A DNA stretch of 64,000 nt. Origin: Bryum argenteum. Its lineage: Eukaryota > Streptophyta > Bryopsida > Bryales > Bryaceae. The notes under the pieces are model-generated. The model did no database searches. It was not told the origin of the DNA and saw only the letters and a list, made by a program, of their open reading frames with translations. Both the position numbers and the translations under genes were made by a program. Location of the stretch: NCBI GenBank assembly GCA_037043015.1, contig CM073321.1:32590101-32654100 (forward strand), written 5' to 3'. Positions within the stretch are counted from its first letter, which is position 1. Each line of letters opens with the position of its first letter. This document shows positions 1 through 64,000 of the stretch, one piece after another.

Positions 1-3
1 GCG

Positions 4-291
4 ATGATTCAGCTCAGCCACCCCAACTACACAATGAGCACGTCCAAGTACGTGGTGTCAAAAGCTGAGAAAATCTTCAACGCTCCAGCCCTAGAGAAAG
101 CTGCAAACGACGTGTTTATCGTCTTCTTGTTCAAGAAGACACCAGAAGGGCAAGCCTTCATCGGCACCAACCCGTCGGAGTTCAAAGCCCCACTTGTACC
201 GTATTACATTGATAGTGGGCATTACAACGAATCCAAGTGGTGTGCTAAGTACTCGGAGGTGCGGATGGAGTTTTACATTGAACTCATCTGA
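4..291 (+). CDS. Possible exon of an unrecognised protein
   Basis: An open frame of 95 codons starting with ATG. The protein is of ordinary mixed composition (for example VFIVFLFKKTPEGQAFIG and APLVPYYIDSGHYNES), unlike the low-complexity shadows nearby, so it may be a real exon, perhaps the upstream part of the gene that continues after the splice acceptor near 622. I do not recognise a domain. The start may lie outside the window and no convincing donor site was identified. The following 330 bases hold only one degenerate palindrome (398-421). Confidence 0.3.
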   Translation: MIQLSHPNYTMSTSKYVVSKAEKIFNAPALEKAANDVFIVFLFKKTPEGQAFIGTNPSEFKAPLVPYYIDSGHYNESKWCAKYSEVRMEFYIELI

Positions 292-622
292 TCAAGAAAG
301 ATCAATCAACTCTCGGGATCTTCTCCGGCTCCAAATTTATGGTCGCCTCCTTGGGAAGCTCAACATCTACGCTCCTCTCATGGACTGAAATAGTCCCATT
401 ATCCCTGCCCCGAGGATAAATAGCTCCCGCGCTTTTATAACTTTAGATGTGAACTAGTGTAGATATTCGGCCATGTCATCTGGTTAGATTTTCTGGTTCA
501 AATCTATTCGTGTTGTTGAAAATCTTGCTTATCTCCCGATGTCAAGTTCTATAAGTTATCTCGGGCCAGGAATTTCTTTATCCAGTCCAACGTCACTGAC
601 CGTTACTTCTCTTCTCATGCAG

Positions 623-2143
623 ATCCCGAAACATGCCTTTTATGGCTTATTTGACAAGCACTACTACAGGGGTTACCTGCTCTCTGCGGGAAAAAGGGCC
701 AGGTTTGACTATAGGGACTACATCCACCATGACTGTCCCTACGACACCAAGAAGAACTCATTGTCTGACGAAATAGCTGACCTCAGCCTTGTAACGAGGG
801 CTTTATTCAAGGGAAGCCAACCATCATCTCCTGCAGCTGAGCCGTTGTCTGACCTGAAAGCTGAGGGTACGCAGTCGCCTCAAACTCAGACTCCAGATAT
901 TTCTTCAGACTCCTTGGAGGAGAAGAATAGCAATGACTCTTCCAGCGACTCTGATGGTGACGATTCCAACGACTCAGACTATCATTCGATTGATCAGGAG
1001 ACACGAGATTCCTCGGTCATGCAATCTCCGCATGCATCGCTCACAGCACCATCAGCAAAAGCAACGCCCACAGCACCATCAGCGGAGGCAATGGAGACAT
1101 TTCCTCCTAGGTCCACTCTGATCAGTGACGAGGACCAGGCGCAAGGGCCTAGTATATAGAATCGATGCCCTCGTAATGAGCCTATGCCAGTGATCCCGTC
1201 GAGGCTCGTCGCGACGACAACAGTGTCTATTCAATCATTTGCGGATGTTGTCGTTGGATCTTTGGACAATTCCGAGGCGCTTGTTGATTCGCAGAGGCCA
1301 TTGAAACATCGGCTCGATGTTGCAGCTGAGACCACAACTCCGAGTCAACCATTGGATGGGGCCTCATCTACTATTGCACCTGCAGTGGACACAACCCCTC
1401 AGAGTAAAGTCTTAAACAGAGGGAGAAAACCACTCTATGTAATTGTGGCGCCCACCCACATATATATCGATCTGAGTGACGACGATGGCAGAGATTCCAC
1501 ACAGGAATTCTATGTCGTCGACGTCCCAGCTCCCGAAGGCAAAACCATCCAGTTGCTGTCGTCCACACCTTCGAGCTCCCAATGTCGAAACCCGCCTGTT
1601 GACGTTACCGAGCTGTTAGCTCTTGATGCTGACATGCCGGTAAACAACGAGAAGGTTGTTGTGGTTTGCAACCCCTCTACTAACCCGATGGCGAAAGCAG
1701 CAAGAGTTGCGCCTCCTCCAGGTGCTCCGGGTGTGAAGGTTGAAGAACACTACGGGGAGTATAGGAAGAAGCTAGCTGAGGAGGCCAGACTGGCAAAAGA
1801 GAAAGCCAAAAAGGAAGCAGAAGACGCAAATAAGCTTGCCGAACGTAACGCCATGATCAAGTGGATAAGGACCGGTTTCGGACGCGAGCCGATGCCAGCC
1901 CACATTGCTGCGATTGTTGCGTGCGAGGAGACGATTCTTCCTGCGACCTCGGACGCCGTGAGTTTCGAGCCTGCTGCTAATTATCCCCAGGCCGGGGATA
2001 ATACTGCCACAACCACCACCGCTCTACCTAGCAGCGAGGTGGAGCCCTTGCCGCTGTCCTTCGGCATAGCCTCCTCAGATTATCCCCGGGCCGGGGATAA
2101 TCTTGCAGCAATTGCCTCCGACTCCCAGTCGCAGCCAAAATAA
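623..2143 (+). pseudogene. Low-complexity acidic/coiled-coil protein with translated palindromes
   Basis: A pyrimidine tract and CAG acceptor end at 622; the frame then runs to a TAA at 2141-2143 with one in-frame TAG at 1157-1159 and no other stop. The first part has an ordinary segment (IPKHAFYGLFDKHYYRGY) followed by a Ser/Asp/Glu-rich acidic tail. The second part (from the ATG at 1184) holds a Lys/Glu/Ala-rich likely coiled coil (YRKKLAEEARLAKEKAKKE and onward, about 1758-1860), then a tail in which two near-identical palindromes are translated as NYPQAGDN and DYPRAGDN. Function unknown. The TAG may be a nonsense mutation or lie in an unrecognised intron. The neighbouring downstream genes (FCP1-like, DUF7869-like) suggest it is part of one mobile-element-like unit, which is an inference. 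Confidence 0.4.
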
Positions 2144-2476
2144 CGCCGAGAGTGAACCTGAGCATATCGACGATGACCTTGGTGAGAATGATGGATGCGG
2201 AGAGGCATGAGTCCCATGCATTGCTGATTCTCAGGTTGTTACCAATCAGCCAGATACGGTGGGAGATTATCCCCGGCCCGAGAATAATCCAGACTCTTCC
2301 TTTGAGGTGTCCCCTCCCTCCAACCAACCTGTCGTGGGTCATGATTCATCGATTGTGTCACGTGCTGCTCTAGGGGTTGAGCCTCCTCATCCACCCGATT
2401 CTGGTCTACAACTCTGTTAGTACGACCAGTTGGTTAATTATGCCCGGGCTGGGATAATGCGGAGCTAAGAGTCAAG

Positions 2477-2713
2477 GTGAAGGACACCAAGGGAGCTCGA
2501 GGTGCTGAAAAGGCGAGCGCAGAGGTCATTTCTGATCCCGCTGCAGCTCTGGCGTTCGATAAGCAAGCGTTCGCAAGCACTCCAGCGAGGACTTGGGTCG
2601 ATGCCCATGACCAGGAGTTGGTGGACTATTCGTCAAGCCGGACAGACGCAAATCAACCGCAAGAGCCACATGATAACGTAACTACTTTCACCCTCCCCCC
2701 CACGACTGCATAA
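2477..2713 (+). CDS. Possible C-terminal continuation of the low-complexity gene
   Basis: A 78-codon open stretch in the same frame as 623-2143, ending in TAA. Composition (Ala/Asp/Ser-rich, EKASAEVISDPAAALAFD) resembles the preceding gene's tail. Two more copies of the ATTATCCC palindrome (2266-2288 and 2437-2458) lie between the TAA at 2143 and this stretch. It may be a separate exon or simply the remnant of a longer reading frame; no domain recognised. From 2714 to about 3120 I see only AT-rich non-coding sequence. Confidence 0.25.
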   Translation: MKDTKGARGAEKASAEVISDPAAALAFDKQAFASTPARTWVDAHDQELVDYSSSRTDANQPQEPHDNVTTFTLPPTTA

Positions 2714-3126
2714 CTCGTGGTCGTCTTAACCGTCATGTAATTGTTTGTCTTGGACTGAACGCTCCCGATTTGCTTGCCTGAACTTTGCTTATTCGTCTAT
2801 TTTCTCCTCCAAGACATGGACGACCCTTACTCGTTATAATATTTCTGGAGTTGTCAACGTTTGCTGTAGCGCGTCATGTATTATAGATTTTTGGTAGTGT
2901 TAGTTCTCAGCTTAGTGTTTCGGTCAAAGTTGACAAACACATCCCTTGTATATAATTGATCTAAATAAATTTATTTTTTATATCAATATTTTTGCCTTCA
3001 AATTGGAGTGTCATTTGATGTTCCTCACTGTCTTTCTCAGTTCACCTCTGTAGGATTCATTCTGCGGCCACCGGCCGTGAGATTGCATCAGTATCCGATT
3101 GATCTAACCCCAATACCACAGATGCA

Positions 3127-4043
3127 ATGCATGCTGCCATTGTGGATTTGCTCAGATCGCAGTGTCTCTATTTTCAATCAGGTATCCTCAACATTATTGT
3201 TTCCTTTGATTGCCAGGTAGAATTGATTTCCCAATTTGAGTGTATCCCGCGGCAAAGGTCTGCACTTAGGCAGACGGCGCCGCCTCAATGGTTGAATGTT
3301 GTCCTCAACATCAACGGGATCCTTTGTCAGTGTGTGCATCTGCCATCGCTTGGGAAGAATTCTCCCATGTGCTCTCCTTGGGACCGGCTCTACGTGCCGG
3401 ACATCCCAGCAAAGGGGCATCCAAAGGCGGTCTTGTGCCGCCCGGGAGTGAGGGACTTCTTGGAGACCATCTCCGCCCATGTTGCGAGGGTTGTAATATG
3501 GAGTTCGATGAAGAAGTCCACTGTTGAGGCCGTCATCGACTACCTCTTCAGTAGACTTCCTAAGCCTTTCGAGATTCTCGGACAAGAGTCTTGTGGCTTG
3601 GTTGAGGTTAGCAGCGGTGCCTATTTGTCATACCCAACCAATGCGCAAAAGAGGATTTTTTTGAAAACGTTGTGCCCTGCGGTGTTCCCGCTTAGTGACG
3701 GAGCTATTGTGTTTGGGTTGGATAACACTTTCCTCATTGACAACAGTCATGGGAAGAGTATTTGCAACCACACCAAAAATGCCAATTTCCTCGAGCCTTG
3801 GGCGATATCTAGTCGGACAACAATACTGTGTCTGCGGTGCTTAGTCCATGGCTACTCGCTCTTCTTGCCAATTGCAGGCCTGAGAATCTTCGGTACTATG
3901 TCGAAAATCATAGGATTGGTATTCCGCCTCTCAATAAGTATAGCAATTTAGGGAGGTTTATTTTAGACGGTATGGCGCGGTTGCATAGGAACTTAGGGCA
4001 TACTTACGACACTCCTTCCTTTCTTAAGTCATTGTCTCGATGA
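3127..4043 (+). pseudogene. FCP1/NIF-like HAD phosphatase-like gene, decayed
   Basis: The translated frame shows the layout of the FCP1/SCP (NLI-interacting factor) phosphatase domain: NVVLNINGIL where active enzymes have a DLDxTL-type motif, then RPGVRDFLETISAHVARVVI and WSSMKKSTVEAVIDYLF, then GLDNTFLIDNSHGKSICNHT and FLEPWAI. The first nucleophile Asp is Asn here, so activity as an acid phosphatase is unlikely. The conserved C-terminal stretch (DNNTVSAVLSPWLLALL, RPENLRYYVENHRIG) is in a different frame from about 3800 on, so this copy carries at least one frameshift. A short possible intron lies at 3181-3215. Such catalytically altered FCP1-like proteins could act as adaptors, but that is not shown. 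It sits between the low-complexity gene and the DUF7869-like gene on the same strand. Confidence 0.6.
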
Positions 4044-4529
4044 CGGTTAGGGCGCTCTTTATTTCTTTTTGAGGACGCAATAGATAAATATGTAAATGGG
4101 TTGCTACTATATGAATCAGGTTGGTTAAATAATGAAGCCGATTTTGTATCATCCTTTATGTATCACATCGCGATGTGCTCAATTTTCATTCGTCATTTGT
4201 GGATGCTTGTTCACTTAGGATTGATGTTGATGATTGTTATTGTTGTATGACTCTTTCTTTGTTGTTATTTAAGACATCATTTTTGCCCGACCCGGGGATA
4301 ATCTTTCGGAGTATCAACTTGTATGCATTCAGTCTTTTGTTCTCTTTATGTTGAATTTTATTTCAATTTGGTTGTTTCCTTCTTAAGTTTCTGTATGATT
4401 TGTGCTTGTAAACGTGAAGTCAGTTCCTCCCCGCTTGAGTTATCCCCGCTTCGTGGATAACTCTTGTATGTTCCTACGTCCATCTTTTCTTGACCCACAC
4501 CTTGGCTTTCTGGTTTTGTTCAACAATTC

Positions 4530-4869
4530 AAGGCGCCTTCCACCCTCGACGAGTCTGGTGATGAGGATGATGTCTCCAACCGGACCTCCGTCCCCGAATG
4601 TTTTGTTTCACTCTCAGCAAGTGTTGCCGCCTCTCTCGCGTCAAGGCATTTTGATATGTTCACGGCTATGGACGCAGCATCCGCAACGATGGATTTTACG
4701 AGAGATAGTGTTGATGAAAATGTTGTCGACAGCCCGCTGAGTCGTGGTCCTTTTCCGACTCGTGTTTGCTCTCCGTCTCCCCTGAAGCGGCTTCGTACAT
4801 CACCATCGCCGCGGCGCTCCATGTCGCCTAATGCTCTGAATTGGAAAACACCTCAGAGGCAGCTCTACT
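4530..4869 (+). pseudogene. Upstream part of DUF7869-like gene, cut by a transposon
   Basis: A frame with no stops encodes an acidic then Ser/Pro/Arg-rich segment (TLDESGDEDDVSN, FTAMDAASATMDF, SPSPLKRLRTSPSPRRSMSP) and stops abruptly at the left end of the 4870-8178 transposon. DUF7869-type proteins are commonly preceded by variable low-complexity regions, and a homologous frame resumes right after the transposon. That the two halves were once one gene is an inference from position and strand; the exact junction frame does not match simple excision. Confidence 0.4.
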
Positions 4870-5052
4870 CAAGGTTGTCATATCGGGCGTGTTGAGGCAA
4901 TCGGGCGGACAAAACGGACGTACGAGTTGTCATGTACGGACGGGCGTGCCCGCCCACCTTGATAGTAGGAGGCGTGTAATTTTTTCATGGGTAAGAAACT
5001 TTGCAGTAAAAAGCCACGTAGGATGTGACGTGTAAGTCTATCGTGGCGTCGG

Positions 5053-5235
5053 GGCGGGTGAAATTGTGTTTTGGTGGGTAAACTTTTGTTAGGGCAAATG
5101 AACTTTTTAGGGGACGGGTGAACTTTAGAGGGGGCGGGTGAACTTTTGAGGGGGCGAGTGAACTTTTTAGGGGACGGGTGAACTTTAGAGGGGGCGGGTG
5201 AACTTTCGAGGGGCGGGTGAACTTTGGTGGCGGGC
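5053..5235. repeat. G-rich minisatellite (GGGCGGGTGAACTTT unit)
   Basis: At least six imperfect copies of a ~28-base unit containing GGGCGGGTGAACTTT, merging into near-homopolymeric G-rich sequence up to about 5515, with a second run of ~28-base units built on GGTAGAGGGAGGGATAAG at 5380-5485. On the minus strand it reads as proline-rich frames, which are artefacts of the repeat. The G-run pattern could form G-quadruplexes. Confidence 0.85.
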
Positions 5236-5590
5236 GGGTGAGGGGGCAAGGGGGGGGGGGGGGTAGTAGGCGGGGGGAGGAGGGGCGGGGGGGGGGGAGC
5301 GGCGGCGGGGAGGAGGGGGGGGGGCGGGGAGGGAGGTGGGGCATGTAGGGGAAGGGGGGCGGGGGAAGGGGGGATAGAGAGAGATATAAGGGGGGGTAGA
5401 GGGAGGGATAAGGGGGGGGTAGAGGGAGGGATAAGAGGGGGGGTAGAGGGAGGGATAAGGGGGGGGGTAGGGGGAGGGATAAGGGTGAGGGAGGTGGGAT
5501 AGGAGAGGAAGTAAGAAGGGGTAAGGACGGTTGCTGCGTTTTTTAAATTTTTTTTAAATTTTTAAATTTTTTTAAAATAAAATGTTATTT

Positions 5591-6000
5591 GAAGAGGAAT
5601 GAAATAAATATAACACTACCCACCAATATATTCTCTAGTCTTAATATAAATTTTGATCCTAAAATCAAATATATGGTTAAACCATTAGAATGATAAATTT
5701 TTTTGGTAATATAGTATTGGGAAGAAGAATGAAATAAACATAATACTACCCACCATTATATCCTTTAGTCTTAATATAAATAGTAAGCGTAAGATCAAAT
5801 TTATGGTTAAACCATTAGAATGATAAATTTATTTGTAATATAGTATTGGGAAGTAGAATGAAATAAACATAATACTACCCACCATTATATTCTTTAGTCT
5901 TAATATAAATAGTAAGCGTAAAATCAAATAGATGGTTAAACCATTAGAGTGATACATTTATTTGTAATATAGTATTGGGAAAAAGAATAAAATAAACATA
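5591..6000. repeat. Tandem 129-130-bp repeat, about 3.2 copies
   Basis: The landmark GAAATAAAYATAAYACTACC recurs at 5601, 5731 and 5860 with a truncated copy near 5989, giving spacing of 130, 129 and 129 bases. Units share CTTTAGTCTTAATATAAAT and GGTTAAACCATTAGA. AT-rich and non-coding, inside the TIR transposon. Confidence 0.9.
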
Positions 6001-6728
6001 ATAGAAGGTGGGATTGGAGAGAAATAGCACACATTTTAAGAAGATCATCTTTATGGGGATGTGTTAGCTAGACTTTGAAATAGAGGGGGGAATTGGTTTG
6101 TAGTGGGGCAAATTTGAATAAGAGGGGGAAGTATGGAAAATTCAATTCTCTCTTTTCTTGGATCCCCCCTTGGCTCCTTCTTCCACGTACTGGGTGTTTT
6201 TAAGGTAATGAAGTCCAAACATTCCCTCATTAAAGCCGGGATTTGGAGTATCCCGGATATAGAGGGGGAATGTTTGGAATTCCAATGATTGGATTGACCA
6301 TCATTCCACTCCTCTTCCACTTCCTCCTCTTCTCTCCCCACTCCTCCCTTTCTTTTCTTATACTCTGCCCTCACCCCCCCCTCATCCTCACCCCCCTCTC
6401 ACCCCATCACTTCTCCTCTCTCCCCCCTCACTTTGGATTGACATTCGCTACCGGTATGTTTATTTTTTTATTGTCCTATCATGTTCATAAGATATTTTTT
6501 AGTTGTTATAAGATTTAAAATAATTTTTTCTCACACTTAACTATTTATCAAGCTAACCATAGAATGACACCATGATAATTAGCATTCACATGATCATATG
6601 ATTATAAACACATGCATAAAGTGTGCCAACAAAATTGCAAAAGAAAAGCATATGTATTTCAGTAGTGTTTAACGATATAGAAAAAGAGAAGTATATCTTG
6701 GTTGCGACACAACTACAAAAATCTACAA

Positions 6729-7617
6729 TTAGTTCTCGTCTATCCCTGTACCGCTTGGGCCGGCCTCGGCATCATTCGTACCCTTCGGCAAATCTTCACC
6801 CCCGCCTAATCGAAGTCTACGAACTGCTGATTGAGTCCTCCTCGCAGGCCCGTCTTCTTCAAGAATATCCCTCAGGAATTGCCATTCTTGCATGGCTCGA
6901 AGCATGCGTCCGGTTTGGGGATTAAATTGTTCCATCAGAAAATCAATGCTTCGATGGTGTAAAAGCTCTCTCTAGTCGGATTCATCCATTGCCCAATTCA
7001 TCTCGTAATCGCGGTGAGAACGCTCTTCCGACATATACATCATTCCATCGAACTTCCATTTTAGCCCTTTTGGATGAATCCCAAATCGAAACTCCTTGTG
7101 CGCTTCGTCCCAATACTCGCTGTAAACCTGGTAGAAGAAGTTTTGCTTGCCATTGGCATTTGAGACATTTAATGGAATCAAATGATGGCACGCCCTCGTG
7201 ACACAAATTGTGGTATCCTTCCTCATTCGCCCCAAGGTAAGACCTATGCAAATCTGGCATAGTTCGTATCTCATAGAAATGTATACCACTCCGTCAAGCA
7301 AATTCGAGATACTCCTCGGTTGGCATAAGTGGTGTCTCTTCCTCCTGTGGCAAGAATCGAATTGTTCTTTTTTGACCCCTTATTTTTTTTCTTTTTTCCC
7401 TTTCTTTACCGTGATCTCGATGAAGAAAAGTTTGTAGATTCTGTCTCCTTTGAAATTTCCTCTGTTTCCTGAGGATGGTCAAGGGGGGTTTCCAAATCTT
7501 GATTTCCGTGTCGCATACTCGAACCTTGGCTCCCTTCACCCTCCATTTCGAATCTGAAAAAAAAACGGCAAAAACTCCTCCCTCGTGCTGAAAAAATACC
7601 ACGCCAAGTGCCCACAC
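6729..7617 (-). pseudogene. Decayed coding remnant inside the TIR transposon
   Basis: Minus-strand frames of ordinary amino-acid composition run from about 7617 to 6729 but need frame changes: an N-terminal basic stretch (LTILRKQRKFQRRQNLQTFL), an aromatic segment (FFYQVYSEYWDEAHKEFRFG, KWKFDGMMYMSEERSHRDYE) and a C-terminal stretch (MEQFNPQTGRMLRAMQEWQF) ending in a Gly-rich tail. This may be the element's own protein. I do not recognise the family and would not call it a transposase without a profile match. Confidence 0.35.
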
Positions 7618-7739
7618 TAATTCAATGAAGAAGTAGTGCTTGGCAACTAGCGGCGTGAGGTGAATAATGAATCAACTTGGCTTTTATAGAGTGGAGTGGA
7701 GGCACATGGAGTGTGGAAAAGTAAAAGGAGGGTGGGCCC

Positions 7740-7965
7740 AACCTCGCCCCCCCTCCACCTCCCCTCCTCCCCCCCCCCCCGCCTCGCTCCCCCCCCCGCT
7801 CGCTCCCCGCCCGCCTCGCTCCCCCGCCCCGCCCCTAGCCCCCGCCTTCACCCCTAGCCTCCCCGGCCCCCGCCTTCGCCCCAGCCTCACCATAGCCCCC
7901 CCGCCCGCCCCTCCATGCCCCGCCCCGACCCCCTCACCCACCCCTAACCCCTTTGACCCGCCCTG
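7740..7965. repeat. C-rich low-complexity tract
   Basis: A CCCCGCC-rich tract close to the right end of the TIR transposon, mirroring the G-rich tract close to its left end. Long proline-rich (plus) and glycine-rich (minus) frames here are by-products of base composition. Confidence 0.85.
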
Positions 7966-8179
7966 TCCTCAAACTATGTGGCGCGTACGTGGCGCGTACG
8001 TGGCGTGTACATGGCGGCCAAGTGGCTTGGTTCTTACCCAAACTCTTGCGACGTCCTCGTTTTTTTACCTAAATTAAAGTCAACAGAGATTTGACCGTAT
8101 CAGGCGAGCGAGAGCAATATCGGACGGATAAGGCGGACAAACGGGCGGACGGCGTGCCCGCCCGGTATGACAACCTTGC

Positions 8180-9760
8180 CTTCAGCAGTTTATTTTAAGG
8201 AGTCCGAATGGCAGTCCTGAGTATGTTTCATTTACGAAGCAGAAACTTTCTCATTTGCATTACCAAGCATCCTGTCGTAGGCTATATGCATCTTGGCGTG
8301 AAGAGTCAAAGCGGAATCCTCAAGAATATCTATGTGCGATTCATGACAAAATGGATACCGCAAAGACAGCTCATCCACCGATGAGGACTACAACAAAGGC
8401 AACCTCTGGCTTGGGTCAGCTTCCAATGAACGTGACAGGAATGGTTGCTCATGGCCACAAAGATGGCGCGTATGCGCATTACTCACCGGACTGCTGGCCC
8501 TCCGATCCCAATGCCACAATTTCCTCTCTTGCAAAGCTGTTTAGGCAGCTTTTGGAGCCTCCACTTCGAGAATCGAGGGCGCTCTTTCCTCATCCTCCAG
8601 CTAATTCTCTTTTTGAAGCATTATTACGCGGGAAATCCAAGTGCATCGATGCCCTAACGGTCTTGGATCCGAACAACTTTACTGGAGCGTCTCCACTGCC
8701 TAAGAAACTGTATTTTCAGTTAGACAATTCCACAAAGAACAACAAGAAAAAGTACTTGATGTCATTTCTATCAGTGCTTACAGCCAATGGGGTATTCGAA
8801 GAAATTCAGGCTGGGTTTCTTTTAGTCGGACATACCTATGAGGATATTGATGCGTACTTTAGCCATCTTTCGAAGGCTCTCAAGAGCAGGAATACCTTCG
8901 TGCTTGCAGACCTTATGAAAGCTTTCATGCAGTCTCAAGAATTGTCGTTCATATCGGAGTTTGTGCAGGAAGTTGCAGATTTCAAGTCTTACGTCAAGAG
9001 TTACCAATGCGACGCAGCAAATCGATTGATTGGACTGGAGAAGATGCATCTTTTCAAATTCTATGTTGACTCGGACGGCTGGCCGGTTATGAGATGGAGG
9101 AAGTCAGCGGTGGATTCCCAGTGGCAACCGCATACCAATTCGTCTTTGGAAAGAGGACATGAGCGGGCTACCTTTACTACCATCCGGTGATCCAAACCTG
9201 GTTCCTTTTAAGCATATGGGAAGTTGCAAAGTTCCATCAGTAACGGGGAATCAAGCAAAGGCGCAAGAGGCTACAGCCAAAGCAACAGACGGACGGACTT
9301 TCATGATGCATGGAATTCGTAAATACATTGAGTACTGGGAGAGTGGTCGGGGGAGGTGCGCAACGTTGCTGCTGCATTTGAACCATATGTCGAGTACTGG
9401 TCTCACGTCCTGACAAAAATCTAGAAGCCTTTGCCCCCCACATTGTCTCGCTTAGTTGAGGGCTTTTGGCCGCTTCACGATTGGCGAAGGCCCTTGTTCC
9501 CCGTTCCACGCCTAACTTTGCTACCAATGGACGTTACTCTGGAGGACGAAGAAATCGAGGCACACTGCGGGCCTACTAATGAGAGGCTTGAAGAAAGTTT
9601 TAATGTTGCTGAGTACGGGAAGTTTCTTATCCAATACCAGGAGCTTCAGAACGCAACGCGAGACATGGCAATGAAGTACGAGAATTGTTGGTCTGCTAAG
9701 TGGGTTGTGGAGGACCGTCGTCCTGAGTGGATCGACGTTGGCGCTGTGTTGTATGCGTGA
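8180..9760 (+). pseudogene. DUF7869-type integrase-like protein gene, decayed C-terminal part
   Basis: From just after the transposon the frame reads SPNGSPEYVSFTKQKLSHLH and HYQASCRRLYASWREESKRN, then IHDKMDTAKTAHP, GLGQLPMNVTGMVAHGHKDG, LPKKLYFQLDNSTKNNKKK and FLLVGHTYEDIDAYFSHLSK. The HDKMD, LDN-x-KNNK and GHTxEDID motifs in this order are those of the plant/protist DUF7869 domain, which looks like an RNase-H-fold (DDE-type) domain; this assignment is from memory of the family. The frame closes at 9188-9190, but homologous sequence (GDPNLVPFK, IRKYIEYWESGRG, EFYGKFLIQ-like region to VGAVLYA) continues to 9760 in shifted frames with an in-frame stop, so the copy is broken. The first codon is not a genuine start; the gene continues upstream of the transposon. 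Confidence 0.65.
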
Positions 9761-9850
9761 TATTCTAAGATTAGTAACCCAAAGTCTCGTACTATTCTCA
9801 AGAAAGATAAAGCACGTGCCTTGGACAACTTAACAAGAGCCAACGTTGTT

Positions 9851-10108
9851 GACCCGTAATGAAGGCATATCTTTGTCGGACTCAGTGAAGTGCATCATCA
9901 AGGGATCCCTCCATGACAAATATACTTCTCGTTGCAGACCCGTAATGAAGGCATTTCTTTGTCGGGCTGAGTGATGTACATCATTGGGCGATCCCCTGAT
10001 GACATATTTACTTCTCGTTGTTGACTCGTGATGGAGTTATTTCTTTGTGGGGCTGACTGAAGTGCACCATCCGGCATTCCCCCGATGACAGATATACTTC
10101 ATTTTATT
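9851..10108. repeat. Three tandem copies of an 86-bp repeat
   Basis: GACCCGTAATGAAGGCAT recurs at 9851 and 9937 and as GACTCGTGATGGAGTTAT at 10023, spacing exactly 86 bases each time. Each unit also has TTTCTTTGTSGGGCTGA and ends near TATACTTCTCGTTG. It starts about 90 bases after the end of the DUF7869-like frame, so it may be a subterminal repeat of that unit. Confidence 0.9.
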
Positions 10109-11224
10109 TCACTGCCTTTGTCTACATCTGAGATATGTCTTGTTTCTTCTGATCAGCTGACAAGGTTCGGCTATACTTTAATTCTGATATAGATCAATCG
10201 GTCCTAAAAATCATTTTTTGGACTTGTTTTCCGTAATCAACTTTATAAAGATTATACATTTTGTCATAACTCAATACATGAGTCTTATATGTATGAAATC
10301 ATTTTCATAACATATTCATATGAGAGGCTAGGTAAATTACAATTTTACGTACAACATGAGAGTTCACCCAGCTTCTTTGCATATTGTCTCCCTGTAGTTC
10401 TTACCATTACCTCTTTCACTTATAGGAGCCTACTTATTAACCGTGTCTTTTTCTTTCCCAGTTCTACAGTGGACAAGGTAATTAGCTTACTTCTCTTTGC
10501 TTGTTTGCTTTAATTTCTATACTCACAAGGCCATCCGTTAGTATTTTAGGCTTCATTCAATCATGCATGTTGATCTTATCGGGCGCGGTAAGTTTGAACT
10601 ACTTCTTTTTGTTTTACTTTACATCTTTGTCGAAATCTTTGGGAGTGTCAACAGTTCATATCATACCAATGATATGATCTCAAGCCGGCTTTGTTTATGT
10701 CCTTCTTATGATCGCAAATAATGATTAGCTAAGTTAGTGCTGCTTCCTGTCCCTAATGCATTGGTAGTGCTTTCTTTAATACGTCTTTCTCTCTTCAAGG
10801 ACTTCTCTACTATTATCCTTTCGGGCGTCCACCGACCACTTCTTATAATATGGAATTGCATTATTTTATGGCCAATTAACAATGGGTGCGCCTAATAATC
10901 CATTGTTTAGGCATTGTCCTCTTCAATTACATGAATACTCATCATGAGCGATCTTCTCCTGAAGTACTTCAATCTTTATGATGGCTCCCATGATTAAACG
11001 TGCCGCTTGCCACCGTCTTCGGACCTGGAGTGGTCCTCATACTGCCTGATGTTGAAGTCGACCTTTCTGTATATTTGGAGCTTCTCTTCTTCAAATGCAT
11101 GCTGCTGTTTAGGAATGCTTTATTGTGATTTCCCTCACTCCTCTGCAGTCCGTCTAGAATTCTACTGTTCGGAGGCCGTTCACTTTCTAGTTTTGTTGTT
11201 CATTCCTTTGAGAGGAGACGACGG
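10109..11224. other. No recognisable gene
   Basis: AT-rich sequence with only short frames. I see no domain, splice pattern or tandem repeat that I can support. Confidence 0.6.
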
Positions 11225-12655
11225 ACGTTGCTACCGTGTGAGCGTTGAGCGGTGAGCGGTAAGATTTAGAATTTTTTAGGGCTGAGTTTGTATTTTTAGT
11301 AAAAATATTTCTAAAAATAGTTTTTAAAAGAATTTTGGGAATAATTTTCGAATATTCTTGGGAATATTCGAATATTCTAGACTTATCACCGTGGATTTGG
11401 TGACCCAAACCCGTGGAAATAAGGCTTAAATTCCCTGAATTTTGTGAGACTTGAGCTACAAAACTCAACAATAAATCACAAATTCTTAAATATCAAGAGG
11501 TTTCTAAGGTAATATTTCTAAGTGAATAGTACTCCGAGTTAGACAAATTGGCAAGGTTTGCTGTACATGTAGGTACTGGTATAATAATTTTTAATAAGTT
11601 TTGAAAAAATATCACATACAGTGTGGAGCACCCAATCATAAGACTAACATGTAGCGTACGTAGATGAGGAGATATAAGGCATTCTAATCTGTAGCATGGT
11701 CGAGGATTCCTCCCTCCAGAATCTTCTTCACCTCGTTGAAACTAAGAGTGGCCGCGTGGATGAAGAGGTCAGCATCCGGATCAAATTTGCAAACCAATAC
11801 CGTGATGAAGTATAGGTGCTTGCACGGTCGATATGGATCTCTCCTTCCTAACGTAGAGATTGTGTTTCTTGAACACTGGGCATGAGCAATCTGGGAATTT
11901 ACTAATTGAAAGTCTATAAACTCCATCCGAATCCGACTCCAAGTCTACGATACACCTAAAACTACGCTGCGGGATCATGGTCACCCTCAGAATTCAGGCC
12001 TGCATTGACGTGGCAGACTCAATATTCTTCATGTGCTTTGAAGTCATAGCTGGAATGCGTTTCATGTTCTTCGATCTTCTTGACCTCGGGAACACGTCCG
12101 GCTTCTCCGGGACTGGAATATGCGACAAGTCTCTTGGTGGGGCAGCATTATTGAAAGTGCGGTTCGTAGGAAGCTGTTTTTTTTGTGGTAGTCGAAAGCC
12201 CGCATTCTCCAACGCCTCCATTTCATCACGTGTAAGGTTAGTCCCTATCTTAACAGGCCATATTGAAGGAATAGGGGGTCTATCCTGGCTTAGAGAGAAT
12301 GGCTCAATCCACTTGCGACGATGACCCTTCACACACTTGTCAATATCATCCGCACAAAAAAAGAACTGATCAATTTTTCTTGGCCCCTCTTGAGGGCGTT
12401 GCCATACTCCGGTATAAGTTGGAGCTGCGGTCGCCTTCCCCTTCTGAATAATTCCGAAGTCACATCTTTTTTTACTCTTTCGCATGATACCCCAACAAGC
12501 CTTGGCAGAATTCTCCCTCAAACGGGCAATGTGCCACAGCCTCTCGTCTACTTTAGTCTCCTGAACAGCGGTCACACGTTCAATACTAGGTCCAGCAAAA
12601 GTGGATGGTAATGCGGGTGACTTATTAACAGAAATAGATGATCACTGAGCGGGTT

Positions 12656-12676
12656 AGACTTGCGTCACAGCAAGTC
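12656..12676. repeat. Palindrome AGACTTGCG..GCAAGTC in transposase intron (A)
   Basis: AGACTTGCGTCACAGCAAGTC is an imperfect palindrome in the intron of element A's transposase. Element B has CAGACTTGCG-GTGA-CGCAAGTCTA at the same intron place, and the 17.8-24.6 kb satellite has the same palindrome in perfect form. Confidence 0.8.
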
Positions 12677-12800
12677 GGATCTCAAAATAGAATATTTTTA
12701 ACTTTTTAAAAAAAAACATTGTTACTGAAAAAGATACAAAAAGCAGAATATCATATACTAAAAAAGTAAATATATTTTACAGATTTACTAGACATAACCT

Positions 12801-13046
12801 CAATTCCGTTAAAATGGCACTATGCCATGTGCCATTTTGTCACACCAAATTTTACATATGTGTTCACATTTAATGGTGTATTTTGTAATATCACAATTTT
12901 TTGATAATATCACTCCTTTATACACATTGTCACTCATTTTCCATAATATCACCTTGAAATTCTGTTATATCACATGGTTTTTGAACTACAGTTCAGAAAG
13001 CTGAGGTGTGCCATTTTAGCGGCATAATGCCATTTTAACGGAATTG
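12801..13046. mobile_element. 246-bp MITE, copy 1
   Basis: Ends are CAATTCCGTTAAAATGGCAC and the inverse (…GCCATTTTAACGGAATTG), about 22-24 bp of inverted repeat. A second copy of exactly the same length is at 32109-32354 with about 90% similarity by eye. Both have the internal hairpin TGGCACTATGCCA. It carries no coding capacity and lies in the intron of element A's transposase, so it inserted into A. A target duplication is not clear. Confidence 0.9.
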
Positions 13047-15190
13047 GGGATACATCAATTCACGTGTACATAATTGCTATAGTGATTGTGGACTCACCAA
13101 TTCCATGATTCCACCCCACTGCCTATATCGGAAATGCCAGAATGCAAGCTAGTGTTCGAGGTGACCTAATCCAACTTCGGAGGTGGCTTGCGCCGACGCC
13201 CACCACACTCGGATCGCCCAGTATCTAGTCTCCGCCTCAGCCATGGTGCGTGCATCTTTGTATTGCTTACAAAGATGTCGATGTTGATCCTGCAGCTCGT
13301 GCACGATGTATTGTTTGGTGTGTTTCTCTAGGGATTGCGTCCAATGGAAGTAGCAAGTCCGCTCGCGGCCTTCCATGGGCACTTTAGGGTCTCCGGAGCC
13401 ATAAATGATCCGCACAGCGTTCCAGTTGGCTTGCGCACTGTCGGCCATGAACCCTTGAAACTGCGGCGCTTCCACTCCGTTCCTGCCCATGACGTGGTTA
13501 AGGTTCTTCCAAAAGACGATTTAAGCATCTCCGTCTTCAGACTGGAAATCACAGCATGCAATAGTTAGAATGCGGCAGATTTTAGAGTCATAAACGTGGC
13601 ATGCCATGGTGGTCCAGTTCTTGACACGCTTGACGTGGTCGAACATTAACCATGCGTGGGACAGGTCGCCTCCGGGCTGCATACGACGAACAAGGTCAAC
13701 ACCGCTTCCGGGGCCGACCTCGGACATCTTGAAAATGAATACTTTGTCACTTTCATCTCCTTGCCTCGGGAATTGGTTACGTTGGATATAAGCCCAGTTG
13801 CTGAGGCCTTGAAGCTTGGTTATCCCATCGAGAACACCGTATCTGCGCAAGTGCTTAAAAGTGGTAATACGATTCCTGACGCTGGGAGAGTTCAGCTCTT
13901 TACACTGATCGAAGATAGGTTCTAGCTCCCGGAGGGTAAGCTTGGAGGTTACAGGGTCACGTTCTTCACGGAGAAGTAAGTTTCTGAGTAAGTCCTTGCT
14001 TGCCTCCATGACTATTTTGGGCGTGGTAGCTTGTGGGTTACGTTCTACGTGCTCCTCTATCAACTCATCAATTATTTTACGTGCACATCTGTAGTCTCCG
14101 ACTTTGACAGCATGTTTGTGATTATCGATATGCACACACGCCCGCTCTTGACTCTCCTCTCCGAATACGTAGAATATTTTAGCATGGCATAAAGCAACAC
14201 AAACGGGAGGTTCTTTGCAGATCTTACAGACCAGTGTTGAAGAAGGAGGTGGTGCGAGGCCGACCGAGAAGGGGTCCTTGGTAAAACCCTCGAACTCCAC
14301 CTCATTAACTTGTGCTCTGCGGTCAGGTCGTAGCAAGAAGCCGCAGTTCTCATTGTGGCCTTGAAGATGGCCTATACAATTAGAGTAGCGGAATGACAAA
14401 CCGAGGTTGTTACTGATTTTAGTAATCTCTTGTCCATCCCTTCCATAGATTTGGCTACCTTGACAGCAGTAGTTGGTAGAACGGGAGGGAGAATATATAG
14501 GACATCACCATTGAAAGTGGGGGGCAGGAAAGAGACGCTGTGAGTACGAATGGAATCGAAATCAATTTTTTTGAGTACGGTTTTGTTGCGAGACATACTA
14601 CCTAGTCTACGGAGTGAGGAAAGAATGTTTTTGGGTTTTACGACTTTGGACGTGGGAAGAGAGTAGGGGGTGGTTCTGAGACTGTGTACTGAACCAAACG
14701 AGGGGGGAGGCAGATTTGATGATAGTCGACGGGACTGGATAGATAATTTCCTTTCATCGTCGGATGAATCAGAAATATCAATTCGGACTTCGAGTCCGGG
14801 TTCCACCTTGACACGAGCAAGAACTGGAAGAATAGTGGAGATGGTAGAAGAACTACGAGGGGTGAGGAGGACGGTGGAGGCGTTCATGACGGACTCTGTC
14901 AAGCCGAACAGTCGATATTGTCCGGGTCGAAGCTTATACATTTTTAAGTTAAGCTCTAGGGCGAGTGGTTTGACAAGGATAGAATAGTCGACAAGATTAG
15001 TGTTTGGATCCCAGACTTGATTCTCTAACCAGAGAGAGGACTCATACAACCCAAAACAAATTGCTAACCAAGAGGGAGTAACTTGAGCCAATCCATCCAC
15101 ACCCGGAGGAATGCAGATTGGAGGACTTAGGTCTCCAAACCTAATGGCAATGACGTCTGCAGCGGGAGGTAGAGGAGCGGAAGATGCCAT

Positions 15191-15748
15191 GATAGACGAA
15201 GGCGAGAAAGAGGGCATCAACAAGCGCGCGGAGAAAGAGAGTCTTATGTGCGTTTTGGAAGTTCAAATACGAGAAATTGGTGTAAGGTATTTGCATACGT
15301 ATTGAGTACTGATATCATATAAGTATTAACTTCATATAATACAACGTACAGATATTCAATACTCCTAATCGTGAGCAGAATAATATAAAAGCACGTTACT
15401 TAGGATACTTAAAATATCTGGACTGACATAATTGCATTAATTACTTAGGATTTTAAATATGAGATCCGTCGAAAAAATAAGTAGGGATAGAAGGTAAAGT
15501 GACAGCGGCAGTCATTGTCAGAGATTTAGATGGGTAATAGATGCGTTCAAAAGTTATCTTATTTTGGATTGTCAGACACGGTGATAGCGGGATGTTAAGG
15601 AATACGTGGTGGCTGATTAGGGTTTCTTAGCCACATGGGAGAACTTATATAATGGAGTTGGAACTCATAGGTCAACCTCTTCATTTGCAGTGAGAACACT
15701 TGGACTCGTTAAGTGGAACGTCTCATAAGTTATCTCATTCTAAGAAGC
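15191..15748. promoter_or_regulatory. Divergent promoter region of element A
   Basis: The 558 bases between the start codons of the transposase (15190, minus) and ORF2 (15749, plus). A TATA-like TTATATAAT at about 15644 lies some 100 bases before the ORF2 ATG. For the minus gene, AT-rich TATA-like stretches lie around 15300. Element C has the same arrangement with 569 bases, supporting a shared bidirectional promoter. Confidence 0.5.
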
Positions 15749-16480
15749 ATGGACGAAACCGGGGACGGTAGTGAGAGAGGAAAGGAAATAGGTCTGAGAA
15801 AGAAGAAGCGGAGGGGTGTTACGAAGTTCACTAACTCCAAAGCACAGAGGCGTAGTGCTTTGCGGAAGCGGGATGGGAGAAGCTGTAGCGGCGATGATCG
15901 GGAGCGAGACGGGTACGATCTCTTGATCGACGATGATGTGCTACCGCCATTCAGGCGGACTATCAAAATGCGATCGCTCAAACTCGATAGTGTTACAGAG
16001 AGTGTCGGGACAGACGAAGCTGAAGAAGAGGAAGAGGAAGGGCGTAGAATGCAGTTCAAGACGTCTAGCGATGTTGTTTGCGTGGATGGGGTTGACGATG
16101 GAGGTATAGACTCTACATATGAGGTAATGAAATTTTATATGTTATAAGTCCGTGAATATTTGTAATGGTTGAACAATTTCCGTCTACGTATATCGATTAA
16201 TATGTACATGTGATGTTTTCAAAGGCGCAGAGGATCAAAAGAGGAAGACAATCGATTACGATATGAAACAGTCATGTTTGAGGAGAAAAGAGTCACTGAT
16301 ATGGGCGAGCGGGCAGAAGGCTCTTGTGATCAGGAAACAGAGAATGATGTAGCGGATGGATTTGAGTCAAGTGTTGAAGAATTAGAGGAGGTACATGAGA
16401 AACCCTACTTCCTGGTTTACTGGGAGGACTTAGGGGTGGTAAAGTATACGATCAACAAGAACTCATTTTTCAATATGTAG
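15749..16480 (+). pseudogene. ORF2, divergent partner of the MULE-like transposase (element A)
   Basis: The ATG at 15749 opens an exon to about 16123 (donor GAG/GTAATG) encoding a basic N-terminus (KKKRRGVTKFTNSKAQRR), MRSLKLDSVTES, and an acidic tail. A second stretch (about 16226-16480) carries EKPYFLVYWEDLGVVKYTIN. Both halves match element C's ORF2 (KKKKRGDIKFSGTKAIRR; VRSLKLDAVVES; RPKFMIYVYRNGYIQHWLIE). The apparent splice (acceptor AAAG at 16224) joins the two parts out of frame by one base, so this copy may be defective or use another site. The family is unknown to me. A nuclear, DNA-binding helper of transposition would fit the basic/acidic layout, which is an inference. Confidence 0.6.
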
Positions 16481-16689
16481 TATTGAGTTTTGACATGATA
16501 TGGTTTCATGATATGTATGGACCCAATATTGATAAATTTATTTTATATTGATATGGATTGCAAAGACTTAGTGCAATTATCAAAATATAGTACGTAATAT
16601 TTGTGAAATAAGAACGAGGAAAAATAAAAAACTACTGAATGACAAAGTAGGTATAGTCAAGTAGTCGGGCCAGTTCTCGATGGCCACGT

Positions 16690-16935
16690 CGGTCCTAAAT
16701 GGGGCAGGGCGGTATTGTCGGGGTACGGGACGAGCCGGGTAGAGGGAAGGCGAGCCGGGTAGTGTCGGGGTACGAGCAAGCCGGGTAGGGACAGGGAGAG
16801 CCGGGTAGTGTCGGGGTAGCGCCGGGGGTCGGGGTAGGGACAGGGAGAGCCGAGTAGCACCGGGGGTCAAGGACGGGCGAGCCGGGTAGTGCCGGAGAAC
16901 GGGGCAAGGCGACCCGTGTAGTGCCGCGGTACCGG
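16690..16935. repeat. GC-rich minisatellite (GAGCCGGGTAGTGTCGGGGTA unit)
   Basis: Irregular tandem copies of GAGCCGGGTAG followed by KGTCGGGGTAcggga-type spacers. Long frames across it on the minus strand (RYPALPGSP-like) are repeat artefacts. Confidence 0.8.
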
Positions 16936-17835
16936 CCGGGTAGGAGCAAGCTGAGAGATGCCGCTCCCGACGGCAGTCTTCCCCATCTGCGCAGGCGCCC
17001 TGCGATGGCTGTCGTTCCCACGATGGCTGTCGTCCCCACGAGCCGCTTCCCGATCGGTAACTTCAGCAGCGGCGGAGTTTAAAGCCGATTTTTAGCTGGC
17101 ATCACAATGCTCCCTTCGGCAACCCTGTGCGCTTGTCCTTTCAGATGCCTCTGGAGGCGTTTCTTTCAATCAACTTTCCCGCAAGAGCAGCATTGACCAG
17201 CGCAATTGGTTGGCATTGCTGCAAAAGATGGAGAATAAGACAATGGAGATTAATTGAACCTCAATTAGGGATTCCTGTACGCCGCATTAGTGATGAGATC
17301 TATTTTTAGAGTGTAGTATTTTTAGAAGATCTGAAGGATCTGCACGAACAAAAGTAGCTTCGAGATGGCTGACAGCGTTGAATATGAAATGCGGACCTCA
17401 TTTGAGACGTTGATAAAATTTATTATCCAGCTGTGTTTAGCACCGTCGTTGGACTCCTTTTGCATATTGCAAATCGAAGGGAAGAGGTGCTCAGAACGAA
17501 GAAGAAGGAGAAATGGCAGAGGAAGTGCAAGACAGATGGTGCGGCTACAAGGAGAGGAGGAGCACGTGCTGCATGGAGAGGAGGAAGTCGTGATGAGAGG
17601 AGACCAGCTAGTCGCCAAGGATCTCGAGAATGTGAGTTCTCAATCATCGGAGTCAAGTATCTTCTCTTCCAATTACAGGGCTCATCCGAATTGAGGCCGA
17701 TCTTTCAAGACTCGAGCGGAATTGGAAAAGGTATGGATTACACAAACCACCTTCCTGTTGATTCTCTTGAAACCCTAAATGCAAGAAGGTCTACTCCGGG
17801 TGTTTGAGATCTTGAACTTGTCCAACTCCAAATTT
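16936..17835. other. Stretch with short uncertain frames
   Basis: Plus-strand frames at 17365-17694 and 17433-17807 overlap each other and are rich in Arg/Glu; a splice-like CAG at 17677-17680 exists, but neither frame shows a domain or matches another part of the window. I do not call a gene here. Confidence 0.4.
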
Positions 17836-18428
17836 TCGGCTGCTGAACGTCTCGAGGATTAGCATCATTCATGATAGCCGAGAGGGCGCGGTTATCAACC
17901 AGATGATGATCACAGTATGGGAGCACTACGCCGCTGGGTTAATCTCGTTGATTGAGTCTCCTGCGAGGCAGTTCGAGCGGGCGATGAAGCTCCACGCTGA
18001 GCCTGGGATCCCCACCTGCTGGACCTCGAAAGCCCACGGATATTGTGGGGTTTTTGGATGAGTATTAGATTTTGCCTTGCAGAGTTTTGAATTGGTCGGA
18101 CGAGTGCCACACTTGCGTCGACGCAAGTCTGACACTTGTCCAACCAAATTCTCATTTGTTTTTATACTTTAGGTTGTTGATTGTGTGGAGAATGAGCGTC
18201 ATTCGTGATAGCCAAGAGAGCAGGCTTATCAACCAGATGATGATCACAGTATGGGACACAACGTTGCTGGTGTTAATCTCGATGATTGGATCTGCCTGCG
18301 AGGCACTTGAAGCGCGCGATGAAGCTCTACGTTGAGCCTGGGATCCCCACCTGCTGGACCTCGAAAGCCCACGGATATTGTGTGGTTTTTGGATGAGTAT
18401 TGGATTTTGCCTTGCAGATTTGAGAATT

Positions 18429-18480
18429 GGTCGGACGAGTGCCAGACTTGCGTCGACGCAAGTCTGACACTTGTCCGACG
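18429..18480. repeat. Satellite palindrome, representative copy
   Basis: A stem of outer arms GGTCGGACGAGTG and CACTTGTCCGACC around a perfect inner palindrome CAGACTTGCGTC/GACGCAAGTCTG (12 + 12 bases). It recurs once per satellite unit, with the inner part conserved better than the flanking unit. The centre GTCGAC is itself self-complementary. Changes such as GCGTTGACACAAG in the unit near 22240 and GCGTCGATGCAAG near 22590 are single departures. Confidence 0.9.
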
Positions 18481-19578
18481 AAATTCTCATTTTTTTTTAC
18501 AGTTGGCTGCTGATTGTGTGGAGCATGAGCGTCATTCGTGATAGCCGAGAGGGCGGGGTTATCGAAAAGATGATTGTCGGATGCCATGTATTCACTTTAC
18601 CTTCCCTTACACGTTTAATGGTTTAAAACCCGTGTTTAGGTGACTCGTGTATCGTTCCAGGGATTCTGTGAAGTGACCAAGACAAGTAGTGCTAAAACAA
18701 CCAAACCCCCAAACGTTTCTAGTACCAACTTATGTTTTAGCCTTGCATGGCAAGGGTATCCCTTTGCAAGAGGGGATGCACAAAGACTCTTTCCCTTATG
18801 TTTACCGTGGCGGAAACTTCCACACTTAGACTCTTTACACACACGCACACACTAAGGCACACATTACGTCCTCACAACTAATCCGTCCTATCCGTCCGAA
18901 CTAGCAGGTCACGCAGGCCGTCCTGGTTACTCTATCACACTTACTACAATGACAGACTCCAAGAGCTCCGTATCCGGCTAGAAGACGTCTACACGTATTC
19001 TCGTCACATACTGCGCTTGATCCATCCTCTGAGACTACAGAGGAACCCAAGTCTGTGGCAGCTGGAGGTCGGATTGGAATCCGTCCTCACACACTCTACT
19101 CCCAGACCCTCCCAGACCGTAAAGTGTTTACCACAGCAGCTTCCCTCTCTCAGACACCTAGACCAGTTCAAGACACAAGGCACTCAAGAATACGCCCAAT
19201 CCGACTTCAACTCCACAGAAACGATCTATCAAAGAATCCGGATTCCTAACTCCCAACTCATAACCCAACACAGTAGATCCGACTTTTCAAGCACTCAACT
19301 GAGAAGGAGACAGGGAAATGATCACACCGAATATGCGCATAAGAAGGTTCGATTAACACTCAAGCAAGGAATGTTTTAGGTGGCCAAACTACCACCTATA
19401 AGTACTTCTAAGTCAACGACTTAGATACCTAACTGGATTGCGGCGCCGGCCTATAAGGCCTACTCCTCAAAAAGCGGTACGCATTTCCAAAAAAAGAAAA
19501 TACTATACTGTCCTAGGACGGATCCCAATCCATCTTCTTAACCTTGGCCGTCCTCTGACTGCCGACCTCTAATACGTC

Positions 19579-20805
19579 CTACCTCCTCCTTCGCGAACTG
19601 ACCCCGTGCTTCGGCCGCTTCAGTGGCGTAGCTGCGATACGTCCTGCCTTCACTCTTTTGCTCGTATCGCTTACCACGTACTCGTCCTCGCTGGAGTTGG
19701 TCTCGTCCCCGCTCTTCAGCTCTTCTTCTTCGGAGTGCTCGAAGCCGATGTCGTGAAGCTTCTGGGCCCCAGGAGACTTCTCGTATTCCTCGGCCATAAG
19801 CTTCCGCTTCGCGGTTCGAGTATTCTTGGCCGGAGAATCTGCTGGGACGGGTGCGTCTCCCTCCGTCTTCACCTTCGCTTTGCCCTTCGTGTCGGTCGGA
19901 CTCGAGGGTCCAACATCCGTCCTCTCCATCTTAATCGGATCCGGCCTCGGAGTCTTGGCCGGGGTGGAAGTGAAAGCCGGCATGACTACCTCCTTCATCT
20001 GCTCCCGGATGGCGTCGAGCAGCACCTTGACCTCAGCATTGCTCTTCTCAACCTTCGCGGCGTACGTCTTCGCTGCCAAGAGAAACTTTCTAAAAGTTTC
20101 CGCCTTAAACACCTCCGACTCCAGGATTCCGGCCTCGTACAGATTTGCCTTCTGCAGTACCTTAGCCGGAGTCTCGCAGATTTCGACGAGCTTTACGACC
20201 TGCTCGTTTGCCGTGATTACGGCCTGCCGTCCGACCAGGAGTTCTTCCTCCCTTCTTCTGACCGTCTCGCGAAGACGTCTATTCTCCAGGATTAGCTTGG
20301 TCACTTGCTTCTCCATCTGTCGGAACTGCTCCTCGTCCGGCCTGGAGTCCCACTTCTGCTTCACCTCCAGCAACGTCCGCACCCCAAACTCTTGGCATAG
20401 CTGCGACAGTAGCTTCTGGTAGAAGAAGTACTGACACCTAGCTTCCGTGAAGTGGTGCCATGCTCGCCTCATGGGATCCGCATGGTTGGCGGACGAACTG
20501 AGAGGTGGGGGAAGTCTGGGGTCGTTCGGATTCATAGGGTTCTCCCAGTCGGCTGTAACTTCCCATTCATCCACCGGCCTCGAAGGCTGTCCTCGCTCAG
20601 TCTGAGTTCCGGCCTCGGCCGAGTTCATAGGAGGAGACGGGGACGGAAGGATGATTACCTCTGGACCCGTACGCAGTGGGGTTGCCTCTGGAGCCGGCTC
20701 TTGTGGCGCGTCCGGTTGGACGTCCCCGTCGTCTGATCCGACCTCGTCCTCCTCCTCGTCGGAGTACACGGCCTTGCTGTCCGCGCTCTCCTCTGACTCA
20801 AACAC
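19579..20805 (-). CDS. Long acidic coiled-coil protein of the 18.6-22.0 kb element
   Basis: A 408-codon frame. The first third is acidic and Pro-rich (YSDEEEDEVGSDDGDVQP, VIILPSPSPPMNSAEAGTQT); the middle is helical and likely coiled-coil (EKQVTKLILENRRLRETVRR, REEELLVGRQAVITANEQVV); the tail is basic/acidic (KRVKAGRIAATPLKRPKHGV). The listed first codon is GTG, so the true start is probably farther upstream, and the frame may be the downstream part of one gene with 20859-21488. The layout resembles structural-type proteins of plant non-autonomous elements. Function unknown. Confidence 0.55.
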   Translation of the reverse strand: MFESEESADSKAVYSDEEEDEVGSDDGDVQPDAPQEPAPEATPLRTGPEVIILPSPSPPMNSAEAGTQTERGQPSRPVDEWEVTADWENPMNPNDPRLPPPLSSSANHADPMRRAWHHFTEARCQYFFYQKLLSQLCQEFGVRTLLEVKQKWDSRPDEEQFRQMEKQVTKLILENRRLRETVRRREEELLVGRQAVITANEQVVKLVEICETPAKVLQKANLYEAGILESEVFKAETFRKFLLAAKTYAAKVEKSNAEVKVLLDAIREQMKEVVMPAFTSTPAKTPRPDPIKMERTDVGPSSPTDTKGKAKVKTEGDAPVPADSPAKNTRTAKRKLMAEEYEKSPGAQKLHDIGFEHSEEEELKSGDETNSSEDEYVVSDTSKRVKAGRIAATPLKRPKHGVSSRRRR

Positions 20806-20858
20806 TCATTTGTTTTGCGATGATAGCGCAATCTCATAGTTCGACTCTTCCTCCTCCG

Positions 20859-21488
20859 TCAGCACCTCCTCCTTCTTGTACAGGTGGTAAGAAAAGGAGT
20901 AATAGGGCTAGGATGGGTTTTACCTACGTTCTCCGCGAGCCGGGCGACCAGGTCGCGGATGATCATTCCCCAGTCGACTTCCCATTCGCCGCGCAGGGAC
21001 CCCAGGACGGTGTTGGCGAGCCGGACGGTTATGCGATGCGGCTTCTCCCCATGAATAATGGGCGCCAAAAACTTGATGATGGCGCGCTCCCTTGGATCCT
21101 TGCAATCCTCGACCGAGTAGCCGTTGTTCTTGTGCGGACTCCCGTGGAACGCCTTCTTCGTCCATTTGTGTTTCCGGCCGCACAACCCTACTCCACTGTT
21201 TACGACCAGGCCGTAAACAGCTCTCGAGTGGTCGTCCGTCCAGGAAGCCGGCATCCCTCTGACCGTCCCTTCGAATTGATTTGGCGCGCCGACCTTGATC
21301 TCGCGCACCATCTCCGCGTCGCGCAAACTCCAGGGCGTGTCCAGCAGGCCGGCTAGTCCCATCTTCTCGAGATCCTCCGTTAAAGACTTCTTCTCGTCCT
21401 CATCGATCGGAATGCACGGTGATACTAACTTGATGGAGATCTTCAGCTCCTCCTGCGCCTGAGCGGAAGCGGACGCCGTTCCTGCCAT
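20859..21488 (-). CDS. Plant-transposon-protein-like ORF of the 18.6-22.0 kb element
   Basis: ATG at 21488 (MAGTASASAQAQEELKISIK). The segment PRERAIIKFLAPIIHGEKPH followed by ITVRLANTVLGSLRGEWEVD and WGMIIRDLVARLAENVGK resembles the 'putative plant transposon protein' domain seen in many plant repeats (a helix, L-P/H, A-x-L, GxxxDxGxxI pattern). Upstream it has GTVRGMPASWTDDHSRAVYG. This is a family impression without a profile search. It lies just upstream of, and on the same strand as, the coiled-coil frame. Confidence 0.5.
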   Translation of the reverse strand: MAGTASASAQAQEELKISIKLVSPCIPIDEDEKKSLTEDLEKMGLAGLLDTPWSLRDAEMVREIKVGAPNQFEGTVRGMPASWTDDHSRAVYGLVVNSGVGLCGRKHKWTKKAFHGSPHKNNGYSVEDCKDPRERAIIKFLAPIIHGEKPHRITVRLANTVLGSLRGEWEVDWGMIIRDLVARLAENVGKTHPSPITPFLTTCTRRRRC

Positions 21489-24400
21489 GGGAAAGAAGTG
21501 CGACAAGAAGTACAAAGTGGCCGGGCTGAGATCGGCCAGTGGGCCGGATCGGAACTAAGGACGGAAAGCGGAAGACGGAGGGCAGGAGCGCAAGAAGACA
21601 AAAACCGCAGAAAGCGAGGAGGCAGGTGACGACAAGGGCGGATGGGTGGCCTTTTATAGAGGGAGCCGGAGTTAAGTCCGACCTCATGACTTGTTTTGCC
21701 GCCATCATTGCTATCTCCGTACGGAGTCGCCTTCTAGATTTCTCGCCATTATTAACTTCTTCGCCACTCCGTCCTTCAGCCGCCGTAATAACTTCCATTC
21801 CGGCCTCTGACAGCACGTCCTAGCCGTACGGTGACAGAGTACGGATTGGCAAATCCGTCCTTATTAACACAAACAAGATTTTAACTATAACACTTATTTG
21901 TAAAAACGTAATTGCCTTATAGTATACGGCCTAGCACATACTTAGGTCGGAATCTAGACTCTATACTTATTCTTAATGCGCATTAGAACTTAGTGGCCAA
22001 ATATCGAAAAAAACGGGGTCCGAGAATGATGATCACAGTATGGCATGGGACACAACGCAGCTCGTGTTGATCTCGTTGATTGAGTCCGCCTGCAAGGAAG
22101 TTCGAGTGGGCGATGAAGCTCCACGCTGAGCCAGGGATCCCCACCTGCTGGACCTCGAATGCCCACGGATATTGTGTGGTTTTTGGATGAGATTTGGATT
22201 TTGCCTTGCAGATTTGTAAATTGGTCGGACGAGTGCCAGACTTGCGTTGACACAAGTCTGACACTTGTCCGACCAAATTCTCATTTTTTTTTTAACTTTA
22301 GGTTGCTAATTGTGTTGGGGATGAGCCTCATTCGTGATAGTCGAGAGGGCAGGGTTATCAACCAGATGATGATCACAGTATGGGACACAACGCTCCTGGT
22401 GTTAATCTCGATGATTGGATCTTCCTGGGAGGCACTTGGAGCGGGCGAGGAAGCTCCATGCTGAGCCAGGGATCCCTACCTGCTGGACCTCGAAAGCCCA
22501 CGGATATTGTCTCGTTTTGGAGGAGCCTTGGATTTTGCCTTGCAGATTTGTGAATTGGTCGGACAAGTACCATACTTGCGTCGATGCAAGTCACACACTT
22601 GTCCGACCAAATTCTAAATATTTTTTACTTTTGGCTGCTGATTGTGTGGAGGATGAGCGTCATTCGTGATAGCCGAGAGTGCGGGGTTATCAACCAGATG
22701 ATGATCAGAGTATGGGACACAACGCTCCTGGTGTTAATCTTGATGATTGGATCTGCCTGGGAGGCATTTGGAGCGGGCGAGGAAGCTCCACGCTAAGCCT
22801 GGGATCCCCACCTGCTGGACCTCGAAAGCCCACGGATATTGTGGGGTTTTTGGATGAGTATTGGATTTTGCCTTGCAGAGTTTTGAATTGGTCGGACGAG
22901 TGCCACACTTGCGTCGACGCAAGTCTGACACTTGTCCAACCAAATTCTCATTTGTTTTTATACTTTAGGTTGTTGATTGTGTGGAGGATGAGCGTCATTC
23001 GTGATAGCCAAGAGAGCAGGCTTAACAACCAGATGATGATCACAGTATGGGACACAACGTTGCTGGTGTTAATCTCGATAATTGGATCTGCCTGGGAGGC
23101 ACTTGGAGCGTGATAACGCTCCACGTTGAGCCAGGGATCCCCACCTGCTAGACCTCGAAAGCCCACGGATATTATCTGGTTTTGGATAAGTATTGGATTT
23201 AGCCTTGCAGATTTGTGAATTGGTCGGACGAGTGCGAGACTTGCGTCGACGCAAGTCTGACACTTATCCGACCAAATTCTCATATTTTTTTTAGTTTTGG
23301 CTGCTGATTGTGTCGAGGATGAGCGTCATTCGTGATAGCCAAGAGTGGGGGGTTATCAACCAGATGTTGATCACACTATGGTATGCGTCACAACACTGCT
23401 CGTGTTGATCTCGTTGGTTGGGTCTGTCTGCGAGGCAGTTTGAGCAGGCGACGAAGCTTCACGCTGAGCCAGGGATCCCCACCTGCTGGACCTCGAATGC
23501 CCACGGATGTTGTGTGGTTCTTGGATGAGTATTGGATTTTGCCTTGCAGATTTGTGAATTGGTCGGACGAGTGCCAAACTTGCGTCGACACAAGTCTGAC
23601 ACTTGTCCGACCAAATTCTCATTTTTTTTTACTTTTGGCTGTTGATTGTGTGGAGGATGAGCGTCATTCGTGATAGCCGAGAGGGCGGGGTTATCAACCT
23701 GATGTTGATCACAGTATGGTTTGGGACACAACGCTGCTGGTTTTGATCTCGTTGATTGAGTCTCCTTCAAGGCAGTTCGAGCGGGCGCTGAAGCTCCACG
23801 CTGAGCCTGGGATCTCCACCTGCTGGACCTCGAAATTCCACGGTTATTGTGTGGTTTTTGGATGAGTATTAGATTTTGCCTTGCAAGTTTGTGAATTGGT
23901 CAGACGAGTGCCAGACTTGCGTCGACGCAAGTCTGACACTTGTCCGACCAAATTCTCATTTTTTTAACTTTAGGCTGCTGATTGTGTCGATATGAGCGTC
24001 GTTCGTGTTTGCCGAGAGGGCGGGTTATCAACCAGATGATGATCACTGTATGGTATGGGACACAACGCTGCTGGCTTAATCTCGTTGTTTGAGTCTCGTG
24101 CGAGGCAGTTCGAGCGGGCAATGAAGCTCCTTGCTGAGCCTGGGATCTCCACCTGCTGGACCTCGGAAGCCCACGGATATTGTGTGGTTTTTGGATGAGT
24201 ATTAAATTTTGCCTTGCAGATTTTTGAATTGGTCGGACGAGTGCTCCTCGTTGATCACAGTATGGTTTGGGAGCACTACGCTGCTGGTGTTAATCTCGTC
24301 GATTGATTCTGCCTTCGAGGGAGTTCGATCGGGCCATGAAGCTCCACGCTTAGCCTAGGATCAGCACCTCGAATGCCTTCGGATTTTGTGTTTTTTTTGG

Positions 24401-24869
24401 ATGAATATTGGATTATCAACCAGATGCTCCTCGTGGATCACAGTATGGTATGGGAGGACTATGCTAATGGTGTTAATCTCGTTGATTGAGTCTGCCTTCG
24501 AGGCAATTCGAGCGGGCCATGAAGCTCCACGCTGAGCTCGGGCATCCCGTTGGTCGACCAAATTCTCATTTTTTTTACTTCGGGCTGCTTATTCTGTCGC
24601 GGATGAGCGTCAATCTGGATTGTCCTTCGGGTTCCAGAAGGTTGTTAGCTCTGAGCTTTTTGTGAGCTGGAGGATGGTGGCTCCTCTTTTACACGGTCGT
24701 GACGGTGCCTGGCTAGCATGTAGACTGCGAATTGACTTCATTTGCCGTGACTTATGAATTTTGTTGAATTTATTTCTTAACAGAAGGTGGATTGATTAAG
24801 TTGAGTTTTATTTAAATTTGATTTCTGTAGTTTGGTTCTTAAATCCCGATGTTGGTGGTGTTCTTGCAG

Positions 24870-25187
24870 GATCCTTTCAAGCGAATTTTAGCTCATATTA
24901 AAGAGGAATCTGATGCAGATAGCGACCTTACCGCTATGAGAGATCATGTGTTGGCTGTAGTAGAGTCCCGTCCATTAGTCATAGCATTGATTGCGGTTCC
25001 CGAAACTCCACCTCTTGCCTCACCTGTCTGTCACACTTCACATGTTGATGTAGATTGGATTGCACGAGCAGTTAACATGGGAATTAATAAGAATGATGCC
25101 AAAGCACGTTGTATACAGGAGAAGGAATTTGCTAGACTTGCACCTAGACGTGCGCCACGTCTTGCTGCAAAGATGCAATCTCCTTAG
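24870..25187 (+). CDS. Small protein gene of unit D (last exon), PRRxPRLA tail
   Basis: An acceptor TTCTTGCAG ends at 24869 and the exon runs to TAG at 25185-25187. It encodes HIKEESDADSDLTAMRDHVL and VVESRPLVIALIAVPETPP, then a tail EFARLAPRRAPRLAAKM. The unit-E homologue at 60232-60609 keeps the same layout (SDFEEMRERVLETLGKRVLV, AARVTPRRSPRLAL), so both the acidic/hydrophobic front and the Arg/Pro tail are under family-level conservation. No known domain. The first exon was not identified; the satellite array lies directly upstream. Its downstream neighbour on the same strand is the ParB/methyltransferase-like gene. Confidence 0.6.
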   Translation, partial: DPFKRILAHIKEESDADSDLTAMRDHVLAVVESRPLVIALIAVPETPPLASPVCHTSHVDVDWIARAVNMGINKNDAKARCIQEKEFARLAPRRAPRLAAKMQSP

Positions 25188-25327
25188 ATTTATTGGAACA
25201 TTATATGATATGTTTATCATATACTTATTTACAAAAAGATTATGTACTCCTTTTTATTTATTGTTCTTCATTTCACACTATCTTATGCTTATTGTGGTGT
25301 GTTGTATTTGATTTTCTGGATTTCCAG

Positions 25328-26208
25328 ATGAGCATAGCTCAAGTCCATCTCATTCAAGATGAAGAAGCAAACCCGCCTCCTCTTAATCCTCCTCAAACTG
25401 TAACTTCCGATGGAGATGAACTCATACTTGATAGTGTGAGAAATGTTGATGACTTGAGAAGTGCAGTTCCGCAAGGGACTCCTTCAGTAACCGATCGCCA
25501 ACTTGTGGAAGGCGAATGCAATGCAGTTTCAAGTAACAATCCTTTCGAAGTTGCAGATATTCATCTACCAACGGAAGACCATGATGGATACCAATCCCTC
25601 TCGGATGATGAAGAATCTACATTGCCTGAAGGTGTCAATGTTGGAATCATTCACATGCCCACACATCTTGAAAACAAGGACCCCGACTGGAGTGCTAACA
25701 AGATGCGAATGCTCCAGAAGAGTGATTCGATTGCAATCATCAACAGGTTACGTTACAAACCTGTTAAAAAGTCTCGTATGCTTGTTCCACTTTGTCGCCT
25801 CGTCTGTTATCCGAAGGTCCGACCGATTTCTGAATAAGACGTTCAAAAACTAGAGAATGAGTTCAACAAAGGCAACCGCGAAGGTGATCGGGTAATGTAC
25901 GTGTCTCCCTTTGATAGAAAAGGCCGACAAAAAATCTTTGACACTCAACATGTACTTTGAACGAACCTGCTTTAGAAAGCCGCGAATGAAGAGTTCGAGA
26001 GTACGCTGCGGTCCGATCCAGATCTTCATAACCTTTGTGACAAATATTTCTATGTCTACGAAGGTAACCACCGTATTACAGCGTGGATGCGCCATATTGA
26101 GAGATACCACAAGAGTGATCCCTCGTGGTACATTTCGGTTGACTGCATCGTTCTCGATGCACGTGGAGAAAGCAATCTCCTCCTCGACGCTATGAACGAC
26201 GTAAACTG
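25328..26208 (+). pseudogene. Unit D large gene: N-terminal acidic region and ParB-like segment
   Basis: ATG at 25328 (MSIAQVHLIQDEEANPPPLN). After an acidic linker comes SIAIINRLRYKPVKKSR, LCRLVCYPKVRPI, DVQKLENEFNKGN, then KYFYVYEGNHRITAWMRHI and SWYISVDCIVLDARGE. The GNHRxxAW motif followed by a short V-x-C-I-V strand is what one sees at the core of ParB/Srx-type N-terminal domains, which in bacteria and phages are often fused to DNA methyltransferases; assignment is tentative. One frame holds throughout to a donor at 26208 (NW codon split), but three in-frame stops (25835 TAA, 25958 TGA, 25973 TAG) show decay. The unit-E copy has E-S-D where D has the first stop. Confidence 0.5.
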
Positions 26209-26298
26209 GTCAGCATATGTCGCATTCATTTATGATTTATGATTTGTTTTATGATTGTGTCATATACGATTTCTCTCATTTCTCGTTCTATGATCTAG

Positions 26299-27410
26299 GA
26301 CTACTGAACATGATCACGTCGAAGACAGTTTGTGTGCGAAACTCCAACGCATGAGGAAGTTTGGTAAATTGAAACTCGAAGATTTCAAGGACCTCATTTC
26401 TCCCGAAGATTACAAGATCTGTAAGAATGCCAAAGCAAAAAAGGAGACGTGGTATCCTGTGACAATAGACGTTTTTGTAAAATTTCTATATGCGGTACGT
26501 TCACTATATATGTGCTCGACTCATTTTCTTCAAATTTATCTAAAACAACTTCTCATTTGAGTTCTTGTTGTTTTATAGAGGAGGTTAGCGAAAAAATCCG
26601 ACGATGCTGAAGCTACGTACTACGCCACGGTTCCAAAAGATAAACAAACTGGACCGGGAGTATGGAGTGCCATGGATAACGCAATCAAGGCTGAAATCAA
26701 ATTAATACGTGGCAAGAATTTCGACAAGATGGTAGCCGTGGCCAATATCAAACTCGGGAAAGTATTTGCGAAAGAGGTATTGCTAGCTGGGTTCTTCGAT
26801 TACTGACACTGTAACTGTCTCTATGTTCTAATGCTCTAATCAAAACTGTGATTGTGATGTGCAGATTAATTTTCATTACAGCCAGAACCTGAAACCCGAT
26901 ATGACAATTGATCGCTTACAAATGGTGGCCACTACATTCACTTCGATTCCAAGGGAAAGTGGCTCCAATGTGGAACTCATCAAACGAAGTTCGACGATCA
27001 TTTCGCTTCCCAGAAGAACGCCCTATAAAAGATAAAGCGTTGGTTTCATTTTTACATCGTGCTTCTCTTTGGGCACAGGTAACTCGCATTTTCGTTCTCT
27101 GATTACAAAATTTGAGTTTATATGTTACTTTAAATACTAACATGTTTCCTATATTCTCAGCTTGAGCAATCACTTGAAAGTGAATTGCAGAATCTAGTAG
27201 ATAACGAGAACATCAACATTGAGTGGTCTAGTGTTGTCCTAAAGCCATCCGCGTATATCGAGAAGTGGAGGTTGCTCTTATGGGAGAAAGCATTCGGAAA
27301 CTATCTTTCTCCAACTGCAAGTCCGAAGTTCATTAAAGGCTCGGATCTTCGTAAGATTACTGGAGGCAAAGCCACAATTAAGCGACTTCTTTTCCTCTAT
27401 GTATTCCCTT
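26299..27410 (+). pseudogene. Unit D large gene: middle exons
   Basis: Exons 26299-26494, 26579-26776, 26875-27078 and 27161 to about 27400 are bounded by good GT-AG sites (introns of 82-98 bases). The first joins in phase with the preceding exon (N-W-T-T-E-H). Conserved blocks shared with unit E: RMRKFGKLKLEDFKDL, KETWYPVTIDVFVKFLY, GKNFDKMVAVAN, WPLHS...G-K...WNSSN, RASLWAQ and ENINIEWSSVVLKPSAYIEK, LSPTASPKF. A frame change occurs around 26905 inside the third of these exons. No family was recognised for this middle region. Confidence 0.55.
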
Positions 27411-27482
27411 TCCTATAATATATTATTACAAGTGGTTCAACGTATTCAATTTTCTCTCTCTAATTTGTTTATCTTCTTGTAG

Positions 27483-29442
27483 CTACTTAAAACAAGAGCT
27501 CGTTGCCAAGGGGGCATTAGCTTCGTTCTCCATTCCAATGGAGTTCGAGGACGTTTCAGTCACGAATGATCCCCGCAGCTTTTTCTCCTCATCCCAACAA
27601 GAGCGGTTTACCAACTCCCAATTGACGACTGGTGGATGGTTCCTTGAGTGCGACGACAACTATGTGCACAAGGAAGAGACGCATCTTCTTCGGAACATCG
27701 CTTCAAACCCATCTGACTCTGAACCGATTGAGATTAACGACGATGAAGATGACGACCTCTCCATTTTGCCAGTCGCACCTGATCCAATTTCTTCTCCTTC
27801 TTCACCACTTGCAATGCCCAAGTCTTGTGCAAACAGGAGGCAACGCAACGCTGTTGCGGAGCCTGTTGTAGATCTTCAGCAAGAGACCGAAGAAATTCCT
27901 CCCCTCCAAGAAGACATTGCAGGGCCTGAAGATGCTGATCTGACTCAGGTTTCAGAGGGTGCGACAAACAATGCAAATTGACGCAGTGCAAGACTGACTC
28001 AACTTTCAACAGGTGGACTTACGAATGTTGGGCCCCCTCCTCAATCATTCACCGTTGACCACAACTCTCAGCAGTTGCCGCGTTGCCTCAGCCAGCCAAT
28101 ATTTGCCAAACGTCCTCTTCCGAAACCAAATCACATTGGTAGCAGCTCGTCGTCAAAAATTTCAGTCACTCTGCCAATGTATCTCGAGAAGGGCAACATT
28201 GGAGATTTGGTACATCAATCGTCGAAGACTGCAAAATGGGATTTGCAAATCCTCGATATCGTCGAGCACATCAAGAAGGTTTTATTTCATACATTTGTCA
28301 TTTATGATCTCCCTAATTACGCTTTGTGCTTGTGAATCAACTAACCACTTTCTCATTATTCACTTGTATCTCAGATTGGCAAAGACCGTAAGTACCCGTG
28401 TTCGGCGATGGAGTATGATCCCAAGCATCCAGGGATTGATCTCATTTTTGTAGATGCTCCCGAGAACTTGCCTGTACCGGATGTGTCTCCAATAGAAATT
28501 CCATCCTGGAACCGGCGAGACAAACCCTACTTTGAGAGCCTCTTCGTGTTTGCGGCGTATCATTTGACAGACGTTGGAGCCATTCTTCTGATGCATCCCA
28601 AATGTTGTAGAATCGAGCGTACTCTCGATTGTGAGTCGCATACATATAGTTTTCGTCTTATAGGCGGGTGTGGCAATCATACCTGATGAAGAAGACCACC
28701 TCTGTAACTTTGCAGAGAAAGAAACATTGCGTTATCGTCCGGACGGTACGCCCTGGCGAGGCTCGCGTGAGAAGGACCCCTCCTTCATTCAATGTTTTGT
28801 CGATTGTCTCACGGACGATGGAGGTATTGTATTCGACTGGAGCGCAAGTACAGGTAATGTTTCTGTAATCACTGCGTTAGAATTTGTTCATACATTTTGC
28901 ATTTCTAACGTGTGCTTCTGATTTTTTAGGTGCATCTGTGATTGCTTGCGCGCGCTCCAACCGACACCTCATCGCTATGGAACCTGACAAAGAAATCTTT
29001 GATGGTGTACTAGCGGAATACAAGAATGGTCCTCCCGGTGATGAAGAAAGTGAAGAATTGGCCCCTCTTGCGGATTATGACTCTGATGAACCGGTCGCGA
29101 AGAAGCCACGAAAGTTCATTGGTGTGTAATACCATCTTGTATTCTCTTTCTCCATTTTAAATTACGTACTTACAAATCAGTAGTATTGACTTTCCTTGTA
29201 CTTTTAGGATCGCAGGTTTGAAGGAGCGATTGACTCGCAACGCTCATCTCTACAAGAGCCCTCCATCAACATTCACCCTACCATCCTACGCTGAGCGTCT
29301 TGCTCAAGAGTTTGTTCAAGCTCCATCTCCCATTTCGTCTGACACTCCACGTCGACGTTATAGCAATAGTGTGCTTAAGTTTATAGACTTTGAGGCAGAT
29401 GAGTGTGATCAGCACTTTAATGGTACTACACCGTCTGCCTAG
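27483..29442 (+). pseudogene. Unit D large gene: permuted N4/N6 DNA-methyltransferase-like C-terminus
   Basis: Exons 27483-28278, 28375 to about 28670, 28674-28853, 28930-29121 and 29215-29442 (TAG). The layout is that of the beta-class amino methyltransferases with the catalytic motif before the SAM motif: DLIFVDAPENLPVP where a D/S-P-P-Y motif would be, HLTDVGAILLMHP strand, then CFVDCLTDDGGIVFDWSAST followed by GASVIACARSNRHLIAMEPD and KEIFDGVL (the DPFxGxGT...GRxxIGIE block). The tail is LPSYAERLAQEFV ... FIDFEADECDQHF. DAPE instead of DPPY/SPPY makes catalysis doubtful. One in-frame TGA (27979) and a small frame change/deletion near 28665 mark decay. Splice of exon FDWSASTG/ASV is exact and in phase. 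Confidence 0.6.
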
Positions 29443-30279
29443 TTTGGGATTTGCTTTCTGATAGGTACTGGACATGGTAGCGCCATACATTCGTAGTTTA
29501 TCATGATCTATTACTTATATACTATCTATATGTGTTTTTCAATATATATGGTTTTATATTTTTATTTATCGTTATTTTCTTTTAAAGCTTAAGCTACACT
29601 AAGTGTTTCAAGTATTACTCTGAGTATCTTAATACAGTGTAATCTAAGCGAGGCATGCCTTTAACGGTGACGTCAGCCCTAATTTTGTTGTAACTTCTTC
29701 AACTCCAATTTTCATGCATCGGTGTATATAAATGTTTAAGTTTTAAACTCAATGCAGACTAAAATTTTTAGAAGGTTCTTTTTCTTTTTCATTGGAGTGA
29801 TGGAATCTTGCCAATGTTGGTAGAGGCTATAGTCGCGTATTTGTATAGCTTTGGATAGCTGCTTTAAGACGCAGTGCAACGCCCAAACGAGGCCGAGGAG
29901 AATCGAACTCGGACCACTACAATGCGACATGAATGTCTTTCTGTACACCTTACAAGGAGACACGGAAAGACGACCTGTAGTGATAAATTTCAGATTATAT
30001 AAATCGAAGCATTTACATATAATTCTGACAAATGTAATAGGAAATCTATGACGTCATCCCTAATTACTCCCCAAATATTAAAATCGATAAAATAAACTTA
30101 TTGATTACCGAACGAGCCATCCAAAAGTAGGGTTTAGATTTTGTATATGATTTGAATTGGATTGGTTACACATGATGATGCTAGCCTATAATTTAATTAA
30201 CGTTTATTCAAACTTGCAAATGTGGATTATTTATGAAATATTGTATGACCTCAATACCATGAAAATGGATGGATAAATG
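29443..30279. other. Unit D downstream region with tRNA-like B box (possible SINE)
   Basis: Mostly AT-rich. On the minus strand, 29913-29898 reads CCGAGTTCGATTCTCC, a good RNA polymerase III B box, flanked by CATTGTAGTGGT and followed by CTCGGCCTCGTTTGGGC and an A-rich AATGAAAAAGAAAAAGAA stretch. The piece at 54180-54230 is similar (CATTGTAACGCGGTAG, GGGTTCGAATCCC, GCCTCGTTCGAGC). No complete cloverleaf could be drawn, so I do not call a tRNA gene; a tRNA-derived SINE fragment is likely. Confidence 0.4.
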
Positions 30280-30440
30280 ACCTATGTCCACGGTTTTGGG
30301 TACTTTTATGCCTAAAAATGACCATTTCAAAATTTCAGAACCACCCATTCCATGGTAATAGGGCCATTAACTTTAACATTTTTTCCTTCTTACTGCTCAA
30401 ACTTCACCGCTCACCGCTCAACGCTCACACCGGTGGTTTC
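30280..30440 (+). repeat. Orphan 3' terminus resembling the MULE-like elements
   Basis: CCACGGTTTTGGGTAC (30290) and, at 30405-30436, CACCGCTCACCGCTCAACGC then TCACACCGGTGG closely match the termini of elements A and B (CCACGGGTTTGGGTCAC; CGCTCACCGCTCAACGCTCA). There is no transposase next to it on the left; unit D ends 840 bases upstream. It may be a solo end left by a deletion or the end of a short non-autonomous relative. Confidence 0.55.
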
Positions 30441-30696
30441 CCCAGGAGACGACCAAACTCGCACCGAAGAGATTGCAACTTGCTAGACTACCTTATTCTC
30501 GAAGCATGTCTTCGTCGTTTTCCAATCTAGCAAATCAGGGCGAAAGTTTAGAATTTCAAGTGATTTTCTTACTTCTGCTTTTGTTTTCTAGTTTTCATAT
30601 TCTATTTTCTGTATTGCTTGCAGATGCACTCTCGCTGTCTTAAGATCCGATTGATGACCGTCAACTTCTCTGATTGATTTGTTTGAGTGTGTGTAG

Positions 30697-31098
30697 ATGG
30701 ATCCGACCTTCGTCGCTACATTTGCAGATTTCATTTTGCAGTCTATCCATACAAACTGTGTGTGGGATCCGGATTTTAAGTTCGACCTGGACTTTGAGTC
30801 CTTGCAACTCATTGTCGACCTCGCTAGAGCATGCTCACTTTTGAGGACGTACCTTCACACCCGTGCGGTGTATTTTGCTCTGAAATCAACCGTTTTTTAT
30901 GCAGCAATATTGTAGGTTCCATATTGGTGCGGACGATATGTTGTCTTCTAGGTGCGGACGATATGGTCTAACTTCAAGAAGTTGCAGTGTGGTCCTCAAG
31001 CTGCCTTCTATCAAAGTGTTTACGTTCACAAGCCATTAGTAGAAATGAGCCCTAAAGAGCTCATGTCGCTGCATGAAGAATTACTGCGATCAGTGTAA
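30697..31098 (+). CDS. Putative small two-exon gene, unrecognised
   Basis: The ATG at 30697 opens a 72-codon frame of normal composition (MDPTFVATFADFILQSIHTN, LDFESLQLIVDLARACSLLR). A TCTTCTAG acceptor at 30944-30951 is followed by a second open stretch to TAA at 31096-31098 (VRTIWSNFKKLQCGPQAAFY, VHKPLVEMSPKELMSLHEEL). The best donor near 30912 (ATT/GTAGGT) does not join them in phase, and the acceptor region carries a direct duplication of GTGCGGACGATATG. Possibly real but damaged. No family recognised. Confidence 0.35.
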
Positions 31099-32108
31099 TG
31101 AATTCTATTTCTGTTTGTAAAGATAGCTAAAAAGGAGCCATCAAACTTTGTTTATTGTCCAATGCCCAAACTGTTTCATGAATATTGGTTTCTGTAATTT
31201 TCATATGCATACTTAGTCCCGCTCTATCCATTCGTATAACGTATTCAAGTGAAATACACCATATTTCAGTACAATGAATGACGATAAATTCATACTCTGA
31301 AGTCTCACTTATATATAGGGGGATCCACCCATACGTAATGTACACTTCCTGTTTGGTTCCTATAAATTTATTAAATGTTACTAAATCTATTATACTATAG
31401 TGCATCGGTGGATCTCCCCATGTCAACTGTAGACTACGTTTGCTTCTGTGACCGCATTTGCTTCCTGTTAAATGACGCGACTTGCTCAAGGCAGTTCGAT
31501 GGCTTCAATAGTTGAAGTTTAAAATGACGCTTGCCATGGGGCGATCGCCTAATGTGATGTACTACAACTTTGTATTCGTTTTTCTTTCGTACAGGATATC
31601 TTACGTACTAGTTATCTTTCGCCTAGAAAATGGCATTTTCTTTTTACCCCACTTATGTGGTTGATATATTATGGATGTGTTTGACTCCTTGCTTTTGTTT
31701 TTGTTCCCTCATTTTGTAAATAGCTAATGATGCCAATTTCCTTATCTGTATCGGGGGATCGACCCATGTGTAACAGTTGTAATGGTCATTTTTTGTTTTC
31801 CTTCTCTGGTTGCCATTCTTTTCTTTTATTATGCATTTAATTTTGTGCAGAAGATCGGTGTTTCTTGCGTCGCGAAATGGGTACTTATAGTTCTGTATCT
31901 TTTTGATGTTTCACTCAGAGTTCTCAGAAGCCAACGCTGCTGTGGATTTGGTTCGTTACTCTTTCGTCTTGATAATGTCGTAACTTTATTTTTCCCACTT
32001 TCCTATGTGCAGAATACAAGTTTTAATTTTTCTAGTCTTCTTCTTAATTTAGACTCTCCACCACTGTAATTCACTCCTCCAACCACAATTACAGATTGGT
32101 GGAAACCA
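31099..32108. other. No recognisable gene
   Basis: Only short frames; a T-rich stretch at 31780-32060 encodes hydrophobic shadows. Two 'GGGGGATCSACCCAT'-like pieces (31319 and 31753) suggest an old local duplication. Confidence 0.5.
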
Positions 32109-32354
32109 CAATTCCGTTAAAATGGCACTATGCCATGTGCCATTTTGTCACACCAAATCTTACATATGCGCTCACATGGAATGGTGTATTATGTAATATT
32201 ACAATATTTTGATAATATCACTCCTTTGTATACATTGTCACTCATTTTTCATAATATCACCTTCAAATTATGTTATATCACATGGTTTTTAAACCGCAGT
32301 TTAGAAAGTTGAGCTGTGCCATTTTAGCGGCATAACGCCATTTTAACGAAATTG
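32109..32354. mobile_element. 246-bp MITE, copy 2
   Basis: Same length and end structure as the copy at 12801-13046 (CAATTCCGTTAAAATGGC at the left, inverse at the right with one change, AACGAAATTG). Non-coding. Its presence at two unrelated sites, one inside element A's intron, marks it as a dispersed family. Confidence 0.9.
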
Positions 32355-32903
32355 GGGATTGGATATCTTGATCAGTTCCATGATTTTTTTTTTCTCTTGT
32401 TAAGCAAACCAAAACTTTCACTGAATCACTTCCTAAATGTACGAGCTCAGTGCCTTAGGCTTCCTCACTATCATTGCATCGGGTGATCCATCCATTCATA
32501 CCACTTTTGGTGCTAGTTAAATATGGATTGTGGATTGTCCATTTTTAGTTAAATAACACATAAATAATATTAAGGAAATATTAAAAATAAAAAAACCTCG
32601 GGCACACATAAAAATAATAAATATAATAGTTCGAGAAAATGTTAGACATAGAATACTTTTTAAGCTTCTTCGTCTAGACGACAGAGACCTTTTTAGTATG
32701 ACAGAATTGAGTTATCGCTAATCTAGCCGACGATCCTTTCTATCAATCTACATACCTATCTCCTACAAACATCCTTAACTACCTACCAACCTAACAACAT
32801 ACAAACCTACTTACTTATCTACCTACTTTTTATGCTTTCTGGATTATGTGTAAAAAAATATGTTATAAAAACAAAAATAACAAAAAAAAACAACAAGAAA
32901 ATA

Positions 32904-33660
32904 GGGGTTTAGGGTTTAGGATTTAGGTTTAATGGTCACAACTATTTGACTAAATACTAATCTTTAAATAAGTCACTTAAAATAACTCAATTCGAATCCT
33001 CAAATACCAGATTTAGAATAATTGAAGATTGTACTTAGAATACTACACCTAATTTACTAAATACTAATCTTAATATAGGATACTTAAATTAATTGAATAT
33101 TACACTTATAATTACACACTTAGTTAACTAGATAATTATATAAGAATATCACACCTAATTGACTAAATATTAATCTTAGAATAGCTCACTTAAATTAACC
33201 CAATTCGAATCTTACAATACGATATTTAAAATAACTGAATACTATATTTAGAATACTAGACCTAATTTACTAAATTCTAATCTTAGAATATTTCACTTAA
33301 AATAATTCAATTCTAATCTTAGAATACTACTTTTTGAATATTTGAGTACTATACGTAGAACACCATATCTGATTTAGCACATAATCAAGTTAAAGTACCT
33401 CACCTTATTTACTAAGTAAATACAAATCTTACAATACCTTATTTAATTTAACTAATCTCAGAATAGCTCATTTTGAATAATTGAATATTAAACTGAGAAT
33501 ACCATATCAAATTTACTAATAATCATGTTAGACTACCTCCTTTTATTTACTAAATATACTAATCTTAGAATATTTCACTTAAAATAACTCAATTTCAATC
33601 TTAGATTACTACTTTAAGAATATTTGATAAATTAAATAAGCCAAATAATGTGAACTAAAT
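32904..33660. repeat. Telomere-type run followed by AT-rich tandem repeat
   Basis: 32904-32930 reads GGGGTTTAGGGTTTAGGATT-type sequence, three to four degenerate plant-type telomere units. It is followed by irregular tandem copies of a ~105-110-base AT-rich unit with the landmark ACTAAATACTAATCTTAGAA (about 32951, 33057, 33162, 33272 and degraded copies to 33660). Non-coding. Confidence 0.75.
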
Positions 33661-33684
33661 AAAACTTACATTATTTGTTTGCCA

Positions 33685-33815
33685 AGCCCATGTACATGTA
33701 TATGCCCATGTAGATTACCATGCCCATGCACATGTACATGAGCATGAGCATACGTGTAATGATGTCGTTTTCCTTGCCCATGCACAAGCACATGTACGTG
33801 GGCATGAGCACCACT
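33685..33815. repeat. Short CATGTACATG-type repeat
   Basis: Irregular repetition of CCCATG, CATGTACATG and GAGCATGAGCAT. The Met-rich frames on both strands come from the repeat. Downstream to 34700 only T- and C-rich non-coding sequence with GCTCGCAGCGCCTGYK repeated at about 33992, 34023 and 34043. Confidence 0.7.
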
Positions 33816-34740
33816 CTCTCCATCATCCTTTTCCCACACTCTCCGCCGTCATTCCCCCCATTTCTGCGCTCTCTACTGTTGCGCTTTCTGATGTCGTTCA
33901 GAAATTCTCGCCATTGAGCTTCTCCGTCGTGTTTTGTTCTTGCGGCTCGTCGTCGTAGATCACTTGCACCTGTCCACATTCTTGTCGTTGCTCACTCGCA
34001 GCGCCTGCGCCCTGTTTCATTGCTCGCAGCGCCTTTTTCATTGCTCGCAGCGCCTGTTGTCGATGCTCACTTGCAACGCCTGTTTTTGCTCTTGCGTCTG
34101 TTTTGTTGCGCCTCTCCTTGCTCGCGTCTCCGCTTTTTTTGTCCTTGCGTTGCTTAAATTGTTCCGCTTGGCTCTAAGTTCAAGTCCGTGGCTATGCGTG
34201 CCTCTGCGTTCAGGTTCGACAAATTCATTATCCAATTCCTAATTCAGTTTCCAATTCAGCATTGACTGTGCAAAACCTTGCTTCTAGAGTTCACGGTTTC
34301 GGGTAGAAGCACACTAAAGTAGGTACACTTTGGGCAAAAATCTAAGTATGTTAAGTATATCACTTTTCAGGTTTGCTTTGGGATTTCGTAAAATTGCCGG
34401 AACCTTTGATTCTCTCTATCAGATCAATCTTGGCCGTCGAGAGTGGACTAACGGCAATAAAGTAGGAATTAGAATGACACATGGCCATCTACTATTGGCC
34501 AAATGACTGTACGAAGTATGCTGAAGTACTACAAGAGTACAAATAGTATGTGCACATTGCCAGATCCCTCGATTTATTAAGTTAATGAATTGGGTAGGAA
34601 AATGCCTCTACGGCACACACTTTTAGGAGGCCCACGTTATAAGGTATCTCTTCTATAAGGGCCAATTCAAAAATTCTACCCTTTCAGCCCGAGTGCTTGC
34701 ATTTTGTTTCTTTCTACTTCTAGATTTTCTGAATCGTTTG

Positions 34741-35310
34741 AACTTGAATTTATTTCATTGTCAATTTGCGTTCATCCTCTCAGCAGACTCAACTTATTGC
34801 GTTGCAAATTCCAGCTTGCTACTGCGAAGAATTTGAAGTACCTCTCAGGTAATAGGTTCAACGTCGCGCTTCTTGTCGTTTTTTCAAGCTAGGTTTTGAA
34901 TTGTTTTTGCAATGTTCAACAATTTTGCCATTGAGCTTCGTTTTTGTAAGCCGCAAGATTGAGGTCTGAGGTTTAGAGTTTCAGGTATTGAATTGCAAGT
35001 TTTATGCTTTGAGGTTGCAAGTTCCAGGGTTTCGATTGCAATTCTAGGGTTTCAGGTATTGAATTGCAAGTTTTATGCTTTGAGGTTGCAAGTTCCAGGG
35101 TTTCGATTGCAATTCTAGGGTTTCAATAGCAAGTTTCACGGTTGCATATGCTAGTTTCAGTGGTTTCAGACTTGCATTGGCAATTGGTTTCAGACTTTCA
35201 GGGTTTGAACTGAATTCATTTCATTGTCAATTTACGTTTATGCTTTAGGAGACTCATCAAATCGGGTTGCAAATTCCAGCTTGCTACTCTGAGGAATTTG
35301 AAGATTTTTG
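34741..35310. repeat. Nested direct duplications
   Basis: A 71-base unit starting TCAGGTATTGAATTGCAAGT is present twice in tandem at 34981-35124. A separate ~95-base unit (ATTTCATTGTCAATTT ... TTGCAAATTCCAGCTTGCTA) occurs at about 34749-34845 and again at 35217-35310. No gene is evident here up to element B, except for the palindromes listed next. Confidence 0.8.
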
Positions 35311-35888
35311 TTTGCCTTGTTCAAAGTCTGCCTAGCAATTTCTGGTAAGTGGCCTTCTGGTTCTCAAAACGTTGCATTGAGTAATGGATTGAATTTTGTT
35401 TCCTCTAGCTGTGAATGCATTTCAGAAATGCATCACTGTCTTGTCTTCTTGAGGCTTCGTAATTGCTTTTGAAGGAATTCTTACGAATTGCCGGTAATTC
35501 CTTTTTGAGTAGCATTTGTGTGGTGTACTCGTTTTCATATTTCTCCCCTAACTCCGTCAACAGTGAGTCATTGAGATCACAGTACTGATCAAGTTTGAAT
35601 GCAATATTGTTTGCTTCAGGTTAACAACAAAGTTGAGGCTTGTTTAATTGTGTTCAATATACAATTAGTTGAAGAGAACCAAACATAACCATGGGTGAGT
35701 GAACACTACTTTGCTCTCGTTCAAATCACACAATTTTGCAGCAGAATAGTTTGGCATTGAATTTTTGTATTCGTATATTATACGTATATATATACAGAAT
35801 AGTTTTGAGTCAAGTTAGCGTACAGAAATCAATTCAGCTCGTGTCAAGCATAAGGGAGTTGTAGTTTCAAAGAAAAACTAAGTTCAAT

Positions 35889-36262
35889 AGTTCAACTCGA
35901 CCCAAGTTGAATTACAAATACATTGTACTATCCATCAATTTCAACGCCAAAATTCAATTAAAATAAGATTTAACTAGAGTCGAGTTGAATTCTCTATTCA
36001 GTTTCTTCTAATTACGTGTAAATACAAAATAGATTAACACTGCGAACTCCAAAGTAGTCAGAACGCTTCTTTTTGCTAAACGCTCAAGACGACAAGGATC
36101 AGAGGGGATTTAACTCAACTTGAGTTGAATCTCTAACCTAATATCCTCTACCTTATCCAAATTCATCAGTATCAAGCGATGAATAGTTCAAAAATATGCA
36201 ATAGTCTTCAAAACATACAACAATAAGAGTTCGTAAACAATTCAACTCGATTCGAGTTGAAT
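35889..36262. repeat. Second 23-bp palindrome family (4 copies)
   Basis: Copies at 35890-35911, 35968-35990, 36108-36130 and 36240-36262. The best copy has arms ATTCAACTCGA and TCGAGTTGAAT around one base; others have ATTTAACT or compensating changes (CTCAACTTGAG centre), so the stem is kept although the sequence drifts. Spacing is about 78, 140 and 132 bases. The cluster ends about 30 bases before the truncated start of element B. Confidence 0.85.
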
Positions 36263-36296
36263 CTAGTAATTAGATGAAATGAAAGGGGAGGTTCAA

Positions 36297-38876
36297 GCAA
36301 GGACTTACTCGGAAACTTACTTCTCCGTGAAGTAGGTAACCATATATCCTCCAAGCTCACCCTCCAGGAGCTAGAACCTATCTTCGATCAGTGTAAGACG
36401 CTGAACTCTCTGAGCGTCAGGAATCGTATTACCACTTTTAAGCACTTGCGCAGATACGGTGTTCTTCATGGGATCACCAAACTTCGAGGCCTCAGCAACT
36501 GGTCTTACATCCACCGTAACCAGTTTCCGGACCAAGGAGATGAAAGTGACAAAGTGTTCATTTTTAAGATGTCCGAGGTCGGCCCAAGAAGCGGTGTTGA
36601 CCTTCTTCGTCGTGTGCAGCCCCGAGGCGACCTGTCCGACGCGTGGATGATGTTCGATCACGTGAAGCGTGTGAAGAACTGGACCTCCATGGCGTGGCAC
36701 GTTTATGACTTAAAAATCTGTCGCATTCTAACTATTGCATGCTGTGATTTCCAGTCTGAAGACAGAGAAGCTCAAATCGTCTTCTGGAAGAACCTAAACC
36801 ACGTCATGGGCTGGAATGGAGTGGAAGCGCCGCAGTTTCAAGGGTTCATGGCCGACAGTGCGCAAGCCAACTGGAACGCTTTGCAGATCATTTACGGCTC
36901 CGAAGACCCTAAAGTCCCTATAGAAGGCCGCGAACGAACTTGCTACTTCCATTGGACGCAATCCTTAGAGAAACACACCAAACAATACATCGTGCACGAG
37001 CTGCAGGATCAACATCGACATTTTTGTAAGCAATACAAAGATGCACGCACCATGGGTGAGGCAGAGACAAGATATTGGGCGATCTGAGCGTGGTAAGCGT
37101 CGGCGTAGGCCACCTCCGAAGTTGGATTAGGTCACCTCGGACACTCGCTTGCATTCAGGCACTTCTGATACAAGCAGTGGGGTGGCTTCATGGAATTGAT
37201 GAGCCTGCAGCGATTGTAGCAATTATATACACGTGCGTTTATGTCTGGTAAATCCGTAAAATATATTTAATTTTTTATAATAGAATATTCTTCTCTTTTG
37301 AACGTTTACATTTAAATTTTTTTTCAATTGAAGAAAATCTATTTCTAGATCAGACTTGCGGTGACGCAAGTCTAACGCGCTCTCGATATCGTGATCAATT
37401 TATTTTGTTACTCAGTCAAATGTCTTTGCACCTTGCAGGAGAATAAATATTCTGCAGAAGAGCTGGCGGAGATGCCTTCATGTAACCTTGCGGAATCTAT
37501 CCGTAACAAATGATTGCAAGCGTTAGGCAACAAGGGTGGGGACTTGTACATTTCAACTGTTGATGATTATGTTCGTGCTTTCCTCCAAGTTGTGGGTTAC
37601 CACGACTTCAACGGAGGTGGCAAGGGTGGTAGTGGACCAACATCCGAAGAACTATTACTTCGTGTTGCCCATAAAGCTCAACAAACCGGTGATCCATCAG
37701 GCCTCACAAAGGGAGTTTACAACTATCCAGGAGTTGAAAAGATTTGTACCCGCGAGGCCCACCTTGAGGGGGCCGAGGTGTTCGAATCCAAGAAACGTAA
37801 GGCTGATGTTCCGAATGGAGCTGATGATGAAACGTACAGACCTGACACCGTGAGCTACTCACGTCCCCGAATTGGGAGAAAAGTTACCCGAGCTTGTGCT
37901 GAAAATCTGAGTATTATCCCCAAAGAGGATGAAGTTGAGGAGCCACCGACATTACCATCTACTTTTGCTGGACCTAGTATTGAACGTGTGACCACTGTTG
38001 AGGAGACTAAAGTAGACGAGAGGCTGTGGCACATTGCCCGTTTGAGGGAGAATTCTGCGAAGGCTTGTTGGGGTATCATGGGAAAGATTAAAAATAGATG
38101 TGACTCACGAATTATTCAGAAGGGAAGGCAACCGCAGCTCCAACTTACACCGGAGTATGGCAGCGCCCTCAAGAGGGGCTTATAAAAGTTGATCTGTTTT
38201 TGTTTTGTGCAGTTGATATTAATAGGTGTGTGAAGGGTCATTGTCGCAAGTGGATTGAGCCATTCTCTCTAAGCCAAGAAAGACCCCCTATATCTTCAAT
38301 ATGGCCTGTTAAGATAGGGACTAAACTTACACGTGATGAAATGGAGTCGTTAGAGAATGCGGGATTTCGACTACCACGAAAAGAACAGCTTCCTATGAAC
38401 CGCACTTTCAATAATGCTGCCCCACCAAGAGACTTGTCGCATATTCCAGTCCCGGAGAAGCCAGACGTGTTCCCTAGGTCAAAAAGATCGAAGAGCATAA
38501 ACGCATTCTAGCTATGACTTCAAAGCACATGAAGAATATTGAGTCTGCCACCTCAATGCAGGCCAAAATTCTGAAGGTGAGTATGATCCTGCAGCCTGGT
38601 TTTGGGTGTATCGTAGACTTGGAGTCGGATTTGGATGCAGTTTATAGACTTTCAATTAGTAAATTCTCGGGTTGCTCATGCCCAGCAGTCAAGAAAACAA
38701 TTTCTGCGTTAGGACGGAGAGATCCATACGGACCGTGCAAGCAGCTATACTTCATCACCGTATTGGTTTGCAAATTTGATGCGGATGCTGACCTCTTCAT
38801 CCACGCGGCCACTCTTAGTTTCAACGTGGTGAAGAAGATTCTGGAGGGAGGAATCCTAGACCATGCTACAGATTAG
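36297..38876 (+). pseudogene. SWIM-type MULE-like transposase, element B
   Basis: First segment 36297-37200: RRYGVLHGITKLRGLSNWSY, MFDHVKRVKNWTSMAWHVYD, FMADSAQANWNALQIIYG, CYFHWTQSLEKHTKQYIV; the frame is cut by TGA at 37085-37087 with homologous sequence (QWGG-F-MEL) continuing to about 37198. Intron about 37199-37438 contains the CAGACTTGCG palindrome. Second exon from 37439 (EELAEMPSCNLAES, one stop before LQALGNKGGDLYISTVDDY, GGGKGGSGPTSEELLLR, then KWIEPFSLSQERPPISSIWP after a frame change near 38180). Last part 38514-38876 is an uninterrupted SWIM region: CSCPAVKKT ... PCKQLYFITVLVCKFDADAD. The SWIM CxH is CxQ here, so zinc binding would be weakened. Confidence 0.75.
37351..37374. repeat. 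Palindrome CAGACTTGCG..CGCAAGTCT in transposase intron (B)
   Basis: CAGACTTGCG-GTGA-CGCAAGTCTA, the same inner palindrome as in the satellite units and in element A's intron. Position within the intron corresponds to that in A. Confidence 0.85.
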
Positions 38877-39331
38877 AATGCTTTAAATGTCCTCATTTAC
38901 ATACGCTATATGGTAGTCCTATGATTGTGTGGTTCACACTATATGTGATATTTTTTCACAACTGATTAAAAATAATTATACCAGTACCTACATGTACAGC
39001 AAACCTTGCCAATTTGTCTAACTTGGAGTACTAATCACTTAGAAATATTACCTTAGAAACCTCTTGACATTTGCAAATTGTGATTTACTGTCGGGTTTTC
39101 TAGCTCAAGTCCAACCAAATTCAAGGAATTTAAGCCTTATTTTCCACGGGTTTGGGTCACTAAATCCACGGTAGTAAGTCAAGAATATTCGAACATTCCC
39201 AAGAATATTCAAAAATTATTATCTAAAATAATTTAAGTAACTTTTGGAAATGTTTTTACTAAAAATACAAACTCAGCCCTAAAAATTCAAAATCTTACCG
39301 CTCACCGCTCAACGCTCACACGGTAGCAATG

Positions 39332-40654
39332 TCCGTCATTTGGACAAGGGAAGGTGGCATAGTTAAAGATATAGAGGGTAATCCTATAACCAAACAACGA
39401 CAAGATAATACAATGATCACACAAAGTTGCATGTCGAATCTGCCAGTATTGGTATTGGGCTTTTCATTCTCATAAATAATCTCAATTTTAGGCAAGACAT
39501 CAAAGACCTGCACATTCCAACACAAGATCCTATTTAACAAATTTACTATCATGGGTTACCAATATTAAATAAAAAACCACCATAACAAGGAAGAAAGTGA
39601 TTAGATATGACACTAAAGTATTAAAATAGCAACATAAAAACTGACCCAACACTCAAGTGAATCCTCTCTCGGAATTCGTGCATTGAATTCCAAGCGCTAT
39701 CATCTATCTAACGAGTCGTACTCTCGAGGGGGGAGGGTTTGTGCACTGGCGCAGCTCTCTTCCAGAAATTCAGAAGTGCTCCCTAACGAAAATGGATTGG
39801 CGGTAGGAGATCGTCGTTGTGCTCTCAGAACCTGTAAGTATTCAGCGTCAAAGACATCCAAGTCTTGGCAAGGTATGGATGAGCTTGCCATGCCTAACGG
39901 GGGGCCTCCGCGAGGGCTGGACAAGAGATATTCTTACCAAAGGCTACGAGTTGACTGATCACGTTGTGGTTGACAAGAATCACAACCTCGGCACGGGAAC
40001 AACGATCTGATAGAGAAGCTAATTACAGCCTTCGACCATCTTACCAGTCGTACTCTCAAGGGAGGAGGATACCTGCGCTGGCGCAGCCCTCTCCTTGAAT
40101 TTCAAAAGTGCTCCCTAACCAGAAGTGCTCCCTCGGCACGGAGCGGCTACTGAAACGTACCAAAAATTAACCTATCAATGACGTGCAATCACATTTGAGG
40201 TTGATAGAGGAGATCAGAACTTACACATGATTGATCTCTTGATCGTATTGTCACTTAATTCTCCTCCCCATTCTTTGAACCTCGTGCGAGCAATCCTAGT
40301 TTCCACCACATACGAAAGAAACTCGAGCTTCAGTCCGGGCTTACATTTTTGATTCCTACGTCCACCTGCTCCGCTGCATCTTCCAACCTTGTCACGCGAT
40401 CACTTTCTGCACCAGACATCTCTTGCAAAAGCCAAGTGCAATCAGTCACACCTCGCCGCGCTCCAGCTCTTTTGCCGCGCTCGAGCTCTCTGTAGGTGCC
40501 CTACGGCAAACAAGGCAGGCAAGACGTGCAGGGATGACGTGCAGGCATGACGAGGAAAATGGGATAAGAGTGGCGAGTGGGCCCCATTACTCGTGGCAGG
40601 TGGCTCCTGTACCATTGTTCCGATGGACTCGTTGGCGGGTGTGTCGCACCCTAC
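39332..40654. other. No gene; imperfect ~80-bp direct repeats
   Basis: A unit with CGTACTCTCRAGGGRGGAGG, TGCRCTGGCGCAGCYCTCT and AATTCARAAGTGCTCCCTAA is present at about 39715-39785 and 40046-40118. The second copy ends in a further short duplication (AGAAGTGCTCCCT). No frame here carries a recognisable domain. Confidence 0.5.
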
Positions 40655-43600
40655 CGGGACTCCCGAATGTTTAGAGGACCATAGCTCCTACATAAAAGCT
40701 CTGGAGGAGTCTATCGACATTTGCTTAAAGAGTGGATGTCGAAAATGGGCTTGCATGGCCCATTTGAGTAATTGAGCTACAAGTTAGCCTGAGAAGAAGT
40801 TACGGCCCGTTTTTGACACTAAGGCAAAAACGGGTGGTCTTCCAAAAGAAAAGTGTGTCACGGAAGGCTCCTCAACACAAGAGCGGGGGGCCTACCGAAG
40901 ACTCCTGAAAGTACTATAAGGAGGGGTGGTCTTTCTTCTCACTTGCACATGGTGCCATGAGGAGCCGAGTGGCTCCAAGGGGTGAGGCTTGGGATGGGCC
41001 TCAATTCCGCATCTTGTCGAAAATGGAGGGTGCTTTGGAGCATCTCTAAACATGGGGTTGGGAAGTGTCCCTCCAAGTTAGTCCCCTTGATAAGTAGTGC
41101 CGATTCTCGGGAGTGACCAGAAATGGCTCAAAAGGGTGAGGCATGGAAATGAAGCCTCACTCCCACACCTTGAGCATTGTGGGATGCTCTTGAGCATCCC
41201 AGCACATTGGGTTTGAAAGAGTCCCGCTCTAAACTAGTTCCCGGGCAATCTAGTGCCAGATTTCGAAAGGGTTTCATGCAATGTCCCGAATGAAGTGAGA
41301 GACAAGAGTGGAAGGGGACTAGTGGGAATTTGAACAATGGATAAGAGCGGTTAGCTCCGGGGGTGATTAGTGTCACCCTTGGGAGCATGGACATTTGTGG
41401 AAGGCCGCCCAATGCCACCAAGTAGCATGCCCATGTGTTGGTGGGAGTTCCGGGTTGGCATGCCCATGTGTTTGTGGGAGTTCCGGGTAATGAGTATCGG
41501 ATAATGAGTTATGGAGTCAAGGTGGGTTGGACACCTTGACTTAGAATGGTGCTAACATTGTGTGTGTGGGACACATGCAAGTGTTAGCCAAGTCGTGGCC
41601 GGATGCTACCAACTAAGAGAGCCGGGATTCCGCTACCAAGTAAGGCTCACTAAAAAAAAAAAAAAACGAGTTGGAGTAATTAGGGTCGCGACACTTGGTA
41701 TCAGAGCAGGCTACGTAATGGAATCCAATGAAAAGTAGGATGGTACAAGGAGCCGGAAGCTCGCGATGTGGCCCGAATACACGTAGTTAAGTCTTTGAAG
41801 CCGGAGATGCTGCTCATGAAGAGTTTTCTGAAGCTGCTTTGGAGGAGCCGGAGGAAATTGAAGAGGAGCAAGGCGACCAAAAGAAAGTTGCTAGTTGTGA
41901 GGAGGAAACTCACCATGAGGAGGAAGAAGTTTCTCCTAGTGTCGTTTCCAAAAAGTGAGGCCACAAGCGGAAGGTTCAAGATGAAATGTTCAATGAGCTT
42001 GTCAAAACTCTTCAAGTCATGCAAGAGGAGATTAAGGAGTTCAAGGGGAGGGCATCAAGCCCTTCTTCCCGCAAGTTGTGCAAGACCAACTTGCCATCTT
42101 CCTTCACGACATTGGGCGAGGCAAACAAGGTCAAGGACTTCGTTGTGGAACTTGAGCTCTACTTTGAGGCTCAAAGGGCTTGTGAAGAGGACAAGACCAC
42201 CATTCTCGTGACCTTCTTGAAAGAGCATGCTCTTTTGTGTTGGACCCATTTTCGGGATGAGAACGTGACTGGGAGTGGTGAGCAACTTGACAAGGACCGG
42301 TTTCAAGGGGATCCTAAGTGATCGCTTCAACCCAGAGTACCAAGAGACTGAGGATGGCATAGCCCTTATACGATTCAAGCAAACGGGCACCCTTCATGCC
42401 TATATGAAGGATTTCAATGCACATTAGAATGTGCTCCCAAAGTTGGATGAATTGGCCAAATAGGTCATTTTCTTCCATTGACTCTAAGGTTGGGTAGAGC
42501 GGGCATTATTCAAGATGTCAAGATTGCCGGAGACTTGTATCGAGTTGCTCAAGTTGGCAAAAAGGATTGGTGATGATGAAGGTCACCAAAAGGCCTCTAA
42601 AGAGGAGGCCTCAATCGGAGATCAAGGCAAATTATTATCCAAGAGCCAACATAAGAAAAATGGTTGGCAAAATCTTAAGCGCGGTGATAGTGGGCTTTCC
42701 AAGGTGGAAAGGGCAAGTTTGCCAAGAATAAGACTAAAAGTGCGGATAAGTCTAAAAAAGAGAGAAGTCACATAACTTGTTAGAATTGTGGTGAAAAGGG
42801 CCACATGGCAATGCATTGCTCCAAACCAAAGGAGCAACCCACTCCTTTATAAGTCCCAAAGCATCGAAGAGGATGGGCTTGCAAGCTTATCTAAGTGAGG
42901 TTTGCAAAAAGGCAAGCCACACCAAACATGCCTTGTAGCAATCAAAGTTGAAGTATAATGCCAAAACTTCACCTTTGTCGAAAACTTCAAGGTTTGTGAG
43001 ATGGATGGGATTGGTCTCATCTTCTGTAAGACTTCCTTTGATACCTATGGGGTAAAGATATTGAGGCGGCCACTGAGTGTGGTTGCCAACCTCGAAGGCA
43101 AAAAGGGTGAGTTGGAGTTCACCAAGGCTCCCAACATGTTAGGGATTAGGATCAATTTGGTGAACTTGGAAGAGTTAGACGAATCCCAGTTCTTGATAAT
43201 GCTAAGGACGTATTTGGGAGATTAAGAGAATAAGCTCACTTCTAACTCTAGACCTCCCAAGTATAATCGGGACGTCATCGAAGGCTTTGGTGATGCCATT
43301 TGAGTTGTGCAACGCCCCTTCAACGTTCACAACCCTCCGAACAACGGAGTTCCATCAAGAGATGGATGGGTTTGTCATTGTTTACATTCATGACATATTG
43401 GTGATCTCCAAAACGGTGGAAGAGCATGCACAACACCTTGCAACTGTGCTTCAAAAACTTTGGGACAATAAGTTATTATGCAAATGTGGAGAAAAGTGAG
43501 TTTGACTTGCAAGAGATTGAGTTATTGGGACACATTATGACAGGGCAAGGTCTCAAATCGAACCACATGAGGATTGAAGCAATCAAGAAGTGGAGCCGAC

Positions 43601-44527
43601 CCACTTCACAAAAGGAAGTAAGGTCATTGCTTGGGTTGGCCTATTATTATAGGAGGTTCATAAAGATCTTCTATAAGATTGCTAAGCCCATGTCCAATCT
43701 GCTTAAGAAGAACTTGACCTTGGATGGGACCAATTCATGTGAGCAAGCTTTTGAATAACTCAAAGAGAAGCTCTCCTCCCCATCGGTATTCAAGTTCCCG
43801 AAGTTTGAGAAACCTTTTGAGGTGCACACCGATGCAAGTGACTTTGCCATTGGGAGAGTGCTCATGCAAGAAGGAAGGCCAATTGCATTTGAGAGCAAGA
43901 AATCAGATGGCACCCAAATCAATTGGCCAACGCATGAAAAGGAGATGTTTGCCATGGTGCATTGTTTGAAGACATGGCAACATTACCTTGGTTTTCACAA
44001 GACCAAGGTATTCACCAATAATATTTCATTGAAGTACTTTGAGACACAAGCCAAAGTCACACCAAAGCAATTGAGGTGGCATGTTACCTTAGTGCTCATA
44101 AATGTGGAGTTGATTCACAAGTCGGGCCGAGTGAATGGGCGCTCGATGCACTAGGTTGGAAGGATGAACATAAGCCAAGCACCACGCAAGTCTTGAGAAT
44201 GATGTATGCGGGAGAAGCTGATTTGGCAAAACGGATAAGGGAGGCGTATATGAAAGACCCCGAGGCTCAAAAGTTCTTAAGTGAACTTCGCTGTGGCTTC
44301 ATCAAGGTATGATCAAGTTACGGCAAAATAGGGTGTATGTTCCAAAGGGCAAGTGGATGTTGACTGTGCTCAAGGAGGAGCATGACAACCACTTGGCCGG
44401 GCAAAGGGGGGAGAAGTCCACCATATGTTCGGTTTCAAAGAGGTTCTATTGGCCCAAAATGAACGAAGACATTGCCCATTATGTGAAGACTCGTATCACT
44501 TGTGAAGCCAACCAGGCGCCATATTGA
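40655..44527 (+). mobile_element. Ty3/gypsy LTR retrotransposon fossil (truncated, broken)
   Basis: A 5'-truncated left LTR (about 40655-41693, ending GCGACA) is followed by a primer-binding site TGGTATCAGAGC at 41696-41707, fitting plant initiator tRNA-Met. The internal part shows a gag-like charged region (about 41770-42320), a CCHC knuckle (NCGEKGHMAMHC, about 42785), reverse transcriptase (about 43285-43690), RNase H (FEVHTDASDFAIG, about 43815-44150) and the start of the integrase zinc region (about 44390-44520). The integrase core and the right LTR in the same orientation are absent. It is broken at many places and looks old. Confidence 0.85.
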
Positions 44528-44961
44528 AAGCAAGTGGGTTTATTACGGCCTTAGCCTATCCGCTGTCGCAACGCTAATTACTCGAACTTTGTTTTTTTTC
44601 TTAAAAAGCCTTACTTGGTGGCGGAATCCCGGCTGACTTAGTTGCTAGCAACCGGCCACGACTTTGCTAACACTTGCATGTGCCCCACACACACAATGTT
44701 AACACCATTCCAAGTCAAGGTGTCCAACCCACCTTGTCTCTATAACTCATTACCCAATATTCATTAACCGGAACTCCCTCCAACACATAGGCGTGCCACT
44801 TGGTGGCATAGGGCGGCCTTCCACAAATGTCTAAACTCCCAAGGGTGACACTAATCACCTCCGGAGCTAACCGCCCTTATCAATTTTCCAACTTCCTTAA
44901 ACTCTTGTCTAACACTTCATTCGGGACTTTGCCGGAAACCTTCCCGGAATCCGGCACTAGT

Positions 44962-46611
44962 TGTGAACCGTCGAAATGGTTCACGCTTGTACGAAACTTT
45001 ATCTACAAGCATTAGTCTAATATTTTTATGTTTAAAATCCCCAATTGAGACATTTAGGCTAATTCCTTCGGTTTCTAGAAATTCTATGATAATTGGAGGG
45101 GTCTTGCCTAAATGGCCCGGTAGTGTTTGGTTTATACTAAATTAGCAATATTAAAATTGTGTCAAAGTAGTATGACATGTTTTTGATTATGTCTTATGAA
45201 CTTTTCATTATTCATAATTACCTAGAATCATCCTAATAAATAAGCATAATCAAGGTAATTAGTTAAATGCTGCGGATGAAATGCTGGATGAACAAAGTTT
45301 CATCCGGTTAAACCGGATGAAACTCTACCACATCTAAATATCCAACTAGGGAGAGAAAGAGAAATTACGGTTCTGGTTTTTTTGGAGGGGATGTGTGGGG
45401 AGTGGATTGTGTGCGTGCTAGGAGGAGATCGAGAGTTTTTGGAGAAAAAAGAAGTGTGTTTGTGTGTTTTTTGGAAAAAACCTTAGGTAGTTTTGGCAAG
45501 TTTTTTGAGATCTAAGTATTTGGGTGTGTTTTTGGGGAGAGGCCGTTAGTGTGTGCGCGGGGATGCGTGTAGGTGGAAGGGACGAAGGGAGCACAGTTTG
45601 GTAGCCGCCAAATAGGAGCAGCAGAACTTTCAAGGGCGATAGCGCACGATCTACAGCGATTCAGAAGCTGAGCTTTGCGGATGACCTAGATCATGTTGTC
45701 CTCTCTCCAAGGACACCTCGCACACCCAATTCAAAGCAACAAGCTAGGATTTACAGCCGTTGGAAGAAAGAAGAGTTTGGTAGCCGCCGAATCGGAGTAG
45801 CAGACCTTTCAAGGGCGATAGCGCACGATCTACAGCGATTCAGGAGCTGAGCTGTAAGGACGTCCTAGATCAAGTCTCCCTCTTTCCAACGACACCTCAC
45901 ACGCTTGATTTGGAGCAATGGGCTAGGAGCTAGAGCCGTTGGAAGGAGGAGGAGTGATGCGGCAGCGTGGGATCACGGAAGGGCTAATCGATCTAGACTC
46001 CGTACCACCGTTAGGGAGTTCTTTCCGTCATCCTTGTCAATTTCGTGAGTTAGCTTGTTAGGATTGAATTGCTGAAGCGTGTTTGTTGTATGAAAGAAAG
46101 ACAAGGTTAATTGCCATAAAATTCTATGGTGCATGAATTGGTTGAAAGTGTGTGAATAGTTGAATGTTAGTATGACTGCTAATTGGAGTCTCTTGTTGGC
46201 ACAGGGCAAGGACTTAGCGCGGAAGCGCTGCCCAAATTGCCCCGGCCACTATGGTTGTTTAATTTGCATGTTAGGTTAGGAATTTAGGATTTTCAGCGGG
46301 ACGCGGAAGCGCTGCTCAATTTTTCCCTAGGAAGCCCTTGTAAACTTGTCAAAACTTTGATTTAAGTTTGCAATATCATAGGATTGTGTATGTTGATCTT
46401 GTTTAAGTTTATTACATGAATTGTGGGATTCAATGCATGGAATTGGAATGTGAGCATGTTGCATGGTATTGAATTTTGCATTCACCCCAAGGAAGAGCTT
46501 GGTGAGAATTAGAACTGGTAAAAGTCCATTGCTCGGAAGGTTGTTTGCTTGCACTTCCCCCCACGGCCCAACTTGTGAGTTAGAACCGAAACACCGGGAT
46601 TTAACCTCACA
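44962..46611. mobile_element. Nested solo LTR of a second family
   Basis: Begins TGTGA and ends TCACA, with the target duplication CTAGT at 44957-44961 and 46612-46616, and splits the inverted gypsy LTR exactly. Length 1,650 bases. Inside are two tandem ~179-base copies (45597 and 45776) sharing TTTGGTAGCCGCC and CAAGGGCGATAGCGCACGAT, and two GCGGAAGCGCTGC copies near 46220 and 46305. No coding region. Structure fits a solo LTR. Confidence 0.7.
45597..45955. repeat. Two tandem ~179-bp units within the nested LTR
   Basis: Landmarks CAAGGGCGATAGCGCACGAT and CTACAGCGATTCAGRAGCTG recur at a spacing of about 179 bases, with moderate divergence between copies. Confidence 0.85.
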
Positions 46612-47656
46612 CTAGTTTTCCCGGGAACCTTATTTTGAAGCGCGACTCTTTCCAACTCAATGTTGCGGGATGCTCAAGGGCATCCTACAATGCCTAAGGT
46701 GTGAGAGTGAGGCTTCTTTATCATGCCTCAGCCTTTTGAGCCATTCCTAGTCGCTTCTGAGATCCGGCACTACTTATCACGAGGACTAACCTGGATAGGG
46801 ACTATTTCCTATTCCATGTTTAGAGATGCTCCAAAGCACCCTTCAACTTTCCTAAGATGCGGGAGTGAGGCCCTATCCCAAGCCACACCTCTTGGAACCA
46901 ACTCAGTTCTTCATGGCATCATGTGCAAGTGAGAAGGAAGACCACCCCTCCTCATTGTATTTTCTGGAGTCTTCGGTAGGCTCCCCCGTCTTGTTTTGAG
47001 GAGCCTTCAATGACACACTTTATCATTGAAAGACCACCCGTTTTTGCCTTAGTCTCAAAAACGGGCCGTAACTTCTTTTCGGGCCAACTTGTAGCTCAGT
47101 TACTCAAATGGTCCGTGCAAGCCTCATTTGTTCCAATGGGAGCTTCCATGTGCGAGCTATGCTCCTCTGAACATTTAGGAGTCTCCGGAGGCAGCAGTCC
47201 TGGAGTCCCAAAGTCCGATGCTTTGGAGAGTCATATCTCTCAAAGCATTGTTTTGCTCTTCACGAGCCTTAGCATTTTGGAAAGCTCTTGTTGATCGCCC
47301 TCTAGCCACATGCAACATACCGCCATCCATTAAGGACGACAAATTGAGTCTCGAAAGGCAACACTCTCGAGTCCCGGAGTGTCCCGGAACGCGCTCCAAC
47401 TTTGGAGTGCCGTTTCTCATGACTTACAACTCCAAATTGCACGTTTTTTGGACCCATGGGTAAGTGCTTAAACAAGGTTTCCAACCATGTAAGGCACGCG
47501 ACCAAGTTTGTCCCGAGAACAACGCTATTGCGTGCTGTTTGCTCGAGACTCTCCTTAGTCACCTTACCTTGTCTTTTTGGGAAGCCCGGGGCGTCACTCT
47601 TGGGGTTCTCTTGGCTGACCACGGTGTTCGGGCATTTTTTGGAAAGGGATGTAAGA

Positions 47657-48435
47657 GAGTGGGCTCATGTGCCCATTTTACCTCTCCGCTCATTTACAAT
47701 ACTGCACTACCGATGCTGCACTATCGGGCAAAACTCTAAGGTGTGAAGCCCACTCGCTAAATTTTGCTTGTGAAATTTACTCGTCATTTCTTCTGACGGT
47801 TGCTCTTTTAGACACAAATACTAAAGCATTTTGAGTTTTGATGCATCACTTATGATAATTAGAAGCTTTTGCTCTTTACTTAGACAAGGCGGGAAGAAAA
47901 ACAATTCGTATTTTTTTGATTATTTTGAAAGTCGCAGTCTTTGCTTCTGCACAAACGTTCTAGGTTATTATATTGCATACTGAAAACATCCAGCTGTCAA
48001 TATTACGAAGCGCGATTAAAAGGAGATTTCATTTTGAAATCTCATGGTGAATAGTCAATCAGATGAATGGAAAATTGATTTGCATTCCCAATAGTGGTTA
48101 GAGTTATGATATCGTAGTTCTAAGGCGTTAAATCGATAGGCTTTTGGGGTAATAATGCTCTACTAGCCCACAAGACAAGTACCAAATACATTGATTCGCA
48201 CTGCTCTAAAAATTTACACTACCCCTTTAATAATTTGTTTAGATGCAAACATAAGATTCACAAATTTGAGAATAAACAAGAAGTAATAAGAAGTTTTTTC
48301 CACTTCTATACATGGACCTCTTCGGTCATTTATGAGAAATAATTATAATCTCCTTTAAATACATAGTCAAGCTATATTTATTAATTTACAAATATATATT
48401 TTTAGATGTAACTGCAAGCCCGGATTGGATACATT
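47657..48435. other. No recognisable gene
   Basis: AT-rich sequence lying between the inverted LTR and ORF2 of element C. It should contain the outer border of element C, but no copy of the A/B terminus is visible in either orientation. Confidence 0.5.
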
Positions 48436-49253
48436 CTATCGCTCTATATTAGGTTCATTTCCATTTTCAAACACATTATCACTGTCTGGGTCACCCCATG
48501 GGATTGCAGGGTTCTCTATCAGCCAGTGCTGAATATAACCGTTTCGATATACATATATCATGAACTTCGGACGAATACTCCAATATATCTCGTCCACATG
48601 ATTCGGAATGAGTACAGGTACCCCAACCTCTCCTATTTCTACTTGCCTCTCTTGATGCACTCCGCCGTCTTCTTCTTGTTGTTTGTCGGCATTGTCCCTG
48701 CTTCCGTCCTCACTTCCAGATCCTTTCTGCGTATCTTGCTGCCCAAAAATATCACCAACTACTGTCTCAATTTTATTGAACTGTACAAACACATCGAGAC
48801 AAGTAAGGCAAAAAAATTCGGTTAAAACTACTAATGGAGTAGTTCAGGTTTGGATCTTACCAATTTCTCTATCCCATCATCTTCACTATCATGCTCAGAT
48901 TCCAACGACTCGCTCCGCGATAACAAACGCCTTACACCGTCTCCATTTTTGTTCACATCATTCTGCTCACTTCTATCTTCGATGTCTTCACTCTCTCCGC
49001 TCTCGACAACAGCATCCAATTTCAAAGACCGCACCTTCACATGTCTAAACCTTCTTGGCAAAAACTCATCAACGTTCATATCCACTTCATCTCCTACTCG
49101 ATCCTCATTGCAAGAACCCAACGCATCCCTCTTTCGCATTGCGCTTCGTCTGATTGCCTTAGTCCCGCTGAATTTTATGTCGCCTCTCTTTTTCTTCTTC
49201 CCCCCCCCCCCTCCCTCTTTCCCTTTCATTGCTTCGCTACTTGCAGCCTCCAT
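48436..49253 (-). CDS. ORF2 of element C, intact two-exon gene
   Basis: Exon 1 is 49253-48861 (ATG, then MEAASSEAMKGKEGGGGGKK), donor TTG/GTAAGA; exon 2 is 48780-48436 after acceptor TTTGTACAG. The join is in phase and gives 245 residues without a stop. Layout: glycine/lysine-rich basic N-terminus (KKKKRGDIKFSGTKAIRRSA), VKVRSLKLDAVVESGES, a long acidic linker (EDIEDRSEQNDVNKNGDG, SESLESEHDSEDDGIEKL), then a small C-terminal domain (IYWSIRPKFMIYVYRNGYIQ, HWLIENPAIPW). Element A's ORF2 keeps the basic block, the RSLKLD block and the C-terminal aromatic domain. No known family. As a partner encoded divergently to a transposase it resembles in position accessory genes such as mudrB of Mutator, but I see no sequence link. 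Confidence 0.7.
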
Positions 49254-49822
49254 AACGAGCCTCAATAAATTCTAATCACAAAGACGCAATACGCAGAAGA
49301 CAGTAGAGACTACACAGAATCAAAGCTAAAAAACGAGAGACCTAACCCTCCCATTTCAATGCCTTGTATCTCAATCTCCTACCTTACCCAACTCTAGAAT
49401 TCTTATCCCGCGTTACCTAAAACACGCGTTCTGTGATTTAGACCTCTGACAAAATCTTACCATCTCATTCCTGACATGCTTTACTAATCTAGATTGAATT
49501 ACTCACTACATTTAGGCATCCTACCTGACAATGACAGTCGCCGTAACTTTTTCATTTCCTTCACTACTTCATTCAATGAGAAAGAGTATATTTAGCTCCT
49601 ATTCTCTACTACCACTACCACTACCACAAACGTAAAAATACAATCCAATCAGATTACCCCTATTTCCAATAAAAAAACAAACAATGGCTCACAAAGCATC
49701 TTGTACGTGTCTCTCATAAACCTTGGACTTAATCTACAACTTCCACGTATATATGCCCGAAATTCTACTACTTCTCTCTTTTGCAAATTCATACTCGCAT
49801 ATCATTCTTAATATTTGTGTCC
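49254..49822. promoter_or_regulatory. Divergent promoter region of element C
   Basis: 569 bases between the two start codons. A TATA-like CGTATATATGCC at about 49747 lies some 75 bases before the transposase ATG, and AGTATATTTAG (minus strand, TATA-like) lies at about 49588 for ORF2. The matching spacer in element A is 558 bases. Confidence 0.5.
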
Positions 49823-52800
49823 ATGGCTTCCTCTGCTCCTCAAGCTTTTTGCGTCGATGTCATAGAATTTGTGTCTCCTGGATCTCTCATTCCTACATGT
49901 ATCCCTTCTGGCCGTAATGGAACCGCGGATATCCCTCGCCAGTGGCTCTCGATTTGTTATGGTTTTGATGCTTTAAGCTTGTGGTTAGAAACAGATGTTC
50001 TTGATGTGGATAGTCAAAATGTCCTCTTCACCCTCTACGTCCAGCCTGAAACGTTAGACAATAATTCTCGGATCTGGAAGGTATCGCGTTTCTAGCTTGT
50101 CGGAGTCCGCCATGAACGCTTCTACAGTCCTGTTCACCCCTCGTAGTTCTTCCACGTTGTACACTGAACCTCCCTTGCTATCTCTTATCAAGATCGAACC
50201 GGATCAATGTGGTACCATCAACTTGACAGATACCTCAAATGACGAGGGGAGACCTTTTCTTCCACCTATCGGCCATAGAATTAATCGTCCAACTCCCTCT
50301 TCTTCACTAGATTCACGTAGGACTACTCATTTGTTTCTGCCTTCACAATCTACAAAAGAAAAAAACATATTACTCTCCCTCCGTAGACTATGTAGTATGC
50401 CTGGAAGCAAGTCAGCTCTTAAAAAGCTGAATTACGATCTAATCCGTAGTGAGGACGTTGATTTCCTGCCTCCTTTGTTAAATGGGGATTTTGTCTTCAT
50501 TTTACCTCCCACTCGTCCTTCTGCCCTCCAAAAGAATGCAAAATCTATGGAAGGTATGGACAAACGTTATGATGGCCATACATGGATGAAGACTGTGACT
50601 ACTAACATCAGTAATACGCCGAGGTTGTCATTCCGGTCGTCGTACTGTGTAGGTCATCTTCAATCTCACAATCCAAACTGTCGATTTCTACAGAGGCCTG
50701 AACGCGTGGCAGGAGTGAACGAGGTCGAGTTTGAAGGTTCCTGCAAAGATGTTGTCCCTGTTGGAGATGCTCCACCTTCAACTTCAACTATAGTCTATAA
50801 GATCTGCAAACAACCTCCTGTCTGTGTAGCCTCTTGTGATGCAAAAATCTTCTATGTCTTTGGAGATGATACCCAAGAGCGTGCTTGCGTCCACGTAAGC
50901 AATTGTAAACATCCTGTCAAAGTAGGAGCCCATAGGGGCACACGGAAGATGATAGAGGACTTGATAGAACAACATGTGGACCGCAATCCGCAAGCTACCC
51001 TTTCGAAGATAGTCTTGGAAACTAGCAAGGATGTCTTAGGTAACGTCTTGCTCCGCGAAGAAGATGACCCCCCCACCGTGCTTACTCTCGAACAGCTGAA
51101 GCCTATCTTTGAATGCTGCAAGGAGCTCAACTTCCCTAGTTTAAAATATCGTGTCTACACTTTCAAGTATCTACGCAGATATGGCGTTCTAGACGGTATC
51201 ACTAAGCTAAGAGGGCTTAGCAACTGGGCCAACGTGCAACGCAACATGTTTCCTGGCCAAGGTGTTGATTCTGATAGGGTTTTCATCTTCAAGATGTCCG
51301 AGGTTGGACCTGGCAGTGGTGTTGACCTTGTCCGCCGAATGCAACCTAGCGATGACCTTGAAGACGCGTGGATGATGTTCGACCACGTCAAACGAGTTAC
51401 CCACTGGACCACCATGGCATGCCACGTGTACAACACTAATTACCAACGCGTACTCACCATTGCTTGTTGTGATTTCATGTCAAAGGCCGCAGATGCTCAA
51501 ATTGTGTTCTGGAGGAACCTCAATCATGTCATGGCTAGACATGGAATACACAAGCCGCGGTTCAAAGGTTTCATGGCGAACAACGCTCAAACGAATTGGA
51601 ACTCTGTGCGTATCATATACGGTTCTGGTGATCCAAAGATACCCATGGAGGGTCAAGAGCGAACGTGTTATTTCCAGTGGGTGCAATCCCTTGAGAAACA
51701 CACAAAAAGGTACATCGTGCACGAATTGCAAGATCAATACAAGAAATTGTGTAAGCAGTACAAAGATGCAAGCTCTGTGGCAGAAGCTGAAACACGTTAC
51801 CTCGCAATCAAGGCGTCGTGGACATCCTCGGGCGCGGCCACTGAAGCAGGCCTCTACCATTTGAACCTTTGGCTTGCGTTTTGGCATTTTCATTACAAGC
51901 AATGGGGTGGATTCATGGAACTGGTAAACTTACAATCATCCTTTCAATATATTCTATTTCCTTCGGCTATCTTTGACCAATTCAGATTTGGAACAGTACT
52001 AACTATCTCGACTTTTTGCAAGAGAAGAGATATTCTCCAGACAAATTAGCAGAAATGCCATCTTGCAACCTCGCTGAGACAGTTCACAACAAATGGATGC
52101 AAGCATCTGGTAAAAGGGGTGCCAATCTCTATGTTGCAACCGTCGACGATTACAATCGAGCATTCTTTGAAGTGGTGGGCTATTATCAATACCTGGAAGG
52201 TGGAGAGGGAGGCTCTGGACCCACAAGAAAAGAACTTCGACTTCGAACTGAACTTCGGACAATTCAACGTAGAGCTCAACGAACCGGGGATCCAACGCCT
52301 CTGAACTATGCCATCTTGAAGATGCCTGGAGCCCAAAATTTCTGTACACGTGATGCACACTTTGAAGAAGCTGAGGTATTTGGGTCAAGAAAACGGAAAG
52401 CAGATGTCACCCTTGGCACCGAAAAAGAAACTCAAAGGCCCGACACCGTGAACTTTTCACGACCTCGTATGGGCCGTAGGGTGACACGTTCTCGTGCCCA
52501 AAATTTGAGTACCATCCAGGAGGAAGTGGAGGTGGAGGAATGCCCAGCACATCGTCCTTCCTAGAGTGGCATAGATTTTCAACGCGTGACAGCCGTGGAA
52601 GAGACACGTGTAAACGAGAAAGTGTGGCACATTGCCCAACTTAATAAGGTTTCTGCAAAGTCTTGTTGGGCGCGAATGGCTATCACTCGCAAGAAGTGCA
52701 CATTCCGAATTGTCTAGAATGGGAAGAGCACCCTAGCTCCCACAAACACGAGACTTTATACCGCGGCTTATAAAGGTAACCAGAAGGTGGTGAAACAGCT

Positions 52801-53496
52801 GTTTTTCTGAGCTGATGATATTGAGAGGTGTGTAAAGGGGCATCGTCGTCGATAGATAGAGCCATTCTTAGATTACGTGGACCGACCACCCATCCCATTG
52901 GTTTGGCCCGTGAAGATAGGAACGAATCTCACACGTTCCGAGATTGAGGTGTTGGAGAATGCGGGATTTCAACTTCCCCAAAAGCAAAGCTTTCCTGTGA
53001 GCTGCACGTTCAACATTTCAGCCCTGCCACAAGATCTGTAACAGGTTCCAATACCAGATAATGCAAACATTCATCCAAAAACAAAAGTCTAAGACCATGC
53101 GCCGCAACATCACTTGTGCGAGTTCCAAACACATGCAGAACATTGATTCTGCTAGAGCCATGAAGGCAACTATTCTAAAGGTAACAATGATACCTCAAAC
53201 GGGTTTTCGATGCATCGTTAATTTGCAGTCCAAACCAGCTCCAACGGAGTCAATTTATGATCTCACTATTAGTGCCCTCCCGGGTTGCAATTGCCCAGCG
53301 TTCAAGGAGACAATGTCTAAGTTCCGTAGACGTGGGCAACCATTCCGACCTTGAATGTAAGCATCTTTACTATGTCTATGTACAAGTCTGTAAACTAGAG
53401 GCCGACTATGACCTCTTCATGCATGCGCCTACCCTTAGTTTCAATGAGGTGAAAACCATTCTTAAGAGTGGGATCTTAGCCCATGCTTTAGTTTAG
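49823..53496 (+). pseudogene. SWIM-type MULE-like transposase, element C
   Basis: ATG at 49823 (MASSAPQAFCVDVIEFVSPG). One frame change near 50060 compared with A, then an open frame to about 51924: KSMEGMDKRYDGHTWMKTVT, finger CVGHLQSHNPNC, RACVHVSNCKHPVKVG, MFDHVKRVTHWTTMACHVYN, FMANNAQTNWNSVRIIYG, CYFQWVQSLEKHTKRYIV, WGGFMEL. Where A and B have D in FMADS, C has N, so a predicted catalytic Asp is missing; the CxxH is CYFQW. Intron about 51925-52020. The second exon (KLAEMPSCNLAET, YVATVDDYNRAFFEVVGYY, GGSGPTRKEL) meets several in-frame stops after 52560. The C-terminal SWIM region (CNCPAFKE ... CKHLYYVYVQVCKLEADYD) is frameshifted near 53350. Confidence 0.75.
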
Positions 53497-54109
53497 AGTC
53501 ATGACTTGTCCTTATTAGTCTTCTACATACGTTCTTCTACATTCATAAGTGTGAAGTAAGCGACTCTATGTAAATTCACAATTTAGTGAATACATTTATA
53601 TATATAGTTATACCTATATACATATATACCTATATAAATTTATAGTTTTGTTTAAATTTCTGAATTACTTGTCATAAACCTTCACTTTTGGTCCTTACGA
53701 AAACATGTGGCCCTTTAATCCTCTTCAATGAAGTCTTCTATATCCTTAAAAACTTGGTCACAAATCAATTTTTTCCTAATCTCAAGCCCATTTTGCACGG
53801 TTATGGGTACTATTTCCATGGTCATCAGGCAGGATTATTTGAATAATTTGTAGATTATACCATTCTAAATTTTTTTTAAAAATATTCTTAAAATTTTATT
53901 TTGTAAAAACAATTTTTCAGTGCTCAAAAGTCTGAAATTGTACGCTCTATGCTCTACGCTCTACGCTCCACTCTCTACGCTCATGCCATAGCAATGCTCC
54001 AATTAGGGTTGACGTCATCAATACCATGTAAGCAATCACTAGTATTTTATTCCATACTCGAAGTTTAAAAGAAAGCATACTCGGCCGGGTTAATATGCCC
54101 AAATGCGCA

Positions 54110-54260
54110 TGGAATAATCGTCACTTCAAGCCTACTTCTGATACAATGCAAGGGGGGTTTGATTGGACATATGTCATTGTAACGCGGTAGTCCGGGTTCG
54201 AATCCCCATCGCCTCGTTCGAGCACCCGCGTGCAATTAGGGAGTGTTTGACACTATCTCA
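54110..54260 (+). repeat. tRNA-derived SINE-like fragment
   Basis: GGGTTCGAATCCC at 54194-54206 is a perfect pol III B box/T-arm; it is preceded by CATTGTAACGCGGTAG and followed by GCCTCGTTCGAGCACCCGCG. Similar order occurs on the minus strand around 29870-29930. No A box or acceptor stem consistent with a functional tRNA was found. Confidence 0.45.
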
Positions 54261-54599
54261 AGCTAGAGAGATAGAAAATAGTAACCCCAATTCTATTAAC
54301 ATTGTGACAAGAGTACAATCTTAGAATCAATAAAACAATACATAGCAATCTCTTTTAAACTACCATATTTTTTTTAACACTATGTAACGAAGGCAAATAT
54401 TTAAATCAAATGTGAGATTTAATGCAAATACTAGAACATAATAAATATGCCGGAAGTATATATAAATACTACGAACTCGAGAACGAGTCAAAAACATATC
54501 ATAAGCACACCACACTATGAATAAAAAGGGCTACAAGGTACTAAGTGCTCAAATGCCAATAACCAAATACCAAACCAAGTATAAAATACCAATCCATAT

Positions 54600-57240
54600 A
54601 TTAGATCAACTAGAATCATCTCCGCTAACTTTGAGAGCATGGAAAGACTCGTGACATTGGTCCGCTTCAAAATCAAGCTAGCGAAGAACGCCGCGTGGAA
54701 TTGGTGGAGCATTGGCTAATGCCCGGAGAGGCGATAGAGCTCCTACGAACCTCTGAGCTAGAAGCTGTGCGTACGAAGGTAGTGCAAAGGCAACCGGAGG
54801 ACTTCGAACGACATCGGCATGGCGGTGAACACGTTCATCTAATCCTGCGTAACTAAATACCAAATTGAAGTTAGTTTTGGGTAAAAATATCAAATGCCAC
54901 CCATTCAACAATAAATACATGTAATTTCAAATCAACCCACCCATGTAACAGCGTGCCTTCTTCTTCCTAGGCTCCTCACTTGTTGAGTCATTGTTGGAAG
55001 GTCTTGGCCGTGACCTACGTCAATTCGGTTCTACAAATGCTTTAAGAACTCCGTCAAAGATCTCCTTATCATTCTCCAAGGCTATTGGTTTGTTGACAAG
55101 CCTTGGCGGAAGCACTATATTAGAGAAAACTCCAAATTGGAGAATAAACGAACATGGACAAAAAAAATAGTACACATATACGTGTCGAGGCACTTCAATC
55201 GAACACAATGTCGAACAAATCGGTCAAGCACTCGATAAAGCACTAGATGAAATTTGGATGCTTCTCACGAGCTCCGCGCTATGGAGTCCTGTCTGGGCGC
55301 ATGTCACATCCCTTTCAAAAGGATGCCCGAACACCGTGGTGAGCCAAGAGGACCCCGGGAGTGACGTCCCAGGCTTGGCAAGAGACAAGGTGAAGTGACT
55401 AAGGGGAGTCCCGAGCAAACAGCACGCAATGGCGTCGTGCTCGGGACGAACTTGGTGGTGTGCTTTACATGGTTGGAAACCTTGTTTAAGCACGCACCCA
55501 TAGGTCCAAAGAACGCGCGATTTGGAGTTGTGAGTCATGAGATATGGCTCTCCAAAGTTGGAGCGCGTTCCGGGACACTCCGGGACTCGGGAGTGTTACC
55601 TTTCGGGACTCAAAATGTCGTCCTTCTTGGATGGCGGCATGTTGCATGTATTTGGAAAGCTCTAGACAAGAGCTTTCCAAAATGCTAAGGCTCGTGAGGA
55701 GCAAAGCAATGCTTTGGGAGATATGGCTCTCCAAAGAATCGGGACTTCGGGACTCCGGGACTGCTGCCTCCCGGGACTCCCGAATGTTCAGAGGAGCATA
55801 GCTCCCACATAGAAGCTCCGATTGGGACAAGTGAGGAGTCTATCGACATCTACTCAAAGAGTAGATGTCGAAAATGGGCTCGCACGTCCCATTTGGATAA
55901 CTGAGCTACAAGTTGGCCCGAGAAGAAGATACGGCCCGTTTTTGAGGCTAAGGCAAAAACGGGTGGTCTTCCAAAACAAAAGTGTGTCACGGAAGGCCCC
56001 TCAACACAAGAGGGGGGGGCCTACCGAAGACTCCAGAGAGTACTATGAGGAGGGGTGGTCTCCCTCCTCACTTCCACATGGTGCCGAGGAGAGCCGGGGT
56101 GGCTCTAAGGGGTGAGGCTTGGGATGGAGCCTCACTCCCGCACCTTGGGCACTATGGGATGCTTGTGGTGTGCATCCCGAAACATTGGGTTGGAAAAGTG
56201 TCCCGCTCCAAACTAGTCCTCGTGAAAAGTAGTGCCGGTTTCCGGTAATGTCCCGAAGACATGAATGGAAGGGGACTAGTGGGGAGTTGGACAATATGCA
56301 AGGGCGGTTAGCTCCGGGGGTGAGTAGTGCTACCCTTGGGAGCTTGGACATGTGTGGAAGGCCGCCCCGTGCCACCAAGTGGCATGCCCATGTGTTTTGT
56401 GGGAGTTCCGGTTTACGGGTTCCGGGTAATGAGTTGGGGGAGTCAAGGTGGGTTGGACACCTTGAATAGAAATGGTGCTAACATTGTGTGTGCTTGGCAT
56501 GTGCAGTGTTAGCTAAGTTGTGGCCGGTTGCTACCAACAAAGTAAGCCGCGATTCCGCTACCAAGTAAGGCTTACTTGAAGAAAAAGAGTTGGGAGTAAT
56601 TAGGGCCGCGACAGCGCAGGAGTTGGTCATCTTTGGTGGTGAAATTGGATAGGTTGTCGTTGTCATCTAGTAGAATATCATGTTGGCCTCAAAGACCGTT
56701 CGAACGCTTCATTTCAAATTGCGCCTTTTCTCATGCAAAAACCTTGATGTGAAAGTTTTGAGTCTGTAGATATAAGACAAGTGAATAGAAAAACAATTTA
56801 AACTAGATACGATGACAAATAAAACTTACAAGACATTGGTTTAAAATAAAGCATGACTTACGGTCTTGTTCGCATAAAGCTTTGACGACAACCGGAGGGG
56901 GTTGTAGCCCCTCCAATCTCGAACAACCTTGAAGTCATACTTAAAGGCGTGCGTGTCCAACTCTTCTTCGATGTTCCTGTCCCGACGGTGCATGAGAAGT
57001 ATGACTCCATCATCCGTCAAGTTGTAATCTACAAAGCAAAATACCATCTCAAAGAAATCTTCGTCTCGAGTGTTCCATTCTGGCACGAAAGCTGGATTTA
57101 CAAGAGGGACGGGAAGATCCTCAGGTGCGTCTGCAATGATCAGATGGATGACAATGTGTTTTGGCTCCATTGTCATAGCTTTGCATGATTTCTCTCAACC
57201 TGCACCAACCTGGGTTACAAACAACATACTTGAAGTAAGT
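54600..57240 (-). pseudogene. Unit E large gene: methyltransferase-like C-terminus, split by a solo LTR
   Basis: The exon at about 57213-56862 reads HIVIHLIIADAPEDLPVP, FCFVDYNLTDDGVILLMH and KYDFKVVRDWRGYNPLRL with a good donor (ACC/GTAAGTC). After it comes ILLDDNDNLSNFTTKDDQ, cut by the LTR at 56612-55302; the frame then resumes as P-D-R-T-P with RGAREKHPNF, CFIECLTD and IVFD-x-SAST, where two Trp and one Gln of unit D are stop codons. Further downstream KPIALENDKEIFDGVLKAF (about 55110-55050), LPSYAQLLAQRFVGALSP (about 54790) and LDFEADQCHESF (about 54650) close the gene. The DAPE motif matches unit D, so it predates the split of the copies. Clearly non-functional. Confidence 0.6.
55302..56612 (+). 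mobile_element. Solo LTR (Ty3/gypsy family of 40.6-44.5 kb) inside unit E
   Basis: 1,311 bases, starting TGTCACATCC and ending GGCCGCGACA, with a perfect 5-base target duplication GCGCA at 55297-55301 and 56613-56617. It aligns with the left LTR remnant near 40.7-41.7 kb and with the inverted LTR at 44.6-47.7 kb. The clean duplication and complete ends suggest it is younger than the gene copy it interrupts. Confidence 0.9.
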
Positions 57241-57299
57241 CTACAAAATTGTAACAATTAATTTTGAATACGAATTGCAAAAAAGTTTCAATATACCTT

Positions 57300-58970
57300 T
57301 CAAATGTGTTTTAGAATGCTCTTCATTTGTGGCGCCATACGCTGCTTAACGTCAGCCATTTTGATAAGTTTGGTCATATTCTCAAACTCCAGAAAAAGAG
57401 GCAAGTTGGACTTTGCTTATTAAATGAATCGAGGAGAATGGAACGCTTTGCTTCTTGAGCACGAGCAAGACGAACTAAATGTGCTGCTGCGGATGGAGAG
57501 GCAGCACCTACAGCGTCAACACCTTGGCTTGCATAGGTAAGGTTGTCAGGGTCCCCGAGTGCTTGTGTAGAAGGTGGTGTTGTGTTTGTTCGAGTAGAAG
57601 AAGCACCTACACGCAATTGTGGATTAGTCGTGGCAAGTTGCTGCTTTGTAGGTTTGGACGTATTTCCACGAGTAGTCTGGCTTCGCTGTTCGCTTGCAAA
57701 ATCATCGTCGTTGCCATCATCCCCAAGATGAATGCGTTTGAGCTCAACAAAGACGCTATCAACAGAAAGCGCAAGATCTTTTTGGTAGTTGGGGACAAAG
57801 CTGCTAGAGCAATCCAAGAACCATGCTCCAGTCTCCAATTGTTTAGGTTCAAAGCGTTTGTGTTGATCCTCTGTAAAAACATTTGTCGGAGTATCTGGAT
57901 CTGTGACATTAAGGAAGATAAGAGGGACCTTTGATGCTCTGAGGACACTCTTAGCGACCGATTCCCTTTTGAAGTACCTAAGGAAATTTAAATGTTAGAA
58001 TTTAAACAAGTGAATTCAACATATAAATTATTGCGCTACTGATGTTGAAATTTCAACCTCTAGATAAGACAATTGATTGCCAAGTTCCCATTTTTGAACT
58101 TGTTCAAGTCATTGGACCTCATGATTTGGGAAAGGCAGTTGGTGACAGAAAATCTTGGTAACCTGCATTCCAAAGAGAAAGTTTCCAATGATCAACATAG
58201 TCTTCCGGTCTAAGTACTCCCACATCCCTCGCAACTGTTATCTCCTCGGATTCAATAATTTCTGCTACACTCGTCACGAGTGCTGTCTTCAACTACAAGA
58301 ACAAAATTGGTTTAGAAATATACCCACGCCACAATTTCACTATCACAATAAACTATGATGTGAATGTTTCATAAAACATTTGCAATGGTGTTAGAAATGT
58401 AAACCTGAGCCCAAAATGTAGCCTTGTGAATTCAAACTTCAAACAACTTGGTGTCCACTAGACGCAATTCGGGGAATTTTACACCACGGCGTAGAGTGTT
58501 TGAGCTATTCCACCATTGGAGCCATCTTCCTTTGTGTAGGGGACCAACAATTAGCATACAATTTTATGAAGTCACTCAATAGTCAAATCCGACATGGAGA
58601 ACGTAGAGAAATGGTTATTAAGCTATAGAGACATAAAAAATCAATTTGAATGTCAATACTCTCTTGTATATTGGATGGTACAATTCAAAATATGAGGTCC
58701 ATAAATTGAGATGCACCTCTTTAAAGAAAAGTGGGCCATTATTTCGGGTTTGCTACAGCGAGGAACTTGTCAAAGTTTTTCCCTTGTAACTGCTTCAAGG
58801 TTTTGAGATTAGCCTCATGCATAACCTCCCAAACGCCATGGCCACATTGTTCGTTGTTGGGAGTGTTTTTTTTGTAGTGCATGGCAGCAATGTCATAAGC
58901 GCGGACAATCTCCCTCTCTTGATAATCAAATAATATTATAATTATCCATATGTGGTTTAGATGAATTTTA
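57300..58970 (-). pseudogene. Unit E large gene: middle region
   Basis: Blocks corresponding to unit D's middle exons are found in order on the minus strand: GKNFDKFLAVANPK (about 58770), GRWLQWWNSSNTLRRG (about 58510), VLRPEDYVDHWKLSLWNAGY and FLSPTAFPK (about 58130-58230), then METGAWFLDCSSSFVPNY (57838) with an acidic Thr/Ser-rich linker and LPLFLEFENMTKLIKMAD (about 57390-57340). Several stops and frame changes intervene. Where unit D has TGGWFLECDD, E has TGAWFLDCSS, anchoring the alignment. Confidence 0.55.
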
Positions 58971-60069
58971 ATACAAGCTAATAAACAATGAAGTATAGAT
59001 TACATGGTATAAGAACGCAACAAAGATATCTATAGTCAAAGGATACCAAGTCGGGTGCCTCCGCTTTTCCCTCAAGCAAATCTCATATGAATTTTTTTGT
59101 TTCAAATCTTTGATTGCTTCCAGCTTCAATTTTCCAAAAGTTCGAATGCGTTGGATTGTTGCCGGGACACTAGATCTAACATGGTTATCCTCCGTTGACC
59201 TATCAACTATAACCAAAACACAAATGTTAATATGAAATTATCGTGAAGGCAAATCAATACAAATAAAGAAAGTGAAATGCAATGTTACCAGTTCATGTCG
59301 GCCATGGCATTGAGCAAAACGCCTTGACGTTCTCAAGCGTCTAAGATGATACAATCCACCATAATGTGCCACGCGGGGTCATTGTCGCGGAAGTTTGCGA
59401 TGTGTCTCATCCACGCTGTAAGACGGTGGTTGCCTTTGCACACGCAAAACATCTTACCGCAAAACTAGTACAAATCTAGGTCTTGCTGCAAGGCAGCCTC
59501 AATTGCGTCGTTCGCGTTCTCCCAGTGACTATTCCAAGTCCTTGGAAAGTCATCAAGGAGGAGCTCTATCTTTTTGTTGTTTTAATGGCAGACATACATA
59601 ACACAGTCTCCTTTGCGGTAGCCACGAGTGAATTCATTCTGCAATTTTAGAACATCAGATTCTAAGATCGGTTTAACCTTCGGGTATGACAAAAGGCGAC
59701 ACAAGGAAATTCGGAGGCGAGACTTCTCGGCCGGTTTGATGCGAAGTCCGTTGATGACAACAACGGAGTCAAATGTTGTTGCGAGTCGGATCTCTTGCTC
59801 ACTGAATTGCATGTCCTTGTCTTTAAGATGAGGCGGATGTTTAGCGATGTTCTCAAGACCTTCATCGTCAGACTTGGAAGATTTCTCTTCATCCTTTTTT
59901 TGCTCTTGGGTAAATAGTGATACTGACAAGCCGTCGTTTCAACGGAATCGCGAGGATATTGAGATGGCATACCCTCCAAATCTACTTGGTCCTCTTTTAC
60001 ACCTGGTCGACGAAAAGCAACAATATCCGGCCCGATTGGCGGTGGAGTACTATTGACTATCAAAGGATG
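58971..60069 (-). pseudogene. Unit E large gene: N-terminal and ParB-like segment
   Basis: The exon begins after acceptor TTGCAG at 60070-60075 (HPLIVNSTPPPIGPDIVAFR). It continues with VVVINGLRIKPAEKSR, LCRLLSYPKVKPILESDVLK and LQNEFTRGYRKGD (59720-59590), followed by KGNHRLTAWMRHIANFRDND and WHIMVDCIILDA (about 59420-59340), the same GNHRxxAW core as unit D, and then QRIRTFGKLKLEAIKDL and TWYPLTIDIFVAFLYH (59150-59010). In-frame stops occur after VMYVCH and within the ParB-like part. Because D and E are broken at different places, the shared blocks reflect an ancestral protein. Confidence 0.5.
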
Positions 60070-60231
60070 CTGCAAGCATTAGTAAATATGAAGGTTAATC
60101 AATTAAAAAATCAAATAACAACACATGATTATAAAATAAACATGCCAATACAAATCATGGCATTCATATGCTCAATATGAATGAGTACACAATAGAAACA
60201 TGCATTTTAGAATCCTCGTAATCTAGTCACG

Positions 60232-60609
60232 TTAAAGGGCTAGTCTAGGAGATCGCCTAGGAGTGACTCGGGCTGCCTCACGCGCTGCGAGACGCTTCAG
60301 TTTCACATTTGCATACCAACGTTGCATGTAAAGTTTTTGAGCTAAATCAAACATGGTAAGCTCATGAGTTGTATTAGGCATAGTAAGCTTTTCAGCAGTA
60401 TCAGGCATGGTAAGCTTATGATTAGAAATCGGTTTGCTACAACGGGCACAAATACTCCTACAGATAGGAGTAGTTGCTAGCAAGCCAATAACTAAAACAC
60501 GTTTTCCTAAGGTTTCTAAAACCCTTTCTCGCATCTCCTCAAAATCAGAACTCTCTGTCTTGGATTCAATAACCTCCTCCATACTATCCTTCAAGTACTC
60601 CAAGTTTAT
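60232..60609 (-). CDS. Small protein gene of unit E (last exon), PRRxPRLA tail
   Basis: An acceptor GTGTGTAG lies just before 60609; the exon runs to a stop at 60232. It encodes LEYLKDSMEEVIESKTESSD, MRERVLETLGKRVLVIGLLA, a three-fold internal repeat (KLTMPDTAE, KLTMPNTTH, ELTMFDLAQ) and a tail LKRLAAREAARVTPRRSPRL. The front and tail match the unit-D small gene; the KLTMP repeat is missing there. The exon has no stop or frameshift, unlike the large gene beside it. Function unknown; the basic tail could bind nucleic acid. Confidence 0.6.
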   Translation of the reverse strand: MNLEYLKDSMEEVIESKTESSDFEEMRERVLETLGKRVLVIGLLATTPICRSICARCSKPISNHKLTMPDTAEKLTMPNTTHELTMFDLAQKLYMQRWYANVKLKRLAAREAARVTPRRSPRLAL

Positions 60610-60676
60610 CTACACACATTCCAGCAAGAATGTAAACATTACTATATTTAACTTAAAACATTAGACTCAATATAAC

Positions 60677-61018
60677 TAACTGATATTTAACTAATTATGG
60701 AATCATTTGCAACTTATGGACTTTTTGCAACTAATGAAGAACCTTGGTTTATCGGCAGCCAGCCGATACGTCTCCGCATCAGCGACTTTTAAAAGGCCAT
60801 AACTCAGTCAAATTTTGTCCAAATCAAACATATGAGGTGTTTTTTGACATCTACATTTTTTGTAAATATCAAAAACACCTTATATGTTTAATTTGGACAA
60901 AATTTGACTGAATTATGACCTTTCAGAGATTACCGATGGAGTCTAATGGTAATATCGGCGGACACCCGACATTATTTCTGGACTATGAATTTGTCCATAA
61001 TTAGTTCAATATCAGTTA
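60677..61018. mobile_element. 342-bp foldback MITE
   Basis: Left end TAACTGATATTTAACTAATT and right end (inverse) TAACTGATATTGAACTAATT; further in, arms of about 58 bases (AAGGCCATAACTCAGTCAAA ... AACACCTCATATGTTTGATT type) face each other around a ~15-base loop near 60855. Nearly the whole element folds on itself. Non-coding; lies upstream of unit E's small-gene exon. Confidence 0.85.
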
Positions 61019-61079
61019 AGTACTAGTAAAAGAACAAAATTATTGTAAGTAGAAATTACTTTAGTACAAATAAAATACT

Positions 61080-62450
61080 AGCCAGACAATTTCTCCAGCC
61101 ATACCAGTCGGGGTCATACTCTTGATTTCCCCATCATGCTCACGATTTCCCCATCATCCTCTTGATTTCCCCATCATCTCCAACACGGCCACCATGAGAA
61201 CCTGAAAGACATGAGGATCAAGATATGAGAACAACAATCACAACAAGAGCAACATGGTAACTTCGAGATGAGACACAACCACTTTGACGCTTTCAAGTGC
61301 ACTATAGCCAGACACAAAATAACACAACACCAACACAAGACTTCAGGGCATCACAACTAGCAATGGATGGCCATTTGCCGGGCGAAGATTGAAGGACCAG
61401 CAGGACCATGAATGCACGTTCGGACATGCTCTTGATTTCCCCATCATGATCCATATCTCACAATACGACCAACACCGTCTCCACAAGGACCGGCAAGACA
61501 TGAGGATCATGGTATGAGGAGGGCAATCACCGCAAGGATGTTATGAACAGCAAGAGCAGATTGGCAACTTGGAGGACGTGCAGGATTAATTTGGGGCACC
61601 ACAACAAACACGACATGGCCATCACGGCGACAATCCGAGGACCAGCAGGACCAGTAGGCTCAATTGGGGTCATGCTCTCAATTTCCCCATCATGCTCCCA
61701 GTTCGACCAACACAACCACCACAACGACCAGCAAGACATGCGGATCAAGACATGAAGACAGCGCGGATGTGATGAAGAGCGCATGGGAGTCATGCTCATG
61801 AGAACCAGCAGAACAAATTCAGGGCACCACAATAAACACGTATTGGCCATCACAGCGATGATAAGAGGACTAGCAGGACGTTTGAGGTCATGGTCTTGAT
61901 TTCCCCATCACGATCCATTTCTCACAATACGACCATCACGAGCATCACGAGAACGAGCAAGACATAGGAATCAAGATATGAAGAGGGTGAACAAGGCGAG
62001 GATGTGATGGACAGCAAGAACAGCATGGCAAATTTGAGGACCTGTGGCACAACTTCGGGGCAACACAACAAACACAACATGGCCACCACAACGACAATAA
62101 CAGGACTTGTAGGATCATCAGGGTGCATTTGGGTTCATGGTCTTGATTTCCCCATCATCCTCTATATCTCACAATACGACCAACACGGCCACCCCAAGGA
62201 CCATCAGGGAGCGTTTGGGTTCATGGTCTCGTTTTTCCCATCCTCCTCTATATCTCGCGATACGACTAACACGGCCAACCCCAGGATCAGCACGCTCGTT
62301 TGGGTTCATGGTCTCGATTTCCCCATCATGATCTATTTCTCACGATATGACCAACAAGGAAACTACAAGGACAAGCAAGAGGACTTTAGGGCACCAGACC
62401 GAGCAAAGGATGGCCATCATGGAGACGATACAAGTACCAACAAGACGTTT
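61080..62450. repeat. Degenerate tandem array (TTGATTTCCCCATCA landmark)
   Basis: The landmark TTGATTTCCCCATCATG occurs near 61120, 61435, 61676, 61895, 62144 and 62316, with shorter units at 62144-62316; full units are about 220-250 bases and contain CTCACAATACGACCAACACG and CAAGACATGAGGATCAAG-type blocks. Long plus-strand frames such as that from 62004 simply read the repeat. It occupies the same position relative to unit E as the satellite does to unit D. Confidence 0.85.
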
Positions 62451-62574
62451 TGGTTCAGCAGCTCCCAAACGGAAAGAAGTGAGGAACCACGGCAAGCCAG
62501 CAAGCACGAGGAACTAAAGCAAGCAGGAAGGCAGAGAGAGCAGGAAGGGCACGACTCGAAAAACTTACCTCCTC

Positions 62575-62795
62575 ATTTGTGTCGTTGTCTTCAACCATGG
62601 CTCCAACTTCAATTGATGGTGTTACATTTGAGTCCTCGTTCATCGATCCGTGCTCACCGTATCGATGATGACATTGATGCTACTTCTGTTCTCCTCCAGT
62701 AGAGTCACCTGCTCCGTTGAAGCAGCACTTTTAATCGGTTGTGAGTTTGCTCCTCGTTCCGTCTCCGCTCCGACTTGTTGATTCGGCTGCGCCAT
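62575..62795 (-). CDS. Candidate first exon upstream of unit E
   Basis: On the minus strand an ATG at 62795 opens MAQPNQQVGAETERGANSQP followed by TEQVTLLEENRSSINVIIDT with a possible donor (ACG/GTGAGC) and a second strong donor GAG/GTAAGT at about 62574. If joined over the tandem array to the acceptor at 60610 it could supply the missing start of the small gene. This is speculative: no equivalent was seen for unit D. Confidence 0.25.
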
Positions 62796-62799
62796 TGTT

Positions 62800-64000
62800 C
62801 CAAGTTTTGCAATTCACGAATGAAAGCCTATCCCAAAACTCCCAACTCAACAATCTCAACTCCAAAACCACTACTTCCACCATTATGTTGAAGTTCTTCA
62901 TTTCCATTTCTCTCCTGTCCGATTCTATTTTGGAATTGCTAATCACAGCCACCTAGTCCACCTCTGACATGACTTCTACCCTAATTTCTTCCATTGTCAG
63001 AACTCCAATATTGTGAATATCTACTTTTGATCTGTCATGTATAGCTCCAGAGATCCCCATCGCCTAATCTCACAACAAGACAAGATGCTACGTGAAGATC
63101 AAAACCCTAACTGATCAAAAAAGCCAGCACACCAATGAAAAGCGATCCAATAACAACTACAATCCCAATAAGGCTACTTCCAAAATAGAACGACTCTTGT
63201 CAGCGCATGAAATGGCAGCTCTGACCCCAATCAGAAACTGATAGGAACGCCAAAGGCAGCCACAGGAGCCTGCTCGGCACTCCACAAGAGCCTCCTTGGC
63301 ACAAGAACCTTATACCCGGGCGTTGACCTATACCCTACCGTCCCTTTTACCATGCCGAGGCCCTATACCCAGCCACGGGCATTTGCTCATGCATCAATTT
63401 ATTCAGCGGGTTTTAACTAGGAATACTCTCGTCGCCCCTGTACTTACCCTACTTGCCCTACACTGGTCCTATACCTGCCCATGGCTGGTTGTATACATGG
63501 ACTACTACGGTTATACCTGCGAAAGTCGAGTCTTCGTTGAAACTACGCTAAATAGGTATAGTAGTGCTAGATTTTTATAAGAGTAGAAAATGCTATATGT
63601 TTTTACTTATGATAAAAAAATTACCTTGAATATTGATTCTAATACTATAAAAGAATCCTCATCCTCACCGATGTAGAGTGGAAAATTTCTAATCAACAAT
63701 AAAATCTTATGACATGTTTATCTAAATTATTGTATCTAACACTGATATACCTATTTGGTGTACTTGGGTGCAACTAGTTACGATCATTCACGGTCCTACT
63801 TTGGTGCACCAACATTGTCTTAGACAGGTCCACTGTAGGTCATCTACCGGTACTAACGACATTGATATCGAGGTCTTGTACAATAAGCTAGTCTATAGTA
63901 CTAATTTTTGGCTAAATTGCAATTTCTATATACATGCAAAGTACAAATAAATTTGGCATACATGAATTTCATTTCCACATACTATTTATTGAGCCATGTT
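62800..64000. other. No recognisable gene
   Basis: Short frames only. A C-rich stretch near 63300-63500 (CTATACCC repeated at irregular spacing) and AT-rich sequence to the end; nothing I can support as a gene. Confidence 0.5.

Follow-up and report, generated by a model that had tools for sequence, protein, structure and literature searches.

A 64,000-nucleotide stretch of the Bryum argenteum genome (contig CM073321.1, positions 32,590,101 to 32,654,100; hereafter the window) contains two blocks, D and E, in each of which a small gene precedes a large one with a ParB-like region and a DNA methyltransferase-like end. What kind of unit carries these genes, and what might they do for it? A sequence-only reading had described D and E as self-contained units, two diverged copies in opposite orientation with the same gene order. 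The copies, their orientation and their order were borne out by the open reading frames in both and by tblastx, which aligned D with E in collinear same-strand matches (32-71% identity) from the tail of the small protein to the C-terminus of the large one. The self-containment was not: neither block is a unit alone, both being halves of larger transposons.

Borders, copies and transposase of the element

Block D (24.9-29.4 kb) forms the right-hand half of a single 19,221-bp (19.2-kb) DNA transposon with its own transposase (Table 1); the repeat that contains the block begins at 11223 and ends at 30443. A target-site duplication was present in four of the five copies examined at both ends, with all 10 bases matching in D, L020 and L024, nine of 10 in L019 and none in L015. 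Element length was 14.6 kb in L020 versus 19.2 kb in D. With these duplications, sharp shared ends and many copies dispersed across the genome, the earlier suggestion of a mobile or amplified family holds. A search of the 259-Mb genome with the ParB exon returned 1104 candidates, the best 150 of which were scored and were all significant, and we regard the family as large and recently active. Transposase and ParB-methyltransferase genes are paired genome-wide: when 150 matches of each were listed (lengths of three contigs approximated), 50 of the 150 transposase matches had a divergent ParB-exon match no more than 25 kb away, whereas 500 random placements gave 1.5 on average and 7 at most.

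The D transposase gene points left, and the small and large genes point right. Read by eye, it has a SWIM zinc finger (CxC..CxH, here CSCP...CKH) near 11.8-12.0 kb and a DDE-like block near 13.1-13.9 kb. Mutator-like elements (MULEs) share with D target duplications of 8-11 bp, the SWIM zinc finger and extra ORFs, according to PMC6446971; they differ in that no Pfam transposase profile matches the D-family transposase, a search with the L020 copy finding no family at E up to 10, the MULE transposase profile included. The superfamily is thus MULE-like by its features (10-bp duplication, SWIM) and not by profile match, and the transposase is probably divergent. Sola1 elements make 4-bp target duplications, and membership in Sola1 was rejected because the duplication here is 10 bp. 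E and F, a second element in the window, were considered as one; the F terminus falls between them, and for this reason the F transposase is not part of E.

Table 1. Features of the window (positions count from its first nucleotide).
Feature	Position	Strand	Remarks
Whole transposon, copy D	11223..30443	+	Sharp copy ends at 30443 and 11222/11223; same 10 bp on both flanks
Left target-site duplication AGGAGACGAC	11213..11222	+	Identical to 30444-30453
Right target-site duplication AGGAGACGAC	30444..30453	+	Exact 10-bp match to left one
Left terminal inverted repeat	11223..11259	+	Inner 24/37 bases identical to right repeat
Right terminal inverted repeat	30407..30443	-	37 bp, imperfect versus left repeat
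D transposase gene, broken in this copy	11687..15262	-	ORFs; SWIM and DDE read by eye
Near-palindrome AGACTTGC-N6-GCAAGTC	12658..12675	n/a	Between transposase exons
ORF with basic KKKRRG stretch	15713..16147	+	Homologous to 48960-49187 (minus), element F
Tandem array, first part	17831..18574	+	About 335-bp units, two palindromes
Tandem array, second part	22026..24650	+	333-338-bp units, six palindromes
Palindromes, second array part	22218-22276, 22555-22610, 22888-22943, 23220-23275, 23559-23614, 23896-23951		
Small partner ORF of D, tail PRRAPRLAAKMQSP	24843..25187	+	ORF list; copies
Large gene exon 1	25328..26208	+	ParB-like region, GNHR motif; three in-frame stops in D
Large gene exon 2	26299..26494	+	Aligned copies
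Large gene exon 3	26579..26776	+	Aligned copies
Large gene exon 4	26865..27078	+	5 bases short in D
Large gene exon 5	27161..27396	+	Aligned copies
Large gene exon 6	27483..28278	+	Acidic linker
Large gene exon 7	28375..28659	+	Motif IV position, DAPE; cut by deletion in D
Large gene exon 8, remainder	28659..28853	+	Start lost in D
Large gene exon 9	28930..29125	+	SAM motif I continued
Large gene exon 10	29208..29442	+	Aligned copies
Second D-type transposase fragment	36278..39337	+	About 90% identical to 11220-14007
F transposase, another element	49733..53516	+	F terminus near 54001 (by eye)
E large gene, broken	54636..59893	-	Stops; repeat inserted at about 55.3-56.8 kb
Small partner ORF of E	60232..60609	-	ORF; tblastx versus D

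The large gene and its small partner

The large gene had been read as multi-exon, and alignment of 16 copies, the window copy included, confirms this with 10 exons encoding ~1190 aa (25328-29442 in D); GT-AG sites are largely conserved, one splice site being altered in five of the 16. Both window copies are dead. In D, exon 1 carries three stops, exon 4 has lost 5 bases, a splice donor is altered, and about 235 bp present in most copies fetched are missing at 28659; E has stops and an inserted repeat. The large gene is under purifying selection, as measured on 98 of the 105 pairs of 15 copies (seven were dropped, their synonymous change being too small or undefined): dN/dS is 0.227 over the whole frame, 0.151 in the ParB region, 0.137 in the middle and 0.236 in the methyltransferase region. 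The ParB region gives 1.95 and 1.82 when read in two shifted frames, and it follows from the low values in the true frame that the reading frame is not a product of chance. The small partner gene is conserved, as had been proposed: in 13 of 16 copies its frame is open for 113 codons or more and includes the tail. Its protein is basic-tailed. A splice acceptor-like site lies upstream of FLQDP in the D ORF, and the N-terminus is provisional.

Significant profile matches to both folds had been named as the support to look for, and the methyltransferase-like end, in its beta order, produced them. The C-terminal half aligned by hhalign with six phage/viral enzymes at Prob 96.4 and E 1.4e-9 over 64 columns, a score reached by none of 100 column shuffles; by profile, it is proven to be a true relative of beta-class N4/N6 methyltransferases. 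The N-terminal half of the domain, where DAPE aligned with DPPY (E 0.0029; one of 100 shuffles reaches the score), is suggestive of homology only. PF01555 matched two of five rows (best E 0.0011), with 15.7 bits in the first row, and gave 13 bits in a separate search; both scores are below the Pfam curated cut-off of 26.7 bits that other loci in the same genome do reach. A PHROG DNA methyltransferase matched at E 1.6e-4. PDB profile searches gave no credible match, and the viral-contig scan one distant methyltransferase only (query A2).

The catalytic motif IV of beta-class N4/N6 enzymes is [DNS]PP[YFW], and their usual motif I is xGxG. The large protein has DAPE at motif IV in E and in all intact D rows but L022 (DALE), L023 having a compensated frameshift stretch there, and its motif I reads SASTG, in a neighbourhood kept across subfamilies that differ at half their residues. 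The presence of DAPE at motif IV in D as well as in E makes methylation by the large protein doubtful.

For the ParB-like region, which carries the GNHR motif, the match was confined to one subfamily: the E-value of phrog_1033 was near 0.003 in D copies that are almost identical, but 0.47 in E, and a third subfamily (L049) had no match. PF02195 (ParB_N) had no Pfam match in any of seven rows, nor in the genome, and the hhalign score against IbrB-type ParB proteins did not stand out from column shuffles, of which 86 in 100 reached it. The region returned nothing from the viral-contig or bacterial-genome scans, and no tblastn match among phages and plasmids. AlphaFold models of the ParB exon, built from both window copies with stops taken as residues, and of the F transposase were unusable (pLDDT 33.6 and 29.6). 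ParB identity of this region is plausible, not proven.

A conserved palindrome array and related systems

Between the transposase gene and the small and large genes lies a tandem array, each unit of which contains a near-perfect palindrome; in the copies the array sits immediately upstream of the two genes. The palindrome (AGACTTGCGTCGACGCAAGTCT), of 48-54 bp with an 18-bp core, was searched for in 21 copies and found, with at most three mismatches, in 17; the remaining four are truncated or without the array. The exact core occurs 444 times genome-wide and its reversed control not once, and mean identity across copies is 0.92 over the core versus 0.27-0.35 beyond 60 bp. We regard this conserved array as a candidate target inside the element. 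No palindrome of this type was found in the E and F regions of the window; the long inverted repeat at 60792-60923, considered as the E equivalent, looks like a separate small element.

A multi-exon, duplicated eukaryotic version with its own small partner gene had seemed undescribed, but ParB-methyltransferase accessory genes of giant transposons have been published from brown, red and green algae (PMC12477816). This 2025 Ectocarpus paper reports a ParB-methyltransferase accessory gene in the Sola1 transposon Sola1-1_Ec32, and its authors cite green and red algal transposon proteins of the same class (Iyer 2011; Petroll 2025), the red algal cases in giant EnSpm elements. Sola1-1_Ec32 is, like D, a giant DNA transposon (21.5 kb versus 19.2 kb) with a single accessory protein of similar length (1104 aa versus ~1190 aa in the D family), whose methyltransferase part follows a ParB-like part (PMC12477816). 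The D-family protein shares with this class a beta-class N4/N6 methyltransferase domain and a place within a DNA transposon, opposite in strand to the transposase; its upstream ParB-like domain is plausible. The two differ in that Sola1-1_Ec32 is a Sola1 element of a brown alga, whereas D is from a plant and has a 10-bp duplication and a SWIM-type transposase; the accessible text makes no mention of a DAPE motif IV, a small partner gene or a palindrome array for Sola1-1_Ec32 (PMC12477816). As far as that text goes, plant host, superfamily, DAPE, partner gene and array are all new relative to the Ectocarpus case.

In the phage fusion phrog_498, too, a ParB part (profile positions 28-163, to which ParB proteins match) is followed by a methyltransferase part (362-414, matched by the D family at E 0.025), but it is an intronless phage protein with stronger motifs, and its ParB part has no match in the D family. 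VANDAL21 of Arabidopsis, a plant MULE, resembles the MULE-like D in having an accessory protein, the anti-silencing VANC; the VANC targets are arranged as tandem repeats within VANDAL21 and read YAGTATTAY, in contrast to the palindromic core of D, and the likeness is one of analogy only (PMC5735166). VANC domains (DUF1985-type) had no Pfam match in the D-family proteins searched.

Possible roles of the ParB-methyltransferase protein

On balance we favour an explanation in which D makes up the accessory half of a cut-and-paste plant DNA transposon that is autonomous, and in which the likeliest role of the ParB-like protein would be self-marking or anti-silencing on the element's own palindrome array. 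ParB binds parS, and the protein would bind the palindromes in the same manner; the methyltransferase-fold half would mark or shield element DNA, and the element would escape silencing or be recognised by its own proteins, as with VANC for VANDAL. The observed borders, duplications, gene model, purifying selection, gene pairing, C-half homology and conserved palindrome underlie this explanation, and we count Ectocarpus Sola1-1 (PMC12477816) and the tandem-repeat targets of VANC (PMC5735166) as precedents. Against it count the weak ParB assignment, the negative search for such palindromes in the E and F regions, and 11 of the 19 palindrome clusters listed, which have neither a ParB match within 5 kb nor a transposase match within 10 kb among the matches listed (150 each); the transposase could also be what binds the palindromes. 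More tentatively, the element may possess a parS-like system, in which a ParB-derived protein would load on the 48-54 bp palindrome arrays and, with its DAPE methyltransferase fold, spread along the element or mark it. Such a machine, serving anti-silencing or self-recognition in a sequence-specific way, would have evolved independently of VANC.

A serious possibility, if short of probable, is that the large protein is catalytically dead and its methyltransferase fold a DNA- or cofactor-binding platform, making it a structural anti-silencing or transposition factor. This would fit the replacement of [DNS]PP[YFW] by DAPE in E and all intact D rows but one, and SASTG instead of xGxG, with the motif IV half still apparently kept; the dN/dS of the methyltransferase region and the preserved surroundings of motif I are, however, best explained by activity.

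We think it rather unlikely that the palindromes are transposase binding sites or hairpin/cruciform transposition sites, the ParB-methyltransferase acting elsewhere. The related near-palindrome between the transposase exons, which recurs in two other copies as well as the 36-39 kb fragment (four places in all), speaks for such sites, as do some palindrome clusters that lie closer to a transposase than to a ParB match among the matches listed. Transposases usually act at element ends, however, and the array is internal, several kb from either terminus, and in copies stands immediately before the small and large genes. Finally, a domesticated or captured family of host genes that happens to be repeated would agree with the intact frames of many copies (123 of the 150 scored ParB exons are free of stops, counted by eye), but is extremely improbable given the sharp common ends, own transposase and many dispersed copies, and was rejected on the inverted termini and exact 10-bp duplications.

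The family brings a little-studied algal class of transposon accessory proteins into a plant. The dyad-symmetric repeat inside the element, absent from the Ectocarpus account in its accessible text (PMC12477816), is an obvious candidate target, and the role of ParB-methyltransferase proteins in eukaryotic transposons thereby becomes testable.

Borders and copies of the transposon

Our searches covered 258.8 Mb in 25 contigs, in which a 601-bp probe from D, the 19.2-kb DNA transposon copy in the window, found 404 candidates, the best 40 of them all matching at 87-100%. The copies are alike up to a sharp right end at 30443, and on the left they extend across the tandem array, then the transposase gene, as far as 11222/11223. 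The same ten bases, AGGAGACGAC, stand directly before 11223 and directly after 30443, forming a target duplication, and the termini are imperfect inverted repeats of 37 bases, identical in the inner 24. Target duplications also mark the copies L020 (14.6 kb; CATTGCCGCA twice) and L024 (AAATCTGCCC twice), while that of L019 matches at 9/10 and comparison of both ends of L015 found none. The mobile or amplified family suggested by the sequence-only reading is thus borne out by the sharp shared ends and by the duplications in D, L020 and L024. D probably inserted into the high-copy repeat on its left.

Features in the window and related genome loci (window positions unless a contig of assembly G000 is named)
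Feature	Position	Observation
ORF	8171-9190	strong DUF7869 match (PF25273, E 8.6e-41); apparently belongs to another mobile element
High-copy repeat	10600-11222	at least 26 copies at 82-91%; ends exactly at D's left target duplication
Transposon copy D	11223-30443	transposase left, large gene right
3.4-kb stretch	18575-22025	long minus-strand ORFs; splits D's tandem array
Ty3-type fragments	43405-44154	reverse transcriptase/RNase H-like, repeat-flanked region, recognised by eye
Gene block E	~54.6-60.6 kb	minus strand; diverged small and large genes
Long inverted repeat	60792-60923	132 bp, located upstream of the small gene of E; possible MITE
L051	G000 C4:20498200-20498700	near copies C7:9878445, C4:20517855; intronless N4/N6-methyltransferase-like frames
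Dof zinc finger		ten strong matches, 112-120 bits (genome profile search); they point to a green plant, Dof not being known outside that group, and to a land plant by their number

Genes of the element

By eye, a SWIM motif and a DDE-like block can be made out in the left-gene product, and the protein matches no Pfam family at E values up to 10. Among the best 150 of 1032 candidates from a genome search with the transposase are many open frames of more than 700 codons, and 50 of the 150 listed have a divergent ParB match within 25 kb (chance expectation 1.5), mostly at a spacing of 6-11 kb. The proposed conserved small partner with a PRRxPRLA tail stands, since 13 of 16 copies have, upstream of the large gene, a short open frame that ends in a PRRSPRLA-like tail.

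The large gene is made up of 10 exons, with about 1190 codons in all. Two of the 16 copies are free of in-frame stops in it: L012, in which one splice acceptor is changed, and L023, with a compensated frameshift in place of the DAPE stretch. Over its full length dN/dS is 0.227; by segment it is 0.607 for the N-terminal 110 codons, 0.151 across the ParB region and 0.236 across the methyltransferase region; the lowest value in the protein (0.137) falls in the middle region, residues 301-660, for which no Pfam match was found. E represents a second subfamily at 49%, and the copy L049, at about 52% across the ParB region, represents a third. With the ParB exon of E as query, 1104 candidates were found, the best 150 all at E 3e-48 or better, and by our own count stops are listed in 27 of those 150.

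The palindrome array

Each array unit contains one palindrome of ~48-54 bp centred on ACTTGCGTCGACGCAAGT. The array period varies by copy, being ~333 bp for the window array and 437/50 bp for that of the copy L027; the palindrome core is 92% identical across copies and the flanking sequence is unalignable. The palindrome is present in 17 of the 21 sequences searched, the other four starting downstream of the array or having lost it. Of 1375 cells, 1121 are paired, the most reached in 1000 shuffles being 1111; because relatedness between copies is uncorrected, this lends weak support to selection on symmetry. In L012 and L010 the core is altered on both sides in a way that preserves the dyad. 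The exact 18-bp core is found at 444 places in the genome, its reversed control at none. The first 50 of these places form 19 clusters, of which 6 have a listed ParB match no more than 5 kb away and 8 have either such a match or a listed transposase match no more than 10 kb away; the 11 near neither may be array-only remnants or have genes beyond the matches listed. Among the best 40 of the 404 D-family candidates, seven lie on C1 below 18.3 Mb, and six of these have a core no more than 5 kb away.

Methyltransferase-like and ParB-like regions and the Ectocarpus gene

The C-terminal half of the methyltransferase region aligns by profile with beta-class phage enzymes (E 1.4e-9; 0 of 100 column shuffles as good), and weak matches to PF01555 (E 0.0011-0.1), an NCBIfam methyltransferase (E 0.012), PHROG methyltransferases (E from 1.6e-4) and a viral-contig enzyme agree with this alignment. 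The catalytic motif, DAPE in both D and E, aligns with DPPY. Another multi-copy gene set, L051, exceeds the PF01555 cut-off (in 2 of the frames of L051 and its two near copies), is related to the transposon protein and has the pattern RG..EK...TASTGAS in common with it; judged by these resemblances, it is a bridge between that protein and the PF01555 family. The set is a host gene or another element.

Profile matches to both folds had been named as support for the reading, and that to the methyltransferase was recovered, while Pfam and NCBIfam searches of the ParB region gave no ParB match. In its motif and in a match to phrog_1033 (E 0.0033) the GNHR block is similar to ParB, but that profile reaches only 0.47 against E and gave no score with L049, and a profile-profile comparison of the region was no better than its shuffle control. 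A better argument than these scores is the placing of the block ahead of the methyltransferase, an order shared with phrog_498 and the published Ectocarpus protein, and the block probably has a ParB fold.

The gene had looked undescribed; the Ectocarpus paper (PMC12477816) already has a ParB-methyltransferase transposon gene in print, and the kind is therefore known. Relative to that account, the element described here has a plant host, a different superfamily, a changed motif, a partner gene and a palindrome array, none of them mentioned in the part of it reached by a limited literature search.
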